Virus record (IMG/VR): IMGVR_UViG_3300020178_000897
Location: 1 to 64,000 of that record
Strand: one strand, 5' to 3'
Source: a virus
DNA length: 64,000 bases
Position 1 is the first letter of the stretch, and every line of letters begins with the position of its first letter. Of this stretch, positions 1-64,000 are shown one piece after another. The translations under genes were made by a program, and so were the position numbers. Below the pieces are notes generated by a model that saw only the letters and a list, made by a program, of their open reading frames with translations, searched no databases and was not told where the DNA came from.

Positions 1-75
1 ATTGCAACGTCGGCCTAAATCCCAAGTAATTTGGAAAATATTTCCTGATAATAAATCTATAGTGTCAAAACTCAT
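1..75 (-). CDS. Radical SAM protein, N-terminal fragment (cut by window edge)
   Basis: The minus strand reads from ATG at 73-75 without a stop to base 1, giving 25 codons. The visible peptide contains I-T-W-D-L-G-R-R-C-N, the kind of beta-strand plus first cysteine that precedes the CxxxCxxC cluster-binding motif in twitch/SPASM radical SAM proteins; the other two cysteines would lie outside the window. The start overlaps the stop of the upstream SGNH-like gene as ATGA, the same coupling seen through this operon. The family call rests on the short motif and on five complete radical SAM neighbours. Confidence 0.6.
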   Translation of the reverse strand, partial: MSFDTIDLLSGNIFQITWDLGRRCN

Positions 76-710
76 ACTAATTCTTTCTCAGTTAATTTTT
101 TAAAAAGCCATTGTGCTTCCCATTTATTACCATCATCTCCAAAATGTCTTCCATCGTCTTTGATATATTTTTGATATTTTTCTTTTCCTAAAATTTTTCT
201 AATGCAAGGAACCTTGGTTCCTTCATGATGTGAGTATACAAAATCAAAATTATTTTCTGCATAACCTAAGCTAACAGTATATTCAAAGTCTAATTGCTTC
301 CATTCTAAGTTAAGAAAATAATAATTTGCTAATTGGTCAGGAGTTTCTTGGCGAAGATTATGTACCTTAAACTTTTTTCTAGGCACGTGTTGGTAATGAT
401 AATTTGATGTTATTTCTTTAGGAGATTCAAAATAATGATCTTCTAGTACTTTCCACGATGTTAATCTGCCCGGAGTAGTACACTTTAAAATATACACATC
501 ATCTAAAGTATTGTAAAATTGTTTAACTTTTGATGAAAGATATAGATGATAATTTATACTTGTACCAGATACACCCCAATTATAAATTTTTAAATTAGGT
601 GCAAGTAACGACAGATATTCAGGAAAATTAGATCTGCCAGTCAAACATTCAGTTTCTCTAATTTGTCCTTCAACAAAACTGCAACCAAAAATGTGTATAC
701 GTTTAGACAT
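72..710 (-). CDS. SGNH/GDSL-type hydrolase-like protein
   Basis: 212 residues. The features of an SGNH hydrolase can be read in order: block I G-C-S-F near residues 9-12 with Ser11 as candidate nucleophile, a G-V-S-G-T-S turn at 46-51 in the place of the block II glycine, and D-G-R-H at 186-189 matching the block V DxxH pair. Such enzymes are esterases or acyl-transfer enzymes, often on glycans. The gene overlaps both neighbours by a few bases (stop in ATGA with the gene to its left, start overlapping the radical SAM gene at 703-2115), so it is translated with a radical SAM operon. A role in adding or removing acyl groups from a sugar or peptide is inference; the substrate is unknown. Confidence 0.6.
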   Translation of the reverse strand: MSKRIHIFGCSFVEGQIRETECLTGRSNFPEYLSLLAPNLKIYNWGVSGTSINYHLYLSSKVKQFYNTLDDVYILKCTTPGRLTSWKVLEDHYFESPKEITSNYHYQHVPRKKFKVHNLRQETPDQLANYYFLNLEWKQLDFEYTVSLGYAENNFDFVYSHHEGTKVPCIRKILGKEKYQKYIKDDGRHFGDDGNKWEAQWLFKKLTEKELV

Positions 711-2115
711 CTTTAAATATGTCCTTCATTTCTGGAAAAGTTTCATCGAATGAAATTCCACGCTGTTTATCACACAGTCCTAAGAATTCTTTCATTTCAG
801 GTAGACGTTGACTCCAGTCTTCGCTTTCCATAAATTGTAACATACCGTCAAGACGTTTAATACCATATTCTGCTTCTCGCCACTGGTCATATGTAACTTT
901 ACCTTTATGCCAACTAGGAATACATAATTCCCAATTAGCTTCTAACCACGGATAAAATTCTTCATATTTTTTACGGCACTGTTCTTTAAACCATTTAGGC
1001 AAAGATCTAACGTTAAGATGTGCCGGCCAATATACAAAATGAAAGTTTACTGTACCCGCTCCAAATGGATACATGTTAATCTTTTTAAATCCTTCTTGTA
1101 ATTTCCATTTGATAAAATCAGGAAGATAATAAATGTTTAATGCTTGTACTGCACAAGCAATTGTAACTTCAACATTATCTGTAGTTTCTTTATCTAAAAT
1201 ATGAAACACTTCTTTTGTTCTATCCCATTTACTAGGATAACGAATGTATTCATTCATTTGCTCAATGCTGTCTACGCTGTAATGGAATCTAACAAGTTTA
1301 AAATGACTCCATAATTCAAATAAATCGTCACGCCATTCAACACCATTTGAATTATAACGTAGTTCTAATTCTGGTGCAAGTCCTTGGCGTATTGCTTCCT
1401 CAAGTATTTCGTAGTGTTCTTCGATAATAAGACTTTCGCCGCCGGCAAAATAAATTTGCTTCATGTGTTTCATCTGTTCATAGAACTGTTCCCAAAATAC
1501 AGGATTTTGCTTATGCCAGTTATAACTACTACCATTGGTACTACCTTTGTTATCCCATTGCATAATCTCTTTAAGTGATTCATTTTTAACTTCTGGAAAA
1601 ATTGCTTTGTAATCTTTAATCCAACCCGAACTATCATGCGGACTACACATAACACATGCTAACTGACACTTGGTTCCAAAACGCAAATCAATGTATGCCA
1701 ATTGCGGAGGAACACTACCATCCGGTTGTGTTTCTTGTAAAATTTGATCTAGATCAACACGCTGACTCCAATATGCTGTTTCCCATTGACGCTTACTTCT
1801 ATGTCCATTTTCTTCTTCTCGGAAACATTTCATACAGCTAGGAGGCTTTTCACCTGCAAGCATTTGTTTACGTACATTCTTCATATACGTACTATTCCAT
1901 GCTGTATTAAGGTCAGTAACATTTAAATTATTAGGACGACCTTCTTCATCTTTAAGTATACCTACTTGTCCGCCATATTCTTTATCATTCGTTGGACCAA
2001 CGCTACTTGCATTTGCTGTACAACATACACGCATACTGCCGTCGGGTCTTGTGCTTAGATGCACCCATGGTAATAAACAAAATGTTTCTGATGGATACTT
2101 AGGTTTTTCTGTCAT
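703..2115 (-). CDS. Radical SAM protein with twitch/SPASM-like cysteines
   Basis: 470 residues. The radical SAM motif C-x3-C-x2-C is at Cys150, Cys154 and Cys157 (K-C-Q-L-A-C-V-M-C), which would bind the 4Fe-4S cluster that cleaves S-adenosylmethionine. A G-G-E motif typical of the SAM-binding strand follows (Y-F-A-G-G-E-S-L). Before the core are extra cysteine groups, F-C-L-L-P-W near residue 13, V-C-C near 31-32 and S-C-M-K-C near 94-97, as in proteins annotated as twitch-domain radical SAM in marine phages. The closest relative in the window is the 448-residue gene at 6957-8303, which has the same layout. It overlaps the genes on both sides. The substrate cannot be read from the sequence; a peptide or sugar modification is most likely. 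Confidence 0.82.
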   Translation of the reverse strand: MTEKPKYPSETFCLLPWVHLSTRPDGSMRVCCTANASSVGPTNDKEYGGQVGILKDEEGRPNNLNVTDLNTAWNSTYMKNVRKQMLAGEKPPSCMKCFREEENGHRSKRQWETAYWSQRVDLDQILQETQPDGSVPPQLAYIDLRFGTKCQLACVMCSPHDSSGWIKDYKAIFPEVKNESLKEIMQWDNKGSTNGSSYNWHKQNPVFWEQFYEQMKHMKQIYFAGGESLIIEEHYEILEEAIRQGLAPELELRYNSNGVEWRDDLFELWSHFKLVRFHYSVDSIEQMNEYIRYPSKWDRTKEVFHILDKETTDNVEVTIACAVQALNIYYLPDFIKWKLQEGFKKINMYPFGAGTVNFHFVYWPAHLNVRSLPKWFKEQCRKKYEEFYPWLEANWELCIPSWHKGKVTYDQWREAEYGIKRLDGMLQFMESEDWSQRLPEMKEFLGLCDKQRGISFDETFPEMKDIFKDV

Positions 2116-3113
2116 TTTAATGCCTCAAATCGTTGCGTTGCAACTTTGTTTTGTTTACAGTTTTCTATACACTTTGGAAAAATACCGTTTTTAATTCCTG
2201 TATATAAATTAGTATACCATTCACTATCAAAAATATCCTGTATACTATTATGTCCATTTAGTCTATGATGTTCAGTTCCGTGATCTTTACTGTAATGTTG
2301 CCATAGACCTCTAAATCCACTCTTAGTTCCCCACCAGCAACACGGAACAACATATCCATGATGTGTAACATATAGTCCTTGATCTTCTATTTTAGAACTA
2401 ATACATCTTGGAATAACTGTTGGAACTTCTTGTTTTTTCTCAACTTTAGGGTCACTTTTATGCTGAGAGTTTTTACCTAAGTCTGCTCTTGGGCTTCCGA
2501 TAAATTTTACTCTACTAAATCCTTCTTTGGCTGCAATATCTTCTATAAGATGAGCTTGATGTTCGTTATGCGAAAAATATATGAATTGCCATACAGCGTC
2601 GCCGCCGGCAGCAATATAATTTCTAAAATTTCTTTGTACTTTTTGCCAATCAACATTTACTCTATAAATATGGTTAGTATCTTCTAATCCATCTAATCCC
2701 CAATTTACTCTAACACGACCATTTGACTCTTTTGAAATTTCTCCCAACGTTGTCCAAAACTCATCATTACGTGTTCCGCCGTTAGTAGCAATAGAAATCT
2801 TAGGTTTGCTAGTAAACAATTCATCATTAGATAAAATCCATTTAACAATTTCAATTAAATCAGGATTAGTAGTTGCTTCGTCGTAGTTACCACACATATG
2901 GATTAGGCGCAAATCAGTCCATTTATCTTTAGATACCCAACTTTTAAATTGTTCTAAACTTACATACATACTATTCACATCAAAGTGATAATCCATATCA
3001 ATAAGTTTATCATTAATAAATGCACGAGCACAGGCAGGACATGCCGCGTTGCAATAATTTGACATTTCAATTTGCAGTTTAGTTTGTCTTTCTACTGGTA
3101 CTTGCCAACTCAT
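2112..3113 (-). CDS. Radical SAM protein with C-terminal SPASM-like cysteines
   Basis: 333 residues. The cluster motif is at Cys21, Cys25 and Cys28 (Y-C-N-A-A-C-P-A-C), close to the N-terminus as is usual for a short radical SAM barrel. The C-terminal third has cysteines in the SPASM/twitch pattern: R-C-I, then Y-V-V-P-C-C-W-W, then K-C-I-E-N-C near the end, which would hold an auxiliary Fe-S cluster. It shares this plan with the two genes upstream (3110-4177 and 4189-5256), so the three look like tandem duplicates that diverged. The start overlaps the stop of the next upstream gene by four bases (ATGA). Substrate unknown. Confidence 0.82.
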   Translation of the reverse strand: MSWQVPVERQTKLQIEMSNYCNAACPACARAFINDKLIDMDYHFDVNSMYVSLEQFKSWVSKDKWTDLRLIHMCGNYDEATTNPDLIEIVKWILSNDELFTSKPKISIATNGGTRNDEFWTTLGEISKESNGRVRVNWGLDGLEDTNHIYRVNVDWQKVQRNFRNYIAAGGDAVWQFIYFSHNEHQAHLIEDIAAKEGFSRVKFIGSPRADLGKNSQHKSDPKVEKKQEVPTVIPRCISSKIEDQGLYVTHHGYVVPCCWWGTKSGFRGLWQHYSKDHGTEHHRLNGHNSIQDIFDSEWYTNLYTGIKNGIFPKCIENCKQNKVATQRFEALK

Positions 3114-4177
3114 TCTTGTTCCACCATAACATTTTGATAGGCTTTATTAAAGCCACAACTAGCAACACACCGTTTCATATGTTTATTGTGTGACGGATTC
3201 CAGCTTTCTTCTAAAACCTTAGTATACCAAGGATGTTTCATAACTTCTTCAATGCTATGTTTTTTTAAACTATTCCATCCTGTAGAATATTCAGATAATT
3301 TTTCTAAAATGTTTTCTTTGTTCTTAAACGCACTATCCCACAAAAAACAACAAGGCCACATCTCTTGGTTTGCATTAATAAAAATTTCGCCTTCATGAAC
3401 ATACTTACAAACAATAGATTTTACAACTTCTTCATCTACTTGATTAGTTTGAATTTTATTCATCAACTCTAATACTTCGTCTTTACGTGCATGTTCTTTG
3501 CTACCAGTAGTAGTAATAGTTTTTACTTCTTTAGTAACGTTTCCGCGGCCTTCTTTTTTTGCAATTTGGGCAGTCCATTGATTTAAGCTATTACGCATGC
3601 CTGTTCTAATTACAAATTTTAGTCCCAAACTTTTAGCATGTGCTTTAGCAACTTCAATTTCGTGTTCGTTATGATCAAATACAATAAAAACCCACTTAGA
3701 TCTTGTATCATCACCTTTATAAGAATTTTCTGCGAACGCTTCGATATTACGTTTTACTATATCAAACTTTGTGTTTACACGATAAATGTGATTAGTTTCT
3801 CGATGTCCGTCAATACAGAACATCATAATTAAGTCTCTTCCGTATTGTTTGCTTAGTTCACCTAGTCTATACCAACTTGCTTTAGGTGCAACGCCGCCAT
3901 TAGTACTAATTGTAACATATGCGCCGCCTTCTAATAAGTATTCTACAATTTCAACAAACTGTGGGTGAATTGCAGGATCTCCTAGTACGCCGCATAGCCT
4001 AATATCTTTATCTTTTAAATGTGCCTCGTCTGGTAATATTCTTTTTAAGTCATCAAGTGAAAAACTTGTTACTTCTAAGATGTCTCGGTTAAGTGTTCTT
4101 GCACAACCTGGGCATGCGGCATTACAATCACTTGTAATTTCCAGTTCGATTTTGTGTATGTCATTTATGTTTATCAT
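3110..4177 (-). CDS. Radical SAM protein with C-terminal SPASM-like cysteines
   Basis: 355 residues. C-x3-C-x2-C at Cys18, Cys22 and Cys25 (D-C-N-A-A-C-P-G-C). The core carries I-S-T-N-G-G and I-D-G-H-R-E-T-N-H-I-Y-R strands that recur almost unchanged in the two sister genes. C-terminal cysteines are I-V-C-K, then W-P-C-C-F and finally R-C-V-A-S-C-G, the SPASM-like auxiliary cluster pattern. An 11-base gap separates it from the upstream gene and a four-base overlap joins it to the downstream one. Its position inside a run of three paralogues suggests a multi-enzyme pathway or parallel enzymes for related substrates; this is inference. Confidence 0.82.
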   Translation of the reverse strand: MININDIHKIELEITSDCNAACPGCARTLNRDILEVTSFSLDDLKRILPDEAHLKDKDIRLCGVLGDPAIHPQFVEIVEYLLEGGAYVTISTNGGVAPKASWYRLGELSKQYGRDLIMMFCIDGHRETNHIYRVNTKFDIVKRNIEAFAENSYKGDDTRSKWVFIVFDHNEHEIEVAKAHAKSLGLKFVIRTGMRNSLNQWTAQIAKKEGRGNVTKEVKTITTTGSKEHARKDEVLELMNKIQTNQVDEEVVKSIVCKYVHEGEIFINANQEMWPCCFLWDSAFKNKENILEKLSEYSTGWNSLKKHSIEEVMKHPWYTKVLEESWNPSHNKHMKRCVASCGFNKAYQNVMVEQE

Positions 4178-4188
4178 TATATATGTAC

Positions 4189-5256
4189 TTATTTAAACTG
4201 TTCAGTGAAAGGATCAAACTCGGCGCCGCACTTTGTAGCACATACTTTTAGTTTGCCGGCATCACAACTAGGTTTATTCCAACTATCTTGTATTTCATCA
4301 AATATACCTGTAGCAAAAACTTTATCAAGACCATTACGTGCGTCTAGTGCATTTTTATCAGGAATAAAATCCCATATCTGTTCTACTTTAGGATCTTTGT
4401 GCCACCATTTATACATACGACCAGCAGTCCAGCAACAAGGCAATGCTAGTCCTTCTGCTGTAATAAAGAGGCTACCTTCTTTTTTAACTTTACATACGAT
4501 AGGAGCCGCGTTAAAATAAGCATCCATACTGCCATATTTCTTGATAATGGCTTCTTGTTTTGTAAGAGCTTTGTTTTGGTATTGTGCGTCCGGCTTTTTG
4601 AGCTCTGCTGTATCTTTGCCTTTACGGTCTTTGGCCTGATGCTTTTCTTTTTTGTTTGTCTTTGCATCTACAAATCTTCCTGTTTTCTTTTTTATAAACT
4701 TCTCACATCCCCATGCATTAGCTAACTGTTCAGCTTCTTCGACTTGATGCTGATTGTGTTCAAATATAAGAAAGTCCCAACGTGCTCTACCGCCAGCATC
4801 GATAAACGCTCGCATGTTGCGTTCTACGTTGTCCCAATTTACCCCTTGTCTGTAAATATGATTCGTATCGCGAAGACCATCGACACTAAAAATAACAGCC
4901 CCCATTCTTCCAAAGACATAGGCCAATTCATTCCACCATTCAACATTTTTTGCTCCTGCATTTGTATTCATGCTTAACCACATCGTTGGGTTATGTTCAC
5001 GAAAGTATTTGAATATTTCTAATGTGTCACGAGCAACAATAGGATCACCTAAGTTACCACACATATACATAGTATTAAGCTGTGCAATAAACTCTGGAGA
5101 GAATATTTTTTTACAATCTTCTAATGTAAGTTCATCTAGATTAATATGAGGATTAATTCCTTCGCCATTCATATTACGGTCACACATAGGACAACTGGCT
5201 TGACAGTTTTGTGTAACTTCTAAATGAATTGATCGTATGTCGCTATAATTATACAT
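4189..5256 (-). CDS. Radical SAM protein with C-terminal SPASM-like cysteines
   Basis: 355 residues, the same length as its neighbour at 3110-4177. The motif Cys18, Cys22, Cys25 (N-C-Q-A-S-C-P-M-C) gives the radical SAM cluster. The S-V-D-G-L-R-D-T-N-H-I-Y-R strand matches the sister proteins. A lysine-rich insert (about residues 205-235) is special to this copy. C-terminal cysteines follow the shared plan: V-C-K-V, L-P-C-C-W and V-C-A-T-K-C-G. The start overlaps the end of the small gene at 5249-5500 by eight bases. It is one member of a set of at least six radical SAM enzymes on this operon. Confidence 0.82.
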   Translation of the reverse strand: MYNYSDIRSIHLEVTQNCQASCPMCDRNMNGEGINPHINLDELTLEDCKKIFSPEFIAQLNTMYMCGNLGDPIVARDTLEIFKYFREHNPTMWLSMNTNAGAKNVEWWNELAYVFGRMGAVIFSVDGLRDTNHIYRQGVNWDNVERNMRAFIDAGGRARWDFLIFEHNQHQVEEAEQLANAWGCEKFIKKKTGRFVDAKTNKKEKHQAKDRKGKDTAELKKPDAQYQNKALTKQEAIIKKYGSMDAYFNAAPIVCKVKKEGSLFITAEGLALPCCWTAGRMYKWWHKDPKVEQIWDFIPDKNALDARNGLDKVFATGIFDEIQDSWNKPSCDAGKLKVCATKCGAEFDPFTEQFK

Positions 5257-5500
5257 CTATTACCAACTTTATATCTTTACCCGGTCCAACTTTACTAGGC
5301 AAGTCACCGTATTGATCTACATACCACTTAATAACTGCACGATACCAGTTTTGACTATCGTGGTGTGCTTGTTTATTAAACTGCCAAATATTGTTGTTAG
5401 TTGCTTGCATTGTACTTAATGCTCTAGCACTTTCAGTTTGCAGTTGTCTAAGTGATAAATTACTTGTATCCAATGCGCATATACCTCGTATATTTTTCAA
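5249..5500 (-). CDS. Small conserved-looking protein of unknown function
   Basis: 83 residues with a TTG start at 5498-5500, chosen because A-A-G-G-A-G lies about nine bases upstream. It overlaps the end of the methyltransferase-like gene by 41 bases and the following radical SAM start by 8. No catalytic motif is visible. The middle is rich in Asn, Gln, His and Trp (N-I-W-Q-F-N-K-Q-A-H-H), and the end is G-P-G-K-D-I-K-L-V-I-D-V. A second possible start is the TTG nine codons in. Given its size and place between enzymes it could be a helper or a peptide substrate of the radical SAM proteins, but nothing in the sequence shows a leader/core arrangement. Confidence 0.5.
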   Translation of the reverse strand: MKNIRGICALDTSNLSLRQLQTESARALSTMQATNNNIWQFNKQAHHDSQNWYRAVIKWYVDQYGDLPSKVGPGKDIKLVIDV

Positions 5501-6293
5501 GATCTAATTCTCCTTCATACAATAATGTTGTCATAGGAGCCATTCTAGCAAAATCGTGCATGCTAGTAGTACAGTTAACGTGTTCTTCAACTTCATAGAA
5601 ATCGTTACTTTGTAATACAACTAATCTTCCTGCTGGAATTAAATCATACCACTCACTAAAATTTTTAATGTGTTCACAACTTGTATTAATAATAGTATTA
5701 GGAATATCTCCTAAATCAACGGTTGTTCCATTAGCACGTAATACTGTGTATATTGCATTTTCGTAATTTATCTCTTTAATATCTTTAGTACATGATTTAA
5801 ATTTCCAGCCGTCTAGCACCCAGTTTTTATTAAATGCTTCTGCTACTTCTCTGCAAGTATCATCGATGTCAAAACTTCTAAATTTTTCAATTTTTAAATT
5901 GTTTTCAAACATCATAGTAGCAAGTGTAGCATACCAACCAGCACATAAAAATACAACACCTAGATCAAGATTTAATTTTTTTAGTTCTGATACTAGCCAC
6001 TGTTTACTTTTTATCTGACCTCGACTAATACAGTCTGGATCAAAGTTTTCGTTTTTTTGTAATTTACGGATCCCTTCAATAAAAGGTGTATCTTTCATCT
6101 GTTTAATTGCACGAAATAAACTCCATACGTTATCCTGTAACAATGCTTTACGTAAATCATCTTTATTGTCATCTGTAACAATTCTAAAAATACTATTAAG
6201 ATCTTTGTCAATATATGCTCTACGTAGATCTGATAGTTTGCTACTAGTGGGATATAATAGTTCTAATCTATCTAAAATTTCATGAGTTTGCAT
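5460..6293 (-). CDS. SAM-dependent methyltransferase-like protein
   Basis: 277 residues from the ATG at 6291-6293, preferred over a TTG one codon earlier because GGAG sits seven bases before it. The central part reads like a class I Rossmann methyltransferase: a hydrophobic strand with a glycine (V-V-F-L-C-A-G-W-Y) in place of motif I, then R-S-F-D-I-D-D with an acidic end to strand 2, then a T-S-C-E-H-I strand near the site of motif IV. The glycine-rich loop is poorer than in standard enzymes, so activity is not assured. The N-terminal 100 residues are helical and unassigned. It is translationally coupled to its neighbours in the cargo operon. Confidence 0.5.
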   Translation of the reverse strand: MQTHEILDRLELLYPTSSKLSDLRRAYIDKDLNSIFRIVTDDNKDDLRKALLQDNVWSLFRAIKQMKDTPFIEGIRKLQKNENFDPDCISRGQIKSKQWLVSELKKLNLDLGVVFLCAGWYATLATMMFENNLKIEKFRSFDIDDTCREVAEAFNKNWVLDGWKFKSCTKDIKEINYENAIYTVLRANGTTVDLGDIPNTIINTSCEHIKNFSEWYDLIPAGRLVVLQSNDFYEVEEHVNCTTSMHDFARMAPMTTLLYEGELDLEKYTRYMRIGYK

Positions 6294-6969
6294 CAAATTG
6301 CTCCTTTAACCAATCAAAGTCGTTTATTAATTTAATATCATTGCTGTTAGAAAGGCCAAACTGCATACCAGCCCTAGCACCTCCCAACGCATACTCACCA
6401 AACTCTCTATCGTGTCCCAAGGTTGTCCAAGTTTTGAGTCTTTCATTTGTTTCATCCTCATGTTGTCTATCAATTGTTTTACTTGCTAATTTAGCACATT
6501 CTCTAAAAGCACTTTTCCATGTGTTAAACGGATCTGTATTAAATGCTGTAATATTAGATATCTCATTAATTACTTTAAATTTATCACTAATACTAGTTGT
6601 CATATCTGTTGTACTTGTATCCATTTGCTTAGTTAATTCAGTTGGAAATAACTTTACGCCGCCATACCCATAAATTAAATTATTAATAGGATTCATGCTT
6701 CTATAAACATGCACTGTATCAGATTCGGTTGTATAGTAATTAAAATCAAATTCATCAACAATTACTGCGTCGCCGTCTACAACAAAAAAGTAATTAGTAG
6801 TTGATAACTTAGCCGCTTCAATATGAGCATTGTGGATCCCTTTTACATTACTAACTCGCTTTACTCTGTCATCACCAAAGATTCCAACTGTATTAAATCT
6901 ACTATATAAATCGTCAAAATTTTGTTCTGCATTTGGTTCATGATAACTTATAAACACTATGTCGTACAT
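6280..6969 (-). CDS. Glycosyltransferase-like protein, S-Y-x-E-P-N-A-E family, short form
   Basis: 229 residues from the ATG at 6967-6969, which has GGAG eight bases upstream; a GTG three codons earlier is the alternative. The N-terminus I-V-F-I-S-Y-H-E-P-N-A-E is shared with the 306-residue protein at 8305-9225 (I-I-Y-L-S-Y-D-E-P-N-A-E). Both then have a segment ending in V-D-G-D (here Asp65 and Asp67 on the chosen start), which resembles the metal-binding DxD of GT-A glycosyltransferases, followed by N-G-L-M/I-Y-G-x-G-G. The shared plan supports a nucleotide-sugar-binding fold, but no family can be named with certainty. It is embedded between a radical SAM gene and the methyltransferase-like gene with overlaps on both sides. 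Confidence 0.5.
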   Translation of the reverse strand: MYDIVFISYHEPNAEQNFDDLYSRFNTVGIFGDDRVKRVSNVKGIHNAHIEAAKLSTTNYFFVVDGDAVIVDEFDFNYYTTESDTVHVYRSMNPINNLIYGYGGVKLFPTELTKQMDTSTTDMTTSISDKFKVINEISNITAFNTDPFNTWKSAFRECAKLASKTIDRQHEDETNERLKTWTTLGHDREFGEYALGGARAGMQFGLSNSNDIKLINDFDWLKEQFDANS

Positions 6970-8303
6970 TGTTTGCACTCCTTGTAAAAATTCTTTAATT
7001 CAGGAAATACAGTTAAGAAATCGGTGCCTCGGCGTTTGTCAAACTGAGTAATAAATTCATAAAACATAAATCTACGTTCTTTAGCAAGACTGCCAAACTC
7101 TTCTGGATTTTTAAATCGTTTATCTAAATCTTGCACAATTCTTTTTAAATCATTTGTTTCATGCTCGTCAAAATTTTCTTCCATAAACTTTATACAAGGA
7201 ATTAAATATGTTTCAATCATGTCTTCAGTTGCAATCATTGCATCAAGAAATCCAGGATTTCTTACATATGGAATTGCAATTCTCACTCTGTTTTTAAAAC
7301 TATTACGTAGTCTTAACACAATTCCAAGAAACGGTCTAAATGTAGGAAAACTTAAAATATTAAATGCTGACATAAAACTTAGTTTTCCGTTAGTATTTTT
7401 TAGATACAATAATACATTATCATAGAATTGTTGCCAATTCATTCCTGTTCTACTATACTCTGCTTGCGCTCCTTTACTTTCAGCACTTACATGTAAGGTA
7501 AATCCTTTAATACAATTATTATTTTCAAGATGCTGTATTTTTTTAATAAACTTATTCCATAGCTTTCCTGGGGGACATGCATTTGTATTAATAGAAAATT
7601 CTAACTGAGGTTGAGGATTATCTATTAAATGTTGCAATACTTTATCAGTATGTTTACTTAAAAGAGGTTCACCTCCTGTAATACGAAAAGTGTGCATATG
7701 TTTAACTGCTTCAGGAAACCATTTCCAAAATGCGTTAATATACGGGTTATCTTCTCTTTCAGGAATTTGCTTTTGATATTCATCTAGTTGATTGTAAAAC
7801 CAATTGATCGTACTAAACTTATAATGACCGTGTTCTTTAATTTCTTCAGTCCATTTACTACTAAATGCTGGTCCACAATAACTACACTTAAAATTGCATA
7901 CATTAGAAAAACTTACTTCAACATATCTAGGATAAAAATCATCATATGCGTTAGAATTTACAATTTTGTGATAATCTGGCCAACTCCAATAATTTCTACT
8001 TTTCCATATTCTATCACTATAATGATCCGTGTTATCTTCAATGCGCCAACAGTAATCACATTCACTAGGTCTTTCACCGCTTTTCATCTGTTGGCGTGTA
8101 TTCTTTTTAAACATTGTATTATGTAGTAATTGCGGATTTTCTTCAACTTCGTTAATTGGAATTGTATGTGCCTTTACATGATGACAACTATGATTTAATC
8201 CTGATCCTAAGTGTATAGTAACCTGTGTCCATTTAGCCAAACAGAATCCGCATCCTACTTGATTTAACTTTTCTTTAACTTTTTTAGGATCTGTTAATTC
8301 CAT
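6957..8303 (-). CDS. Radical SAM protein with twitch/SPASM-like cysteines
   Basis: 448 residues. Cluster motif at Cys136, Cys140 and Cys143 (V-C-N-F-K-C-S-Y-C), followed by the G-G-E strand F-R-I-T-G-G-E-P-L. Upstream cysteine groups are G-C-G-F-C near 18-21, S-C-H-H near 40 and E-C-D-Y-C near 82-85, matching the layout of the 470-residue protein at 703-2115. The C-terminal half contains the T-D-F-L-T-V-F-P-E-L tail also seen in that protein as S-F-D-E-T-F-P-E-M. The start is one base from the stop of the upstream S-Y-x-E-P-N-A-E gene. The substrate is unknown. Confidence 0.82.
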   Translation of the reverse strand: MELTDPKKVKEKLNQVGCGFCLAKWTQVTIHLGSGLNHSCHHVKAHTIPINEVEENPQLLHNTMFKKNTRQQMKSGERPSECDYCWRIEDNTDHYSDRIWKSRNYWSWPDYHKIVNSNAYDDFYPRYVEVSFSNVCNFKCSYCGPAFSSKWTEEIKEHGHYKFSTINWFYNQLDEYQKQIPEREDNPYINAFWKWFPEAVKHMHTFRITGGEPLLSKHTDKVLQHLIDNPQPQLEFSINTNACPPGKLWNKFIKKIQHLENNNCIKGFTLHVSAESKGAQAEYSRTGMNWQQFYDNVLLYLKNTNGKLSFMSAFNILSFPTFRPFLGIVLRLRNSFKNRVRIAIPYVRNPGFLDAMIATEDMIETYLIPCIKFMEENFDEHETNDLKRIVQDLDKRFKNPEEFGSLAKERRFMFYEFITQFDKRRGTDFLTVFPELKNFYKECKQCTT

Positions 8304-8304
8304 T

Positions 8305-9225
8305 TTATTCCTTGTCTATAATAAACTGCTGGGCACTATTTCTACTAGGATTTTGATAAACTGTTTTAAAAAAAGCACTTTGTTCTTCAGTAAATGGCTG
8401 AATAGCAATTGGACATTCTAGTTCATTTACTAGGCGTGCGCCATGTATAAAAATTTCGTCATGTAATACTTCTAGTGGCAACGCATCTCGGCCGGCCCAT
8501 AGATCGTTTAAATATTTAAAATCTCTTACATTTACATAATCCCAATCATCTAACATTGTAGCAACTAGACCTTCACGTGCTCCATAAATTGCCCAGTTTC
8601 CATTTGGAGTATCAGAACCAACCATTAACCAAATCCACAGTCTGTGTAAATTTTTCCAATGGCCAGAAAGGAAATTTTCTTTAGTAGGTTTAACACCTCG
8701 GTCTAATGCCATCTTTACACCTTCACGAAATCCAGCTCGCCATGCTTGATGTGGCGTGGCGTTATTATACACATCACTATAGCAACTGTTCTGTTGAATG
8801 TATTGCAAGTCCCAACAAAAATCTACTTGGGCAGACTTATTATCTGGATCGGCGTTTTCGTGTGTACGCATATTAAGCACATACTCTTTAGGCCAACATT
8901 TTAAACCGCCGTTGCCGTACATAAGTCCATTAATAGCATTTTTACCACACCAGCTAATAACACTATTTTCTAAATCTGTATGTTCGTCAAAGTCTAATAC
9001 TTGATTAATAAAATCTGGACGAATTTTATTATCGCCATCAACTGTAATAAATCGATCCGTTTCACTTAATTCAGCACATGCTTTATGTGCGGCATCACTA
9101 CCTTCTACGCCATGCACACGTTTAGCCCAAGGTGCCTTAGTAAGCAAGTCAGCATAATTTTCTTCTGCATTAGGTTCATCATAACTCAAATATATAATAT
9201 CTTGTTCTGCAATCTTTAACTTCAT
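8305..9225 (-). CDS. Glycosyltransferase-like protein, S-Y-x-E-P-N-A-E family, long form
   Basis: 306 residues. N-terminal signature I-I-Y-L-S-Y-D-E-P-N-A-E (residues 10-21), then F-I-T-V-D-G-D with Asp63 and Asp65 as a DxD-like pair, then N-G-L-M-Y-G-N-G-G-L-K. It parallels the 229-residue gene at 6280-6969 through the first 200 residues and adds a C-terminal part. The layout fits a GT-A type transferase that uses a nucleotide sugar, but this is inferred from motifs only. The gene overlaps the next upstream gene by four bases, and the first base of the next gene downstream follows closely. Confidence 0.5.
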   Translation of the reverse strand: MKLKIAEQDIIYLSYDEPNAEENYADLLTKAPWAKRVHGVEGSDAAHKACAELSETDRFITVDGDNKIRPDFINQVLDFDEHTDLENSVISWCGKNAINGLMYGNGGLKCWPKEYVLNMRTHENADPDNKSAQVDFCWDLQYIQQNSCYSDVYNNATPHQAWRAGFREGVKMALDRGVKPTKENFLSGHWKNLHRLWIWLMVGSDTPNGNWAIYGAREGLVATMLDDWDYVNVRDFKYLNDLWAGRDALPLEVLHDEIFIHGARLVNELECPIAIQPFTEEQSAFFKTVYQNPSRNSAQQFIIDKE

Positions 9226-9743
9226 TTCTTTTCCTCATACACGCATCTAGTTATTTTGCTATTTGAATAAATGCTGTATTCATCTGGTACGTTTAAATCT
9301 ACATGTTGTGTGTCACTTAAATTGAACTTAACTGACTTATACAAAAAATGCGGATCTTCTTTTTTTGTTACACTAAACAGTATTTCTTCTTCTAACTTAG
9401 AGTCTACAAGACTCTGATTTGTACTAATATAACATAAATTATGTTGCTTGTCAACTGTAAATATTAGATCATGCAAACTATCATCAGATATATGCAATAC
9501 TTTATTGAAAACAAATTTATCATTTATAGATATGTTCTTTTTTAACTTATAAGTTTTAGTTATAATGTCAAACAGAACTCTGTAATCTTCCATTTTATCT
9601 TCATAGGACTGTATTGGTGCTATTTCTCTTTCGGTAACTTCAATATATTCGTAGCCATCTTCAATGGAAGCCCCTACACTAAACAGTTCGCCTGTTTCTT
9701 TAACAAAACATGCATACTGTTTTCTATCCCAATTAGCATACAT
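9222..9743 (-). CDS. Hypothetical protein
   Basis: 173 residues from the ATG at 9741-9743, chosen over a start 18 codons upstream because GGAG lies eight bases before it and because the longer form would run further into the upstream gene. I do not recognise the family. The protein is mixed alpha/beta by composition, begins M-Y-A-N-W-D-R-K-Q-Y and has no signal peptide, membrane segment or cysteine cluster. It sits between the glycosyltransferase-like genes and overlaps both, so a role in the same pathway is likely but unproven. Confidence 0.6.
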   Translation of the reverse strand: MYANWDRKQYACFVKETGELFSVGASIEDGYEYIEVTEREIAPIQSYEDKMEDYRVLFDIITKTYKLKKNISINDKFVFNKVLHISDDSLHDLIFTVDKQHNLCYISTNQSLVDSKLEEEILFSVTKKEDPHFLYKSVKFNLSDTQHVDLNVPDEYSIYSNSKITRCVYEEKK

Positions 9744-10533
9744 TGTATTTCTCCATAATTTGATTACAAAATTTATCTTCTGTATAATGAAATACACCTA
9801 ACTGACTATAATTTCCTATTTTTAAGTTACATTCATCATCCATATAATACGGAATGTCATCTAACCAATTATCACTTGGATTACTCCAGTCTTGTACTTT
9901 TGATTTCATGTGAGTAAATGATAATAAGTTGCAAGAGTATTTTTCTAAATTAGTATTTAAAACTGCTATTGCATGATTGATATCCATACTACTTAACCTA
10001 GGCTTTAATTTCTTTAAGTAAATATTGTAAAATTCCTCATGATTTTTACAAACTAATTCTAGATGTTTATAATATTGTAATCCAATATCGTTCTTTTTAA
10101 AATAATGAAATGCACAATACACGTTTGGTAAGTTATTTTTTATAAATGCTTGTCTATAATAATTATCTTTAACTATAGTACCTTTATATGTTTGAACATT
10201 TGTAGTAAAGCATACGTCATATTTTTCTAAATAGGTCCAAACATGGTCTATATTAGATAAAAATATCATGTCAGTATCTAAAACAATAGTTTCTGTATAG
10301 GGAGTTACATGAAAGATTTTCCAACGATCTTCAGTACGATAAAAGTCGGTGCCAGATTGCCAAGGTATAGCAATTACATTATCAAATACATTACGATACT
10401 CATCTGGAAGTTTATCATTAGTAATAATAGAAACACTATTAATTTCTTGTGTTTTCTTAATACTCAATGCGCAAAGATATGCCTGTTTCACATAATCTTT
10501 GCCTGAAGCCATCATTACATATCCTTTAGACAT
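9733..10533 (-). CDS. GT8-like glycosyltransferase
   Basis: 266 residues. It begins like a GT-A enzyme with a conserved Y-V-x-Q-A segment (D-Y-V-K-Q-A-Y-L), continues with F-D-N-V-I, and carries the metal- and nucleotide-sugar-binding motif T-I-V-L-D-T-D-M with Asp86 and Asp88. This pattern matches family 8 type glycosyltransferases, which move a sugar from a UDP-sugar to an acceptor. It is a clear paralogue of the gene just upstream (10526-11356), with which it overlaps by eight bases. Likely targets are virion proteins (the fibre genes are next door) or host surface glycans; the sequence does not decide. Confidence 0.68.
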   Translation of the reverse strand: MSKGYVMMASGKDYVKQAYLCALSIKKTQEINSVSIITNDKLPDEYRNVFDNVIAIPWQSGTDFYRTEDRWKIFHVTPYTETIVLDTDMIFLSNIDHVWTYLEKYDVCFTTNVQTYKGTIVKDNYYRQAFIKNNLPNVYCAFHYFKKNDIGLQYYKHLELVCKNHEEFYNIYLKKLKPRLSSMDINHAIAVLNTNLEKYSCNLLSFTHMKSKVQDWSNPSDNWLDDIPYYMDDECNLKIGNYSQLGVFHYTEDKFCNQIMEKYNVC

Positions 10534-11356
10534 TTATTAACTTATCCAAACTAAATTTATTCATTACGTGTACATTCATATTATTTGTTGATGCTAATGT
10601 ATACTCGCCATGAATATTCTCCTTTTCAAGAAGAAATGTTAATTGTTCATCGTGTAGCTTATGTAAAATATCTCTATCTAGAGAATAATATAACTTTCCA
10701 GGCAACGATTTAGCCCAGTCTAAATCTTTAAATCCGTTCAGTATGTGTATTGCAATACTAAACGCATGATCATTTCTAAAGTTACGAGATCCTAGATCAT
10801 AAACATATTGATAATGTTCCCAATTGTTTACTACATAATTTAATATAGTAAAGAATGTTTTAATTTCTGGCGTTTTTTTAAAATAAAATATTGAAGCCCA
10901 ATAAAATGGAATACCCTTATCATTAATATAATCAAATTCTTTATGCTTGCGCCATGATGCTACATCAATACATTCTTTATAGATTTGAAATTCATGGATG
11001 CTATCAAATGCGTGTTTCAATGTATCATTACAAATAATAATATCAGTGTCTAATACTAAGGTCTGATTATAAGGAGTTAACTCATAACTGTTAGACCTAC
11101 CAAAATTTTTAAAATATAAAGTTTTATAAGTTTCTTGGCCGTTTCGATATCGTTTAAAATTATTATCTGAGTCGCTGATAGTAATAACGTTATCAAATAT
11201 TTTTCTATAACTGCTATTAATTGCATCTGGAGTTGAAGTTACAACCGTAGTGGGCAAGTTTAAATGCTTGCGAATTCGATTAGCAAGCAAAACTGCTTGC
11301 TTTACATAATCAATTTCACCATTATTATTTGCAAAGCATAATACACCTTTACTCAT
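10526..11356 (-). CDS. GT8-like glycosyltransferase
   Basis: 276 residues, paralogous to the gene at 9733-10533. Conserved points in order are D-Y-V-K-Q-A-V-L near residue 16, F-D-N-V-I-T-I near 54 and T-L-V-L-D-T-D-I with the DxD pair Asp103 and Asp105. The C-terminal part has H-V-M-N-K-F, where family 8 enzymes often have a metal-binding histidine. It overlaps the 115-residue gene upstream by eight bases. Two adjacent, diverged transferases suggest sequential addition of two sugars, which is inference. Confidence 0.68.
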   Translation of the reverse strand: MSKGVLCFANNNGEIDYVKQAVLLANRIRKHLNLPTTVVTSTPDAINSSYRKIFDNVITISDSDNNFKRYRNGQETYKTLYFKNFGRSNSYELTPYNQTLVLDTDIIICNDTLKHAFDSIHEFQIYKECIDVASWRKHKEFDYINDKGIPFYWASIFYFKKTPEIKTFFTILNYVVNNWEHYQYVYDLGSRNFRNDHAFSIAIHILNGFKDLDWAKSLPGKLYYSLDRDILHKLHDEQLTFLLEKENIHGEYTLASTNNMNVHVMNKFSLDKLINV

Positions 11357-11696
11357 TAACTAAGCCTTCAACATTTCTTTTAGCTGTAAGGATTGTGTAT
11401 TCAGAATAGTATCTATTAGATGCTGTAACATATTGCTGTTTTGCTAAATTAACAAACTGTTTTAGATCTTCGACTAATACTGGGGTGTCGTTATCATCTG
11501 TAATTACTGTTTTCTTAACATCGAGCATTAGTAGATTAGAAACAAAAGAAAATAACTCTTTTGAAACAGTGAATCTTCCGCCTAAGTGATACAGTACTAA
11601 GTCTTCTTGATATTTTTGTTGCAATAGTCGCTTTTGTGTACTAAGTGTCGCAGAAAAATTAGCAAACTCTAATGCTTTCTTTAGATCGTTATCCAT
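11349..11696 (-). CDS. Hypothetical protein, possibly coupled to fibre genes
   Basis: 115 residues with a strong ribosome site (A-G-G-A-G, eight bases before ATG). The sequence is mainly helical, with K-R-L-L-Q-Q-K-Y-Q-E-D and T-A-S-N-R-Y-Y-S-E-Y stretches, and has no cysteine, signal peptide or catalytic motif. It is the first gene after the fibre genes and the leader of the cargo operon downstream. A small fibre chaperone or a regulator would both fit the position, but I cannot assign a function. Its start lies inside a potential hairpin (see the separate feature). Confidence 0.6.
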   Translation of the reverse strand: MDNDLKKALEFANFSATLSTQKRLLQQKYQEDLVLYHLGGRFTVSKELFSFVSNLLMLDVKKTVITDDNDTPVLVEDLKQFVNLAKQQYVTASNRYYSEYTILTAKRNVEGLVNE

Positions 11697-11723
11697 AGTT
11701 ATACTCCTAGTTAAGTATAAACT
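11697..11723 (-). promoter_or_regulatory. Inverted repeat enclosing a ribosome binding site
   Basis: On the minus strand A-G-T-T-T-A-T-A-C-T is followed by an eight-base loop and A-G-T-A-T-A-A-C-T, a nine-pair stem with one bulged T. The stem and loop hold the A-G-G-A-G ribosome site of the gene starting at 11696. Folding would hide this site, so the hairpin could tune translation or the entry into the cargo operon. Only the base pairing is observed. Confidence 0.35.
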
Positions 11724-11731
11724 ATTTAATC

Positions 11732-12646
11732 TTAGAGGTTGTCAGTTGTATTGAAAGTTGGCGCTGGAACGTTAACACTACTTGCGTTATTTGGTCTTCT
11801 TTGTTGTATTGTACTTGTTGTTGTAGCCGTTACTGCTTCGTCAAAGTTGGGATTAGGGCCTTTATCTTCATTGAATGTAACACGGAACGTTAGTACTGCA
11901 CCATTTTTCTGTGCTTCAACTAAGTAATCATTGGCTCCGTACGCACTTGCTGTCTTGTTAAACACTGCTGTATAAGAGCCAGGTAAGTTTGAATATCCAT
12001 AATTAGTGCCAGTTGAACCGTTGCTTGTTGTACTTCTGCCAAATACTACAGTTCCTACGCTAGTCATCAAATTTCTCCAGTCGTTGTTAATTGGAGTATT
12101 TCCTGAACCAATAGTACCACTTAGGTTAATAGTTCCGCCTGCGTTAAAAAATACACGCATATGTTCTGCACCACTAATTGTAGTTGTAGAACCGTCGCCG
12201 TTTGTTACAGCATAACCGGGGAACGTTACTGTAAATATGTGGTTAATATCAGTTGACCAACTTGCAGTTCTTTGACTTGATGTTCCTGCCTGCAATCCTG
12301 TTTGGTTTGCATTAACATTGAGTCTTGCGCCTTGACATGTAATACTCAAGGATTCGTACTGTACATATCCTTCTTTTGATATAGTATTGCTTTCCTCAAC
12401 AGTATCGCCTACTGATGGTTGTGCAATTTCTGTAGGTACTGCACCAGTTTGGTGTAGTCTAATTCTATACATGTCATTGTAAAGTTTGACCATGTCGGCA
12501 GCTTGCACTGTTGCGCCTGAAGAAATTGTAGCACTTTCAACTGCTTGTCCGTATCCTTCGTCTCCGGAACCGAGCCCTAAGACTGCGGCAATTCTTGCTC
12601 GAATAATGTTGTACCTTGCCGCGGTAATTGTATCGCCTACTGCCAT
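11732..12646 (-). CDS. Virion structural protein, fibre-associated
   Basis: 304 residues, rich in Thr, Ser, Asn and Gly, with little charge and long beta-prone stretches, as in phage fibre and adhesin subunits. The N-terminus (M-A-V-G-D-T-I-T-A-A-R-Y-N) is an amphipathic start that could attach to another tail part. The C-terminus ends with a low-complexity T-T-T-S-T-I-Q-Q-R-R-P segment. I recognise it as the kind of structural protein found next to fibre genes in T4-like marine phages but cannot name a T4 equivalent. A late-type box precedes it at 12665-12672 and A-G-G-A precedes the ATG. Confidence 0.6.
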   Translation of the reverse strand: MAVGDTITAARYNIIRARIAAVLGLGSGDEGYGQAVESATISSGATVQAADMVKLYNDMYRIRLHQTGAVPTEIAQPSVGDTVEESNTISKEGYVQYESLSITCQGARLNVNANQTGLQAGTSSQRTASWSTDINHIFTVTFPGYAVTNGDGSTTTISGAEHMRVFFNAGGTINLSGTIGSGNTPINNDWRNLMTSVGTVVFGRSTTSNGSTGTNYGYSNLPGSYTAVFNKTASAYGANDYLVEAQKNGAVLTFRVTFNEDKGPNPNFDEAVTATTTSTIQQRRPNNASSVNVPAPTFNTTDNL

Positions 12647-12664
12647 AATATGTTTCCTCTTCTA

Positions 12665-12672
12665 TACTTATA
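12665..12672 (-). promoter_or_regulatory. T4-late-type promoter box TATAAGTA
   Basis: The minus strand reads G-TATAAGTA-T, one mismatch from the T4 late consensus TATAAATA. It overlaps the stop codon of the upstream gene (GTA TAA) and lies 19-26 bases before the ATG at 12646, a fitting place for a late promoter read by gp55. The same overlap with a stop codon occurs at 14175-14182 and 18727-18734. Confidence 0.5.
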
Positions 12673-14146
12673 CTTTAAGTACGCACTCAACTAATTTTTC
12701 TGACTCTTCAGTGTTTGATTCCAATGCAATACCAACTAAATTTCCGCCATTGATTACTGTATTTGCTGTACCGTTGTCTCCAACATATACTGCCTGTCCT
12801 TTTTTAACTGAACCTGTTACTCTTACAGGAACACGACCTTTTAGTGCAATGTACTGTCCGTCTGCTTCTGAATTCATCATAAATGCAGGATCAGTCGATA
12901 CAACACCAATTGCTATATCACCTACTTTTGTAGGTTCTACTTCGTGATCAGGATGATCGCAAACTGCTACTACTGTACCAAATGGTAATTCTTCGTTTGT
13001 TGAATATTTTTCTGCTAAGTCAGCATATCTAGCACTAGTTGAAATACCATTAAACACATTAGCAGATAAGTTACCTGAACTATCTCTAACTGCTACAGTA
13101 TTATTTGTTGCGTTTACATCACCTGTTCTAAAGTTTGCACCAACTTGTAGGTTAGTTGCATTTGTAGCAAGACCGTTAAATGTAGTTGCGTACATGTTTC
13201 TAAACTTAAAGTTTGAAGTGCCAACGTCGTATGTTGTCGTAGATGTTGGAATTAGTCCAACAGCCGAAACATGGAATGGTTCAGTTGTTACGCCTCCAAC
13301 AGATTTAACTCTAAACCTAATCTTTTGTCCAGTAGTATTCTCAATAACACCTTCGTCACCAGTTCCTGCTTGGTCAATATATACTGCTAAGTCGTTTGCC
13401 GCGCCGACTGTAAATCCAACATCGCCAAATCTAACAACACTAGTAAAATTTGCGTTACCTGAAAGTGCATATGCCGAAGCTAGTTGACCGTTTAATCGGT
13501 CTGAATCAGTTGCAGTTCCCCAAAATCTATGAGTACTTGATGTAACACCTGTTGATCCTGTGTTTCGTAAGGTAACACCTTGTCTAATTACATCAAAACC
13601 TGTAATTACATTCGAAGGATCTGTTTGGTCAATAGTAAATTCGGCATTACTAATAATAAATTGTACGCCGTCTTCGACTGTACCTTTAATAATAGTTCTA
13701 TTTGTTAGGGTAGTATCTCTTACTTGCGAAGTAACCATAGCTGTTACTGTATCACCAATAGATTGTGGACCAATTAGGACAAATCCACCGTCGCTATTTT
13801 GTGCATACAGTTGGTTATTTGATGTATCCCACCAAAAATCACCAGTAGTTAATCCAACTGGTTGTGTGCCGGATACTTCAGCTCCGCCTGTTGTTCTAAA
13901 TTTTGTGCCGTCATAAAACTTGAGCTTCTTTAAGCTACTATCAAACCAAATCTGACCGCTTAATGGGTTAGCAGGTGAATTGCCGCTAGAGAAGTTTTCA
14001 AGTAAATGTACAAAGTTTTCGTTTTGAATTTCACCATAACCGGCATAGTTTTTACCTACTAACTTAATAGTAGTACTTTGGTCAATGGTTCCGTCCTCGA
14101 CAGTGGCTAACTGTTGTCCATTTGTTAAATTAATTATATATGCCAT
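12668..14146 (-). CDS. Tail fibre-like protein, shared N-terminal module, copy 1
   Basis: 492 residues. The first 140 residues match the N-termini of the two genes upstream: M-A-Y-x-I-N, then V-G-K-N-Y-A-G-Y-G-E, N-E-N-F, L-L-E-N-F, L-S-G-Q-I-W and N-N-Q-L-Y. This module probably docks the fibre to the tail. The middle is beta-rich and Thr/Asn-rich. The C-terminal 130 residues start with S-A-R-Y-A-D-L-A-E-K-Y, a segment common at the ends of cyanophage-type fibres, and contain G-T-V-V-A-V, K-G-R-V-P-V-R-V and K-K-G-Q-A-V-Y-V-G-D. The protein is likely part of a receptor-binding appendage. A perfect late box precedes it. Confidence 0.7.
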   Translation of the reverse strand: MAYIINLTNGQQLATVEDGTIDQSTTIKLVGKNYAGYGEIQNENFVHLLENFSSGNSPANPLSGQIWFDSSLKKLKFYDGTKFRTTGGAEVSGTQPVGLTTGDFWWDTSNNQLYAQNSDGGFVLIGPQSIGDTVTAMVTSQVRDTTLTNRTIIKGTVEDGVQFIISNAEFTIDQTDPSNVITGFDVIRQGVTLRNTGSTGVTSSTHRFWGTATDSDRLNGQLASAYALSGNANFTSVVRFGDVGFTVGAANDLAVYIDQAGTGDEGVIENTTGQKIRFRVKSVGGVTTEPFHVSAVGLIPTSTTTYDVGTSNFKFRNMYATTFNGLATNATNLQVGANFRTGDVNATNNTVAVRDSSGNLSANVFNGISTSARYADLAEKYSTNEELPFGTVVAVCDHPDHEVEPTKVGDIAIGVVSTDPAFMMNSEADGQYIALKGRVPVRVTGSVKKGQAVYVGDNGTANTVINGGNLVGIALESNTEESEKLVECVLKV

Positions 14147-14174
14147 TTACTAATACCCCTAATTGTGTTATATG

Positions 14175-14182
14175 TATTTATA
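14175..14182 (-). promoter_or_regulatory. T4-late promoter box TATAAATA
   Basis: A perfect TATAAATA on the minus strand, overlapping the TAA stop of the upstream fibre gene and 29-36 bases before the ATG at 14146. This spacing leaves a leader of roughly 20 bases. It would be the late promoter for the fibre gene at 12668-14146 and genes downstream. Confidence 0.7.
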
Positions 14183-16013
14183 CTAAAACGCCCGGAGTTA
14201 GGTCTTGCACATATGTCCATACTCCTCCTACTACTCTATACAGTTTTAACGAACGTTGTACGGTTGAACTAATCGAACCAGTAGCGTTATTAAATGTAGC
14301 ACTGTTAATTACACTTACAGATCCGTTGTCATTACCGCTGATATCTAATGCTTGTACAATAGTTGTTGATTCATTAAACGCAGTGTCTAGTGCAGAACCT
14401 GTTAGCGTAGCTGTAGCACCTGTTGTAGTTGTGCAATGTATTCTTGCTTCTGTATTATCTTGTTTATTTCCTGATGGAACAATGTCATTTAAAATAATGC
14501 CAACATTAGTATTAAGTTGTGCGCCGGTTCCTAACCCTGTAACATCAAGAGTTAAAGGAATTACTTCTAAATTAATCTGACTGTCAACATAATTTTTTGT
14601 AGCAACATCTTGAGGAGCAACTGGATCTAATACATTTCTAATTTTTCTACTAGTAACAAAATTTAAATCACCAGCAAGTGTTGCATTTAATCCGTTGCCG
14701 CTTCCGTCAACAGCATTAGTAACAACAGAAATACCGCCTGGAAAACTAATATTGCCAATAGCTGCCGATGTCAGTGTACCTAACTGTGTAATACCACTTG
14801 CATTAGAGCCTGTAATAATATCAACCCCATTGAATTTAAGTGATCCTGATCCTGTAATATTAATGCTTGTATTTGATGTCCACGCATTAGTTACATTTCG
14901 CCATAAAAATTCTTTGTTGCCGTTTGCCGACTTAACAATAATACCAGATTCATCAACTTGTGCATCTGTTAATAATGTACTATCTCCTGCATCAGCAAGA
15001 GTAATACTTTTATCTTTAACAACAAGTTCTTCAGTTCCAATAGTAACAGTATCACCATCTACTATAAGACTTCCTGTAACTCTTAAATCGCCGCCAACAT
15101 CTAATGTGTATGATGGATTATCATTATAAATTCCAACACGGCTATTCTGCGATTTAATACTTAGTGCATTTTGAATACCAGAACTATTACGCATTTGAAT
15201 AGTATAATTTTGATTTGAAATTTCGTTTAGAGCAACAACGCCTTGACTAGTTACTTTTAAAACATGGTTCTCAGATAATCCTACTGTAAGTCCGCCGTTG
15301 TTTCTAACAATTAATGCACCAGTAGTTGTATCGTCACTATCACTTGCTAGGAACTGACCGGCTCCTCGCTCTACTCCAGCATCATCAACTAGCTTTCTAG
15401 TATTGTTTGCTGTTCCAGCAAAAATAAAATCACTGTCAACAACGTTAAATCCTTTAACTACATCTCCAGTAAAACCTGGAATTGTATCTACATTCTGTGG
15501 AGTGAATCCAATTTTACTCCATAAGCCAACTAAAGAGCCGCCAACCCAATACTTAACAATAGTTCTACTTGTACCTGTACTATCAAGCACAGTAATAACT
15601 TGTGGGCCCGAGCGTCCTTGGAACGCATTATAAATAGGTCCTGCTAATTCTAAATCAGTGCCGTCAAAAAAGTAAAGTTGATTAGAATCGTTGTTAATCC
15701 AAAGATCACCTGCAACCATTACTGGCTGTGTAGGTTGCACAATTGGGCCTCCGCCAGTTGTCCAGTTAGTTCCAGTGTAAACTTTTAATCTTGATACTGA
15801 TGAATCCCACCAAATTTGCCCTGATAAAGGATTAGCTGGTGCTGATGAACCTGAAAAGTTTTCTAGCAGTCTTATAAAGTTTTCGTTAAATGCTTCACCA
15901 AAACCCGAATATCCTTTTCCTACTAGTGTAATATCAGTAGTTGAAGCGTCAATTTGTCCATCTGCGAGATTAACTAATAATGCTCCGTTTGTTTTATTAA
16001 TTTGATATGCCAT
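14178..16013 (-). CDS. Tail fibre-like protein, shared N-terminal module, copy 2
   Basis: 611 residues. The N-terminal module is the same as in the two neighbouring fibre genes (L-V-G-K-G-Y-S-G-F-G-E, N-E-N-F-I-R-L-L-E-N-F, P-L-S-G-Q-I-W-W-D). About residues 300-350 hold G-S-L-I-V-D-G-D-T-V-T-I-G with E-E-L-V-V-K-D-K-S-I-T-L, a motif that recurs in the structural protein at 62751-63716. A V-A-T-K-N-Y-V-D-S-Q-I segment near residue 480, typical of fibre trimerisation regions, precedes a variable C-terminus. It starts three bases after a double stop (TAATAA) of the upstream gene. The likely role is a receptor-binding fibre of the tail. Confidence 0.72.
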   Translation of the reverse strand: MAYQINKTNGALLVNLADGQIDASTTDITLVGKGYSGFGEAFNENFIRLLENFSGSSAPANPLSGQIWWDSSVSRLKVYTGTNWTTGGGPIVQPTQPVMVAGDLWINNDSNQLYFFDGTDLELAGPIYNAFQGRSGPQVITVLDSTGTSRTIVKYWVGGSLVGLWSKIGFTPQNVDTIPGFTGDVVKGFNVVDSDFIFAGTANNTRKLVDDAGVERGAGQFLASDSDDTTTGALIVRNNGGLTVGLSENHVLKVTSQGVVALNEISNQNYTIQMRNSSGIQNALSIKSQNSRVGIYNDNPSYTLDVGGDLRVTGSLIVDGDTVTIGTEELVVKDKSITLADAGDSTLLTDAQVDESGIIVKSANGNKEFLWRNVTNAWTSNTSINITGSGSLKFNGVDIITGSNASGITQLGTLTSAAIGNISFPGGISVVTNAVDGSGNGLNATLAGDLNFVTSRKIRNVLDPVAPQDVATKNYVDSQINLEVIPLTLDVTGLGTGAQLNTNVGIILNDIVPSGNKQDNTEARIHCTTTTGATATLTGSALDTAFNESTTIVQALDISGNDNGSVSVINSATFNNATGSISSTVQRSLKLYRVVGGVWTYVQDLTPGVLV

Positions 16014-16016
16014 TTA

Positions 16017-18098
16017 TTAGCCCCCAACTCCTGTATAGATAATATATTTGACTGTTAAGAACGGGTTCATAACATTGTATGGCGTACCTAACTCAGTAAC
16101 ATCAAATGTCTCGTATTCTTCAAGTCCTGTATTTGCATTATAAGTAATATTTCTTCTATTTAGAACTCCGCCTGAACTTGTACGTGCTTGTCCTGCTCCT
16201 GAACCTGTTGGAGCATCATATGGAATAGTATCAGCATCTTGCTGTACACCACTATCGTCAAGTATTACATAGAATTGAGCACCTTTTGGTGATCTTAAAT
16301 CGTGTTCGTGTTCTGGCAAGTTTTTAACGTCAATTGCTCTACTTTCAACACCCGAACCAAGACCAACTGTATCAGCGTTAACATCTGAAACTCTATTAGC
16401 ACTTGTACCGCCCATATTGTCAGCACCTAGTGGGAATCTACCTCTTAGATCAGGTACACCAAAGAAACCTGATTGTACCTGGCTTTGGTCTTTAAACTGA
16501 TATAAAATTGTGTTATACAATGTAAGATAATCTGAAATTCTATATTCTGTACCGTCACATAACAACCATCCTGGAGGAATATTAATACCTGCATAAGGTA
16601 TAATAGTAGCAATAGGAATAACTGGAACACTACTTACAAGTGCTTGTTGACTAATTTTAAACACGCCGGTATTGTCGCCGGAGATTCTGTTAATAATAAT
16701 TTCGTCATCATTATTTGGTACTGTCGTTAATTGTTTGTTAGCAATAAATGTGTTACTAATTGATGTTGTAAATGTCTTAGATGTTCCACCTACTTGTCCG
16801 TCAAAGGTAATTTGGTTTGAACTAACATCGCCGGAAATTTGGAAGGTTGTCGCACTGGTTAACTTGTTTGCGTTTGTAGCACCACCTGTTACTGTACCGG
16901 TAATGTTACCAATTAAGTTTCCTCTAAATTCAACAGCATTTACAGTTGCCCAACGTTTTTCGGAACTACCTAGTGAATATGTTTGTGTTGCATTAGGTAA
17001 AATTGATCCTGTTGTGCTATTACCGGCAACATTTAAGTCTGTTCCAACAAATAGTTTCTTAGCAATACCAACGCCGCCGCTAATCTTAACAGCGCCTGTT
17101 CCAATACTAGCACTGTCAGTAGTACCTTGCACAATTAAGTTTGCGCTTGTTTGAATTGAGCCTAATACGTCTAATGCTTCTGCTGGACTTAGTGTGTTAA
17201 TACCTACTTTTTCTGTAGAGTCAATTCTAATTACGTTTTTTTGCAATCCTAAGTTATTAACTTTAAAGTCAATTGGTGCTCCTGAGGTTAAGTTAGTAAT
17301 AACGCCCGAAGTTCCTTGAACGTCGAATGTTACACTTGCAGTTTGTCCAACTTGTAGTCCTTTGTTGTTACTAATAATAATCTGTTGATCGGAAGTACTT
17401 GTTTTGTCACTTCTTAAAAATTTAGTAGCACTAACTATTTCACCGCTTACAATAAGATTTTCAGCTTTTTCACTTGTACCTAAATATTTGCTAATACCGC
17501 TACCACCAATATTTGCAGTTGAAAGATTAAGTCCTGGTTGAATAATTGTAAATCCTGCAATTGTACTCTTTGGCTGGAATGTTTTAGTACTGTAAATTGC
17601 TACAGGTTGTCCTGCTACTTCAATTTGCAAGATGGTATATAGTACTTCGTCTTTACCCGTTACTACTACTGGCTTTGCACCTGTTAGCAAACCGTCACTA
17701 TATTCTGGTCCAACTAGTGTCCATCCTGAACCTGTAAAAATGTAAAGCTGATTGTTATCAGTATCTGACCATAAGTCGCCAGTTAATGCATTTGCAACAT
17801 CTGGAGCAGTATTTCCTTTTTTCAAACCACTTGCATTAACCCATCCAGTACCATCATAAATTTTAAGGGTATCAATACCCACTGAAGTGTCGTACCATAG
17901 CTGTCCTTGAATTGGACTTCTTGGCTCGTTTGCATTTGCAAAGTTTTCTAGTAGTTTTAAAAAGTTTTCTGAAATAACAGAACCGTAGCTAGTTGTATTA
18001 CGTCCTGGAAGATCTAAACTAGTTTGCTGATTAATTGTACTATCTTCAATTGAAATAGTACCTTTGTTGCTGTCTGAATAGTTAATTGTATATGCCAT
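16017..18098 (-). CDS. Tail fibre with C-terminal tail-collar domain
   Basis: 693 residues. The N-terminal docking module is shared with the next two genes (P-G-R-N-T-T-S-Y-G-S, L-K-L-L-E-N-F, I-Q-G-Q-L-W-Y-D). The C-terminal 180 residues are a phage tail-collar domain: G-W-L-L-C-D-G-T-E-Y, then F-G-V-P-D-L-R-G-R-F-P-L-G, then a histidine motif N-L-P-E-H-E-H and an end with M-N-P-F-L-T-V-K-Y-I-I. This domain is found in short tail fibres such as T4 gp12, where histidines bind metal. The start overlaps the stop of the upstream gene in TAATG. Likely a short-fibre-type adhesin of the baseplate. Confidence 0.8.
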   Translation of the reverse strand: MAYTINYSDSNKGTISIEDSTINQQTSLDLPGRNTTSYGSVISENFLKLLENFANANEPRSPIQGQLWYDTSVGIDTLKIYDGTGWVNASGLKKGNTAPDVANALTGDLWSDTDNNQLYIFTGSGWTLVGPEYSDGLLTGAKPVVVTGKDEVLYTILQIEVAGQPVAIYSTKTFQPKSTIAGFTIIQPGLNLSTANIGGSGISKYLGTSEKAENLIVSGEIVSATKFLRSDKTSTSDQQIIISNNKGLQVGQTASVTFDVQGTSGVITNLTSGAPIDFKVNNLGLQKNVIRIDSTEKVGINTLSPAEALDVLGSIQTSANLIVQGTTDSASIGTGAVKISGGVGIAKKLFVGTDLNVAGNSTTGSILPNATQTYSLGSSEKRWATVNAVEFRGNLIGNITGTVTGGATNANKLTSATTFQISGDVSSNQITFDGQVGGTSKTFTTSISNTFIANKQLTTVPNNDDEIIINRISGDNTGVFKISQQALVSSVPVIPIATIIPYAGINIPPGWLLCDGTEYRISDYLTLYNTILYQFKDQSQVQSGFFGVPDLRGRFPLGADNMGGTSANRVSDVNADTVGLGSGVESRAIDVKNLPEHEHDLRSPKGAQFYVILDDSGVQQDADTIPYDAPTGSGAGQARTSSGGVLNRRNITYNANTGLEEYETFDVTELGTPYNVMNPFLTVKYIIYTGVGG

Positions 18099-18709
18099 TA
18101 TTCATTAAACCCCGATAAACTTTGTACACGCACAGTGTAATCGATTTGAATAAGTCTATTCAAACTTTTTTGTACTGGGTGGAAAATAACATGTGTTAAT
18201 AGTCTACCTTGACCTGAAGGACTATAACTTACTAATCCTAATTCGTCAAATACATATAAACTATCTGCATTAGTAGCGTTGTCTACAGCATCTTGGCCAC
18301 TTGGTTCACCATAGTCAAGTAAACAAGTTACAAGAATATCTGTATAATTTGTACCACTAACGTGTCTTGATTCAATTTTGTTACGAGCAGGGTCGGTGTT
18401 GTTTACACTTCTATCGTCAACTACTTTAATAAATGTTTGGTTATAAAGACTAGCATTAGTACCCGTACTGTTAGGTGTAAGGTATGTAATAATTCCAGTT
18501 GGGTCAATGCTTGTGCCTCCATTACCAAATGCCATTTGATATATAAAGCCTTGTCCTGCGTTAGCTAAACTTTCTGCAAGTGAGATACTCATGTTCTCGT
18601 AATGTATTGCATTACGTTTATCTACAATAACTTCGCCCGTTTCTGGATTAGAAATTTTAATGTGTCCTTGGAGCATAACTCCGTTTTCTTCTTTTATGTT
18701 ATCCATCAT
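18098..18709 (-). CDS. Virion structural protein, tail or baseplate appendage
   Basis: 203 residues. It lies between the giant structural gene and the collar-domain fibre and is likely made with them. Features are an acidic N-terminus, G-H-I-K-I-S-N-P-E-T-G, a long beta-rich middle and a C-terminal L-N-R-L-I-Q-I-D-Y-T-V-R-V strand. No catalytic site, membrane segment or cysteine motif. I recall similar proteins beside fibre genes in T4-like marine phages, but no T4 homologue is evident. The first two codons are both ATG; the second would do equally well with the A-A-A-A-A-G-G site upstream. Confidence 0.55.
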   Translation of the reverse strand: MMDNIKEENGVMLQGHIKISNPETGEVIVDKRNAIHYENMSISLAESLANAGQGFIYQMAFGNGGTSIDPTGIITYLTPNSTGTNASLYNQTFIKVVDDRSVNNTDPARNKIESRHVSGTNYTDILVTCLLDYGEPSGQDAVDNATNADSLYVFDELGLVSYSPSGQGRLLTHVIFHPVQKSLNRLIQIDYTVRVQSLSGFNE

Positions 18710-18726
18710 ACCTTTTTCCTATACTG

Positions 18727-18734
18727 TATTTATT
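18727..18734 (-). promoter_or_regulatory. T4-late-type promoter box AATAAATA
   Basis: The minus strand reads C-C-A-AATAAATA-C, one mismatch from TATAAATA. It overlaps the stop codon of the giant gene and lies 18-25 bases before the ATG at 18709, followed by an A-A-A-A-A-G-G ribosome site. The same variant occurs before gp6 at 37208-37215. Confidence 0.45.
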
Positions 18735-21700
18735 TGGGTAGCTCCACCTTTTCTGCCTTAAAGAAACGTGCTACTAAAGTTTCCGAATCAAATAGTGTAA
18801 TTCCTGGTGTTTCTGTCCAAAGAGTACCTTGACGTCTTACAATTTGAATTTTAATTCCTTCTGCTGGTGTATTTAACAGACTTACGAATGGTGTTGTACC
18901 GTCTACACTAAATTCTGCCGCTAATGTAACATCTGCTTCTGGACTATCTTGATTAAGTGTATAATCAAAACTCTGTATTGCATTCTTACGTAGTCTGCGG
19001 CCGCCTACAAATACTTCAAACTCGTTAATGCTTATTGGCGTAAATCCAAGTTCAAACACACTAGATGTACCGTCTGCTACAATTTCATCAACAATAGTTT
19101 TATCAGCATACGGTGCTGTTTGCATCTGATTTGCATTGTATACATCACTACCTATTAAGTGTTCTGTTGGAACTCCTGTACCTAATGTACCTCTTTGAAT
19201 TTGTTTTAATGTATTGCCATCCTTGATTAGATATTCAATTCGTTCTCCGTTAACAAAAATAATTCCTGGAGTCTTGCTATTCTTATCCGGTGAACTTAAT
19301 CCATTTGCATTATCTAATACAATTTGTTTATCAAATGTATATAACGGCTCTGCAAGTTTATAAGGTTGAACATCGCCTAGACGCTTATAGATGTTTCTAT
19401 TAAGAATATCTTTAAACTGACTAAATCCAAACTTAGGTGTAATCTGTCCAACAGCACTAAACTGTATTATCTCAACAACATCGTTGTCTACAAAACTTTG
19501 TTTATATCTTAGATACTGTTTATCTGTAGTTAATGTATAATCAACACTAGGTGTTTGTAAAACTCCGTTTACTGTTAACCAAACATACTGCACTTCTACA
19601 GCAGGATATCTAAGTTTAATTAATCCATTTTTAATATGGTTAAATTGAATATAGTCTTCAGTACCAACAACCAATGTTTCTCTTGCAACAATATCGTAAT
19701 TAATTCTTTCAAATCCCATACTATCGTGCTTGTTAAATGTATAAACTGTTAGTGTTTCTCCTATCTCAGGAGCAACTTTAAGCTGTAATGTTTTACCACT
19801 GTCAACCCAAGTATTTTGATTGTTGATTTGTTGGATGCTTCCGAACGCATAATCACCGTCAGTGACAATATATGCTTCTAAAATATCGCCGTCTTTGCCA
19901 ATACCTGGTTCTAGGATAACGCTACTATTTGAAGGTCTAATATTATATTCAACTGCAATTGTTAATTCTTTGCCGTTTAAAACAAATAATACATCTGACG
20001 CATCAAAGCTACCAACTGGAGTTTGCCATATTTCTAAGAAATATTCTCTTTGTGCAGTAGTTACATCAAATTGCTGGTTATAACCAGGATTTAACAAACG
20101 GTTTCCTTGTTTGACAATAACATTATGACTATTCGGAATAGCACTGTAAGGAGTTTTTGTTAAATCAAACAACTTAGTACTTCCATCACCTACAAATTCT
20201 TCAACTTCAATCTTACTAAACGCATCTGTTTTACTATAAACAAAATAACTAACAAGACTTTGATCTTTTGGTGGAGAGCCAAAAAGTATTTGCGCCTTTT
20301 CGTTATCATCAACAAGTACAGCTTCTACTTCTCCGCCGTCAACTGTTACATAAAAATCTAATTCTTTAGAATATTTTGCTTTAGTAGTAAATGCACTAGT
20401 ACTTCCGTCTGCAACATACTGACCTTCTTCTAGTAAATCTTGTCCGTTTCCGCTAATACTTACAATGTTTATTAGTGTTCCACTCGCAGGTACAGTTTTA
20501 AATGTAACTGTTTTATTTTTGTAATTTACATCGTAAACAGTTGAAGGTTGTATTACAGAATCAAGTTTTACAATTAAACCTTTATCATTTTGAGGTTGAA
20601 TTCCAAATTCAAATACAATTTCAGTTCCGTTAGCTCTGTAAGAATTACTAGTTAGAATACTGCCGCCGGCTTCTGGTCTATGGAATACTCTAATATCAAC
20701 TGCATCTAAAATTTGTCCTGGAACTTGCTCTTCCGGTCCTTTAGATGTAGTCGGTGTTACAAATCCGTCGCCGTCTACTATAATTTCTTCTGGATTAAAT
20801 CCTCTTGCAGTATTAAACTGTAAGTCACCACCGCTTAAAATAGTATCATAAGATCTAGGATCTGGTAAGAAACTTCCGTCGGAAGTTGTTTTTCTAAATA
20901 CTAAAATGTCGCCCGAACTTAACGGTATAATATCTTCGTCAAACACAATAATAGTATCTTCTACTATATCTCCGTCATCTGTTATAGCAATTCCTGTTTG
21001 TCCTGCTCCAGTAACACTAGCAATTAATGCATTTGGATTAGTTGGATTATCTGGATAATTAGGATCATCAATTCTTACACCATTTCTATAGATGTTATAA
21101 ATTGCTCCTACTTCTAGAGGAGATCCAAAAGTTAATATTCTTGTACTGTCGTCTCCAAATTGGAAAATTTCATCTTCGAATGTTGTATCAAATGTATCGT
21201 ATGTTGAAGTAAACCACCCGTCACTATCCCAGCCAGAGCCGCCGCCAAAGTCAAAGCTAGTTACTTCGACTCCGCCGTAATCAATTCCATCTAAAAGTTG
21301 TCCTAGATCATTTCCATACATTCCTGTGTTTGGATTGTAATATAAATTAATTCTATCTTGTGCTTGCAATAAGTCAGGTGCTTTATTATATGTTACAATT
21401 ACTTCTTTATTAGCATCTAGTGCATTTGTAAATGAAATTCTACCAAAGTATCTTGTATATCCTTTTGTAGTATCCTTAACATTAGAGAAAGTATATTCAC
21501 TACGCAACGATTCAAGACCATCAATAGTAACTGTAACTTGTGTAGTTTTTAATTGCATTGGCCATTTTAAATCAATTTCTAATTGATCTAATGTTGTCGC
21601 AAATGTTTCTATTTCGCTCAGTGTTTGGAATAGATATGTTTTTGTTACTCTGTCAAATTTGCATCTAATATGTGTAGATCTTGCTTTACCGTTTCCTAGT

Positions 21701-24700
21701 ACCGGACTTAGTCTTGCTTCTGTGCCGCCGTCCTCTAATGATCCAATTATATCAATTGTCGGTTGAGACAAGTATCCACTGCCTGAATTAGTTACTAGCA
21801 CACTTGTAATTTGTCCGTTACCAACAAATGCTTGAGCAGTTGCACCTGTGCCGCCGCCGCCACTAATTACTAGTTTAGGAGCACTTGTATAACCACTGCC
21901 AGCATCAGCAATGTTAATTTGTGTTAATTCAAATCCAACATTATCTAACCAATGTTTGCTAGGATATGTTGTAGTATTAGCAACACCTGCAATAATTTCA
22001 TTATTAACAACTTGAACACTCTGCGGAATAATTCTTCCTTCTTGTTCATTATACACTGGTGCTAGATCAAAATCAGTAACTACATTATTAGCCGGATCAA
22101 TTTTTTCATATGATGAAATGTATTCTCTAATTTTAGTTTTATAAGGTTTCATTTCTTCTACATAATCTTCATAACTAGATAAGTTATCATTTTGGAAAGT
22201 AACTTTTTGTTCTAGTTCACCGATGTTATGTTTAGCCTTAACAAAACTTGTTTTAAATGCCCAATCGACATTTGGTTGTTCTGAGAATACATATCTTAAT
22301 CCTGCAAAGAACATCTCATTCCAGTGAAGCTGTAATTGATCAATAAAAATGTTATCTCTAAGGATAGTAATTATTTTTCTAAATTCAGCAACGGGTTCTG
22401 TATCATAAAATATTTTATCAAAACTTGCGCCATCATATGCAACATTGTCACTTGTTACATCGTATAGAGAATCAAGTAATTCAATTGTACCGCTTTCTCT
22501 ACCAATAGTTTTATAGTTAACACTATAATCAACAGTATCTTCGTTAGCTATTTTTTCTAATAGTAACCAACCGCCGGATCCAACGTTACTAATTTTAATT
22601 ACATCACCTATATTATCTGCAAGACCATAAATTTGGTAACTGCCTTCAAGTGTATAATTGATTAATGTAAATTGATTATAACCTGTATCATACCAGTCTT
22701 TGTATTTCCAGTAAAGATTTACATCATAGCTTTGAGTAAGAACTCTTTGCCATTCACCTAATACATATTGATATACACTCCACTTACCGTTAATGGACTC
22801 ATCGCTCTTAACCAATACTGCAAATTTTCTAATAGAAATTTTAACATTATTTGTATAGTTTTTACCAGAATTAATAATCCTAACACTGTTAATTCCTCCG
22901 TTGGCGTTTAGGGTAAACTCTAACTCGCCTTCAGATCCTAGTGTATCTGTAATAATGTATGTTGGTGGGTTGATATATCCTTGTCCCGGGTCTGTAATTA
23001 AAACATTAATGATAACACCGTTTTCAATTTCAAGTTGTAAGGTAGCAGGTCTAACTTTTGCAATACTTACAAATCTTAGTTCTGCATATGAATCTGAAGT
23101 TGTATCAAATATACCTGTTGCGATAGTTGGTAAAGGATCGCTATCTGTTAATTTTGTTAAATCAAACTCGTCAACAATTAGATTGTTTGCTAATATTTTA
23201 TTTGCACGTTCAACAAATTGTTTTCTTGCTTCAGTTTTATTAATAAACCAACTCTGTCTAGGTTCGTTAAGAGATCCGTATTTTTGTTTAATTGGAAGAT
23301 TAATATCAGGCACCGGTCTATCATTAGTGTCAAATCCTACTAAACTATCAATCCATTTTTGTTCAATTGTACTATTTGGACGACTAGTTTCCAATCCGTC
23401 ACTGATTAACTGATACTGAATATGTGTATTTTGCTGTTGGTTATCTATTGTCCACCAGTTAAAACTGATCGCTATATCTTTATCTTTAATTAAAGATTCG
23501 CAGTTATAAATTGCGAATCTATTATTACTTAAGATTGCAACAAACTTAATATTTGAATTTTCTGGATTACTAATTATCCTTGAAACAGACAATGCTGATA
23601 ACTTTCTAGTTTCAATTGCCGGGATTGTTGCTTTATTCTTAACCCAGTAATAGTAATAAGTTGTAAATGTTTGTGATGCACTATTATACTTGCGTCTAAC
23701 AGAATATGCACTATCACCGTATTTTGATGTACCACTAATACCTTTAGCAAGTCCTGCTTCTGTTTCTGATTGTGTATCCCATTCACTAGGTCTTAATTTG
23801 CTCTCAACCCACTCATATACATCGACTGTAGTACCAGGGTACAACTTATTAAAGTTTGCAGTTGATTCTGTAATATCTCCCTGATGATGATTGATAAATC
23901 TAGCACTATCAATATCCCACCATAATTTACCAACCCATTTTGTACTTGTGTAATCTAATGGTTGCGGTGTTACACCTGTAGCAGTTGATATTGTATATCT
24001 TGCAGGATCGTAACTAGTTTTAAAAGATATTTCTTGTTCAGCTACACCTGCAATTTTTCCTTGGATAGGATCAATATAGTCGAGATATGCAACTTGTGCA
24101 TTATTTGTTTTGTTATAAAGATACACACCTTTAAACTTGCTAAGATCTGCAGGTAGTACAGGCGATGTTACAATTGACCAACTCGTTGAGTTCAGTGGCT
24201 TTCTAAATTCTGCAACTACACCTTTATCAACAGTATTGTTTGTTGTAACTGTTTGATCTGGTAATCCTAAATATATGTGATTATTTTTAACTTTGATAAT
24301 ATTTCCAAAGTTTTCAGTATCTCTATCATATGAAAAGTCTTGTCCGTAAAGTAGTGTGTCATTTATTGTTTCGTATATTGACACTAGTCCACTATCATTG
24401 TCAACAGTATTAAGTTTAGTTGCATCGCCGTCGAATGTTGTTAACTCAACATCAAATGTAGTATACTTAATAATATCGCCACCTTTAGAAGTAATAGCAA
24501 GAGTATTGCCATCGAAGTCTAATTTAAATCCAAATTGTGTATTATCTGTTAAATCTTTAGGACGAAGTGTTTGAGTAAATGTATATACTCCGTCTTTTAA
24601 AATATAAACGTATACTGCTCCGCCATTAAGTGAAATATCACTATTATAAGGGGCGCCGACTGCAATTTTTTTACCATCGTTAGAAACTGCAATTGAACTT

Positions 24701-27700
24701 CCGTAATTTTCGCTTAAATTAAATGGTTCTAGTAATTGACTATAAACATATTGATCATTTACTAACTTATAAACTACAACTTTTCTGTTAGGAACACTAC
24801 TATCATCAGGATTTGTATATCTAGCAGTTAATACTAAGACTTCTCCTAGTGAGCTAGTATCAAACTCTTCGCCAATCTCTTCTAAGAATTGCTGTTCTAA
24901 TGTACTTTCTGTAATAGAATAGTTTGTATCATTAGGAACATACCCTAGTAAGTCTACTCCTGAATTAATTTCTGCCCATTCTGCTAAATTAAATGCGCCA
25001 GGTGTTATATTAGTTTTTGCTTCGTAGATAGAATCTCCGAATCTTACATACTCGCCGTCAAAGTAAGTAGCGTTTACACTATGCATACCTCTATACAACG
25101 GTTCAATACCTAAATTCCAATCTTCTGTTTCGTTTTTATCAAAGAAGTAAATTCTACCTTGATTTTCTTCGGTATTATTTCCTTTAGCAAGAACAAACAA
25201 GCGGTAAGATGTTGAAGATTTCTGTACAAACTTACAACTTGCTCCTAATTTTCTAAAATTATCAGAGTTGGGAACAGTATAATAGTTAACAAGTTGATAT
25301 ATAGATCCTGTCTTTTTATAAATTGCAAATGTACCTTCAGAATCGTTTCCACTTTCATAACCTGATGTTGTTACAGGAATATTGTAAACTCTTGTCCAGT
25401 CTAAGTTTAATGAAGACGGTGTTTCTGCTGTTTCTAAAATACCGTCAATTGTGTTTGAACTGTAGTGCCAGTACTCTAAATCTCTTAGATATGTTTGATT
25501 AGGTGGAACTGGAATGTTAGTATTAGTGTCAATAACAATTAATCCACCACTAATATCATTTTCAAGATGACATGAATTAATAGGACCAATTGTTCTTAGT
25601 GTTGAATCGTTTTCTACAAACTGTGCTGTAGAGTTTTGTCCGTAGTCGCTACCAAACGCCCACTGTCCTGATTTATTTTTTAAATAAATTTTTGCTACGC
25701 CAAACGCTCGTTCAATCCATGCAACTTCTGCGGTTTCACCAGTTGCACTATCAATAAGTTGTGTTCCAATAGAAGGAATAAATGGGTTACCTGATAAGTC
25801 AAAGTTTGTTAATCTAACTTCAAGCCAACCGTTCCACTTATCAGCTACGGTATGGATTGAGTTATTAAGATAATCAAAACTTAATCCTAATACAGGTTGC
25901 GGATCTTGTACGTTACCGTTTACTCTAATTTGATTTAACCAAAAACTAACTTCGTCATTAACTGATGTATCAGTATAATGTTGTGTAGATGTTCTAAACC
26001 ACCAACGGCCATCAATTATAACCGTTCCTGTTTGTCCTTGTCTATGAGACAGTATGCCAAATTCTGAAGGAAATGTAGGAGTAGTAGTGTTTGCTAATCT
26101 CTTAATATCTAAAATATTCGTAAAGAGTGAGTTAGATCTTATTTCATTTTCTAATTTAATATCAGTTACTACTAAGTTAGCATTTGTTTCTACAAGTTCA
26201 GTTGTACTAAATTCTGAACCTACATTAATGTGCCACCATCCTGCATGATAATTGTCTGTAATTTTTAATTGTCTTTCATAATCACCAACTAACACACCGT
26301 TTTGGTAAATTGACCCTGTATCTAAAAATGCTCCGTTTAGATTGTTTAGATAGATAGTCATTTGATTTTCATCGTTTACATAACGATAAGCAATAGTTGC
26401 TTTTGCAGTATCAGTAGTAATATCACTTCCAGACTCAGGTATTGATAATGCACTTTGAATATGTACAATAGCTTCTACTTTATGAACAATTTCATGACTA
26501 CCGTTAATAAATGTTTCATTTAAAACTGAGTCTCCGTTAAACGGTGCAATTCCTGCTGATGTTGTAGTTGTATATCTATTCCATTTTAGCTCAAGTACAT
26601 CTCCGGGCTTAGTTCCTTCAAATTGTTCAGTTTGCGCTCTAATTAAAATATGATCAGCAGGCGCATCATTAATAGTATAATTTCCTCTAACCATATATTC
26701 AACATCAGGATAAGATTGATCATCGCTATCATATTCGTCAATCTTACTTTGTTGGTTTGATGCATGACTTAAGAATTGTTGTATTGAGTCAGCATCTTGA
26801 ACTTTTCTAGATTTCCACAACTGTGATCTGTACAATACAATATCATTAATGTTATAAGCTACTGTGTTTTTATAATCGCCTCTAAATTTACTCTTAACAT
26901 TAGATGCATTAGGAGAACCTATAGCAAGATATTCTCCGTCTGGTGAAATTGAAACACTTGATCCAAATCCGCCACCGGATTCAAATATTCCTGTAAATTC
27001 ATCAATTTGTTGTCTAAGGCCAAATTCAGTATTGTCGCTAGGTCTAGCAAACACATAAACACTACCATTTAAGTCTTTAGGTGCCGAAACTGCTATTGTA
27101 TTGTTATTTTCTGTAACACTGATATCAGAACCAAAATCTTTGTCTGTACTATCTAACAAACCTGCTGTAACATTTTTAATGTCTGGTTTTAATTCGTATA
27201 CTTGTTTATTTTTTAATACAATCCATTTTCCTGTATCGTCGTCATCTACCCAAATAGTGTCAGTGATAGATGTATCACCGCTTAATGAGAACGTAGTAGG
27301 TGCATCGATAATAGCATTTGCGTCTGATAATCTCGACAATCTAACTGGCTTAAAGTAAGTAACATATCCTTTAATATCATCTAACTCGGTTGATTCACCG
27401 GTTGTTGATAATGTAATCTTATTAAGATTAATCTCTGCAATTTTATAAAATCCGTCTGTGGTTTCATTAGTATCAACAACTCCAATAATGTCACCAACAA
27501 TAAAGTTTGTTTTGCGATTTAGAGTAATAGTAAAAGTGCCATTTGATGTTGCTGTTACACTTTTAATTACATAATCGGTTGTAGCGTGTTTGTATACACT
27601 CCATGTTTGTTGACTTTTATTATTAGCTGTCCAAACAAACTCACCTGTGTTTATTGCTGAAATAGATTGATCTAATATATCATCATAGTTTAGTAATGAT

Positions 27701-30700
27701 AATTTTACATCATTTGTGTTTACATATCCTGCTGTTTTTGTATAACTGTTATCATCATTAAAGTATTTTACAGGGAACGGCTTATGGTCATAATTTTGAG
27801 ATTTTACATAGACATTATTTCTAGTTAATCTATAAACAAGACTTGTATCCTGCGGATCGATTTCATTGACAAGCTCTACAGTTTGTGGTTCCATTCTGTA
27901 TCTAGCTTCATCAAAAACTATATCAAACTGATCGTCACCTGTTGTTGCTCCGTATCGTCCAATTCTTACTGCCCATTCTTCAAAAAATTCTAAGCTATCT
28001 TTATTTGCACTACCTAGTTTATCAAACAACTTAGTAAGTACATTTTTTGTTCCTTTATCTTGAATTGCGCCTTGGAAGAATTTATACTGACTTACATCAT
28101 CATTAATAATATTTTCTAAATATCTACGTTTCTGATATCCAATTAAATGCTGTGCTAAACGCTGTTGCTCTGTGTCAAAGTTATCTGAATCAAGATCATA
28201 AAAATCAGTAAACTGTTTTGCTTTATAGTCCCAGTTAGGTAATAGTTTCTGTTCTGGTTTTTCATTTAATCTAACAAAACTTCTTTCGTTGAATGTTTCT
28301 GTACCAACAACATTAACTTTTGCAACATAATAGTATTGCTTGTACTTTACCAATGCACCAATAGAATAGTCTTGCCAAGATGCCCAGTCTTCAATTTTAG
28401 CATCATCGAATATAAATCCAGGAATATTATAAGATCCGTTCCATTCGTCTGAACGATAACCTTTAACTTTAATTCTTTCTTGTCTATATCCTTGTGCTCT
28501 ATTATAGATAACATCATTAAAGACTGTTTTGTTATCTATAATAACTGCATGTTCGTGTTGTACAACAGGAACTTTTAGATGGAATATTCCATCTTCAGTA
28601 TTTTTAACATAGATACCAAAAGAGTTAGTAGTATCTCTTTCTGTAGTTGCAAAGTCAGCAAGTAATCTTTTGCCGTCAGCTTTTAATAAACTATAATCAT
28701 AAAAATTATTATAAATGTCGTCAACAACAGTATATGCCTCTGCGAACATAACCTGTCTTGCACTTGGACTTAGTGTAATAACAGTACCGGTATCCCAGTT
28801 TTGTGTAGTCCAAAACATAAATTCTTTTGCAGATAATGTCCAGTTTTCAATTTCTTCAATATTTTGGTTGAAAAGTTCAAACTTAAATCCGTTACTATCT
28901 AAGAATTTTTGATATCCAAGAATAATATCAACTACTCCTTGAATATCGCTTACTAGTGTTCCGTAAGGAATTTCAACAACTTCTCTAGTGTCAAAATTCT
29001 TAGAGAAAAATGCCTGTGCGCCGCCTTCTTCCGGAAGTTCGGCTAATTTTTGGAAGTTGTCTAAATTAAATGAGGTTCCAGAAGTATGACCAATTTTTAC
29101 TCGATAATATACATTATTATTTTCTACAATTTGTCCAACTTCATAAAACTTACCGGTGTCCCAATTTAAGAAAGATTCACTCACTCCGCCGACACGAACT
29201 AATCTATCGTTATTTTTTCTTATGACAGAATATGTTTTAAAGATTGGTAAATCTCTATCATATCCTCTAATTATATAACCTTGCGGAACAATTTCTATGA
29301 TCATTCCACTATATGAATATACATTAATTGGTATACTTTTTGTTAACTGAATTTTATAGTTTTCGTCCGGTACAAAAACATTACCTTCATTAGTAGGAGT
29401 TCTTGCATCAAGAATTAATCTAAATTTAGACTTCTGAGTAAAGCCACCAATTTTAGATGCCAATTTATTTTGTAAAGAAGTTAGTTCTTGTTGATATGTT
29501 GAAAATTTTAATGTTTCATTTTGTGCCAAGTAACCTTGAATATAATTTATTATACCTGCTGTAAATACTCTTGAACTATCAGAAGCACTATTTGGAAATT
29601 TTAATTTATCTAATCTAATTCTTTTACTAGTTTCAGTATAAACTAATTCTCCGGCTCCGTTACGCTTAATTCTACTTACATCAAATGCAATACCAAAAAA
29701 CTGTGCTGGATTATTAATTGCCCAAGATGCCATTAATGCAAATGGATAATGTGAACTACGGCGCCATGCTGTTTCAACAGGTCCTTCATCACCGAATACA
29801 TATCCGTCGCTATAACTTGAATCAAGTCCAGACAATGCTATTCCTGATAAATTAGGAGGTAACAAGTTTCCTTGATCATCTGTTGGAATGTATTTAGAAA
29901 TTAGAGTATTTTTAAATTTGTTTCTATAAACAATTTTTTCATTTGGTGCTCTAACAATACCACTAGCCATGTCTTTCCATAACAACAGATTATTTCTTGT
30001 ATATGGTGCTGTTCCGTACTCTGTATCAAACCAATCAGGTTTTTCAGTTAGTCCTAAAATTTCCCAAGGATGGCTGTGCGGTCTATCTGTATTATAAAAG
30101 TCCTTATAAATTGCTCTCCAAAAACCTGGAAGAGAATTATTTTCAACATCGGCCCATTTGTTGTAACTAAATGTAAAACCGTTAGTTCTATCAAATCGGG
30201 TGTTTGCAGAATAGTCAGGAGTTCCAACTGTTTCTAACCATCTATTAAATTCAGAAATTAATGTTCTAGCAGTGCCATAACGTGTGAAGCCTGTTTTACG
30301 TGTTCTTGTTTCGACAAAATCAGCAATATCAAACACATTTTCGTTGTACTGCTGTTTTAGGTTATCATAAATTCTTCTTTCAAAGTCTAATAGCAGTCTA
30401 TCTCTGTAATCACCATAACATTTCCATAATGACCCATCATGTCCTTGTAGCATTGGTTGTGCGCCTGGCCATGATTCAAACGAATTAATATCGATTGTTG
30501 CATGATTTGCAGAGCTCGAAGGCATAAAAAATAGCTGATTACAACCTGCAAATACATGATCGTGTGCAACTCCGGCGCCGCCGTTGGCAGTATCGTAATC
30601 AATTGCATCTGCTTCAGATGTAAACAGTGGATAGAACCAACCAACTTTACCTTTAAAACTTTGTGTAGTAGTTTCGTCTCGTCCGTATACTTTATAAGGA

Positions 30701-33693
30701 CCAGTAACTTCGGTTACAACATTAATGTAAGTGTCGTCTAAAAATATTTCAGGTGTATATTTAGGATACAATCCTAACTTAGTAGGAGTTGGAGGTACCC
30801 AGCAACCATCTGTTGATTCAAATTCATATACATCTAAAATGTCGTTATTAGTAACTGTTATATTAAGTGTTAAGAAGCCGTCAACAGTTATAGTATAATC
30901 TCTATCTTTAACTAGCAAACTTCCGTTAAAATACGGAAGAACTGCATACTGATTTAATTTTGTAAAATCAATACCACGCTTTAAAGAAAATACAGTTTGT
31001 GATTGATCTTCAATTACATGTCTAGTTAACGTGTCACTACCAAACGGAACCATATCACTAAAATAAAATGGATCTTTATTAGTTTGTACTTCAGTAATAG
31101 ATTGCAAAATCTTATCAACGTGTACTTTAGTTTCTCCTTCGAAACCTAACTCATTTGCTACACGCAAAAATTCTCTTTTAAACTTAATGTACTCTAATCC
31201 AGAATAACGAATAGCTCTAATTGCATCAAAATCTTTATTTGTAATATTATACAGTGCAAGGTTAATTGGGCCACTATGTTGTACAAATCTTAATCCTAAC
31301 GGAGTAACATCTCCTAGATCTTTTAAATTACTCGATCCTGGAAATATTCCATTAAAATCTTTTGCATTATCAACAATACTACCTACATGATCTAAAACTT
31401 CACCTAATGTAAATGATTCAACATTTTCGTTTAGTGGATTCTTTTCTAAGTTAGTCGGAAACTCGTAATATCCTCTAGTATTCTTTGGAGTCTTAGTATA
31501 AGTTTTAATAACTAACTTGTCGCCTACAGTAAGATCATTATTGAAATTAATATAACAGTATCCATTAAACCTATCAATTAGATAATCAGTATTTTCTTTT
31601 TTGCGATTATTATTGACGTAAACTTTAATTTCTAAATCAGCAATAGTAGCACTATTATCATAAACATCGATAATAAAGTTATTTGTTCTAGTATCAACTG
31701 TTGGTTGTTGAATAACTGGCTGTACTGATTTTGTAGCCGCTTTGGTCCAACCTGACAAACTGCTATAAGTTGTTCTGTCAGTATATTTTCTTAATAGTCC
31801 TGTATCAGTGCTTACGTTAAATACGTCAGTTAAAACATCATACTGGTAAGTGTCTGATAATAAATTAAAATCAAATACAATATCGCCACTATTTTCAATA
31901 GTTCTATATGACAGTGGGAATCCTAATTCAGTATCATTAGTTCCTGTTCCTACCTTATAACTAAAAATTTTGTTACCAGCAAAAGAACTTCCGTCTAATG
32001 TAGATAGCGCAATTCCTTGATCATTATATAAATCAAACAAAGGTTGCTGATTTACAGATGTTTTATCTTGTGCTTGTTTCCAAACTGTTCCTGTATAGTA
32101 GAAAACTTTACCTTTAAATTTTTCACCAGATTTAACTAGTACTGTTTCATTTTCTAATGGTGTAGTATCAGTAGTTTCTATTAATGTAATTTGTCTGCTA
32201 CCATTATGAGAAATAAATTTAACTTCATAAATCTTGCCGCTAACTAATGAATCTGGATCTGCGGTAAACAATACTCTCATACCGTTTACAAGTTCAATGC
32301 CGTCGACAAAATAACCTACTTGTCCTTCAATATCTGAAAATACGTCTGTTGTTACAGTATCAACTAGGTCAACAGCACCTTTTGCTTCAGTACCATAATT
32401 AAAAAGTTTTAAACCTGGTTCAAACTCAATAATAGGTCTTGTAGCTCTGTAGGTTTGATCAAGTTCTGCCGGTACATTATTAATTAATGCAGTAGTTTCA
32501 ATAACAGTTTTATGTGTCCATTTATTATAACGAGACCATTGATTTCTATCTTTGGCTGCTCTGTTAATAACAATATAATCTTTGAGAGTAGCATACGAAA
32601 TTGCTTCATCAAATGGTAGATCAGCAAAACCTTGCATATCATATTCAACGCCTTGATCTAATAGATAGTCAGCTGTAATAACAAGATCTGATTCTGAAAT
32701 TAATTTAATACTATTTCCAACTCCTTCAACATACCATGTTCCAGTTGCATAAATTTCAGGAGTTACTTTTCCGTAAAAGTTAACTCTCATGCCGTTAGAT
32801 AGTTCATATCCATTCTGCATGGTGTATGTTTTTTTGCCTAAAATTTCAGCAGTAATATTAATTTCAGTAGCATCAATAATATTTTTAATAATAATTAAAC
32901 CCGATGCTTCGATATCATTGTCGTTTGTATAATACAGATAATCAGGAGATTCAAGATCTACAACAAATGTAAATTGTCCGGTTTCTACGCTTTGCTGACT
33001 TACTCCAACATTATAGAGATTAGAATCGTCTTTAACTGATCTGCTTGTTCTAATTGACAACGGCATATCAACTGTGTTAATATCAAATGTATATGTTTGT
33101 CCTCTATACAATGTTAGTGTAGGATTACTAGTCGGAACATCTGGATTAAATGTATATGCAAAATTATCAGTATTGTCTTGCTTTCCTACTGTAAAGGTAC
33201 TAACAATTTCTGTTGAACTTCCGTATACAGGAATAGAACTAGGACCTGCTGGTAGCCAATAATATTCACGAAAGTTTACAAATTTATCCCAATCAATATG
33301 AGGACTCCAAGCATAGTATTCTTGACTGTTTAGTAAGCTATGATTATCTACTTCGCCGTTTCTAATTTTACTAGCATTTACATAGTCTCTATAATCTCTA
33401 TAAAAAGTAGTATTTCCAAGTGTATCTTCAACCAATGCAACTGGTTCTAATTGATAGTTACGTCTATCACCTGCTAGTTCTGCAATATAATTGTCGCCTG
33501 TCTTAAAGGCTTTTGCATTTTTTCTTCCGATAAATCCGTCAGTCTTTTGTACAACACCTGGTTGCATTAACTGATCTAAAGTACTACTTAAAAACTTTTT
33601 ATTTGCTGTTGTTCTAAAATAGCGAGGCAACATATCAGCGGTGCGTCTTTTAGAATCATCATCAATTGGAATACCATTTTCATCTTGCGCCAT
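18730..33693 (-). CDS. Giant virion structural protein of 4,987 residues
   Basis: One uninterrupted frame of almost 15 kb. The N-terminus (about residues 1-130: L-P-R-Y-F-R-T, D-R-R-N-Y-Q-L-E-P, Y-Y-A-W-S-P-H-I-D-W-D-K-F-V-N) matches the start of very large structural proteins beside gp6 in T4-like marine phages. Further modules seen: four short repeats of the form Y-x-x-G-x-x-V-x-Y-x-x-x-x-Y, resembling carbohydrate-binding modules, near residues 1510-1550, 1770-1810, 2270-2305 and 2875-2910; FG-GAP-like propeller blades (G-S-S-V-S-I-S-P-D-G, I-A-V-G-A-P-Y) near 2190-2260 and 3000-3140; G-S-G-Y repeats near 3560-3620 and 3930-3985; and a series of Ig-like beta repeats (D-G-T/S-x-x-F) from about 4330 to the end. 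It follows gp6 with a one-base overlap and takes the place where T4 has gp7-gp11. Likely a baseplate or tail-surface protein. Confidence 0.8.
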   Translation of the reverse strand: MAQDENGIPIDDDSKRRTADMLPRYFRTTANKKFLSSTLDQLMQPGVVQKTDGFIGRKNAKAFKTGDNYIAELAGDRRNYQLEPVALVEDTLGNTTFYRDYRDYVNASKIRNGEVDNHSLLNSQEYYAWSPHIDWDKFVNFREYYWLPAGPSSIPVYGSSTEIVSTFTVGKQDNTDNFAYTFNPDVPTSNPTLTLYRGQTYTFDINTVDMPLSIRTSRSVKDDSNLYNVGVSQQSVETGQFTFVVDLESPDYLYYTNDNDIEASGLIIIKNIIDATEINITAEILGKKTYTMQNGYELSNGMRVNFYGKVTPEIYATGTWYVEGVGNSIKLISESDLVITADYLLDQGVEYDMQGFADLPFDEAISYATLKDYIVINRAAKDRNQWSRYNKWTHKTVIETTALINNVPAELDQTYRATRPIIEFEPGLKLFNYGTEAKGAVDLVDTVTTDVFSDIEGQVGYFVDGIELVNGMRVLFTADPDSLVSGKIYEVKFISHNGSRQITLIETTDTTPLENETVLVKSGEKFKGKVFYYTGTVWKQAQDKTSVNQQPLFDLYNDQGIALSTLDGSSFAGNKIFSYKVGTGTNDTELGFPLSYRTIENSGDIVFDFNLLSDTYQYDVLTDVFNVSTDTGLLRKYTDRTTYSSLSGWTKAATKSVQPVIQQPTVDTRTNNFIIDVYDNSATIADLEIKVYVNNNRKKENTDYLIDRFNGYCYINFNNDLTVGDKLVIKTYTKTPKNTRGYYEFPTNLEKNPLNENVESFTLGEVLDHVGSIVDNAKDFNGIFPGSSNLKDLGDVTPLGLRFVQHSGPINLALYNITNKDFDAIRAIRYSGLEYIKFKREFLRVANELGFEGETKVHVDKILQSITEVQTNKDPFYFSDMVPFGSDTLTRHVIEDQSQTVFSLKRGIDFTKLNQYAVLPYFNGSLLVKDRDYTITVDGFLTLNITVTNNDILDVYEFESTDGCWVPPTPTKLGLYPKYTPEIFLDDTYINVVTEVTGPYKVYGRDETTTQSFKGKVGWFYPLFTSEADAIDYDTANGGAGVAHDHVFAGCNQLFFMPSSSANHATIDINSFESWPGAQPMLQGHDGSLWKCYGDYRDRLLLDFERRIYDNLKQQYNENVFDIADFVETRTRKTGFTRYGTARTLISEFNRWLETVGTPDYSANTRFDRTNGFTFSYNKWADVENNSLPGFWRAIYKDFYNTDRPHSHPWEILGLTEKPDWFDTEYGTAPYTRNNLLLWKDMASGIVRAPNEKIVYRNKFKNTLISKYIPTDDQGNLLPPNLSGIALSGLDSSYSDGYVFGDEGPVETAWRRSSHYPFALMASWAINNPAQFFGIAFDVSRIKRNGAGELVYTETSKRIRLDKLKFPNSASDSSRVFTAGIINYIQGYLAQNETLKFSTYQQELTSLQNKLASKIGGFTQKSKFRLILDARTPTNEGNVFVPDENYKIQLTKSIPINVYSYSGMIIEIVPQGYIIRGYDRDLPIFKTYSVIRKNNDRLVRVGGVSESFLNWDTGKFYEVGQIVENNNVYYRVKIGHTSGTSFNLDNFQKLAELPEEGGAQAFFSKNFDTREVVEIPYGTLVSDIQGVVDIILGYQKFLDSNGFKFELFNQNIEEIENWTLSAKEFMFWTTQNWDTGTVITLSPSARQVMFAEAYTVVDDIYNNFYDYSLLKADGKRLLADFATTERDTTNSFGIYVKNTEDGIFHLKVPVVQHEHAVIIDNKTVFNDVIYNRAQGYRQERIKVKGYRSDEWNGSYNIPGFIFDDAKIEDWASWQDYSIGALVKYKQYYYVAKVNVVGTETFNERSFVRLNEKPEQKLLPNWDYKAKQFTDFYDLDSDNFDTEQQRLAQHLIGYQKRRYLENIINDDVSQYKFFQGAIQDKGTKNVLTKLFDKLGSANKDSLEFFEEWAVRIGRYGATTGDDQFDIVFDEARYRMEPQTVELVNEIDPQDTSLVYRLTRNNVYVKSQNYDHKPFPVKYFNDDNSYTKTAGYVNTNDVKLSLLNYDDILDQSISAINTGEFVWTANNKSQQTWSVYKHATTDYVIKSVTATSNGTFTITLNRKTNFIVGDIIGVVDTNETTDGFYKIAEINLNKITLSTTGESTELDDIKGYVTYFKPVRLSRLSDANAIIDAPTTFSLSGDTSITDTIWVDDDDTGKWIVLKNKQVYELKPDIKNVTAGLLDSTDKDFGSDISVTENNNTIAVSAPKDLNGSVYVFARPSDNTEFGLRQQIDEFTGIFESGGGFGSSVSISPDGEYLAIGSPNASNVKSKFRGDYKNTVAYNINDIVLYRSQLWKSRKVQDADSIQQFLSHASNQQSKIDEYDSDDQSYPDVEYMVRGNYTINDAPADHILIRAQTEQFEGTKPGDVLELKWNRYTTTTSAGIAPFNGDSVLNETFINGSHEIVHKVEAIVHIQSALSIPESGSDITTDTAKATIAYRYVNDENQMTIYLNNLNGAFLDTGSIYQNGVLVGDYERQLKITDNYHAGWWHINVGSEFSTTELVETNANLVVTDIKLENEIRSNSLFTNILDIKRLANTTTPTFPSEFGILSHRQGQTGTVIIDGRWWFRTSTQHYTDTSVNDEVSFWLNQIRVNGNVQDPQPVLGLSFDYLNNSIHTVADKWNGWLEVRLTNFDLSGNPFIPSIGTQLIDSATGETAEVAWIERAFGVAKIYLKNKSGQWAFGSDYGQNSTAQFVENDSTLRTIGPINSCHLENDISGGLIVIDTNTNIPVPPNQTYLRDLEYWHYSSNTIDGILETAETPSSLNLDWTRVYNIPVTTSGYESGNDSEGTFAIYKKTGSIYQLVNYYTVPNSDNFRKLGASCKFVQKSSTSYRLFVLAKGNNTEENQGRIYFFDKNETEDWNLGIEPLYRGMHSVNATYFDGEYVRFGDSIYEAKTNITPGAFNLAEWAEINSGVDLLGYVPNDTNYSITESTLEQQFLEEIGEEFDTSSLGEVLVLTARYTNPDDSSVPNRKVVVYKLVNDQYVYSQLLEPFNLSENYGSSIAVSNDGKKIAVGAPYNSDISLNGGAVYVYILKDGVYTFTQTLRPKDLTDNTQFGFKLDFDGNTLAITSKGGDIIKYTTFDVELTTFDGDATKLNTVDNDSGLVSIYETINDTLLYGQDFSYDRDTENFGNIIKVKNNHIYLGLPDQTVTTNNTVDKGVVAEFRKPLNSTSWSIVTSPVLPADLSKFKGVYLYNKTNNAQVAYLDYIDPIQGKIAGVAEQEISFKTSYDPARYTISTATGVTPQPLDYTSTKWVGKLWWDIDSARFINHHQGDITESTANFNKLYPGTTVDVYEWVESKLRPSEWDTQSETEAGLAKGISGTSKYGDSAYSVRRKYNSASQTFTTYYYYWVKNKATIPAIETRKLSALSVSRIISNPENSNIKFVAILSNNRFAIYNCESLIKDKDIAISFNWWTIDNQQQNTHIQYQLISDGLETSRPNSTIEQKWIDSLVGFDTNDRPVPDINLPIKQKYGSLNEPRQSWFINKTEARKQFVERANKILANNLIVDEFDLTKLTDSDPLPTIATGIFDTTSDSYAELRFVSIAKVRPATLQLEIENGVIINVLITDPGQGYINPPTYIITDTLGSEGELEFTLNANGGINSVRIINSGKNYTNNVKISIRKFAVLVKSDESINGKWSVYQYVLGEWQRVLTQSYDVNLYWKYKDWYDTGYNQFTLINYTLEGSYQIYGLADNIGDVIKISNVGSGGWLLLEKIANEDTVDYSVNYKTIGRESGTIELLDSLYDVTSDNVAYDGASFDKIFYDTEPVAEFRKIITILRDNIFIDQLQLHWNEMFFAGLRYVFSEQPNVDWAFKTSFVKAKHNIGELEQKVTFQNDNLSSYEDYVEEMKPYKTKIREYISSYEKIDPANNVVTDFDLAPVYNEQEGRIIPQSVQVVNNEIIAGVANTTTYPSKHWLDNVGFELTQINIADAGSGYTSAPKLVISGGGGTGATAQAFVGNGQITSVLVTNSGSGYLSQPTIDIIGSLEDGGTEARLSPVLGNGKARSTHIRCKFDRVTKTYLFQTLSEIETFATTLDQLEIDLKWPMQLKTTQVTVTIDGLESLRSEYTFSNVKDTTKGYTRYFGRISFTNALDANKEVIVTYNKAPDLLQAQDRINLYYNPNTGMYGNDLGQLLDGIDYGGVEVTSFDFGGGSGWDSDGWFTSTYDTFDTTFEDEIFQFGDDSTRILTFGSPLEVGAIYNIYRNGVRIDDPNYPDNPTNPNALIASVTGAGQTGIAITDDGDIVEDTIIVFDEDIIPLSSGDILVFRKTTSDGSFLPDPRSYDTILSGGDLQFNTARGFNPEEIIVDGDGFVTPTTSKGPEEQVPGQILDAVDIRVFHRPEAGGSILTSNSYRANGTEIVFEFGIQPQNDKGLIVKLDSVIQPSTVYDVNYKNKTVTFKTVPASGTLINIVSISGNGQDLLEEGQYVADGSTSAFTTKAKYSKELDFYVTVDGGEVEAVLVDDNEKAQILFGSPPKDQSLVSYFVYSKTDAFSKIEVEEFVGDGSTKLFDLTKTPYSAIPNSHNVIVKQGNRLLNPGYNQQFDVTTAQREYFLEIWQTPVGSFDASDVLFVLNGKELTIAVEYNIRPSNSSVILEPGIGKDGDILEAYIVTDGDYAFGSIQQINNQNTWVDSGKTLQLKVAPEIGETLTVYTFNKHDSMGFERINYDIVARETLVVGTEDYIQFNHIKNGLIKLRYPAVEVQYVWLTVNGVLQTPSVDYTLTTDKQYLRYKQSFVDNDVVEIIQFSAVGQITPKFGFSQFKDILNRNIYKRLGDVQPYKLAEPLYTFDKQIVLDNANGLSSPDKNSKTPGIIFVNGERIEYLIKDGNTLKQIQRGTLGTGVPTEHLIGSDVYNANQMQTAPYADKTIVDEIVADGTSSVFELGFTPISINEFEVFVGGRRLRKNAIQSFDYTLNQDSPEADVTLAAEFSVDGTTPFVSLLNTPAEGIKIQIVRRQGTLWTETPGITLFDSETLVARFFKAEKVELPK

Positions 33694-36600
33694 TAGTAAC
33701 TACTGCCTCCACTGCTGTTAGTATCGCTTGAGCTAGTTGAGCTCGAATTGTTTGTTGCTGTGCTTGTTAACGGTTGACTTTGTATTCCAACATTGTTTGT
33801 ACCGGTACTAGTAACAACTGCACCACTTGCTTGAATTTTAGATGCTGTAACTGAATCAATTATTTCTATATCATCTACGGTTGCATCACTTACAAATAAT
33901 TCATCATTTTCGCATTTAATTTCGTATAGACTACCAAACGCTTGGGATCCTTGTTTAGGAACAATTAGCATGTTTGAAATATCTGGCGCATTTTGATTCA
34001 TTACATAAGTTACTAACTCGGAAAAATGAAATGTTTCTCCAAAGTCCCAATTAGACAATGCAAAAAATTTATTAATTGATGCAATAATTCTTGATTTTAA
34101 ATCGTTATCGTTTACCACTTCACTTGTGTTTTTTACAATTTTAAATGTTGCTTGCAAGGATGGTTGAGCATGAGAGCCAAATAACGGCTTGTATCTAACT
34201 GGATGATAAATTACTTCATCGCTAATTGATTTGTACTGATTAATCAATACTCCATAATTTTGATATAGTTCATCTGAGCTAGGTGGCAAAGGTTGTTCCT
34301 CAAGTGTTCCTGCAAGATATTGTCTATAAAGATTATCATATGATCTAGTTAACATATGTACATCAATAATATTTGAAACACTAGGATCAATTCTATTACT
34401 TTCATCTGCACTATGAACATATTGGAATTTTAGATCATCTCTACCTGTATATGCTTGATAGTCTGACGTTAATGTTAATATACCATTTGTTAAAACTTTA
34501 AAGTTTTTTGTGTTTACGATATAAAACACTTTTCCTTCGGGATAATCTACAAAAGAACCAATTTCAATTTCTGTGTTAACTACATCAATATTGCCGCCGT
34601 CGGCATAGTAATTGTATTTGTAAAAACCTTGATCTGTTTCAACACGTTTTAAGAAAATATATTTTGTAAGAGGTAATACTTGTGGTGCAACAACATTATC
34701 AAAAATGTCTGGATCGTCTACACTTCCGTCTTCGTTTACATCAAAGAAACTTACTTCAACTTTTTTACTGTTAACGTACCCGTCTTGATTTCTATATTCG
34801 CTTACAATTTCCCAAGGAATGTCACTATTAAAAGCATTTAATGAATCAGGTTTTGTATTATAGTTAAGAATTGAAACTTTGTCTTTAACTAGCTGGCCTG
34901 TTGCAGAATCATAAATTTTGTTTTGTCCGTCAAAATAGAAAGATAATTCTTTGTCGCTTTCAAATATGTATTTTAATCCTCTATTAGTAATTGTATATTT
35001 TTCGCCGTTGGTTTGAAAAAGGATAATCCAACTAGCATCTAATTGGTTATTAGTAACGTCACCGGTCTTACCGTTGCTAAATGTAGATGCAACATTTAAG
35101 TTTTCATTAATAATAACACGCCAAATTCTATTAACTTGATCGTATCTTAAACCGAACGTTTTATAAGCAAATACTTGATCAATAATTTGTGACCTAACAT
35201 CGCTTGTAATATCTTTTACTAGTTTTGGTTTTACTTCTTCAAGAACACTGTTAGCTGGAAGTATTTCATTAAACACAATTGGTCCAACTCCTGTAACACT
35301 GTCAACCGATGTTCCTGCGCCATTAACACTAATAACTTTTACCCACTTGTAAGTGCTTGCACCTTTTGCATTGGCATTACTGGTTAGTCCATCTCCTAAA
35401 AAGTAAAAGCCTGCAGGTGGCTTAAATTTAAGTAATGCCCCTGCTTCTAAATACTTTAATGAACCGCCGGTAAATGTACCTGTTTGATAAGGAATATCAG
35501 AAGTATTAACAAGATATCCTGTACTAATATTTGTACCTTTAGTTGATTGAACCCATGTAGCATTCAAATCACTAACAATAATTTTTGCATAGTTTGAAAA
35601 ATAGAAATTACTAATCGATCTGCTTTTAATAATAGGTAAAATTAAATTTTCAATAGTACCTTCAATATCTGTTTGATTACTAAATGTAAAGGATTGCTTG
35701 TCTTCAAATTCTTCTCTATAAATAATACCGTCTGATGCAAATAAATTTGTACTAGAATATTTTCCGGTTACATCTTTTAAATCAAAGTAGCGACTAATAC
35801 CGCTACTAATTCTGTTAGTTGATTTAACTTTAACAATTTCTTGATTAATAGTTAGTGGAATGATATTATAGTCTTCACCGGTGACCATTCTATTTTGTGT
35901 ATAATATGTCTGTGGTGCGTTTTGTCTAATAGATGGTGTACTTTCACTAGTAGTAGCGTTAGTAACATTTTCTTTAAGTTCAAGTCCGATAGTTAATGTT
36001 TCAATAGTTCCTGCTTTTGAAATATAATCTAAACTAATATTAATACTTGTAAGCTCTTCGGGCTTAATTTTCATTGATCTATTTGCACTAGTTCTGTAGA
36101 ATATTCTAAAGTTTCCACCTGGAAGACTTCCAAAAGTACCGTCAGCAAATATTAAACTAATTTCATCATTAGCACGAGTTTGTACAACATAAAAGTTTCT
36201 AGTGCCTTTAGAAACGCTGTTATAAATTGCATTGTTTCCTTCAATAGAGCTAACCTTTGTCCAAAGTGATGTTGGAACTCCGCTTGAGTTAACTTGATAC
36301 AACCAAATATCACTGTTATTAATATTTTCAGCTTCAATTGCTATTTTTTGATTAGCACTTGGATTGTCAACTGTAAATTGTGACGAGCTTAATGATCCTT
36401 GTCTAAAATGTAGGAAATAGCCAGTGTTTGAACTTGCTGTTCCTCTACCATCTTCTCTATAGAGAAATGCCAAACTATTTCCAGGAATAGGAGGCTCTTC
36501 AACTAATTTACTATTAATTAAATCGATATCAGTAGAAACCACTTCAAATTGTGTAGTTAATCCATTAACTGCTTTACTAAACCCATATACAGGTACATCT

Positions 36601-37181
36601 ACATTGTTAGATTTAAATCTATATTGCTGAGTTAATACACTATTAATGCTTGCAGTTTTAGTAGGTTTTCCGATTGTATTGTTTTGCGGTAAGGCCGCAT
36701 TAAGAACTCTTCTAAATTGTTCTGGCCAGTTTGAGTTACTCGGATCATTCCATATAACAGTTTGATCTGCTAAATTAAATCCATTACTATCAAAAATTTC
36801 TTCAGTAGTTGATACTGTATCAAATTTAATTAATCCATTTGCCGCCTGGTTTCTTTTAGGATTATAAGATAACATACGTGCAAGACGTAATACACTATCG
36901 CGACGCTCTGCTAGTTCTAAGAAATTTTCACGTGCATTTAAATCAACGCGATAACTAATATTTTGACCTAAAAATGCAATAGTATCAATTAGTGCAAGAT
37001 ATTCTGAAGTATCAATATAATCATTAAAATCTTCTGGATAATTTGTTCTTAGATAGTTAATCATAGAACGTCTTAAAGTATCAAAGTCGTAGCTACGGAA
37101 CTCCGCATTGCGATAACTTTGATATACTTTTTTCCAATCTTCTGAAAGAAGTAGTCTATTTTGGCGGTCGGTTGATGACAT
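33693..37181 (-). CDS. gp6: Baseplate wedge protein gp6
   Basis: 1,162 residues, longer than T4 gp6 (660). The N-terminal 130 residues carry the recognisable gp6/baseplate J-like core: Y-D-F-D-T-L-R-R-S-M-I-N-Y-L-R, then E-Y-L-A-L-I-D-T-I-A-F-L-G-Q-N and L-N-A-R-E-N-F-L-E-L-A-E-R-R. A later domain (about residues 940-1110) has V-H-M-L-T-R-S-Y-D-N-L-Y and Y-K-P-L-F-G-S-H, followed by a Ser/Asn-rich tail that may be flexible. gp6 dimers form the inner ring of the baseplate around the hub. It stops one base into the start of the giant gene and is preceded by a late-type box and gp25, matching the T4 gene grouping. Confidence 0.82.
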   Translation of the reverse strand: MSSTDRQNRLLLSEDWKKVYQSYRNAEFRSYDFDTLRRSMINYLRTNYPEDFNDYIDTSEYLALIDTIAFLGQNISYRVDLNARENFLELAERRDSVLRLARMLSYNPKRNQAANGLIKFDTVSTTEEIFDSNGFNLADQTVIWNDPSNSNWPEQFRRVLNAALPQNNTIGKPTKTASINSVLTQQYRFKSNNVDVPVYGFSKAVNGLTTQFEVVSTDIDLINSKLVEEPPIPGNSLAFLYREDGRGTASSNTGYFLHFRQGSLSSSQFTVDNPSANQKIAIEAENINNSDIWLYQVNSSGVPTSLWTKVSSIEGNNAIYNSVSKGTRNFYVVQTRANDEISLIFADGTFGSLPGGNFRIFYRTSANRSMKIKPEELTSINISLDYISKAGTIETLTIGLELKENVTNATTSESTPSIRQNAPQTYYTQNRMVTGEDYNIIPLTINQEIVKVKSTNRISSGISRYFDLKDVTGKYSSTNLFASDGIIYREEFEDKQSFTFSNQTDIEGTIENLILPIIKSRSISNFYFSNYAKIIVSDLNATWVQSTKGTNISTGYLVNTSDIPYQTGTFTGGSLKYLEAGALLKFKPPAGFYFLGDGLTSNANAKGASTYKWVKVISVNGAGTSVDSVTGVGPIVFNEILPANSVLEEVKPKLVKDITSDVRSQIIDQVFAYKTFGLRYDQVNRIWRVIINENLNVASTFSNGKTGDVTNNQLDASWIILFQTNGEKYTITNRGLKYIFESDKELSFYFDGQNKIYDSATGQLVKDKVSILNYNTKPDSLNAFNSDIPWEIVSEYRNQDGYVNSKKVEVSFFDVNEDGSVDDPDIFDNVVAPQVLPLTKYIFLKRVETDQGFYKYNYYADGGNIDVVNTEIEIGSFVDYPEGKVFYIVNTKNFKVLTNGILTLTSDYQAYTGRDDLKFQYVHSADESNRIDPSVSNIIDVHMLTRSYDNLYRQYLAGTLEEQPLPPSSDELYQNYGVLINQYKSISDEVIYHPVRYKPLFGSHAQPSLQATFKIVKNTSEVVNDNDLKSRIIASINKFFALSNWDFGETFHFSELVTYVMNQNAPDISNMLIVPKQGSQAFGSLYEIKCENDELFVSDATVDDIEIIDSVTASKIQASGAVVTSTGTNNVGIQSQPLTSTATNNSSSTSSSDTNSSGGSSY

Positions 37182-37207
37182 CGGCGTTCCTCAATTCTTT
37201 GTTACAG

Positions 37208-37215
37208 TATTTATT
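37208..37215 (-). promoter_or_regulatory. T4-late-type promoter box AATAAATA
   Basis: In the 63-base gap between gp25 and gp6 the minus strand reads T-AATAAATA-C-T-G-T-A, one mismatch from the late consensus, 27-34 bases before the gp6 ATG at 37181. It probably starts the long gp6-giant gene transcript. Confidence 0.5.
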
Positions 37216-37244
37216 ATATTGGGTTATAGCGGTACTTAATTGTG

Positions 37245-37676
37245 TCACAGAAGTCCAATATTTTTATCAAACTGTAATCTTAAATTTTCGCTAATATTAT
37301 ATTGTAAGTAAGATATTGTACATTCGATTTGCAATCCTTGTTCGTACTCTGAAACTTGTACAGCTTCTGCTGAAGTTCTTGGATCATAGTTTACAATATT
37401 AGTAACATTTGCGGTAATGGCTTCTTTTAATTCTTCTGTTAGAGGCTCATATAATGCATCCCATATAATACAACCAAACGTAGGATTAGAAATTTTTTCA
37501 CCTTGTCTAATATTAAAATGATTAATTAAGTCTTGCTTAATCAACTCAAAATCGTAAAGCTGAAACGTATTTGCTTCAGGATTTACTGTACTAAATCCCC
37601 TATATGCCTTTTGTTTTACAGGCGATTTTGGGGCTTTTTGCGATTTAATTTTAATTTGTTTGTATAAGTCTGCCAT
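37245..37676 (-). CDS. gp25: Baseplate wedge protein gp25
   Basis: 143 residues from M-A-D-L-Y-K-Q. A longer frame reaches 37733 but would overlap the upstream gene, and the shorter start has an A-A-A-G-G site 11 bases before it, so I use 37676. The GPW/gp25 fold can be read from D-F-E-L-I-K-Q-D-L-I-N-H-F, N-P-T-F-G-C-I-I-W-D, L-Y-E-P-L-T-E-E and the C-terminal basic and hydrophobic strand N-L-R-L-Q-F-D-K. T4 gp25 is 132 residues and joins sheath to baseplate. It lies directly before gp6, as in other T4-like phages. Confidence 0.88.
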   Translation of the reverse strand: MADLYKQIKIKSQKAPKSPVKQKAYRGFSTVNPEANTFQLYDFELIKQDLINHFNIRQGEKISNPTFGCIIWDALYEPLTEELKEAITANVTNIVNYDPRTSAEAVQVSEYEQGLQIECTISYLQYNISENLRLQFDKNIGLL

Positions 37677-37690
37677 GCTAGTATTTACCT

Positions 37691-38662
37691 TTAATAAGGA
37701 TACCCGTTTGCGCGAAGTGTTTCTAACGCCCACGGATAATTTGGCAATGTAGTTCTACTACCATTGCTTCCCCAAGCAACTTTTGCTCCGCGGATATCTA
37801 TGTGTGTAAAAGTATTATAAACGCCAATTGCAGTAAATCCATTGTCAATTGCCGCTTGTATAAATTCTTGTCGTTGTGCGTTCGATAAACCAGTTTGTAC
37901 AACATCTACTGCATTACCTTGCATATGTTGACTACTTTTTGCTCCGCCGACACTTTCATTATATGCTGGCGAACGATATCCGCTAGTAATTTGTAATTGG
38001 TATCCTACTTGTTGAGATACTCCTTCTAAATTTGCAACTACTTGTGGCTTTACTCTAGTGTCAACATGCGACAACCATTGAATGTATTGACCGTTTTCAT
38101 TGCTAGGTTGCGGACTTGGTGTTTGTTCGTTTACTACTTGTGCATCTTGTGGACCTGAAACATTATTGACAGGACTTGTATTACTGTAGCGGTTAGCATC
38201 GCCTCCGGATTGCGTAGCAATTCCGCCATCGCCGTATTCGGTTGCTTCATTTTGATCCGGATCCACTCCGGCAGCTTCTTCCACTGCTCTACCTTCTAAA
38301 ATGTCAACTGCTTCAGCTTCTGGTCTACTAAAATTAGTTGCTCCAATTGCTATAGCAACTGCGTCAGCGGCGTCACCTACGATAACTGTAGATTCCCCTT
38401 GTGCAGTTTCAGGTGCACAATGAGCACCTCCTAATGGAATACATAATGCGTCAGCGGCAGCACCGTCTGGAGAATGATTTACTACTGCTCTACCATTTAT
38501 AAACACTCCGTTGCTACCTGCTGAAAGTGCGCCATCGCCATGGCTGTTAGGATCACCGTCAACTGAAACTAATTCGCCTACAACATATACATCGCTCTGT
38601 CCGGAAACAACTGTAGTTGCTCCACAACTTCTAGTATGTCCGTTTATGTGTATAGCTGGCAT
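37691..38662 (-). CDS. PAAR spike-tip protein fused to an M15-type peptidase
   Basis: 323 residues in two domains. Residues 1 to about 100 have the PAAR pattern: P-A-I-H-I-N-G-H at the start, S-H-G-D-G-A-L-S-A-G-S, V-F-I-N-G-R-A-V and C-I-P-L-G-G-A-H-C, which forms the sharp metal-bound tip on a gp5-type spike. A Gln/Asn/Pro-rich linker follows (about 130-187). Residues 188-323 match the M15 D-Ala-D-Ala peptidase family: T-S-G-Y-R-S-P, S-S-Q-H-M-Q-G-N-A-V-D-V with zinc ligands His246 and Asp253, and H-I-D-I-R with His287. It would cut peptide bridges of peptidoglycan during entry. It is directly downstream of the gp5-like hub gene by two bases. Confidence 0.8.
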   Translation of the reverse strand: MPAIHINGHTRSCGATTVVSGQSDVYVVGELVSVDGDPNSHGDGALSAGSNGVFINGRAVVNHSPDGAAADALCIPLGGAHCAPETAQGESTVIVGDAADAVAIAIGATNFSRPEAEAVDILEGRAVEEAAGVDPDQNEATEYGDGGIATQSGGDANRYSNTSPVNNVSGPQDAQVVNEQTPSPQPSNENGQYIQWLSHVDTRVKPQVVANLEGVSQQVGYQLQITSGYRSPAYNESVGGAKSSQHMQGNAVDVVQTGLSNAQRQEFIQAAIDNGFTAIGVYNTFTHIDIRGAKVAWGSNGSRTTLPNYPWALETLRANGYPY

Positions 38663-38664
38663 GT

Positions 38665-41205
38665 TTACGTCCTTGTATCAACTACTGTTGATTGGCCCGA
38701 TTCTATAGGTACAGTCGGTGTTAATGATGCTAATGGAACTATATCTCCGTTTCTCAATCTAGAGAAAAAGCCTCTTGCACTTGCAATACGTTGAGGTGTT
38801 TCTGCACTTTCATTACCGTATCCAACTGCATCTTCAAATGCCTGGCCTAATTGATTAAAATTATACATGTTCCAATTGCCGCCGCCTCTTTGAGGGAAGG
38901 TTTCTTTTAAGTACGCAACTGCAACTGCTGTAGCAATTTCTGGATCGTTTAAAAGATCAGGATTTTCGACAATTTCAGGATGTCTTGCCGCGCCGCCAAA
39001 ATGTCTGTAATTATCTTTAAATGTAAGCTGAATAAGTCCTCTACCGCGATATTTGTAACCTTCGTCTTCTGCGTTACCGTTACGGCCGCCATATAATGTG
39101 TTACCAATAGCTGCCGGTCCTGCGGCAGCAAGTTGTTGTGCAAATTCATCGCTTCGAACACGACTTGGAAATACTTGTCTTAAACGTCCAGCACTATAAT
39201 TTAAATTTTCGCTATGTGGTTCAAAGGTGCATTCTCTTTGAATCTGTGCCATTGCTGATGCAATTGCTTCGGCATTTCCTGGTGTTTGGCCAACAGCAAG
39301 TAATTCTGGATTTGCAGGATTAAGGCAAGTAGCCGGATCTAATCCAATTTCTTGTATTAATACATGTAAGAAATAACGTTGCATATCGTTAACATCTACA
39401 GGTTCTGCAGGTTGTTGTCCTATTGGTCCTGCTTGACCTGGAATTACTGTTTGTGGTGCAGGTACTCGTTGTCCTGTTTCAGGATCAATAACTGTTGACT
39501 GGTTAGCAACATTAGGTCCCGAAGTTGAAGTATACTGTGGTTGGTTTGCAGGACTATCAATTAGTGATTGAGCATCTCTACCTTGTCTCGATGGCGGAAG
39601 TCTAGCTTGACTTAGCCCAGGAGTGTGTCCTTCCGGATTTAAATTCTCATGTCCGTCCCAAGGTTCTCTCTGCGGAACGCGAACTGGTTGGGCGGCAGAT
39701 GCGGCAGTACTTGCAGTACTTGCACTGGTCGCTTCGTCAGCCTGCGTAGCAGGATTCGCGGCAGTGTTCATGTGAATTGCTGGAGCCGATTCTCTATGTT
39801 CGCTACCACTTAAAATACTTGTATTAAAGCCTGCGGTAAAGTTTGAATTACCCACTGATGCCATGTGTAAACTAGATTGTTTAAATTTCGCTGACGATCC
39901 AGTTAATACATCAAGTGTGGTTTGACTTGTAATGCTGTGTGCCCCTGCCACATTAATGTGTCCGTCTGCACCAACAAATATTTTAGATGTTGCACCAACA
40001 TAGAGGTCAAAGTTTGCACCAATATCTATTTTTCCATTTGTTCCTGCTTTAAGATCAAAATGATTGCCTGCGGTTGTTTTCCAGTCTCTACCAGCAGTAA
40101 TGTTTACATCTCGCATTGCTTTCATGTTGATATCTCTATCTGCATGTATGTTTACATCATTGGCAGTACGTAAGCTAATACTATCATCTGCATAAACATC
40201 AATTTTTCCGTTTGCAGTTAGTTCTATCCATGCACTGCCTTGAGCATTAGCAATATAAATTAGATCTTCTGTATTATGTAATAATATCTGATGACCGGTT
40301 CTAGTTCTTAATCTAATATGTTCATTGTACGGTAAAGTTTGGTTTGCTTGAGAAACATTTTCTGGAACAGCATTAATATCATAATACGTTGCTCCAACTG
40401 ATTTTGCAAATCCAGCACGTAAAACTGTAGGATCACCATCATCCATTACAATACTACTTCCGCCTAATCTACTGCGGAAATACTCAATCTGTTCCCCTGA
40501 TGGTCCGTATCGGCCTTTAGGTGCGCCATCTCTTTTGTCTAAAGGTCCTGGGGTGTTAATTCCAAATACCATACTAGGAACTTCTCGACGTGCTGTAGAG
40601 GACGTTAATCCTCTAGCTATATCATCAACAAGACCTTGCCTTGACAACACTTCTAACATCATTGGATTGTGTGGTTTTAAAAATTGTTCAGGATCATTTC
40701 CTTGATTGCCGTGAATTGCTTTATTATACTCACCTGTCGGTAACGGTCTGTTTTTAAATTCGTCTGTTAAATTAGCTTGAACAACTTTGTCTGACTTAGT
40801 TGTAGGAGTTCCACTTGGAACCATATAATTCATATATGGGTCTTGTACACATCCAATCCAATATCCTTGATTAGATTGTCCTTCTGCAAAGATAACTAAG
40901 ACTTTAGTACCTGGATCAGGTGGAACTGCCCAGAATCCGTAACTTTGTTGAGTACTGTAATAAGTGTCATTGCGCCTGTTACTAGTAACATCATTTACTC
41001 CATAAAACGGCATACAATAATCTACGGTATAAAGTTGCCCTGATTCGTTATCGGCATCTTGCCCCGAAGTTGTATTTGTAAGTAGTTGTACTTGTAATGC
41101 TCCACTTCTTTTAGGATCAAGATGACTAATTACTTTGGCTAAAAATGGGCCTGGCGGCATTGCTCTAGGTGGTGCGCCGCTCGTTCGTCTATGTTTATTA
41201 GTCAT
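38665..41205 (-). CDS. gp5: Baseplate hub and spike gp5-like, with GH19-type lysozyme
   Basis: 846 residues. About residues 15-150 are a gp5/VgrG-like OB domain (F-L-A-K-V-I-S-H-L-D-P-K-R-S-G-A-L-Q-V and P-D-P-G-T-K-V-L-V-I-F). Residues 300-480 have short repeats such as D-V-N-I-H-A-D-R-D and D-V-N-I-T-A-G-R-D, as in the triple beta-helix needle of gp5. A Pro/Gln/Thr-rich linker leads to the C-terminal domain (about 615-830), a GH19 glycoside hydrolase: Q-I-Q-R-E-C-T-F near 655 with the catalytic Glu, S-E-N-L-N-Y-S-A, and Y-R-G-R-G-L-I-Q-L-T-F-K-D-N-Y. T4 gp5 instead has a T4-type lysozyme between OB and needle. The protein pierces and cleaves peptidoglycan. Confidence 0.85.
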   Translation of the reverse strand: MTNKHRRTSGAPPRAMPPGPFLAKVISHLDPKRSGALQVQLLTNTTSGQDADNESGQLYTVDYCMPFYGVNDVTSNRRNDTYYSTQQSYGFWAVPPDPGTKVLVIFAEGQSNQGYWIGCVQDPYMNYMVPSGTPTTKSDKVVQANLTDEFKNRPLPTGEYNKAIHGNQGNDPEQFLKPHNPMMLEVLSRQGLVDDIARGLTSSTARREVPSMVFGINTPGPLDKRDGAPKGRYGPSGEQIEYFRSRLGGSSIVMDDGDPTVLRAGFAKSVGATYYDINAVPENVSQANQTLPYNEHIRLRTRTGHQILLHNTEDLIYIANAQGSAWIELTANGKIDVYADDSISLRTANDVNIHADRDINMKAMRDVNITAGRDWKTTAGNHFDLKAGTNGKIDIGANFDLYVGATSKIFVGADGHINVAGAHSITSQTTLDVLTGSSAKFKQSSLHMASVGNSNFTAGFNTSILSGSEHRESAPAIHMNTAANPATQADEATSASTASTAASAAQPVRVPQREPWDGHENLNPEGHTPGLSQARLPPSRQGRDAQSLIDSPANQPQYTSTSGPNVANQSTVIDPETGQRVPAPQTVIPGQAGPIGQQPAEPVDVNDMQRYFLHVLIQEIGLDPATCLNPANPELLAVGQTPGNAEAIASAMAQIQRECTFEPHSENLNYSAGRLRQVFPSRVRSDEFAQQLAAAGPAAIGNTLYGGRNGNAEDEGYKYRGRGLIQLTFKDNYRHFGGAARHPEIVENPDLLNDPEIATAVAVAYLKETFPQRGGGNWNMYNFNQLGQAFEDAVGYGNESAETPQRIASARGFFSRLRNGDIVPLASLTPTVPIESGQSTVVDTRT

Positions 41206-44200
41206 TATAAACCGCCTCTAATTCTTCCTGATTGATCAACATCATTTACATTTATATTACGTTCTGGAACTGTTGTTTCGCTACTCTGTGTTGGCGAAGC
41301 ATCTACTCCTTGACTATTGGCAGGCGAATTTGAAGTTCTAGAATTAGAAGAATAATCAAAATAAACATCAAGTGGACTAAAGACTCCAGGTTGTACTGTA
41401 ACTGGAGGAGGAGGCGATGCTGGTTGATCTGTAGTGCTAGTAGTACCGTCGCCGGTTGTGGTCGTTGTTGTAGGTGTAGTACCTGCTGTGCTACCTGCTG
41501 TTGGATTATTAGATCCTGACGGTGTAGTACCTGCTGTTGGATTATTAGCAGGTCGTCTATTTTCATTTCTAGCAGTAGTAATCCTAGTAGCTTCGTCTAA
41601 GTTAGGAACTTCCCAATATTGGAGTACTCCGTCGCCGTTAACGTCTGCTCTAGCAAATGCAACTTCTTCCGGAGTTCCGTTGAGTTCTGCCTCTGCAATT
41701 CTTAATTCATGACGCTTTTCTTCTTCTAACATTGGATCAGTTACTTGTGCTCCAGATTTTGAATTTTGTTGATTTCTTCTTCGAACTGCTTGAATAGTTT
41801 GTGTAAACACATTACCGCTAAATCTATTTGTTACTTCAATAATTTTATATAATCCACTATAATCTTGTAATCCAATTGATGCACCGTCCATTAAATATCC
41901 GCCATTGTCAGGATCTAAATCAATTGGTGTTCTAAAGTTAATTATGATATCTACTTCACCGTTTTGGTAATTCATGGTTCCATCACTGTTAACATTAAAA
42001 TTTGGTGATGCTGTCGAATTATAGTTACCGGTTCCGCTATCTGCAATATAGAAAGGATCTCCTAAAACCTCTAATTCAATAGATATCAAATCGCCGCCAC
42101 TGTTTACTATTGCTTCGTTAAATGATCGTGCTAATCTTAATTGCGGGTCTTCAACTGTTGCGCCGCCAGTAGTAGTGTTCATGTTTTGAGGTTCTTCAAC
42201 TACTGTAGTACCATCACCTTGTGGTGTTCTTGAATTTCCTTGCAATGCAAGATTTGGTGGTGTAGATGTATTAGATTGTTCGCTTGGTTGATTTGATCCA
42301 CTTCTATTACCTCTATCAAGTGAAATTGACTCATAAAATGCATTATCAAATTTGATATCAAAATTTAGTACGTCAGTATTTTGACCTGTAAACATATAAT
42401 TATATACTTTAGGTGCTTGAGCATAAAGTTTATCGTATCCAGGAGGTACATCATTTGGCATTTGAAATGCACTTCGGTGAACCTGATATGGAACAACTCT
42501 ATACAAATAAATTCTAGGCATTCTTCCCATTACTCGTTCGGCAGCAGAATCATTAACTAGATATACTTGAGCTTCTATTTTAAACCAATCAATCATTCCG
42601 TCAGGACGATTAAGTTGCCGTGACACTGATTTTCCAAATTCGCTTAAAAGGACAAGTTCCTCTAGTATTTTTTGTAATTTTGTACCTGCTCTAAATGTAA
42701 TAGTTCTAAGTTTAGGATCAATAGTTACACTGCCTCGTTTTAATAATCCGGACTCTGGGTCCCATGCAAAGTTTGCAATACCAAACGGTGCTCTTCCCGA
42801 ACCTAGTGGACCTGTTGTCAAAATAGGTGCAAATCCAATTCTATTAGGTGAGACATCACGACCAGCAACTGTTGCTTTAATACTTTCACTTAATCTGCCT
42901 CGTCTTACTGAAAATCCTAATCTATCGTCAACAAACGCTCGTTGTTGTTCAATGATCCTAGCACCAAAATCTGAATTATCTTGCTGGTAACCTGCGGCAG
43001 ATGCTTCTGAGTCAATAGTTGCAATTGCTTCATTAATTGCATCATCGTCAAATTCTATCCTCTCTAATTCGCCGGTGGTTGCGGCACCAGCAATTAGTCT
43101 TCCGCTTGAAATTAAAGAGTCTAGTCTTGCGCTACTGCCGTCGCCTGGAAAGGCAATAATATATTCGTCAACTTCAGTTTTTTCTCTAGTTTCATTTCTT
43201 CTATTAAGAAGATGTGTATTCCAATGGGTAGCAATACTGTTTAATCCTGTTTGACATATTTCTTGCAAGGTTGATCCTGATACTGTCATATTAACAGGAA
43301 TACTTTGATTGGCATCTAAAAATGCATCATCGTTAAAAACTGAACATGTAATGTCATATTTGCTGCCTTCGCCGTTAACAGTAAAATTACAAGTTACAAG
43401 TTTTAAAGGGAACATTCTTCTTATCGGTTTACTGGGACTAACTTGATTTCCATCGTTGTCCCATCCTACAAAATCAAGTGTTAGCAAATAAGGAGCTTCT
43501 AGATAATTAGCGTATCCTGCATTTTTTGCGGCTAATTGCAATGTTTGTAAAAACTGTCCCATACTGTATGGTTCATATACTTGGAATGATAACCCATAAA
43601 AATTAGTCGATCTACTTCTTGGATTTGGAGCGACTGTAGTGTCGATATTAACTTCGTCAATATAATAGGCGCCGTTTACTTTATGATATTTTTCAGCATA
43701 TGTTTGTGGTTTTCCTAAAGGTGTTTTTCCAGACTTTAATACTACCTGTCCATTGTTTACGATTCCAGATCGTCTATATGTTTTGTCAGGAAAATTTAAT
43801 TCTTGTGGACTGATGCAACCTAAACCAAAAATACAATTCATAGATGCAAACTGCTCTAATTCATTTGTCATAGGTAAACTATGCGAACTGTAAAGTCCGC
43901 TACCAAATATGGCACCGAGTGCTTTACTCTTTGCAATATTTTTTACTGTTCCTATTACTGCTGAAGGATCAGTTGGTAATCCGTCGCCTAAATCATCTAG
44001 TGCATGCATATTAACTGCATCTCCTATAGAGGCAGCAATTTGCCGAGGTTGTGAAATTCCTTCAGGAAGTGCAGTTACGTTAGAACTAGTTTGTCCTACA
44101 CTTTGATATTGATCAATTAGATTAGCTAAGCCAGGCATACCTAACATGTTAGCAATTTCTTTAGCTTGTTCTGGATCGCCTTCTACTTGTGGAGCAAGTG

Positions 44201-44291
44201 ATTCTTGTCCTGGTGGTGTATATACTCCACCTAGTAACTCTCCGTTTGGTCCTGTTTTTATTGGCTGTCCTGACGGAAAAGTATATGGCAT
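41205..44291 (-). CDS. Large baseplate hub / tail structural protein
   Basis: 1,028 residues, placed directly upstream of the gp5-like gene and downstream of gp53, where a hub partner (T4 gp27-like role) would be expected. The middle region carries P-L-K-L-V-T-C-N-F, Y-D-I-T-C-S-V-F-N-D and N-Y-M-F-T-G-Q-N-T-D-V-L-N-F-D-I, a pattern I associate with hub proteins of T4-like marine phages. About residues 810-840 have Y-K-I-I-E-V-T-N-R-F. A perfect EF-hand-like loop D-V-N-G-D-G-V-L-Q-Y-W-E lies at 883-894. The last 110 residues are a Thr/Asn/Pro/Gly-rich low-complexity tail with repeated N-N-P-T-A-G. The assignment to a named T4 gene is not certain. Confidence 0.6.
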   Translation of the reverse strand: MPYTFPSGQPIKTGPNGELLGGVYTPPGQESLAPQVEGDPEQAKEIANMLGMPGLANLIDQYQSVGQTSSNVTALPEGISQPRQIAASIGDAVNMHALDDLGDGLPTDPSAVIGTVKNIAKSKALGAIFGSGLYSSHSLPMTNELEQFASMNCIFGLGCISPQELNFPDKTYRRSGIVNNGQVVLKSGKTPLGKPQTYAEKYHKVNGAYYIDEVNIDTTVAPNPRSRSTNFYGLSFQVYEPYSMGQFLQTLQLAAKNAGYANYLEAPYLLTLDFVGWDNDGNQVSPSKPIRRMFPLKLVTCNFTVNGEGSKYDITCSVFNDDAFLDANQSIPVNMTVSGSTLQEICQTGLNSIATHWNTHLLNRRNETREKTEVDEYIIAFPGDGSSARLDSLISSGRLIAGAATTGELERIEFDDDAINEAIATIDSEASAAGYQQDNSDFGARIIEQQRAFVDDRLGFSVRRGRLSESIKATVAGRDVSPNRIGFAPILTTGPLGSGRAPFGIANFAWDPESGLLKRGSVTIDPKLRTITFRAGTKLQKILEELVLLSEFGKSVSRQLNRPDGMIDWFKIEAQVYLVNDSAAERVMGRMPRIYLYRVVPYQVHRSAFQMPNDVPPGYDKLYAQAPKVYNYMFTGQNTDVLNFDIKFDNAFYESISLDRGNRSGSNQPSEQSNTSTPPNLALQGNSRTPQGDGTTVVEEPQNMNTTTGGATVEDPQLRLARSFNEAIVNSGGDLISIELEVLGDPFYIADSGTGNYNSTASPNFNVNSDGTMNYQNGEVDIIINFRTPIDLDPDNGGYLMDGASIGLQDYSGLYKIIEVTNRFSGNVFTQTIQAVRRRNQQNSKSGAQVTDPMLEEEKRHELRIAEAELNGTPEEVAFARADVNGDGVLQYWEVPNLDEATRITTARNENRRPANNPTAGTTPSGSNNPTAGSTAGTTPTTTTTTGDGTTSTTDQPASPPPPVTVQPGVFSPLDVYFDYSSNSRTSNSPANSQGVDASPTQSSETTVPERNINVNDVDQSGRIRGGL

Positions 44292-44294
44292 TGT

Positions 44295-44585
44295 TTATGC
44301 TCCTAATGTTTCTTTAACGTGTTGCGGTGATGGTAGATATATTTGTACACCGGCTTTTAAATCATAAATTGGATCTTCGAGGACATTTAGATTACGTTGT
44401 GTAAAAATCCACCATAACGAATAATCTCCGTATAGATCATGTGCTAATAAATCTGGGCGGTTGTTATATTGAGGTTCAACTGTATACAATACATCGTCTG
44501 TGTATGCAGGAACAGGTCTGATATTCCAAATTCCAAGTGTTCCGTCAGGACCAATTGGAGTATCTTGATATGGATGGTTTGCCAT
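44295..44585 (-). CDS. gp53: Baseplate wedge protein gp53
   Basis: 96 residues, shorter than T4 gp53 (196). The core reads R-P-D-L-L-A-H-D-L-Y-G-D-Y-S-L-W-W-I, then R-N-L-N-V-L-E-D-P-I, then L-K-A-G-V-Q-I-Y-L-P. This is the gp53 signature, including the LysM-like strand at the end that binds the wedge ring together. The start overlaps the stop of the upstream tube-cap gene by one base. Confidence 0.8.
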   Translation of the reverse strand: MANHPYQDTPIGPDGTLGIWNIRPVPAYTDDVLYTVEPQYNNRPDLLAHDLYGDYSLWWIFTQRNLNVLEDPIYDLKAGVQIYLPSPQHVKETLGA

Positions 44586-45502
44586 TAAATATATCCTCTT
44601 CCGATATCGTGGCCGCCAACGAACATATTATAATTAAATTGTGTTTGTTTTTGTCTGCTGTAAATTGGTTGGCATGACACACTAAACTGTGATTCTGCTG
44701 GCGCCCAGCTTATTTCTTGGGCGGCGCTTAATGATTGGCCTTTTAATCCTGTTGCAATGTAATCTACTTCAGGAGGCATATCAACAGAAAATGTTGTAAT
44801 AACTACTGGAACATTATTAAAGACATAGTCTCCGTATCCGTTTAGTTTTACAATTGGAGGTGGGCCGCCGGTTTCTGCAAATGTACCGTAATCCATTTTT
44901 GTTACTGATCTTAAATAATGCAAACACGCCATCCAGTACTGTGCTTCTAATTCATTTTGTACATAAAATTGTCCGGTTACAACAATCTCGTTCACACTTG
45001 AATTTCTATATGCATAAGCGGGATAATTAGTATGTACAGGTTCAACATTACTATAGTTTGCACTATGTTGCAAAAGTATTGTTGGCGTAAACGGAAAGAC
45101 CATACTATTTTTAGTAGATCTTAATAATTGAAACATTGGAGACTTAGAAAAAGCACTTGGAGTATTTGGTAACGATAACGAAACTCTCCAGTCTTTTTCT
45201 TCAACATTTCCACCTGTAGTAAACGATGCTTGGCCGCCTAAATTGCCGGCAGCATTACCAAGGGTAGAAGTTGGAATATTTTTAGAACGTAAAGCACTCA
45301 TGAAATTTAAAGAACTTCCTAGGCTGCCGCTGAATAATTGTTGTCCAATATCACGGACTTGGCCTACGAATCCATTGATTGATGTAGGAATACTACCAGT
45401 AAATGGATTTTGTCCTGGAGCATTTGTTCCTGTTGGAGGTACATTGACACCCATGTTTTTACCGTCTTTAGATATGATGCCGTCTTTGAAAAATGTTGCC
45501 AT
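44585..45502 (-). CDS. Baseplate tail-tube cap/initiator protein (gp48/gp54-like)
   Basis: 305 residues, close to T4 gp54 (320) and gp48 (364). The N-terminal 80 residues are Gly/Asn/Ser-rich. The second half has a tube-like fold by pattern: W-R-V-S-L-S-L-P, V-F-P-F-T-P-T-I-L-L, A-Y-R-N-S-S-V-N-E-I-V-V-T-G-Q-F and A-Q-Y-W-M-A-C-L-H-Y-L-R. It is the first gene of the minus-strand baseplate operon, which puts it with gp53 and the hub genes. In T4 these proteins cap the baseplate and start the tail tube. Which of gp48 and gp54 it corresponds to cannot be told without alignment. Confidence 0.58.
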   Translation of the reverse strand: MATFFKDGIISKDGKNMGVNVPPTGTNAPGQNPFTGSIPTSINGFVGQVRDIGQQLFSGSLGSSLNFMSALRSKNIPTSTLGNAAGNLGGQASFTTGGNVEEKDWRVSLSLPNTPSAFSKSPMFQLLRSTKNSMVFPFTPTILLQHSANYSNVEPVHTNYPAYAYRNSSVNEIVVTGQFYVQNELEAQYWMACLHYLRSVTKMDYGTFAETGGPPPIVKLNGYGDYVFNNVPVVITTFSVDMPPEVDYIATGLKGQSLSAAQEISWAPAESQFSVSCQPIYSRQKQTQFNYNMFVGGHDIGRGYI

Positions 45503-45531
45503 ATTAATTGTCTCCTATATGCATTATTTAG

Positions 45532-45560
45532 TTGACAAAGTTATGTACATAGTTTATAAT
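45532..45560 (+). promoter_or_regulatory. Consensus sigma-70 promoter before gp55
   Basis: TTGACA at 45532-45537 and TATAAT at 45555-45560 with a 17-base spacer, a perfect match to the bacterial housekeeping promoter. It is 24 bases upstream of the gp55 ATG, with A-G-G-A-G-A-G as ribosome site. It should be read by host RNA polymerase without phage factors. Confidence 0.88.
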
Positions 45561-45583
45561 ATGACTAACAATCAGGAGAGTTC

Positions 45584-46414
45584 ATGAATAAAAGAGTAAA
45601 TTACCTCAACAATAAAGATATTTTAAAAGAAATACACAAATCAAAGAGTACATTCTGTAGTTTTACTGCACCCGAATACTCTCAATATGATGTTATTTTA
45701 CCTAGTGTAGATAAGATTAATATTCGTACTATTGCCGAAGCTAAAAGAGCACAAGCAAAAAGACTACAACAAGAAAATTTTGAAAAAGCTAAAGAAGCTG
45801 GACAAAAAAGAAAACTAGCTGAATTTGAAATCGATTATAAAAAGATAAAGAAAGAAGATTTAGTGTTTCGAATTATGACATTTGATCATGTTCCAGAAGA
45901 ACCAGGTCGTAAAAAGAATCCTAAAACTGTAGCAGACACTAAAGTTAAACTTAACTTTCCTCCGTTCCAACATTACAAATTTAACGAAAATGACGAACTA
46001 GTTTGTGTAGGAAAAAGTCACTGGGTTGGCGGAATGGAAAATGGTTACTTTGATAAAGATAGCGGTAAAGCAACAAATAAACTAGCATTAATGTGGATGA
46101 AATTATGTGATCGTTATGCTACTCGTGGTAATGTGCGCGGATATACCTATAACGACGAAATGCGTGGACAAGCTATCTTGCAATTAGCACAGATTGGCTT
46201 ACAGTTTGATGAGTCAAAATCAAACAATCCATTTGCCTACTATACAGCCGCAGTAACTAACTCATTTGTACGTGTTATCAACATTGAAAAGCGCAATCAA
46301 AACATTCGAGACGATATTCTTGAAATGAATGATATGAGTCCATCGTATACTAGACAATCACAAGGCGAATGGGAGAGAAACTTAGAAAGATCAAAAAATG
46401 ATGCATCAAAGTAA
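45584..46414 (+). CDS. gp55: RNA polymerase sigma factor for late transcription, gp55
   Basis: 276 residues; T4 gp55 is 185. The C-terminal 120 residues hold the sigma region 2-like core: K-L-A-L-M-W-M-K-L-C-D-R-Y-A, R-G-Y-T-Y-N-D-E-M-R-G-Q-A, then K-S-N-N-P-F-A-Y-Y-T-A-A-V-T-N-S-F near residues 212-228 and N-I-E-K-R-N-Q-N-I-R-D-D. These match the late sigma of T4-like phages, which recognises only a -10 box TATAAATA. The N-terminal 130 residues are an added, lysine-rich extension. The last residues could hold the clamp-binding tail. It is transcribed from a host-type promoter and is divergent from the baseplate operon it should activate. Confidence 0.88.
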   Translation: MNKRVNYLNNKDILKEIHKSKSTFCSFTAPEYSQYDVILPSVDKINIRTIAEAKRAQAKRLQQENFEKAKEAGQKRKLAEFEIDYKKIKKEDLVFRIMTFDHVPEEPGRKKNPKTVADTKVKLNFPPFQHYKFNENDELVCVGKSHWVGGMENGYFDKDSGKATNKLALMWMKLCDRYATRGNVRGYTYNDEMRGQAILQLAQIGLQFDESKSNNPFAYYTAAVTNSFVRVINIEKRNQNIRDDILEMNDMSPSYTRQSQGEWERNLERSKNDASK

Positions 46415-46423
46415 AAATATCGG

Positions 46424-46452
46424 TTGACCTTGTTACAAAACTCAGTTATAAT
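46424..46452 (+). promoter_or_regulatory. Near-consensus sigma-70 promoter before gp47
   Basis: TTGACC at 46424-46429 and TATAAT at 46447-46452, with a 17-base spacer, 21 bases before the start of gp47. It suggests that the gp47-gp46 operon has its own host-type promoter in addition to read-through from gp55. Confidence 0.85.
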
Positions 46453-46472
46453 AACGAGAAGAGGATTAAAAT

Positions 46473-53314: not shown

Positions 53315-55618
53315 ATGGCAGTAAAAATTGATATCCCCGGAGTAGGCGAAGTTACAGCAGAAAATGCGGCTTCAGAAGCTACTTTACGTGAAATACTTAA
53401 AACATTAGGTGGGAAATCTTACGGCATGGACGGTGGTGGCGGCATGTCTGGTACTGGCACTAATGCAGAAGAAGCTGCCAAACAAGTTAAAAAACACGGT
53501 GACGCTAGTGAAGAAGCTGGTGTTCAAGTAGAAGGCTTTGGAGCAAAATTAGACGGATTTGTAGGAGGTATATGGAATACTTTTACAGCCGCAATTGGCG
53601 CCGTTGTTGGTTCTACTGTAGGATTAGGCTTTGAATTATTAAAAGGCGGAAATCAACTTAGTGATTTTGCTCAACATTTACCTATTCCAGGATTAACAGC
53701 ATTTTCTGGATTAATCGACGGACAAATAAATTTATTTAGAGAGTTATCTCAGTCAGGTGCAAGTTTTGGCAACAATATGTTTGAAATTACACGCATCGCA
53801 GGTAATGCGGCAATACCACAAGAAGAATTTGCTGAATTATTGCGAACACAATCATCAAGTTTAAGACTTTTTGGAAATAGTGTTAATGATGGTGCTCGAA
53901 ATTTTGCTTCTATGTCAAAAGAAATGCGTCAAGGCGGAATTGGTCCTCGCTTAATGGCAATGGGATTTACCTCGCAAGAATTAAATGAAAACTTTATTGC
54001 ATACAATGAAATGATGACAGTTTCTGGGCGTCGCCAGTTTATGACTAATGCCCAGCTTATTGAAGGATCACAGAACTATTCATTAGAACTAGATAAAATA
54101 TCCAAACTTACTGGTAAATCTAGAGAGCAACTTCAAGAAGAAATGCGTCAAAAGAATATGGACATTAGACGCCAAATGGCAATTGCAAAATATGGAGAAG
54201 AATATGCTCTTAGATTACAACAAGCGGCTGAAGTAGGCGGCCCAGCGTTTGAAGCAGCCATTCTTGATATGGCTGACGGTGTTGAAAACGATCCTTTGAC
54301 ACGACAGTTGATGGCAAACAACGAAGCATTTCGAAATGGCATTAATGACGTTCAGAATATGACTGCTGAAGAGTTTACTAACTTTGCCGCTAGTGTTAGA
54401 CAATCAGGTATGGACTATGCCAATAGTATGGGCGAGAACGCAGTCCAAGCTTCTATTGCAAACGGAACTGCGGTTGGAGAACTATTTCAGTTAACAGGTG
54501 CACTTGGTAGAGCAACTGGAACAGTTGAAGGAGGAGTATCAGCTGAACAGCAAGCACGAGACGATGCTACTGCGGCTGTTGCAACTTTTGCTGAAACTAT
54601 TAACGATGTAAGAGGAAGACTTCAAGTTGATCTATTAGACAGTAATATCTTCCAAGATCTTAAAAACGGCCTAGCAAGTATAATTCCTTCTATCGGCGAA
54701 GCTAACAGTATGTATGATGATATGAAGGGCTTTTTTATGTCTAATATTTTTCCTGCACTAGACGATATGTGGACTTGGCTTAAAACTGACGGCCTAAATA
54801 TGTTACAAGAGAGTATGGAATCAGCATGGAACTGGTTAAAGACTGACGGCGTTGAACTAATGGACAGTGCATTTACTAAAATGACAGAAGCATGGAATTG
54901 GTTAAGTTCAGGCGAAGGTTATACTATGATGCAAAATGCCATAACTGGATTAACAGAGCTATGGGATTCGTGGAAGCCATCGATTATGGGATTCTTTGAA
55001 AACTTAACAAGTGCTGAAGGTAGAGCAGAAATATGGCAAAGTATTGTTGATGGTGCAAAAAGTGCCCTTTCGGCAATATTTACAGGCGTTGTATCTATGT
55101 TAGGATGGGATCAAATTGGACCTACTTATGAAGATTTAAAACAATCAGTTATTGATACTTTAGTTGATTGGAAAAACAAGTTTGTAGAAATGTTTACTTG
55201 GGAAAATATACGAAGTACATTTACTATTGAAAACATTGGTACAGCATTAGGAAATGCTGTTAGAGGTGTTTATAACTGGATTACAGGGTTGTTTGATTTT
55301 GATTTTGGTGGAATGATAAGTTCTGTAATACCAGACTGGGCAAAACGTTGGTTACCAGACAGCTGGTTTGGTGGGCCTTCTTCTAATCCTAGTGGATCAC
55401 CCTCACCTAGTCCTAGTAGTGCAATACCAGAAGCTGACACATCGTCAAGTTCTGCTCCTTCACCAACTAATGATCCAGCAATGCGAACTGCTACCAATGC
55501 CACATCTCCATCTAATAATCCTGTAAGTGACTTAAATACTAATACTGCAAGGATGGTAGCATTATTAGAACAGCAAAATAGACTATTGCAGAGAATGGAC
55601 GGTAACTTATATGGTTAA
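53315..55618 (+). CDS. Tail length tape measure-like protein
   Basis: 767 residues. The N-terminal 90 residues are acidic and Gly/Ala-rich. Residues 90-120 form a hydrophobic Gly/Ala segment (W-N-T-F-T-A-A-I-G-A-V-V-G-S-T-V-G-L-G), and further amphipathic helices follow, as in tape measure proteins. The middle repeats W-x-W-L-K-T-D-G and W-N-W-L-x-x-x-G four times (about residues 485-540). The C-terminal 90 residues are Ser/Pro/Asn-rich and then helical. At 0.15 nm per residue it would span about 115 nm, close to a T4-type tail. It lies divergent from the gp26-like gene and directly before the portal gene; T4 gp29 is the positional counterpart. Confidence 0.65.
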   Translation: MAVKIDIPGVGEVTAENAASEATLREILKTLGGKSYGMDGGGGMSGTGTNAEEAAKQVKKHGDASEEAGVQVEGFGAKLDGFVGGIWNTFTAAIGAVVGSTVGLGFELLKGGNQLSDFAQHLPIPGLTAFSGLIDGQINLFRELSQSGASFGNNMFEITRIAGNAAIPQEEFAELLRTQSSSLRLFGNSVNDGARNFASMSKEMRQGGIGPRLMAMGFTSQELNENFIAYNEMMTVSGRRQFMTNAQLIEGSQNYSLELDKISKLTGKSREQLQEEMRQKNMDIRRQMAIAKYGEEYALRLQQAAEVGGPAFEAAILDMADGVENDPLTRQLMANNEAFRNGINDVQNMTAEEFTNFAASVRQSGMDYANSMGENAVQASIANGTAVGELFQLTGALGRATGTVEGGVSAEQQARDDATAAVATFAETINDVRGRLQVDLLDSNIFQDLKNGLASIIPSIGEANSMYDDMKGFFMSNIFPALDDMWTWLKTDGLNMLQESMESAWNWLKTDGVELMDSAFTKMTEAWNWLSSGEGYTMMQNAITGLTELWDSWKPSIMGFFENLTSAEGRAEIWQSIVDGAKSALSAIFTGVVSMLGWDQIGPTYEDLKQSVIDTLVDWKNKFVEMFTWENIRSTFTIENIGTALGNAVRGVYNWITGLFDFDFGGMISSVIPDWAKRWLPDSWFGGPSSNPSGSPSPSPSSAIPEADTSSSSAPSPTNDPAMRTATNATSPSNNPVSDLNTNTARMVALLEQQNRLLQRMDGNLYG

Positions 55619-55630
55619 GGAAACAAATAA

Positions 55631-57346
55631 ATGAGTTGGAAAAGATATTTTACACCGGTAGAAACTGGTAATGTAAGCCCATTCTCGTCAGCAAGTAGTG
55701 GACAGCCTGGACCGGCAAAATCAAATTATAGTAGTTTCCTTCCTGATGTCTATAGCGGAGCTCCAAATAGAGCAGAACGTTATGGACAATATAATGTTAT
55801 GGATATGGATAGTGAAGTTAATGCGGCACTAGATATTCTTGCTGAATTTTGTACACAGCAAAATCCACAAAATAAAACCAGTTTTAGTTTAGACTTTAAA
55901 CAAAAAGCTACTAATAGCGAAATTAAAGTACTCGAAAACTACTTGCAACAATGGACTAGACTTAATAGTTTTAATACGAGAATGTTTCGTATTATTAGAA
56001 ATGTGTTTAAATTTGGTGATGCATTTTTTATTAGAGATCCAGAAACTAAAAAATGGCATCACGTTGATCCTGCAAAAGTTTCAAGTATCATTGTTAACGA
56101 AAGCACAGGAAAAACTCCTGAGCAATATATTGTAAAAGACATTAACTTAAATTTTGTTGATAAAGTAGCAACTACACCTTATACAACTAACGGCAACGTA
56201 ACTGGAGGCGGTGACGGCTATTTAACTGGCGGTGTTAGAGGAATGGTTGGTAACACATCAACACAGAGTTCAAGTTCAAGATTTGGTCACGATAAACAAA
56301 AAGAATTTGCTGTTGATGCTGAACATATGGTACATTTAAGTCTAAGTGAAGGCTTAGATAATAACGCTCCATTTGGTAACAGTCTATTAGAAACTATTTT
56401 TAAAGTTTATAAACAAAAAGAATTGCTTGAAGATGCGATTATTATCTATCGCGTACAAAGAGCTCCAGAAAGAAGAGTATTTTATGTTGATGTGGGTAAC
56501 ATGCCTTCACACCTTGCTATGCAATTTGTGGAGCGTGTAAAAACGGAAATCCATCAAAGAAGGATCCCATCGAAGACAGGAGGCGGAACTAATGTCATAG
56601 ACTCAGCTTATAATCCTCTGTCAACCAACGAAGATTACTTCTTCCCACAAACTGCTGAAGGTAGAGGATCTAAAGTTGATACACTACCAGGCGGTACAAA
56701 CCTTGGTGAGATTGACGACTTAAAATACTTTACTAATAAACTTATTAGAGGTTTACGTATTCCAAGTTCATATTTGCCAAGTGCGGCACAAGATGAAGGA
56801 CAAGGCCAATTTAACGATGGTAGAGTTGGAACAGCATATATTCAAGAATTGCGTTTTAACAAATATTGCGAGCGTTTACAAAATTTAGTTACAGAAGTTT
56901 TTAATTTAGAATTTAAACGTTATCTAGTAGAAAAAGGAATTAACATTGATGTTGCGATGTTTGACCTTGTGTTTCAACCACCACAAAACTTTGCAAGTTA
57001 TAGACAATCAGAACTTGATAATCAAAGGATTGGTACGTTTGCACAAATACAAGCTATTCCGTTTATTAGTAATAGATATGCATTAAAGCGTTTCTTAGGA
57101 ATGAGCGATGCAGAAGTTGCAGAAAACGAACGTTTATGGAAAGAAGAAAACGACGAATTAGTAGTTAGTCCAACAGATGCAAGTGCAGAAATGCGAGGAG
57201 CAGGAATTAGTGGAGCAGGTATTGAAGGTGATTTAGGAAGCGCAGTTGATACAGCAGACGATGCAGAAGAACCTACAGTAACAGGTACCGACGAAGGTCC
57301 TGAAAGTGCTACTACACCAGCACCAGAACCTACGCCAGAGGCATAA
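55631..57346 (+). CDS. gp20: Portal vertex protein gp20
   Basis: 571 residues; T4 gp20 has 524. Recognisable portal stretches are A-A-L-D-I-L-A-E-F, F-K-F-G-D-A-F-F-I-R-D-P, H-V-D-P-A-K-V, then L-E-D-A-I-I-I-Y-R-V-Q-R-A-P-E-R-R-V-F-Y-V-D, K-L-I-R-G-L-R-I-P-S-S-Y and Y-I-Q-E-L-R-F. The last 70 residues are acidic and Thr/Glu-rich. Twelve copies form the DNA entry ring of the head. A-A-G-G-A-A-A precedes the ATG. The gene order gp20-small-gp21-gp22-gp23 follows T4. Confidence 0.93.
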   Translation: MSWKRYFTPVETGNVSPFSSASSGQPGPAKSNYSSFLPDVYSGAPNRAERYGQYNVMDMDSEVNAALDILAEFCTQQNPQNKTSFSLDFKQKATNSEIKVLENYLQQWTRLNSFNTRMFRIIRNVFKFGDAFFIRDPETKKWHHVDPAKVSSIIVNESTGKTPEQYIVKDINLNFVDKVATTPYTTNGNVTGGGDGYLTGGVRGMVGNTSTQSSSSRFGHDKQKEFAVDAEHMVHLSLSEGLDNNAPFGNSLLETIFKVYKQKELLEDAIIIYRVQRAPERRVFYVDVGNMPSHLAMQFVERVKTEIHQRRIPSKTGGGTNVIDSAYNPLSTNEDYFFPQTAEGRGSKVDTLPGGTNLGEIDDLKYFTNKLIRGLRIPSSYLPSAAQDEGQGQFNDGRVGTAYIQELRFNKYCERLQNLVTEVFNLEFKRYLVEKGINIDVAMFDLVFQPPQNFASYRQSELDNQRIGTFAQIQAIPFISNRYALKRFLGMSDAEVAENERLWKEENDELVVSPTDASAEMRGAGISGAGIEGDLGSAVDTADDAEEPTVTGTDEGPESATTPAPEPTPEA

Positions 57347-57354
57347 ATACTATT

Positions 57355-57594
57355 ATGATATTACGTGAATTATTTTATTTTGACAAAGAAACTATTGAAC
57401 CTGTTGAAGATAAAGGTTATGATGCTACGGATGACGATAGCATTGTAAAGCGCGACGACACACGTAAAACTCGACTTACGCTAAGACAAATTAACAAAGC
57501 CCGTAAAGCATCCGAACTTCATGTAGAAGAAACAGAAAAAGAATTAGGTTTCGTACGTCAAATGTACGGAATACAAGCACAACCTGAAATATAG
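57355..57594 (+). CDS. Small prohead core-like protein (gp67 position)
   Basis: 79 residues, charged, between gp20 and the prohead core genes, where T4 has the 80-residue prohead core protein gp67. It starts M-I-L-R-E-L-F-Y-F-D-K-E-T and has a helical middle (L-R-Q-I-N-K-A-R-K-A-S-E-L-H-V). The position and size agree with a core protein, but the sequence match to gp67 is not evident. Confidence 0.5.
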   Translation: MILRELFYFDKETIEPVEDKGYDATDDDSIVKRDDTRKTRLTLRQINKARKASELHVEETEKELGFVRQMYGIQAQPEI

Positions 57595-57606
57595 GACTTT
57601 TTGTTA

Positions 57607-58206
57607 ATGACGGTAGCATTCGTACTTGGCAACGGCGAAAGTCGTAGAGACATTGATATAAATTCATTAAAACAATACGGTAAAGTGTACGCATGTAATG
57701 CAGTCTTTAGAAAGCACGAACCTGACTATCTAGTTGCAGTTGATGTTAAAATGATCTTAGAGATTAATCAACAAAAATGGCAAATGAGTCACGAAGTTTG
57801 GACCAATCCTAATAAACAATTTCACGGAATGCAAGGATTTAATTTCTTTCAACCTAGTAAAGGATGGAGTAGTGGTCCAACAGCATTATGGCTTGCAAGT
57901 ACACACGGACATGATACAATATACATATTAGGGTTTGATTTTCACGGAGCACCTGATAAGTATGGACAGCGTACAAAGGTAAATAATTTATACGCAGGAA
58001 CACAGAATTATAAACGTGAAGGTGATCCTGCTACGTATTTTGGCAATTGGGAGAGACAAACATCATCGACATGTGACGCACATCAAGGTACACAATATAT
58101 TAGAGTTAGAGAAGACAATGACGACTTTGTACCTAAACAATTAAAAAAATGTAAGAATTTGTCACACATAAATTTAAGCGAATTTAAAAGATATTACGAT
58201 TTTTAA
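57607..58206 (+). CDS. DUF115/MptE-like protein of unknown substrate
   Basis: 199 residues from the ATG at 57607; a TTG two codons earlier is possible, but A-G-G-A is at a better distance (10 bases) from the ATG. The start F-V-L-G-N-G-E-S-R-R-D-I-D is a Rossmann-like strand and glycine loop, followed by V-Y-A-C-N-A-V-F and D-Y-L-V-A-V-D-V. This resembles the DUF115 group, which includes transferases of motility and surface sugars. Later features are I-Y-I-L-G-F-D-F-H-G and S-T-C-D-A-H-Q-G-T-Q-Y-I. It is out of place between head genes and is probably cargo. Confidence 0.5.
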   Translation: MTVAFVLGNGESRRDIDINSLKQYGKVYACNAVFRKHEPDYLVAVDVKMILEINQQKWQMSHEVWTNPNKQFHGMQGFNFFQPSKGWSSGPTALWLASTHGHDTIYILGFDFHGAPDKYGQRTKVNNLYAGTQNYKREGDPATYFGNWERQTSSTCDAHQGTQYIRVREDNDDFVPKQLKKCKNLSHINLSEFKRYYDF

Positions 58207-58216
58207 ACACTTTTTT

Positions 58217-58235
58217 TCAAAACGAGTCGTTTTGA
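58217..58235. other. Intergenic hairpin TCAAAACG/CGTTTTGA
   Basis: An 8-pair stem with a 3-base loop, 11 bases after the stop codon at 58206. It lacks a U-run downstream on either strand, so it is not a standard terminator. It could mark the 3' end of the upstream mRNA. Confidence 0.35.
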
Positions 58236-58265
58236 CACCATTTACCACCGCTTTTTTAAGGTATG

Positions 58266-58273
58266 TGTAAATA
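58266..58273 (+). promoter_or_regulatory. T4-late-type promoter box TGTAAATA
   Basis: One mismatch from TATAAATA, 44-51 bases before the ATG at 58317, with A-T-A-G-G-A-G as ribosome site. It would start the head gene block (core, protease, scaffold, capsid). Confidence 0.45.
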
Positions 58274-58316
58274 ATAGTAGACAGCCTTACCAATAAACTT
58301 ATTATAGGAGAAAACA

Positions 58317-59228
58317 ATGGCAGACACAACAAAGCTAGAGCAAATGCTCGAAAAATTAGTTAACAACGATCGCGATGGAGCTGATCAGTTGTTTCATGAA
58401 TTTGTGATTGAAAAATCACGTAGCATCTACGAAAAAATGATCGAATCTGATCTAGAAGATCTAGAAGTAGATGAAGCTACAGATGAAGAAGTAGATGAAG
58501 CTACAGATGAAGAAGTAGATGAAGCTACAGACGACGAAGATTTAGAAGAATCAGACGACGAAGAAGTCGATGAAAACTTTGACGAATTTACACCAGAAGC
58601 TGACCCAATGGGCGGCGAGCCAGGCCCAGACATGTTAAAAGACATTGAAGCCGATGGCGACGACGAAGACGGTGTAATGGATATGGGCGACGAAGGTGAA
58701 GAAGGCGAAGAAGAGCTAGAAGACCGTGTAGTTGACCTAGAAGATGCACTTGATGACCTAAAGGCAGAATTTGAAAAAATGATGTCTGGAGAAGAAGGCG
58801 ACATGGACGATGAAGGCGACGAAGATGGCGACGAAATGGACATGGACGACGAAGGTGATGAAGAAGCAGAAGAAGAGTCATATGACCCTTCAACACTTGG
58901 CATGCCAGCTTATGAAGGTAAAAAATCACAAGCAGAGCAAATGAGAGAGTATGTTGAAAAAGTTGCCGCACCAAAAGGTGAAGACAACAAAGCAAAATCT
59001 CCAGTTGCTGGCAAAAACGACATGGGCGGAACTACTGCAAATATTGCTAAAGGTTCAGCTGAAGAAAAAGGTGGAAGCGTAAGTACTCCAAATGTAGAAG
59101 ACTTTAATCAAGTTAATGTATCTGGTAACAAAAAAGCACCTGCAATGTCAAATGCCAAAGGCCACGGCGCAGAGAAAAAAGGCGCAGGCGAAACTGGAAC
59201 AAATAGTAAAAGTACTATTGGTTCTTAA
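58317..59228 (+). CDS. Acidic prohead core protein
   Basis: 303 residues with an extreme Asp/Glu content from about residue 45 to 195. The N-terminal 40 residues (L-E-Q-M-L-E-K-L-V and L-F-H-E-F-V-I-E-K-S-R-S-I-Y) are a helical domain typical of small core proteins of T4-like heads. Residues 50-74 hold three copies of V-D-E-A-T-D-E-E, encoded by a 24-base tandem repeat. The C-terminal third is Gly/Lys/Ala-rich. It stands before gp21, where T4 has gp67/gp68. The acidic tract may occupy the shell during assembly and leave after proteolysis. Confidence 0.6.
   Translation: MADTTKLEQMLEKLVNNDRDGADQLFHEFVIEKSRSIYEKMIESDLEDLEVDEATDEEVDEATDEEVDEATDDEDLEESDDEEVDENFDEFTPEADPMGGEPGPDMLKDIEADGDDEDGVMDMGDEGEEGEEELEDRVVDLEDALDDLKAEFEKMMSGEEGDMDDEGDEDGDEMDMDDEGDEEAEEESYDPSTLGMPAYEGKKSQAEQMREYVEKVAAPKGEDNKAKSPVAGKNDMGGTTANIAKGSAEEKGGSVSTPNVEDFNQVNVSGNKKAPAMSNAKGHGAEKKGAGETGTNSKSTIGS
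58467..58538 (+). repeat. 24-base tandem repeat, three copies
   Basis: The unit encodes V-D-E-A-T-D-E-E. Copies are at 58467-58490, 58491-58514 and 58515-58538, the first two identical and the third with changes near its end. It lies within the acidic core gene, and copy number could vary without frame loss. Confidence 0.85.
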
Positions 59229-59243
59229 TTGAGGATTATGGGG

Positions 59244-59876
59244 ATGCATAACTTAACCGAAACACTATCATTCGACCAAGCTAAAATGGTCGTTGAGACT
59301 ACTGAAAATAGTGCAGGTGGTAAGGACTTGTACTTAAAAGGTATCTGCATTCAAGGTGGTGTTCGTAACGCAAACCAGCGTGTATATCCTGTAAGTGAGA
59401 TCAGTAGGGCTGTCAACACGCTCAACGATCAAATTCAAGGCGGGTATAGTGTATTAGGCGAAGTTGATCATCCTGAAGGACTCAATATTAACTTAGATCG
59501 TGTAAGCCATATGATCACAGAAATGTGGATGGATGGTCCAAACGGTTATGGAAAACTAAAAATTATTCCAACCCCGATGGGACAACTAGTTCAAACCATG
59601 ATTCAAAATGGTGTAAAACTAGGTGTTTCATCAAGGGGATCGGGTAATGTAAAAGATGATGGTAGCGGGGAAGTCAGCGAATTTGAAATAATCACTGTCG
59701 ATGCCGTTGCCCAACCAAGTGCTCCTGGGGCTTATCCAACGCCTATTTACGAGCACCTAATGAATACTCGTGGTGGGTATAAGGCATACAATTTGGCTCG
59801 CGAACTTAATGGCGATGAAAAGGCACAGAAGTATTTAAAGGAGTCGTTGATAAACATTATCAGCGGACTCAAATAG
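59244..59876 (+). CDS. gp21: Prohead core protease gp21
   Basis: 210 residues from M-H-N-L-T-E at 59244; ATG at 59238 and TTG at 59229 are in frame, but G-A-G-G-A is eight bases before 59244 and too close to the others. T4 gp21 has 212 residues. Catalytic parts of this serine protease family are G-E-V-D-H-P with His76 and G-V-S-S-R-G-S-G with Ser129/Ser130, plus D-A-V-A-Q-P-S-A-P near 152. It matures the head by cutting core and capsid proteins after L/I-x-E. The order before gp22 and gp23 is as in T4. Confidence 0.92.
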   Translation: MHNLTETLSFDQAKMVVETTENSAGGKDLYLKGICIQGGVRNANQRVYPVSEISRAVNTLNDQIQGGYSVLGEVDHPEGLNINLDRVSHMITEMWMDGPNGYGKLKIIPTPMGQLVQTMIQNGVKLGVSSRGSGNVKDDGSGEVSEFEIITVDAVAQPSAPGAYPTPIYEHLMNTRGGYKAYNLARELNGDEKAQKYLKESLINIISGLK

Positions 59877-59890
59877 ACTAGGAGAAACAA

Positions 59891-60991
59891 ATGTTAGATG
59901 CACTGAAAGCACTCTTTGAAAACAATGTAGTTTCAGAAGACATCAAACTAGAGATCGAAGAAGCATGGAATGCAAAAATTCGCGAGAATAAGATGCAAGC
60001 TACAGCTGAACTTCGCGAAGAGTTTGCTCAAAAGTATGAGCACGACAAGCAAACAATGGTAGAAGCTATTGACGCAATGCTTGCCGATAAACTAAGCGAA
60101 GAAATTACTGAGTTCCAAGATGATCGCCAAAAATTAGCTGAAGCAAGAGCAAAATATGCCGTAGCAATGCGTGAAAACGCAAACCTAATGCAAAAATTTG
60201 TTGTACAGCAGTTAGGTAAAGAAATTGGCGAATTACACGAAGATCAGAAATTAATGGCTGACAAGTTCCATACATTGGAGAACTTTATTGTTGATGCACT
60301 TTCTAAAGAAATTGCAGAATTTTATGAAGATAAAAAAGATTTAGCTGAAACAAAGGTACGTTTAGTACGTGAAGCTAAAGATCATCTAGCCAAGGTTAAA
60401 TCCAAGTTTATCCAAGACGCAACACATGTTGTCGCAGAAACCGTTGACAAAGGTCTAAAGTCAGAAATTAGTCAATTAAAAGAAGACATTGATGCGGCTC
60501 GCAGAAATGACTTTGGTCGTAAGTTGTTTGAATCATTCGCTAGCGAATATCAATCAAGTTACTTAAATGAAAAGTCTGAGACTGCAAAACTATTAAAAGT
60601 AGTTGAGTTAAAAGATAAGCAATTAGCCGAAGCTAAAGCGCAGGCAGCAGAAAAAGCAAAACTAGTAGAAAGCAAAGACGCTGAAATTAAAGTTGCTAAA
60701 AATACTGCACAGCGTAAAGAAATTATGAATGAATTACTCGGTCCTTTAAACAAAGGTCAAAGAGAAATCATGTCAGACTTACTGGAATCTGTACAAACCG
60801 AAAAACTGCACAAGTCTTTCGATAAGTACATGCCAAGCGTTATCGCAGGGAACACACCAGTGAAGGAAACCAAGGCAACACTTACAGAAGGCACACATAT
60901 TACAGGCAATAAGACAAATAATGACACTAATGCAAGCGTAGATTCAGCAAATAACGTTGTTGAACTCAAAAGACTTGCAGGATTGAAATAA
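59891..60991 (+). CDS. gp22: Prohead core scaffold protein gp22
   Basis: 366 residues; T4 gp22 has 269. It is almost entirely helical and charged, with long coiled-coil heptads (E-E-I-T-E-F-Q-D-D-R-Q-K-L-A-E-A and related). The end has the conserved scaffold features N-E-L-L-G-P-L-N-K-G-Q-R-E-I-M near residues 278-292 and Y-M-P-S-V-I near 315, then R-L-A-G-L-K at the C-terminus. It forms the inner core on which gp23 assembles and is digested by gp21. A-G-G-A-G precedes the ATG. Confidence 0.88.
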   Translation: MLDALKALFENNVVSEDIKLEIEEAWNAKIRENKMQATAELREEFAQKYEHDKQTMVEAIDAMLADKLSEEITEFQDDRQKLAEARAKYAVAMRENANLMQKFVVQQLGKEIGELHEDQKLMADKFHTLENFIVDALSKEIAEFYEDKKDLAETKVRLVREAKDHLAKVKSKFIQDATHVVAETVDKGLKSEISQLKEDIDAARRNDFGRKLFESFASEYQSSYLNEKSETAKLLKVVELKDKQLAEAKAQAAEKAKLVESKDAEIKVAKNTAQRKEIMNELLGPLNKGQREIMSDLLESVQTEKLHKSFDKYMPSVIAGNTPVKETKATLTEGTHITGNKTNNDTNASVDSANNVVELKRLAGLK

Positions 60992-61001
60992 GGAGAAAAT
61001 A

Positions 61002-62165
61002 ATGTCAGAACTATTTGAGAGTCGCTGGCAGGATACCAAAAATGCACTTCTTGAAGGCCTTGAAGGCAACAAGAAAGCTGTAATGGGTGTTACTCTAGAA
61101 AATACTAAAAGGTATTTGGCAGAGAATGCGACAGCAGGTGCAACTTCTGCAGGTAATGTTGCTACACTAAACAGAGTTATCCTTCCGGTAATTAGACGAG
61201 TTATGCCAACTGTTATCGCCAACGAATTAGTTGGTGTACAGCCCATGACAGGTCCAGTGGGTCAAATCCACACACTAAGAGTACGCTACGCAGATTCATT
61301 TGATGATGTAACTGCTGGTGAAGAAGCTCTATCACCATTCAAAATTGGTGTTGGCTACAGTGGCGGCGGTTCTACCGACAAAGCTGATGCAACAGCAACA
61401 CTTGAAGGTGCCGCTGGTAAGAGAATGTCTATCCAGATCTTAAAGCAAACAGTAGAAGCAAAAACCAGAAAGCTATCAGCTCGCTGGACTTTTGAATCTG
61501 CTCAAGATGCACAAGCCCAACAAGGCATTGACATCGAAGCTGAGATCATGGCAGCTCTTGCACAGGAGATTACAGCTGAAATCGATCAAGAAGTACTTGC
61601 TTCTTTACGTTCACTAGCTGGAACTGCTGAATCAGACGTACAATACGATCAGTCATCTGTAAGTGGTACTGCCACTTTCGTTGGCGATGAGCATGCGGCA
61701 CTAGCTGTTATGATCAACCGTGTTGCAAACAAGATTGCCGCTCGTACACGTCGTGGCGCAGGTAACTATGCAGTGGTTTCACCATATGCATTGACTATCC
61801 TACAGTCCGCAACAACTTCTGCGTTCGCAAGAACAACTGAAGGTACATTCGAAGCACCAACTAACACTAAGATGGTTGGTACATTGAACGGCGCGATGAA
61901 AGTCTACGTTGATGCATACGCATCAGACGCAACTGACGTACTAGTTGGATACAAAGGATCAAGCGAATCAGACGCACCAGCGTTCTACGCTCCTTACATT
62001 CCTCTAATGTCAAGTGGTGTTGTGTTAGACCCAGCATCATTCGAGCCTGTCGTATCATTTATGACACGTTACGGATATGTTGAGCTATCAAACGTTGCTT
62101 CTTCACTTGGTAATGCCGCTGACTACTTAGGTAGAATCAGTATTGCCAATGTAAGCTTCAGCTAA
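61002..62165 (+). CDS. gp23: Major capsid protein gp23
   Basis: 387 residues; T4 gp23 has 521. The start, M-S-E-L-F-E-S-R-W, and T-L-E-N-T-K-R-Y-L-A-E include a likely gp21 cleavage site after L-A-E at Glu41. The HK97-fold core has R-R-V-M-P-T-V-I-A-N-E-L-V-G-V-Q-P-M-T-G-P, then K-L-S-A-R-W-T-F-E, A-A-R-T-R-R-G-A-G-N-Y and V-S-F-M-T-R-Y-G-Y. Codon use is more GC-rich than in the tail genes, as expected for a very highly expressed gene. A strong terminator follows at 62185-62212. Confidence 0.95.
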   Translation: MSELFESRWQDTKNALLEGLEGNKKAVMGVTLENTKRYLAENATAGATSAGNVATLNRVILPVIRRVMPTVIANELVGVQPMTGPVGQIHTLRVRYADSFDDVTAGEEALSPFKIGVGYSGGGSTDKADATATLEGAAGKRMSIQILKQTVEAKTRKLSARWTFESAQDAQAQQGIDIEAEIMAALAQEITAEIDQEVLASLRSLAGTAESDVQYDQSSVSGTATFVGDEHAALAVMINRVANKIAARTRRGAGNYAVVSPYALTILQSATTSAFARTTEGTFEAPTNTKMVGTLNGAMKVYVDAYASDATDVLVGYKGSSESDAPAFYAPYIPLMSSGVVLDPASFEPVVSFMTRYGYVELSNVASSLGNAADYLGRISIANVSFS

Positions 62166-62184
62166 GTTTAAAACTTACTAAAAC

Positions 62185-62212
62185 GAAAAAAGGCCCTTCG
62201 GGGCCTTTTTTT
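62185..62212 (+). terminator. Rho-independent terminator after gp23
   Basis: Stem AAGGCCC/GGGCCTT with a TTCG tetraloop, followed by seven T. It starts about 20 bases beyond the gp23 stop. A-run before the stem mirrors the T-run, so it may work on both strands. Confidence 0.93.
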
Positions 62213-62230
62213 ATGACTTGAGTAAACTTT

Positions 62231-64000: not shown

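Follow-up and report, generated by a model that had tools for sequence, protein, structure and literature searches.

An array of radical-SAM genes beside the fibre genes of a marine T4-like virus

Radical-SAM arrays in phages have been reported before, and the one described here, in a marine T4-like virus, is real, intact and widespread. The island probably decorates a sugar or a protein chemically at the surface of the virus or of the cell. Phage arrays of this size, a dozen radical-SAM enzymes, have been on record since 2010 with no function given, and no published function for such phage arrays was found in the literature searched, where subscription journals were thinly covered. The arrays are intact and common among marine viral contigs, and they can be reduced to a testable core of a glycosyltransferase-like (GT-like) protein, a methyltransferase-like (MT-like) protein, a 74-aa protein and one radical-SAM protein, S3.

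The window, by which we mean the whole 64-kb stretch of DNA analysed, is the left part of a virus contig of 167,518 bp, and the contig itself ends at the window's base 1. It encodes a portal protein, a major head protein, a late sigma factor and baseplate genes of a T4-like myovirus. Identity of the capsid protein to its counterparts in large T4-like phages, including Sinorhizobium phage Phosso and Vibrio phage 2.275.O, reaches 70.7%, and no close DNA match was found among cultured phages.

Radical-SAM genes in the window and beyond its edge

Positions 1-8303 hold, all on the minus strand, five complete radical-SAM genes and the opening 25 codons of a sixth:

1..75, minus strand: 5′ end of the sixth radical-SAM gene (25 codons, then the contig edge; ATG at 75-73)
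703..2115, minus strand: T1, N-terminal-twitch radical-SAM protein (NF033640, 426 bits against a cut-off of 170)
2112..3113, minus strand: S1, radical-SAM protein with C-terminal twitch/SPASM cysteines (PF04055, 35.8 bits)
3110..4177, minus strand: S2, radical-SAM protein with C-terminal twitch/SPASM cysteines (PF04055, 35.7 bits)
4189..5256, minus strand: S3, the island's core radical-SAM protein, with a C-terminal twitch (PF04055, 31.2 bits)
6957..8303, minus strand: T2, N-terminal-twitch radical-SAM protein (NF033640, 298.5 bits against a cut-off of 170)

The PF04055 score exceeded the Pfam cut-off in four of the five complete genes (703-2115, 2112-3113, 3110-4177 and 4189-5256); T2 fell slightly below it (25.8 against 29.5 bits) and was identified through NF033640, whose curated cut-off T1 and T2 both pass across their full length. 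The initial annotation had seen a common second layout in these two genes, and both are indeed N-terminal-twitch members of this subfamily. S1-S3 differ from it in that their twitch cysteines are C-terminal, and in hmmscan they stayed below its cut-off (S1 48.5 and S3 39.8 bits, core only; S2 not listed). The count of six radical-SAM genes, one of them cut by the edge, was borne out by the PF04055 and NF033640 matches, although it understated the array. The three genes of 2112-5256 had been described as tandem paralogues with C-terminal cysteines, which is true, but they are old, being mutually 26-29% identical. T1 and T2 share 23.5% identity, and no two radical-SAM paralogues of the window exceed about 32% identity over their length; the array is therefore not a recent duplication. 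Gene overlaps, correctly described as a few bases, amount to 4-22 bases. Read from base 75, the sixth gene begins MSFDTIDLLSGNIFQITWDLGRRCN..., and its ATG overlaps the stop of an SGNH-like gene.

The CX3CX2C cysteines were 100% conserved in the orthologues of all five complete genes (19-127 sequences each), and the auxiliary cysteines were 95-100% conserved. In T1, C13, C31, C32, C94, C97, C150, C154 and C157 are 100% conserved across 108 orthologues; conservation is 95-100% for the S1 cysteines (19 orthologues) and 98-100% for the S2 cluster cysteines (53 orthologues), and the S3 auxiliary cysteines C255, C274, C275, C339 and C343 are invariant in 127. Median dN/dS was 0.09-0.12 for T1, S3 and the 74-aa protein, with dS high and the ratios rough. 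Judged by their sequences, the radical-SAM enzymes of the array are intact. A viperin-like role, as antiviral or nucleotide-analogue enzymes directed at competing phages, is extremely improbable for them: T1, S2 and T2 gave weak pVip profile matches, but the window proteins reach at most about 27 bits on NF038283 against a cut-off of 180, and the enzymes have auxiliary-cluster twitch domains, which viperins lack.

Structure prediction, proposed with the initial annotation, placed S3 in the SPASM/twitch radical-SAM fold (AF2 model, pLDDT 94), with fold matches to SuiB, BlsE, SkfB, MoaA, anSME and DesII at Z 16-19. These scores are nearly tied between peptide-acting and sugar-acting enzymes, which the VIA-align ranking does not separate. 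BlsE, BtrN and DesII, acting on sugars, and SuiB, SkfB and anSME, acting on peptides or proteins, share the fold and cluster cysteine layout of S3 at only 11-17% identity, and their substrates are not transferable to it. The best PDB match of the S-family profile was BlsE, which acts on a nucleoside sugar. S3 has 17 residues before the motif, its alignment to SuiB starts at SuiB residue 102, and it has no N-terminal RRE.

When contig-end joining was tried, the right contig end did not carry on the sixth gene. The leftward extension suggested earlier was obtained through a nearly identical sister contig (L012), whose T1 protein is 100% identical and which runs past the window edge. There the cut gene is a full 392-aa radical-SAM gene (L012:12041-13219; PF04055 E=6.5e-14) followed by six more, giving a total of 12 radical-SAM genes in about 16 kb. 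Each of the 12 matches PF04055 or NF033640, and the seven beyond the window's five exceed the PF04055 cut-off. The description of the cluster as a complete pathway did not hold, since the window has under half of the array and the composition differs among relatives. L012:17532-18456 encodes a 207-aa radical-SAM protein that lacks C-terminal auxiliary cysteines and, after it, a second protein of 107 aa that matches SPASM weakly (PF13186 E=0.0077); the pair is possibly a split radical-SAM/SPASM enzyme.

All 49 related records, found through the array genes T1, S2 or S3 and mostly fragments, have 5-22 PF04055 matches each, and CX3CX2C is missing in only 10 of the 1305 radical-SAM matches in the fetched loci, which excludes chance. 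Thus the genes co-occur in relatives instead of being scattered, and their cluster cysteines have not been lost. S3 was found in 409 or more IMG/VR stretches. When relatives were instead picked by the capsid gene, an independent marker, 8 of the 15 longer records had no PF04055 match, and two large records (186 and 210 kb) gave only two weak ones, many of the capsid-selected records being fragments. Because capsid-selected relatives often lack it, the array is evidently an accessory island and would not be a lineage-defining feature. The densest record seen, IMGVR_UViG_3300007609_001002 (L153), has 22 PF04055 matches on a 59.8-kb contig.

Campylobacter phages CP220 and CPt10 carry 11 and 12 radical-SAM proteins and a five-gene interchangeable module (Timms et al. 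2010, PMC2853527). They resemble the marine array in being T4-like, with many radical-SAM proteins, an amidinotransferase and neighbours annotated as NDP-sugar-transferase-like. Unlike the marine arrays, which reach 22 radical-SAM genes per record, they have 11-12, no homologue of the 74-aa protein was detected in them, and the similarity of their radical-SAM proteins to those of the window is about 34%, core only. The marine T4-like genome TARA_ERS488813_N000010 has 12 radical-SAM genes (Nishimura et al. 2017, PMC5332604), which those authors grouped with an A-type carrier and read as Fe-S metabolism. An auxiliary role of this kind, in which Fe-S enzymes support host or viral Fe-S biology, is very unlikely for the present array. 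In TARA_ERS488813_N000010 the carrier accompanies the array, whereas most arrays here lack it (PF01521 absent in 13 of 16 array records, our own contig included, the records being fragments), and the diverse tailoring neighbours would be left unexplained.

The conserved core and the 74-aa protein

When the 2,243 distinct proteins of the fetched loci were clustered, a recurrent gene order emerged: GTab, MT, sm83 (the 74-aa protein) and S3. These four make up the conserved core of the island, and its periphery is swappable. The corresponding window genes and their neighbours are as follows:

72..710, minus strand: SGNH/GDSL-like hydrolase, tentative (PF00657 E=0.036, below cut-off)
5249..5473, minus strand: sm83, 74 aa from a TTG start, three-helix by prediction, candidate partner or substrate
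5460..6296, minus strand: MT, class-I methyltransferase-like, tentative (Rossmann-like motifs only)
6280..6978, minus strand: GTa, glycosyltransferase-like, tentative (DGD motif)
8305..9225, minus strand: GTb, GTa paralogue (same cluster as GTa, 33% identical)
9733..10533, minus strand: GTc, GT8-like, tentative (DTD motif; glycogenin E=0.74, not significant)
10526..11356, minus strand: GTd, GT8-like, tentative (DTD motif; glycogenin E=0.28, not significant)

The neighbour identities given at first stood in part. The SGNH/GDSL-like family is present in 26 loci, with a sub-threshold match, and the MT and GT assignments come from motifs and weak similarity, with no curated family match. MT had no Pfam or PDB family match and is 26.6% identical (E=7e-7) to a "putative methyltransferase" of the cultured pelagiphage Mosig. 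GTa and GTb matched no family in the Pfam, NCBIfam or PDB profile searches; GTa lies directly upstream of MT in relatives (143 GTab>MT adjacencies). The NDP-sugar transferase of CP220, considered as a GTab relative, showed no similarity to the GTab profile.

The protein sm83, which would be 83 aa long if the upstream TTG at 5500 were used, starts with TTG in 78 of 103 cases and has 24 invariant columns among 30 diverse homologues. It is found in at least 396 viral contigs and was not found in cultured phages. Of 84,980 prokaryote species genomes scanned by pattern, one contig only (L192), from the "Gammaproteobacteria MED685" MAG, had it. That contig has a phage-type array with eight radical-SAM genes within 20 kb, sm83 and S3, and is probably of viral origin, placed in a bacterial genome by binning. 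The AF2 model of sm83 (pLDDT 84.5) is all-helical, a globular three-helix fold along the whole length, with no significant fold match in the PDB or among viral models. Matches to designed proteins and antibody chains covered short stretches only and were judged to be chance.

The initial annotation had stated that a substrate peptide was not obvious, and in this the strongly conserved 74-aa protein, whose gene lies immediately upstream of 4189-5256, had been overlooked. We considered a RiPP-like system in which S3 and other radical-SAM enzymes modify sm83 as a ribosomal substrate that may be part of the virion, and find this distinctly unlikely. In its favour, sm83 lies directly upstream of S3, its overlap with the next gene is most often 8 nt, and S3 is present in every complete sm83 locus (57 of 64, the remaining 7 stopping at a contig edge). 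Median identity is 78% for sm83 and 77% for S3, against about 60% for GT and MT, and the median dN/dS of sm83 is 0.10 (dS high, ratio rough). On the other hand, sm83 is present in 64 of 74 T1-selected and 72 of 78 S3-selected loci, counts that include genes recovered beyond initial ORF picking, and S3 persists without it in the other 16. These span several lineages, and sm83 was rejected as an obligatory partner of S3. The dependence is one-sided, sm83 needing S3 but S3 not needing sm83, and this speaks against sm83 as the sole substrate of S3. A RiPP precursor layout, split into a leader and a variable core, was not found for sm83, the sole candidate examined, which is conserved throughout its predicted globular fold, and modelling of S3 and sm83 gave no RRE. 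The distance correlation of sm83 with S3 is also modest (rho 0.46, against 0.63 for S3 with GT); such mirrortree-type correlations are confounded by common ancestry. A related proposal, decidedly improbable, is that sm83 is a phage-only ribosomal substrate or carrier, modified by S3 and other array enzymes and displayed on virions. If true, it would mean dedicated viral post-translational chemistry without a cellular counterpart, yielding a modified protein or glycopeptide.

Fibre genes, the late box and a proposed role

The co-directional run into the array is headed by a fibre gene:

12668..14146, minus strand: fibre-type protein (phrog_19602 tail fiber, E=4e-12)

From this gene through the array, the genes are co-directional with intergenic gaps of -65 to +35 bases. 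A T4 late box, TATAAATA, occupies 14182-14175, a short way upstream of where the fibre gene starts. The box was found upstream of 16 of 43 orthologues of g11732 (window 11732-12646) and 4 of 37 orthologues of g12668, mostly about 26-36 nt before the start. Among orthologues in relatives it was upstream of no GTa-d, MT, sm83, S1 or g11349 gene, and of about 1-3% of the other radical-SAM genes. It is not enriched over the whole window; hence only the comparison of gene positions was used. We infer that the array is expressed late together with the fibres. The earlier picture of a virus-carried, co-directional modification island is thus supported, with the island beside fibre genes.

As in phage host-recognition clusters, the island adjoins fibre genes (12668-18098) in the structural region of a T4-like genome. 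The pelagimyophage host-recognition cluster has radical-SAM cassettes (Zaragoza-Solas et al. 2020, PMC7029224) and GT-like genes; like the island described here, it is hypervariable, belongs to the structural region and adjoins fibre genes, and VrlC lies beside it. In Mosig (MT647606), UDP-Ara4N aminotransferase, carbamoyltransferase and radical-SAM genes lie beside the tail fibres and VrlC. Mosig shares the MT homologue, but in its island the profile search gave only two radical-SAM matches, and neither sm83 nor T1 nor an S3 orthologue of full length was detected.

In the relatives, the array periphery includes an amidinotransferase whose best PDB match is the inosamine-phosphate amidinotransferase StrB1 (1bwd, E=2.4e-19) and which is 29% identical to that of the CP220 module, as well as a NodU-type carbamoyltransferase (PF02543/PF16861), a B12-binding radical-SAM protein, a fatty-acid desaturase, UDP-glucose dehydrogenase and an AMP-binding enzyme. 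Nitroreductase, SDR and PP-loop proteins are weakly supported there, and QueC-like and aspartyl-hydroxylase-like proteins also occur, with a QueC-like gene adjoining the L012 array. By its predicted families, this periphery fits the tailoring of small molecules or sugars more readily than one peptide pathway; the evidence comes from relatives, and the only sugar-type enzymes in the window itself are the tentative GTs.

Phage radical-SAM enzymes act in DNA hypermodification pathways, and the QueC-like gene beside the L012 array could point to a pathway of the cytosine, thymine or deazaguanine type. This is highly improbable here, as a C5-cytosine methylase occurs in 1 of 16 records, QueD/PTPS in 3 of 16 and the thymidylate-synthase family in 6 of 16, our own contig not among the last, and the array stands in a late fibre context. 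The DNA modification, Fe-S assembly and viperin readings were largely rejected through family searches.

Our preferred reading, held tentatively and at somewhat less than even confidence, is a late-expressed tailoring island in the host-recognition region, with modified sugars attached to the phage's own fibres. Transcription would start at the late promoter at the fibre genes and run into the array. GT-like enzymes would build or transfer a sugar, on which the radical-SAM enzymes would carry out C-H chemistry (dehydrogenation, epimerisation or deoxygenation, as in BtrN and DesII), and periphery enzymes (amidino-, carbamoyl-, methyl- and amino-type tailoring) would vary the product. The finished group would be attached to the fibres, altering receptor binding or antigenic identity, and sm83 would be an S3-linked accessory or carrier protein. 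This reading is suggested by the packing with fibre genes and the position of the late box, by the sugar-type periphery in relatives and the CP220 and Mosig parallels, and by BlsE as the best S-family PDB match together with the lack of an N-terminal RRE in S3. Against it, GTa and GTb have no confirmed glycosyltransferase homology, the S3 fold fits peptide and sugar enzymes equally, the late box is exact in a minority of relatives only, and no fibre with a visible modification signature was found. Alternatively, the island may remodel the host surface polysaccharide (LPS/O-chain) and not the virion, blocking superinfection or aiding progeny release. Zaragoza-Solas et al. read GT8-type genes of the same pelagimyophage region in this way (PMC7029224), and nucleotide-sugar enzymes are present in relatives' arrays. 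We nevertheless regard it as somewhat unlikely, since a position in a late fibre operon points to activity close to assembly, whereas an exclusion function would be expected early, and we noticed no flippase, polymerase or membrane-bound enzyme among the core proteins.

About 16 kb of oxygen-sensitive radical chemistry beside receptor-binding genes suggests a strong arms race at the surface, and the array enzymes represent a large untapped set of likely C-H-activating catalysts.

Two further large ORFs were observed in the window. A 767-aa ORF (53315-55618) without a PHROG or Pfam match lies directly upstream of the portal gene, the usual place of a terminase or sheath gene in T4-like phages. 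Positions 18730-33693, between the baseplate and fibre genes, are taken up by one ORF of 4987 aa, which has an FG-GAP repeat and matches CBM_5_12 weakly.
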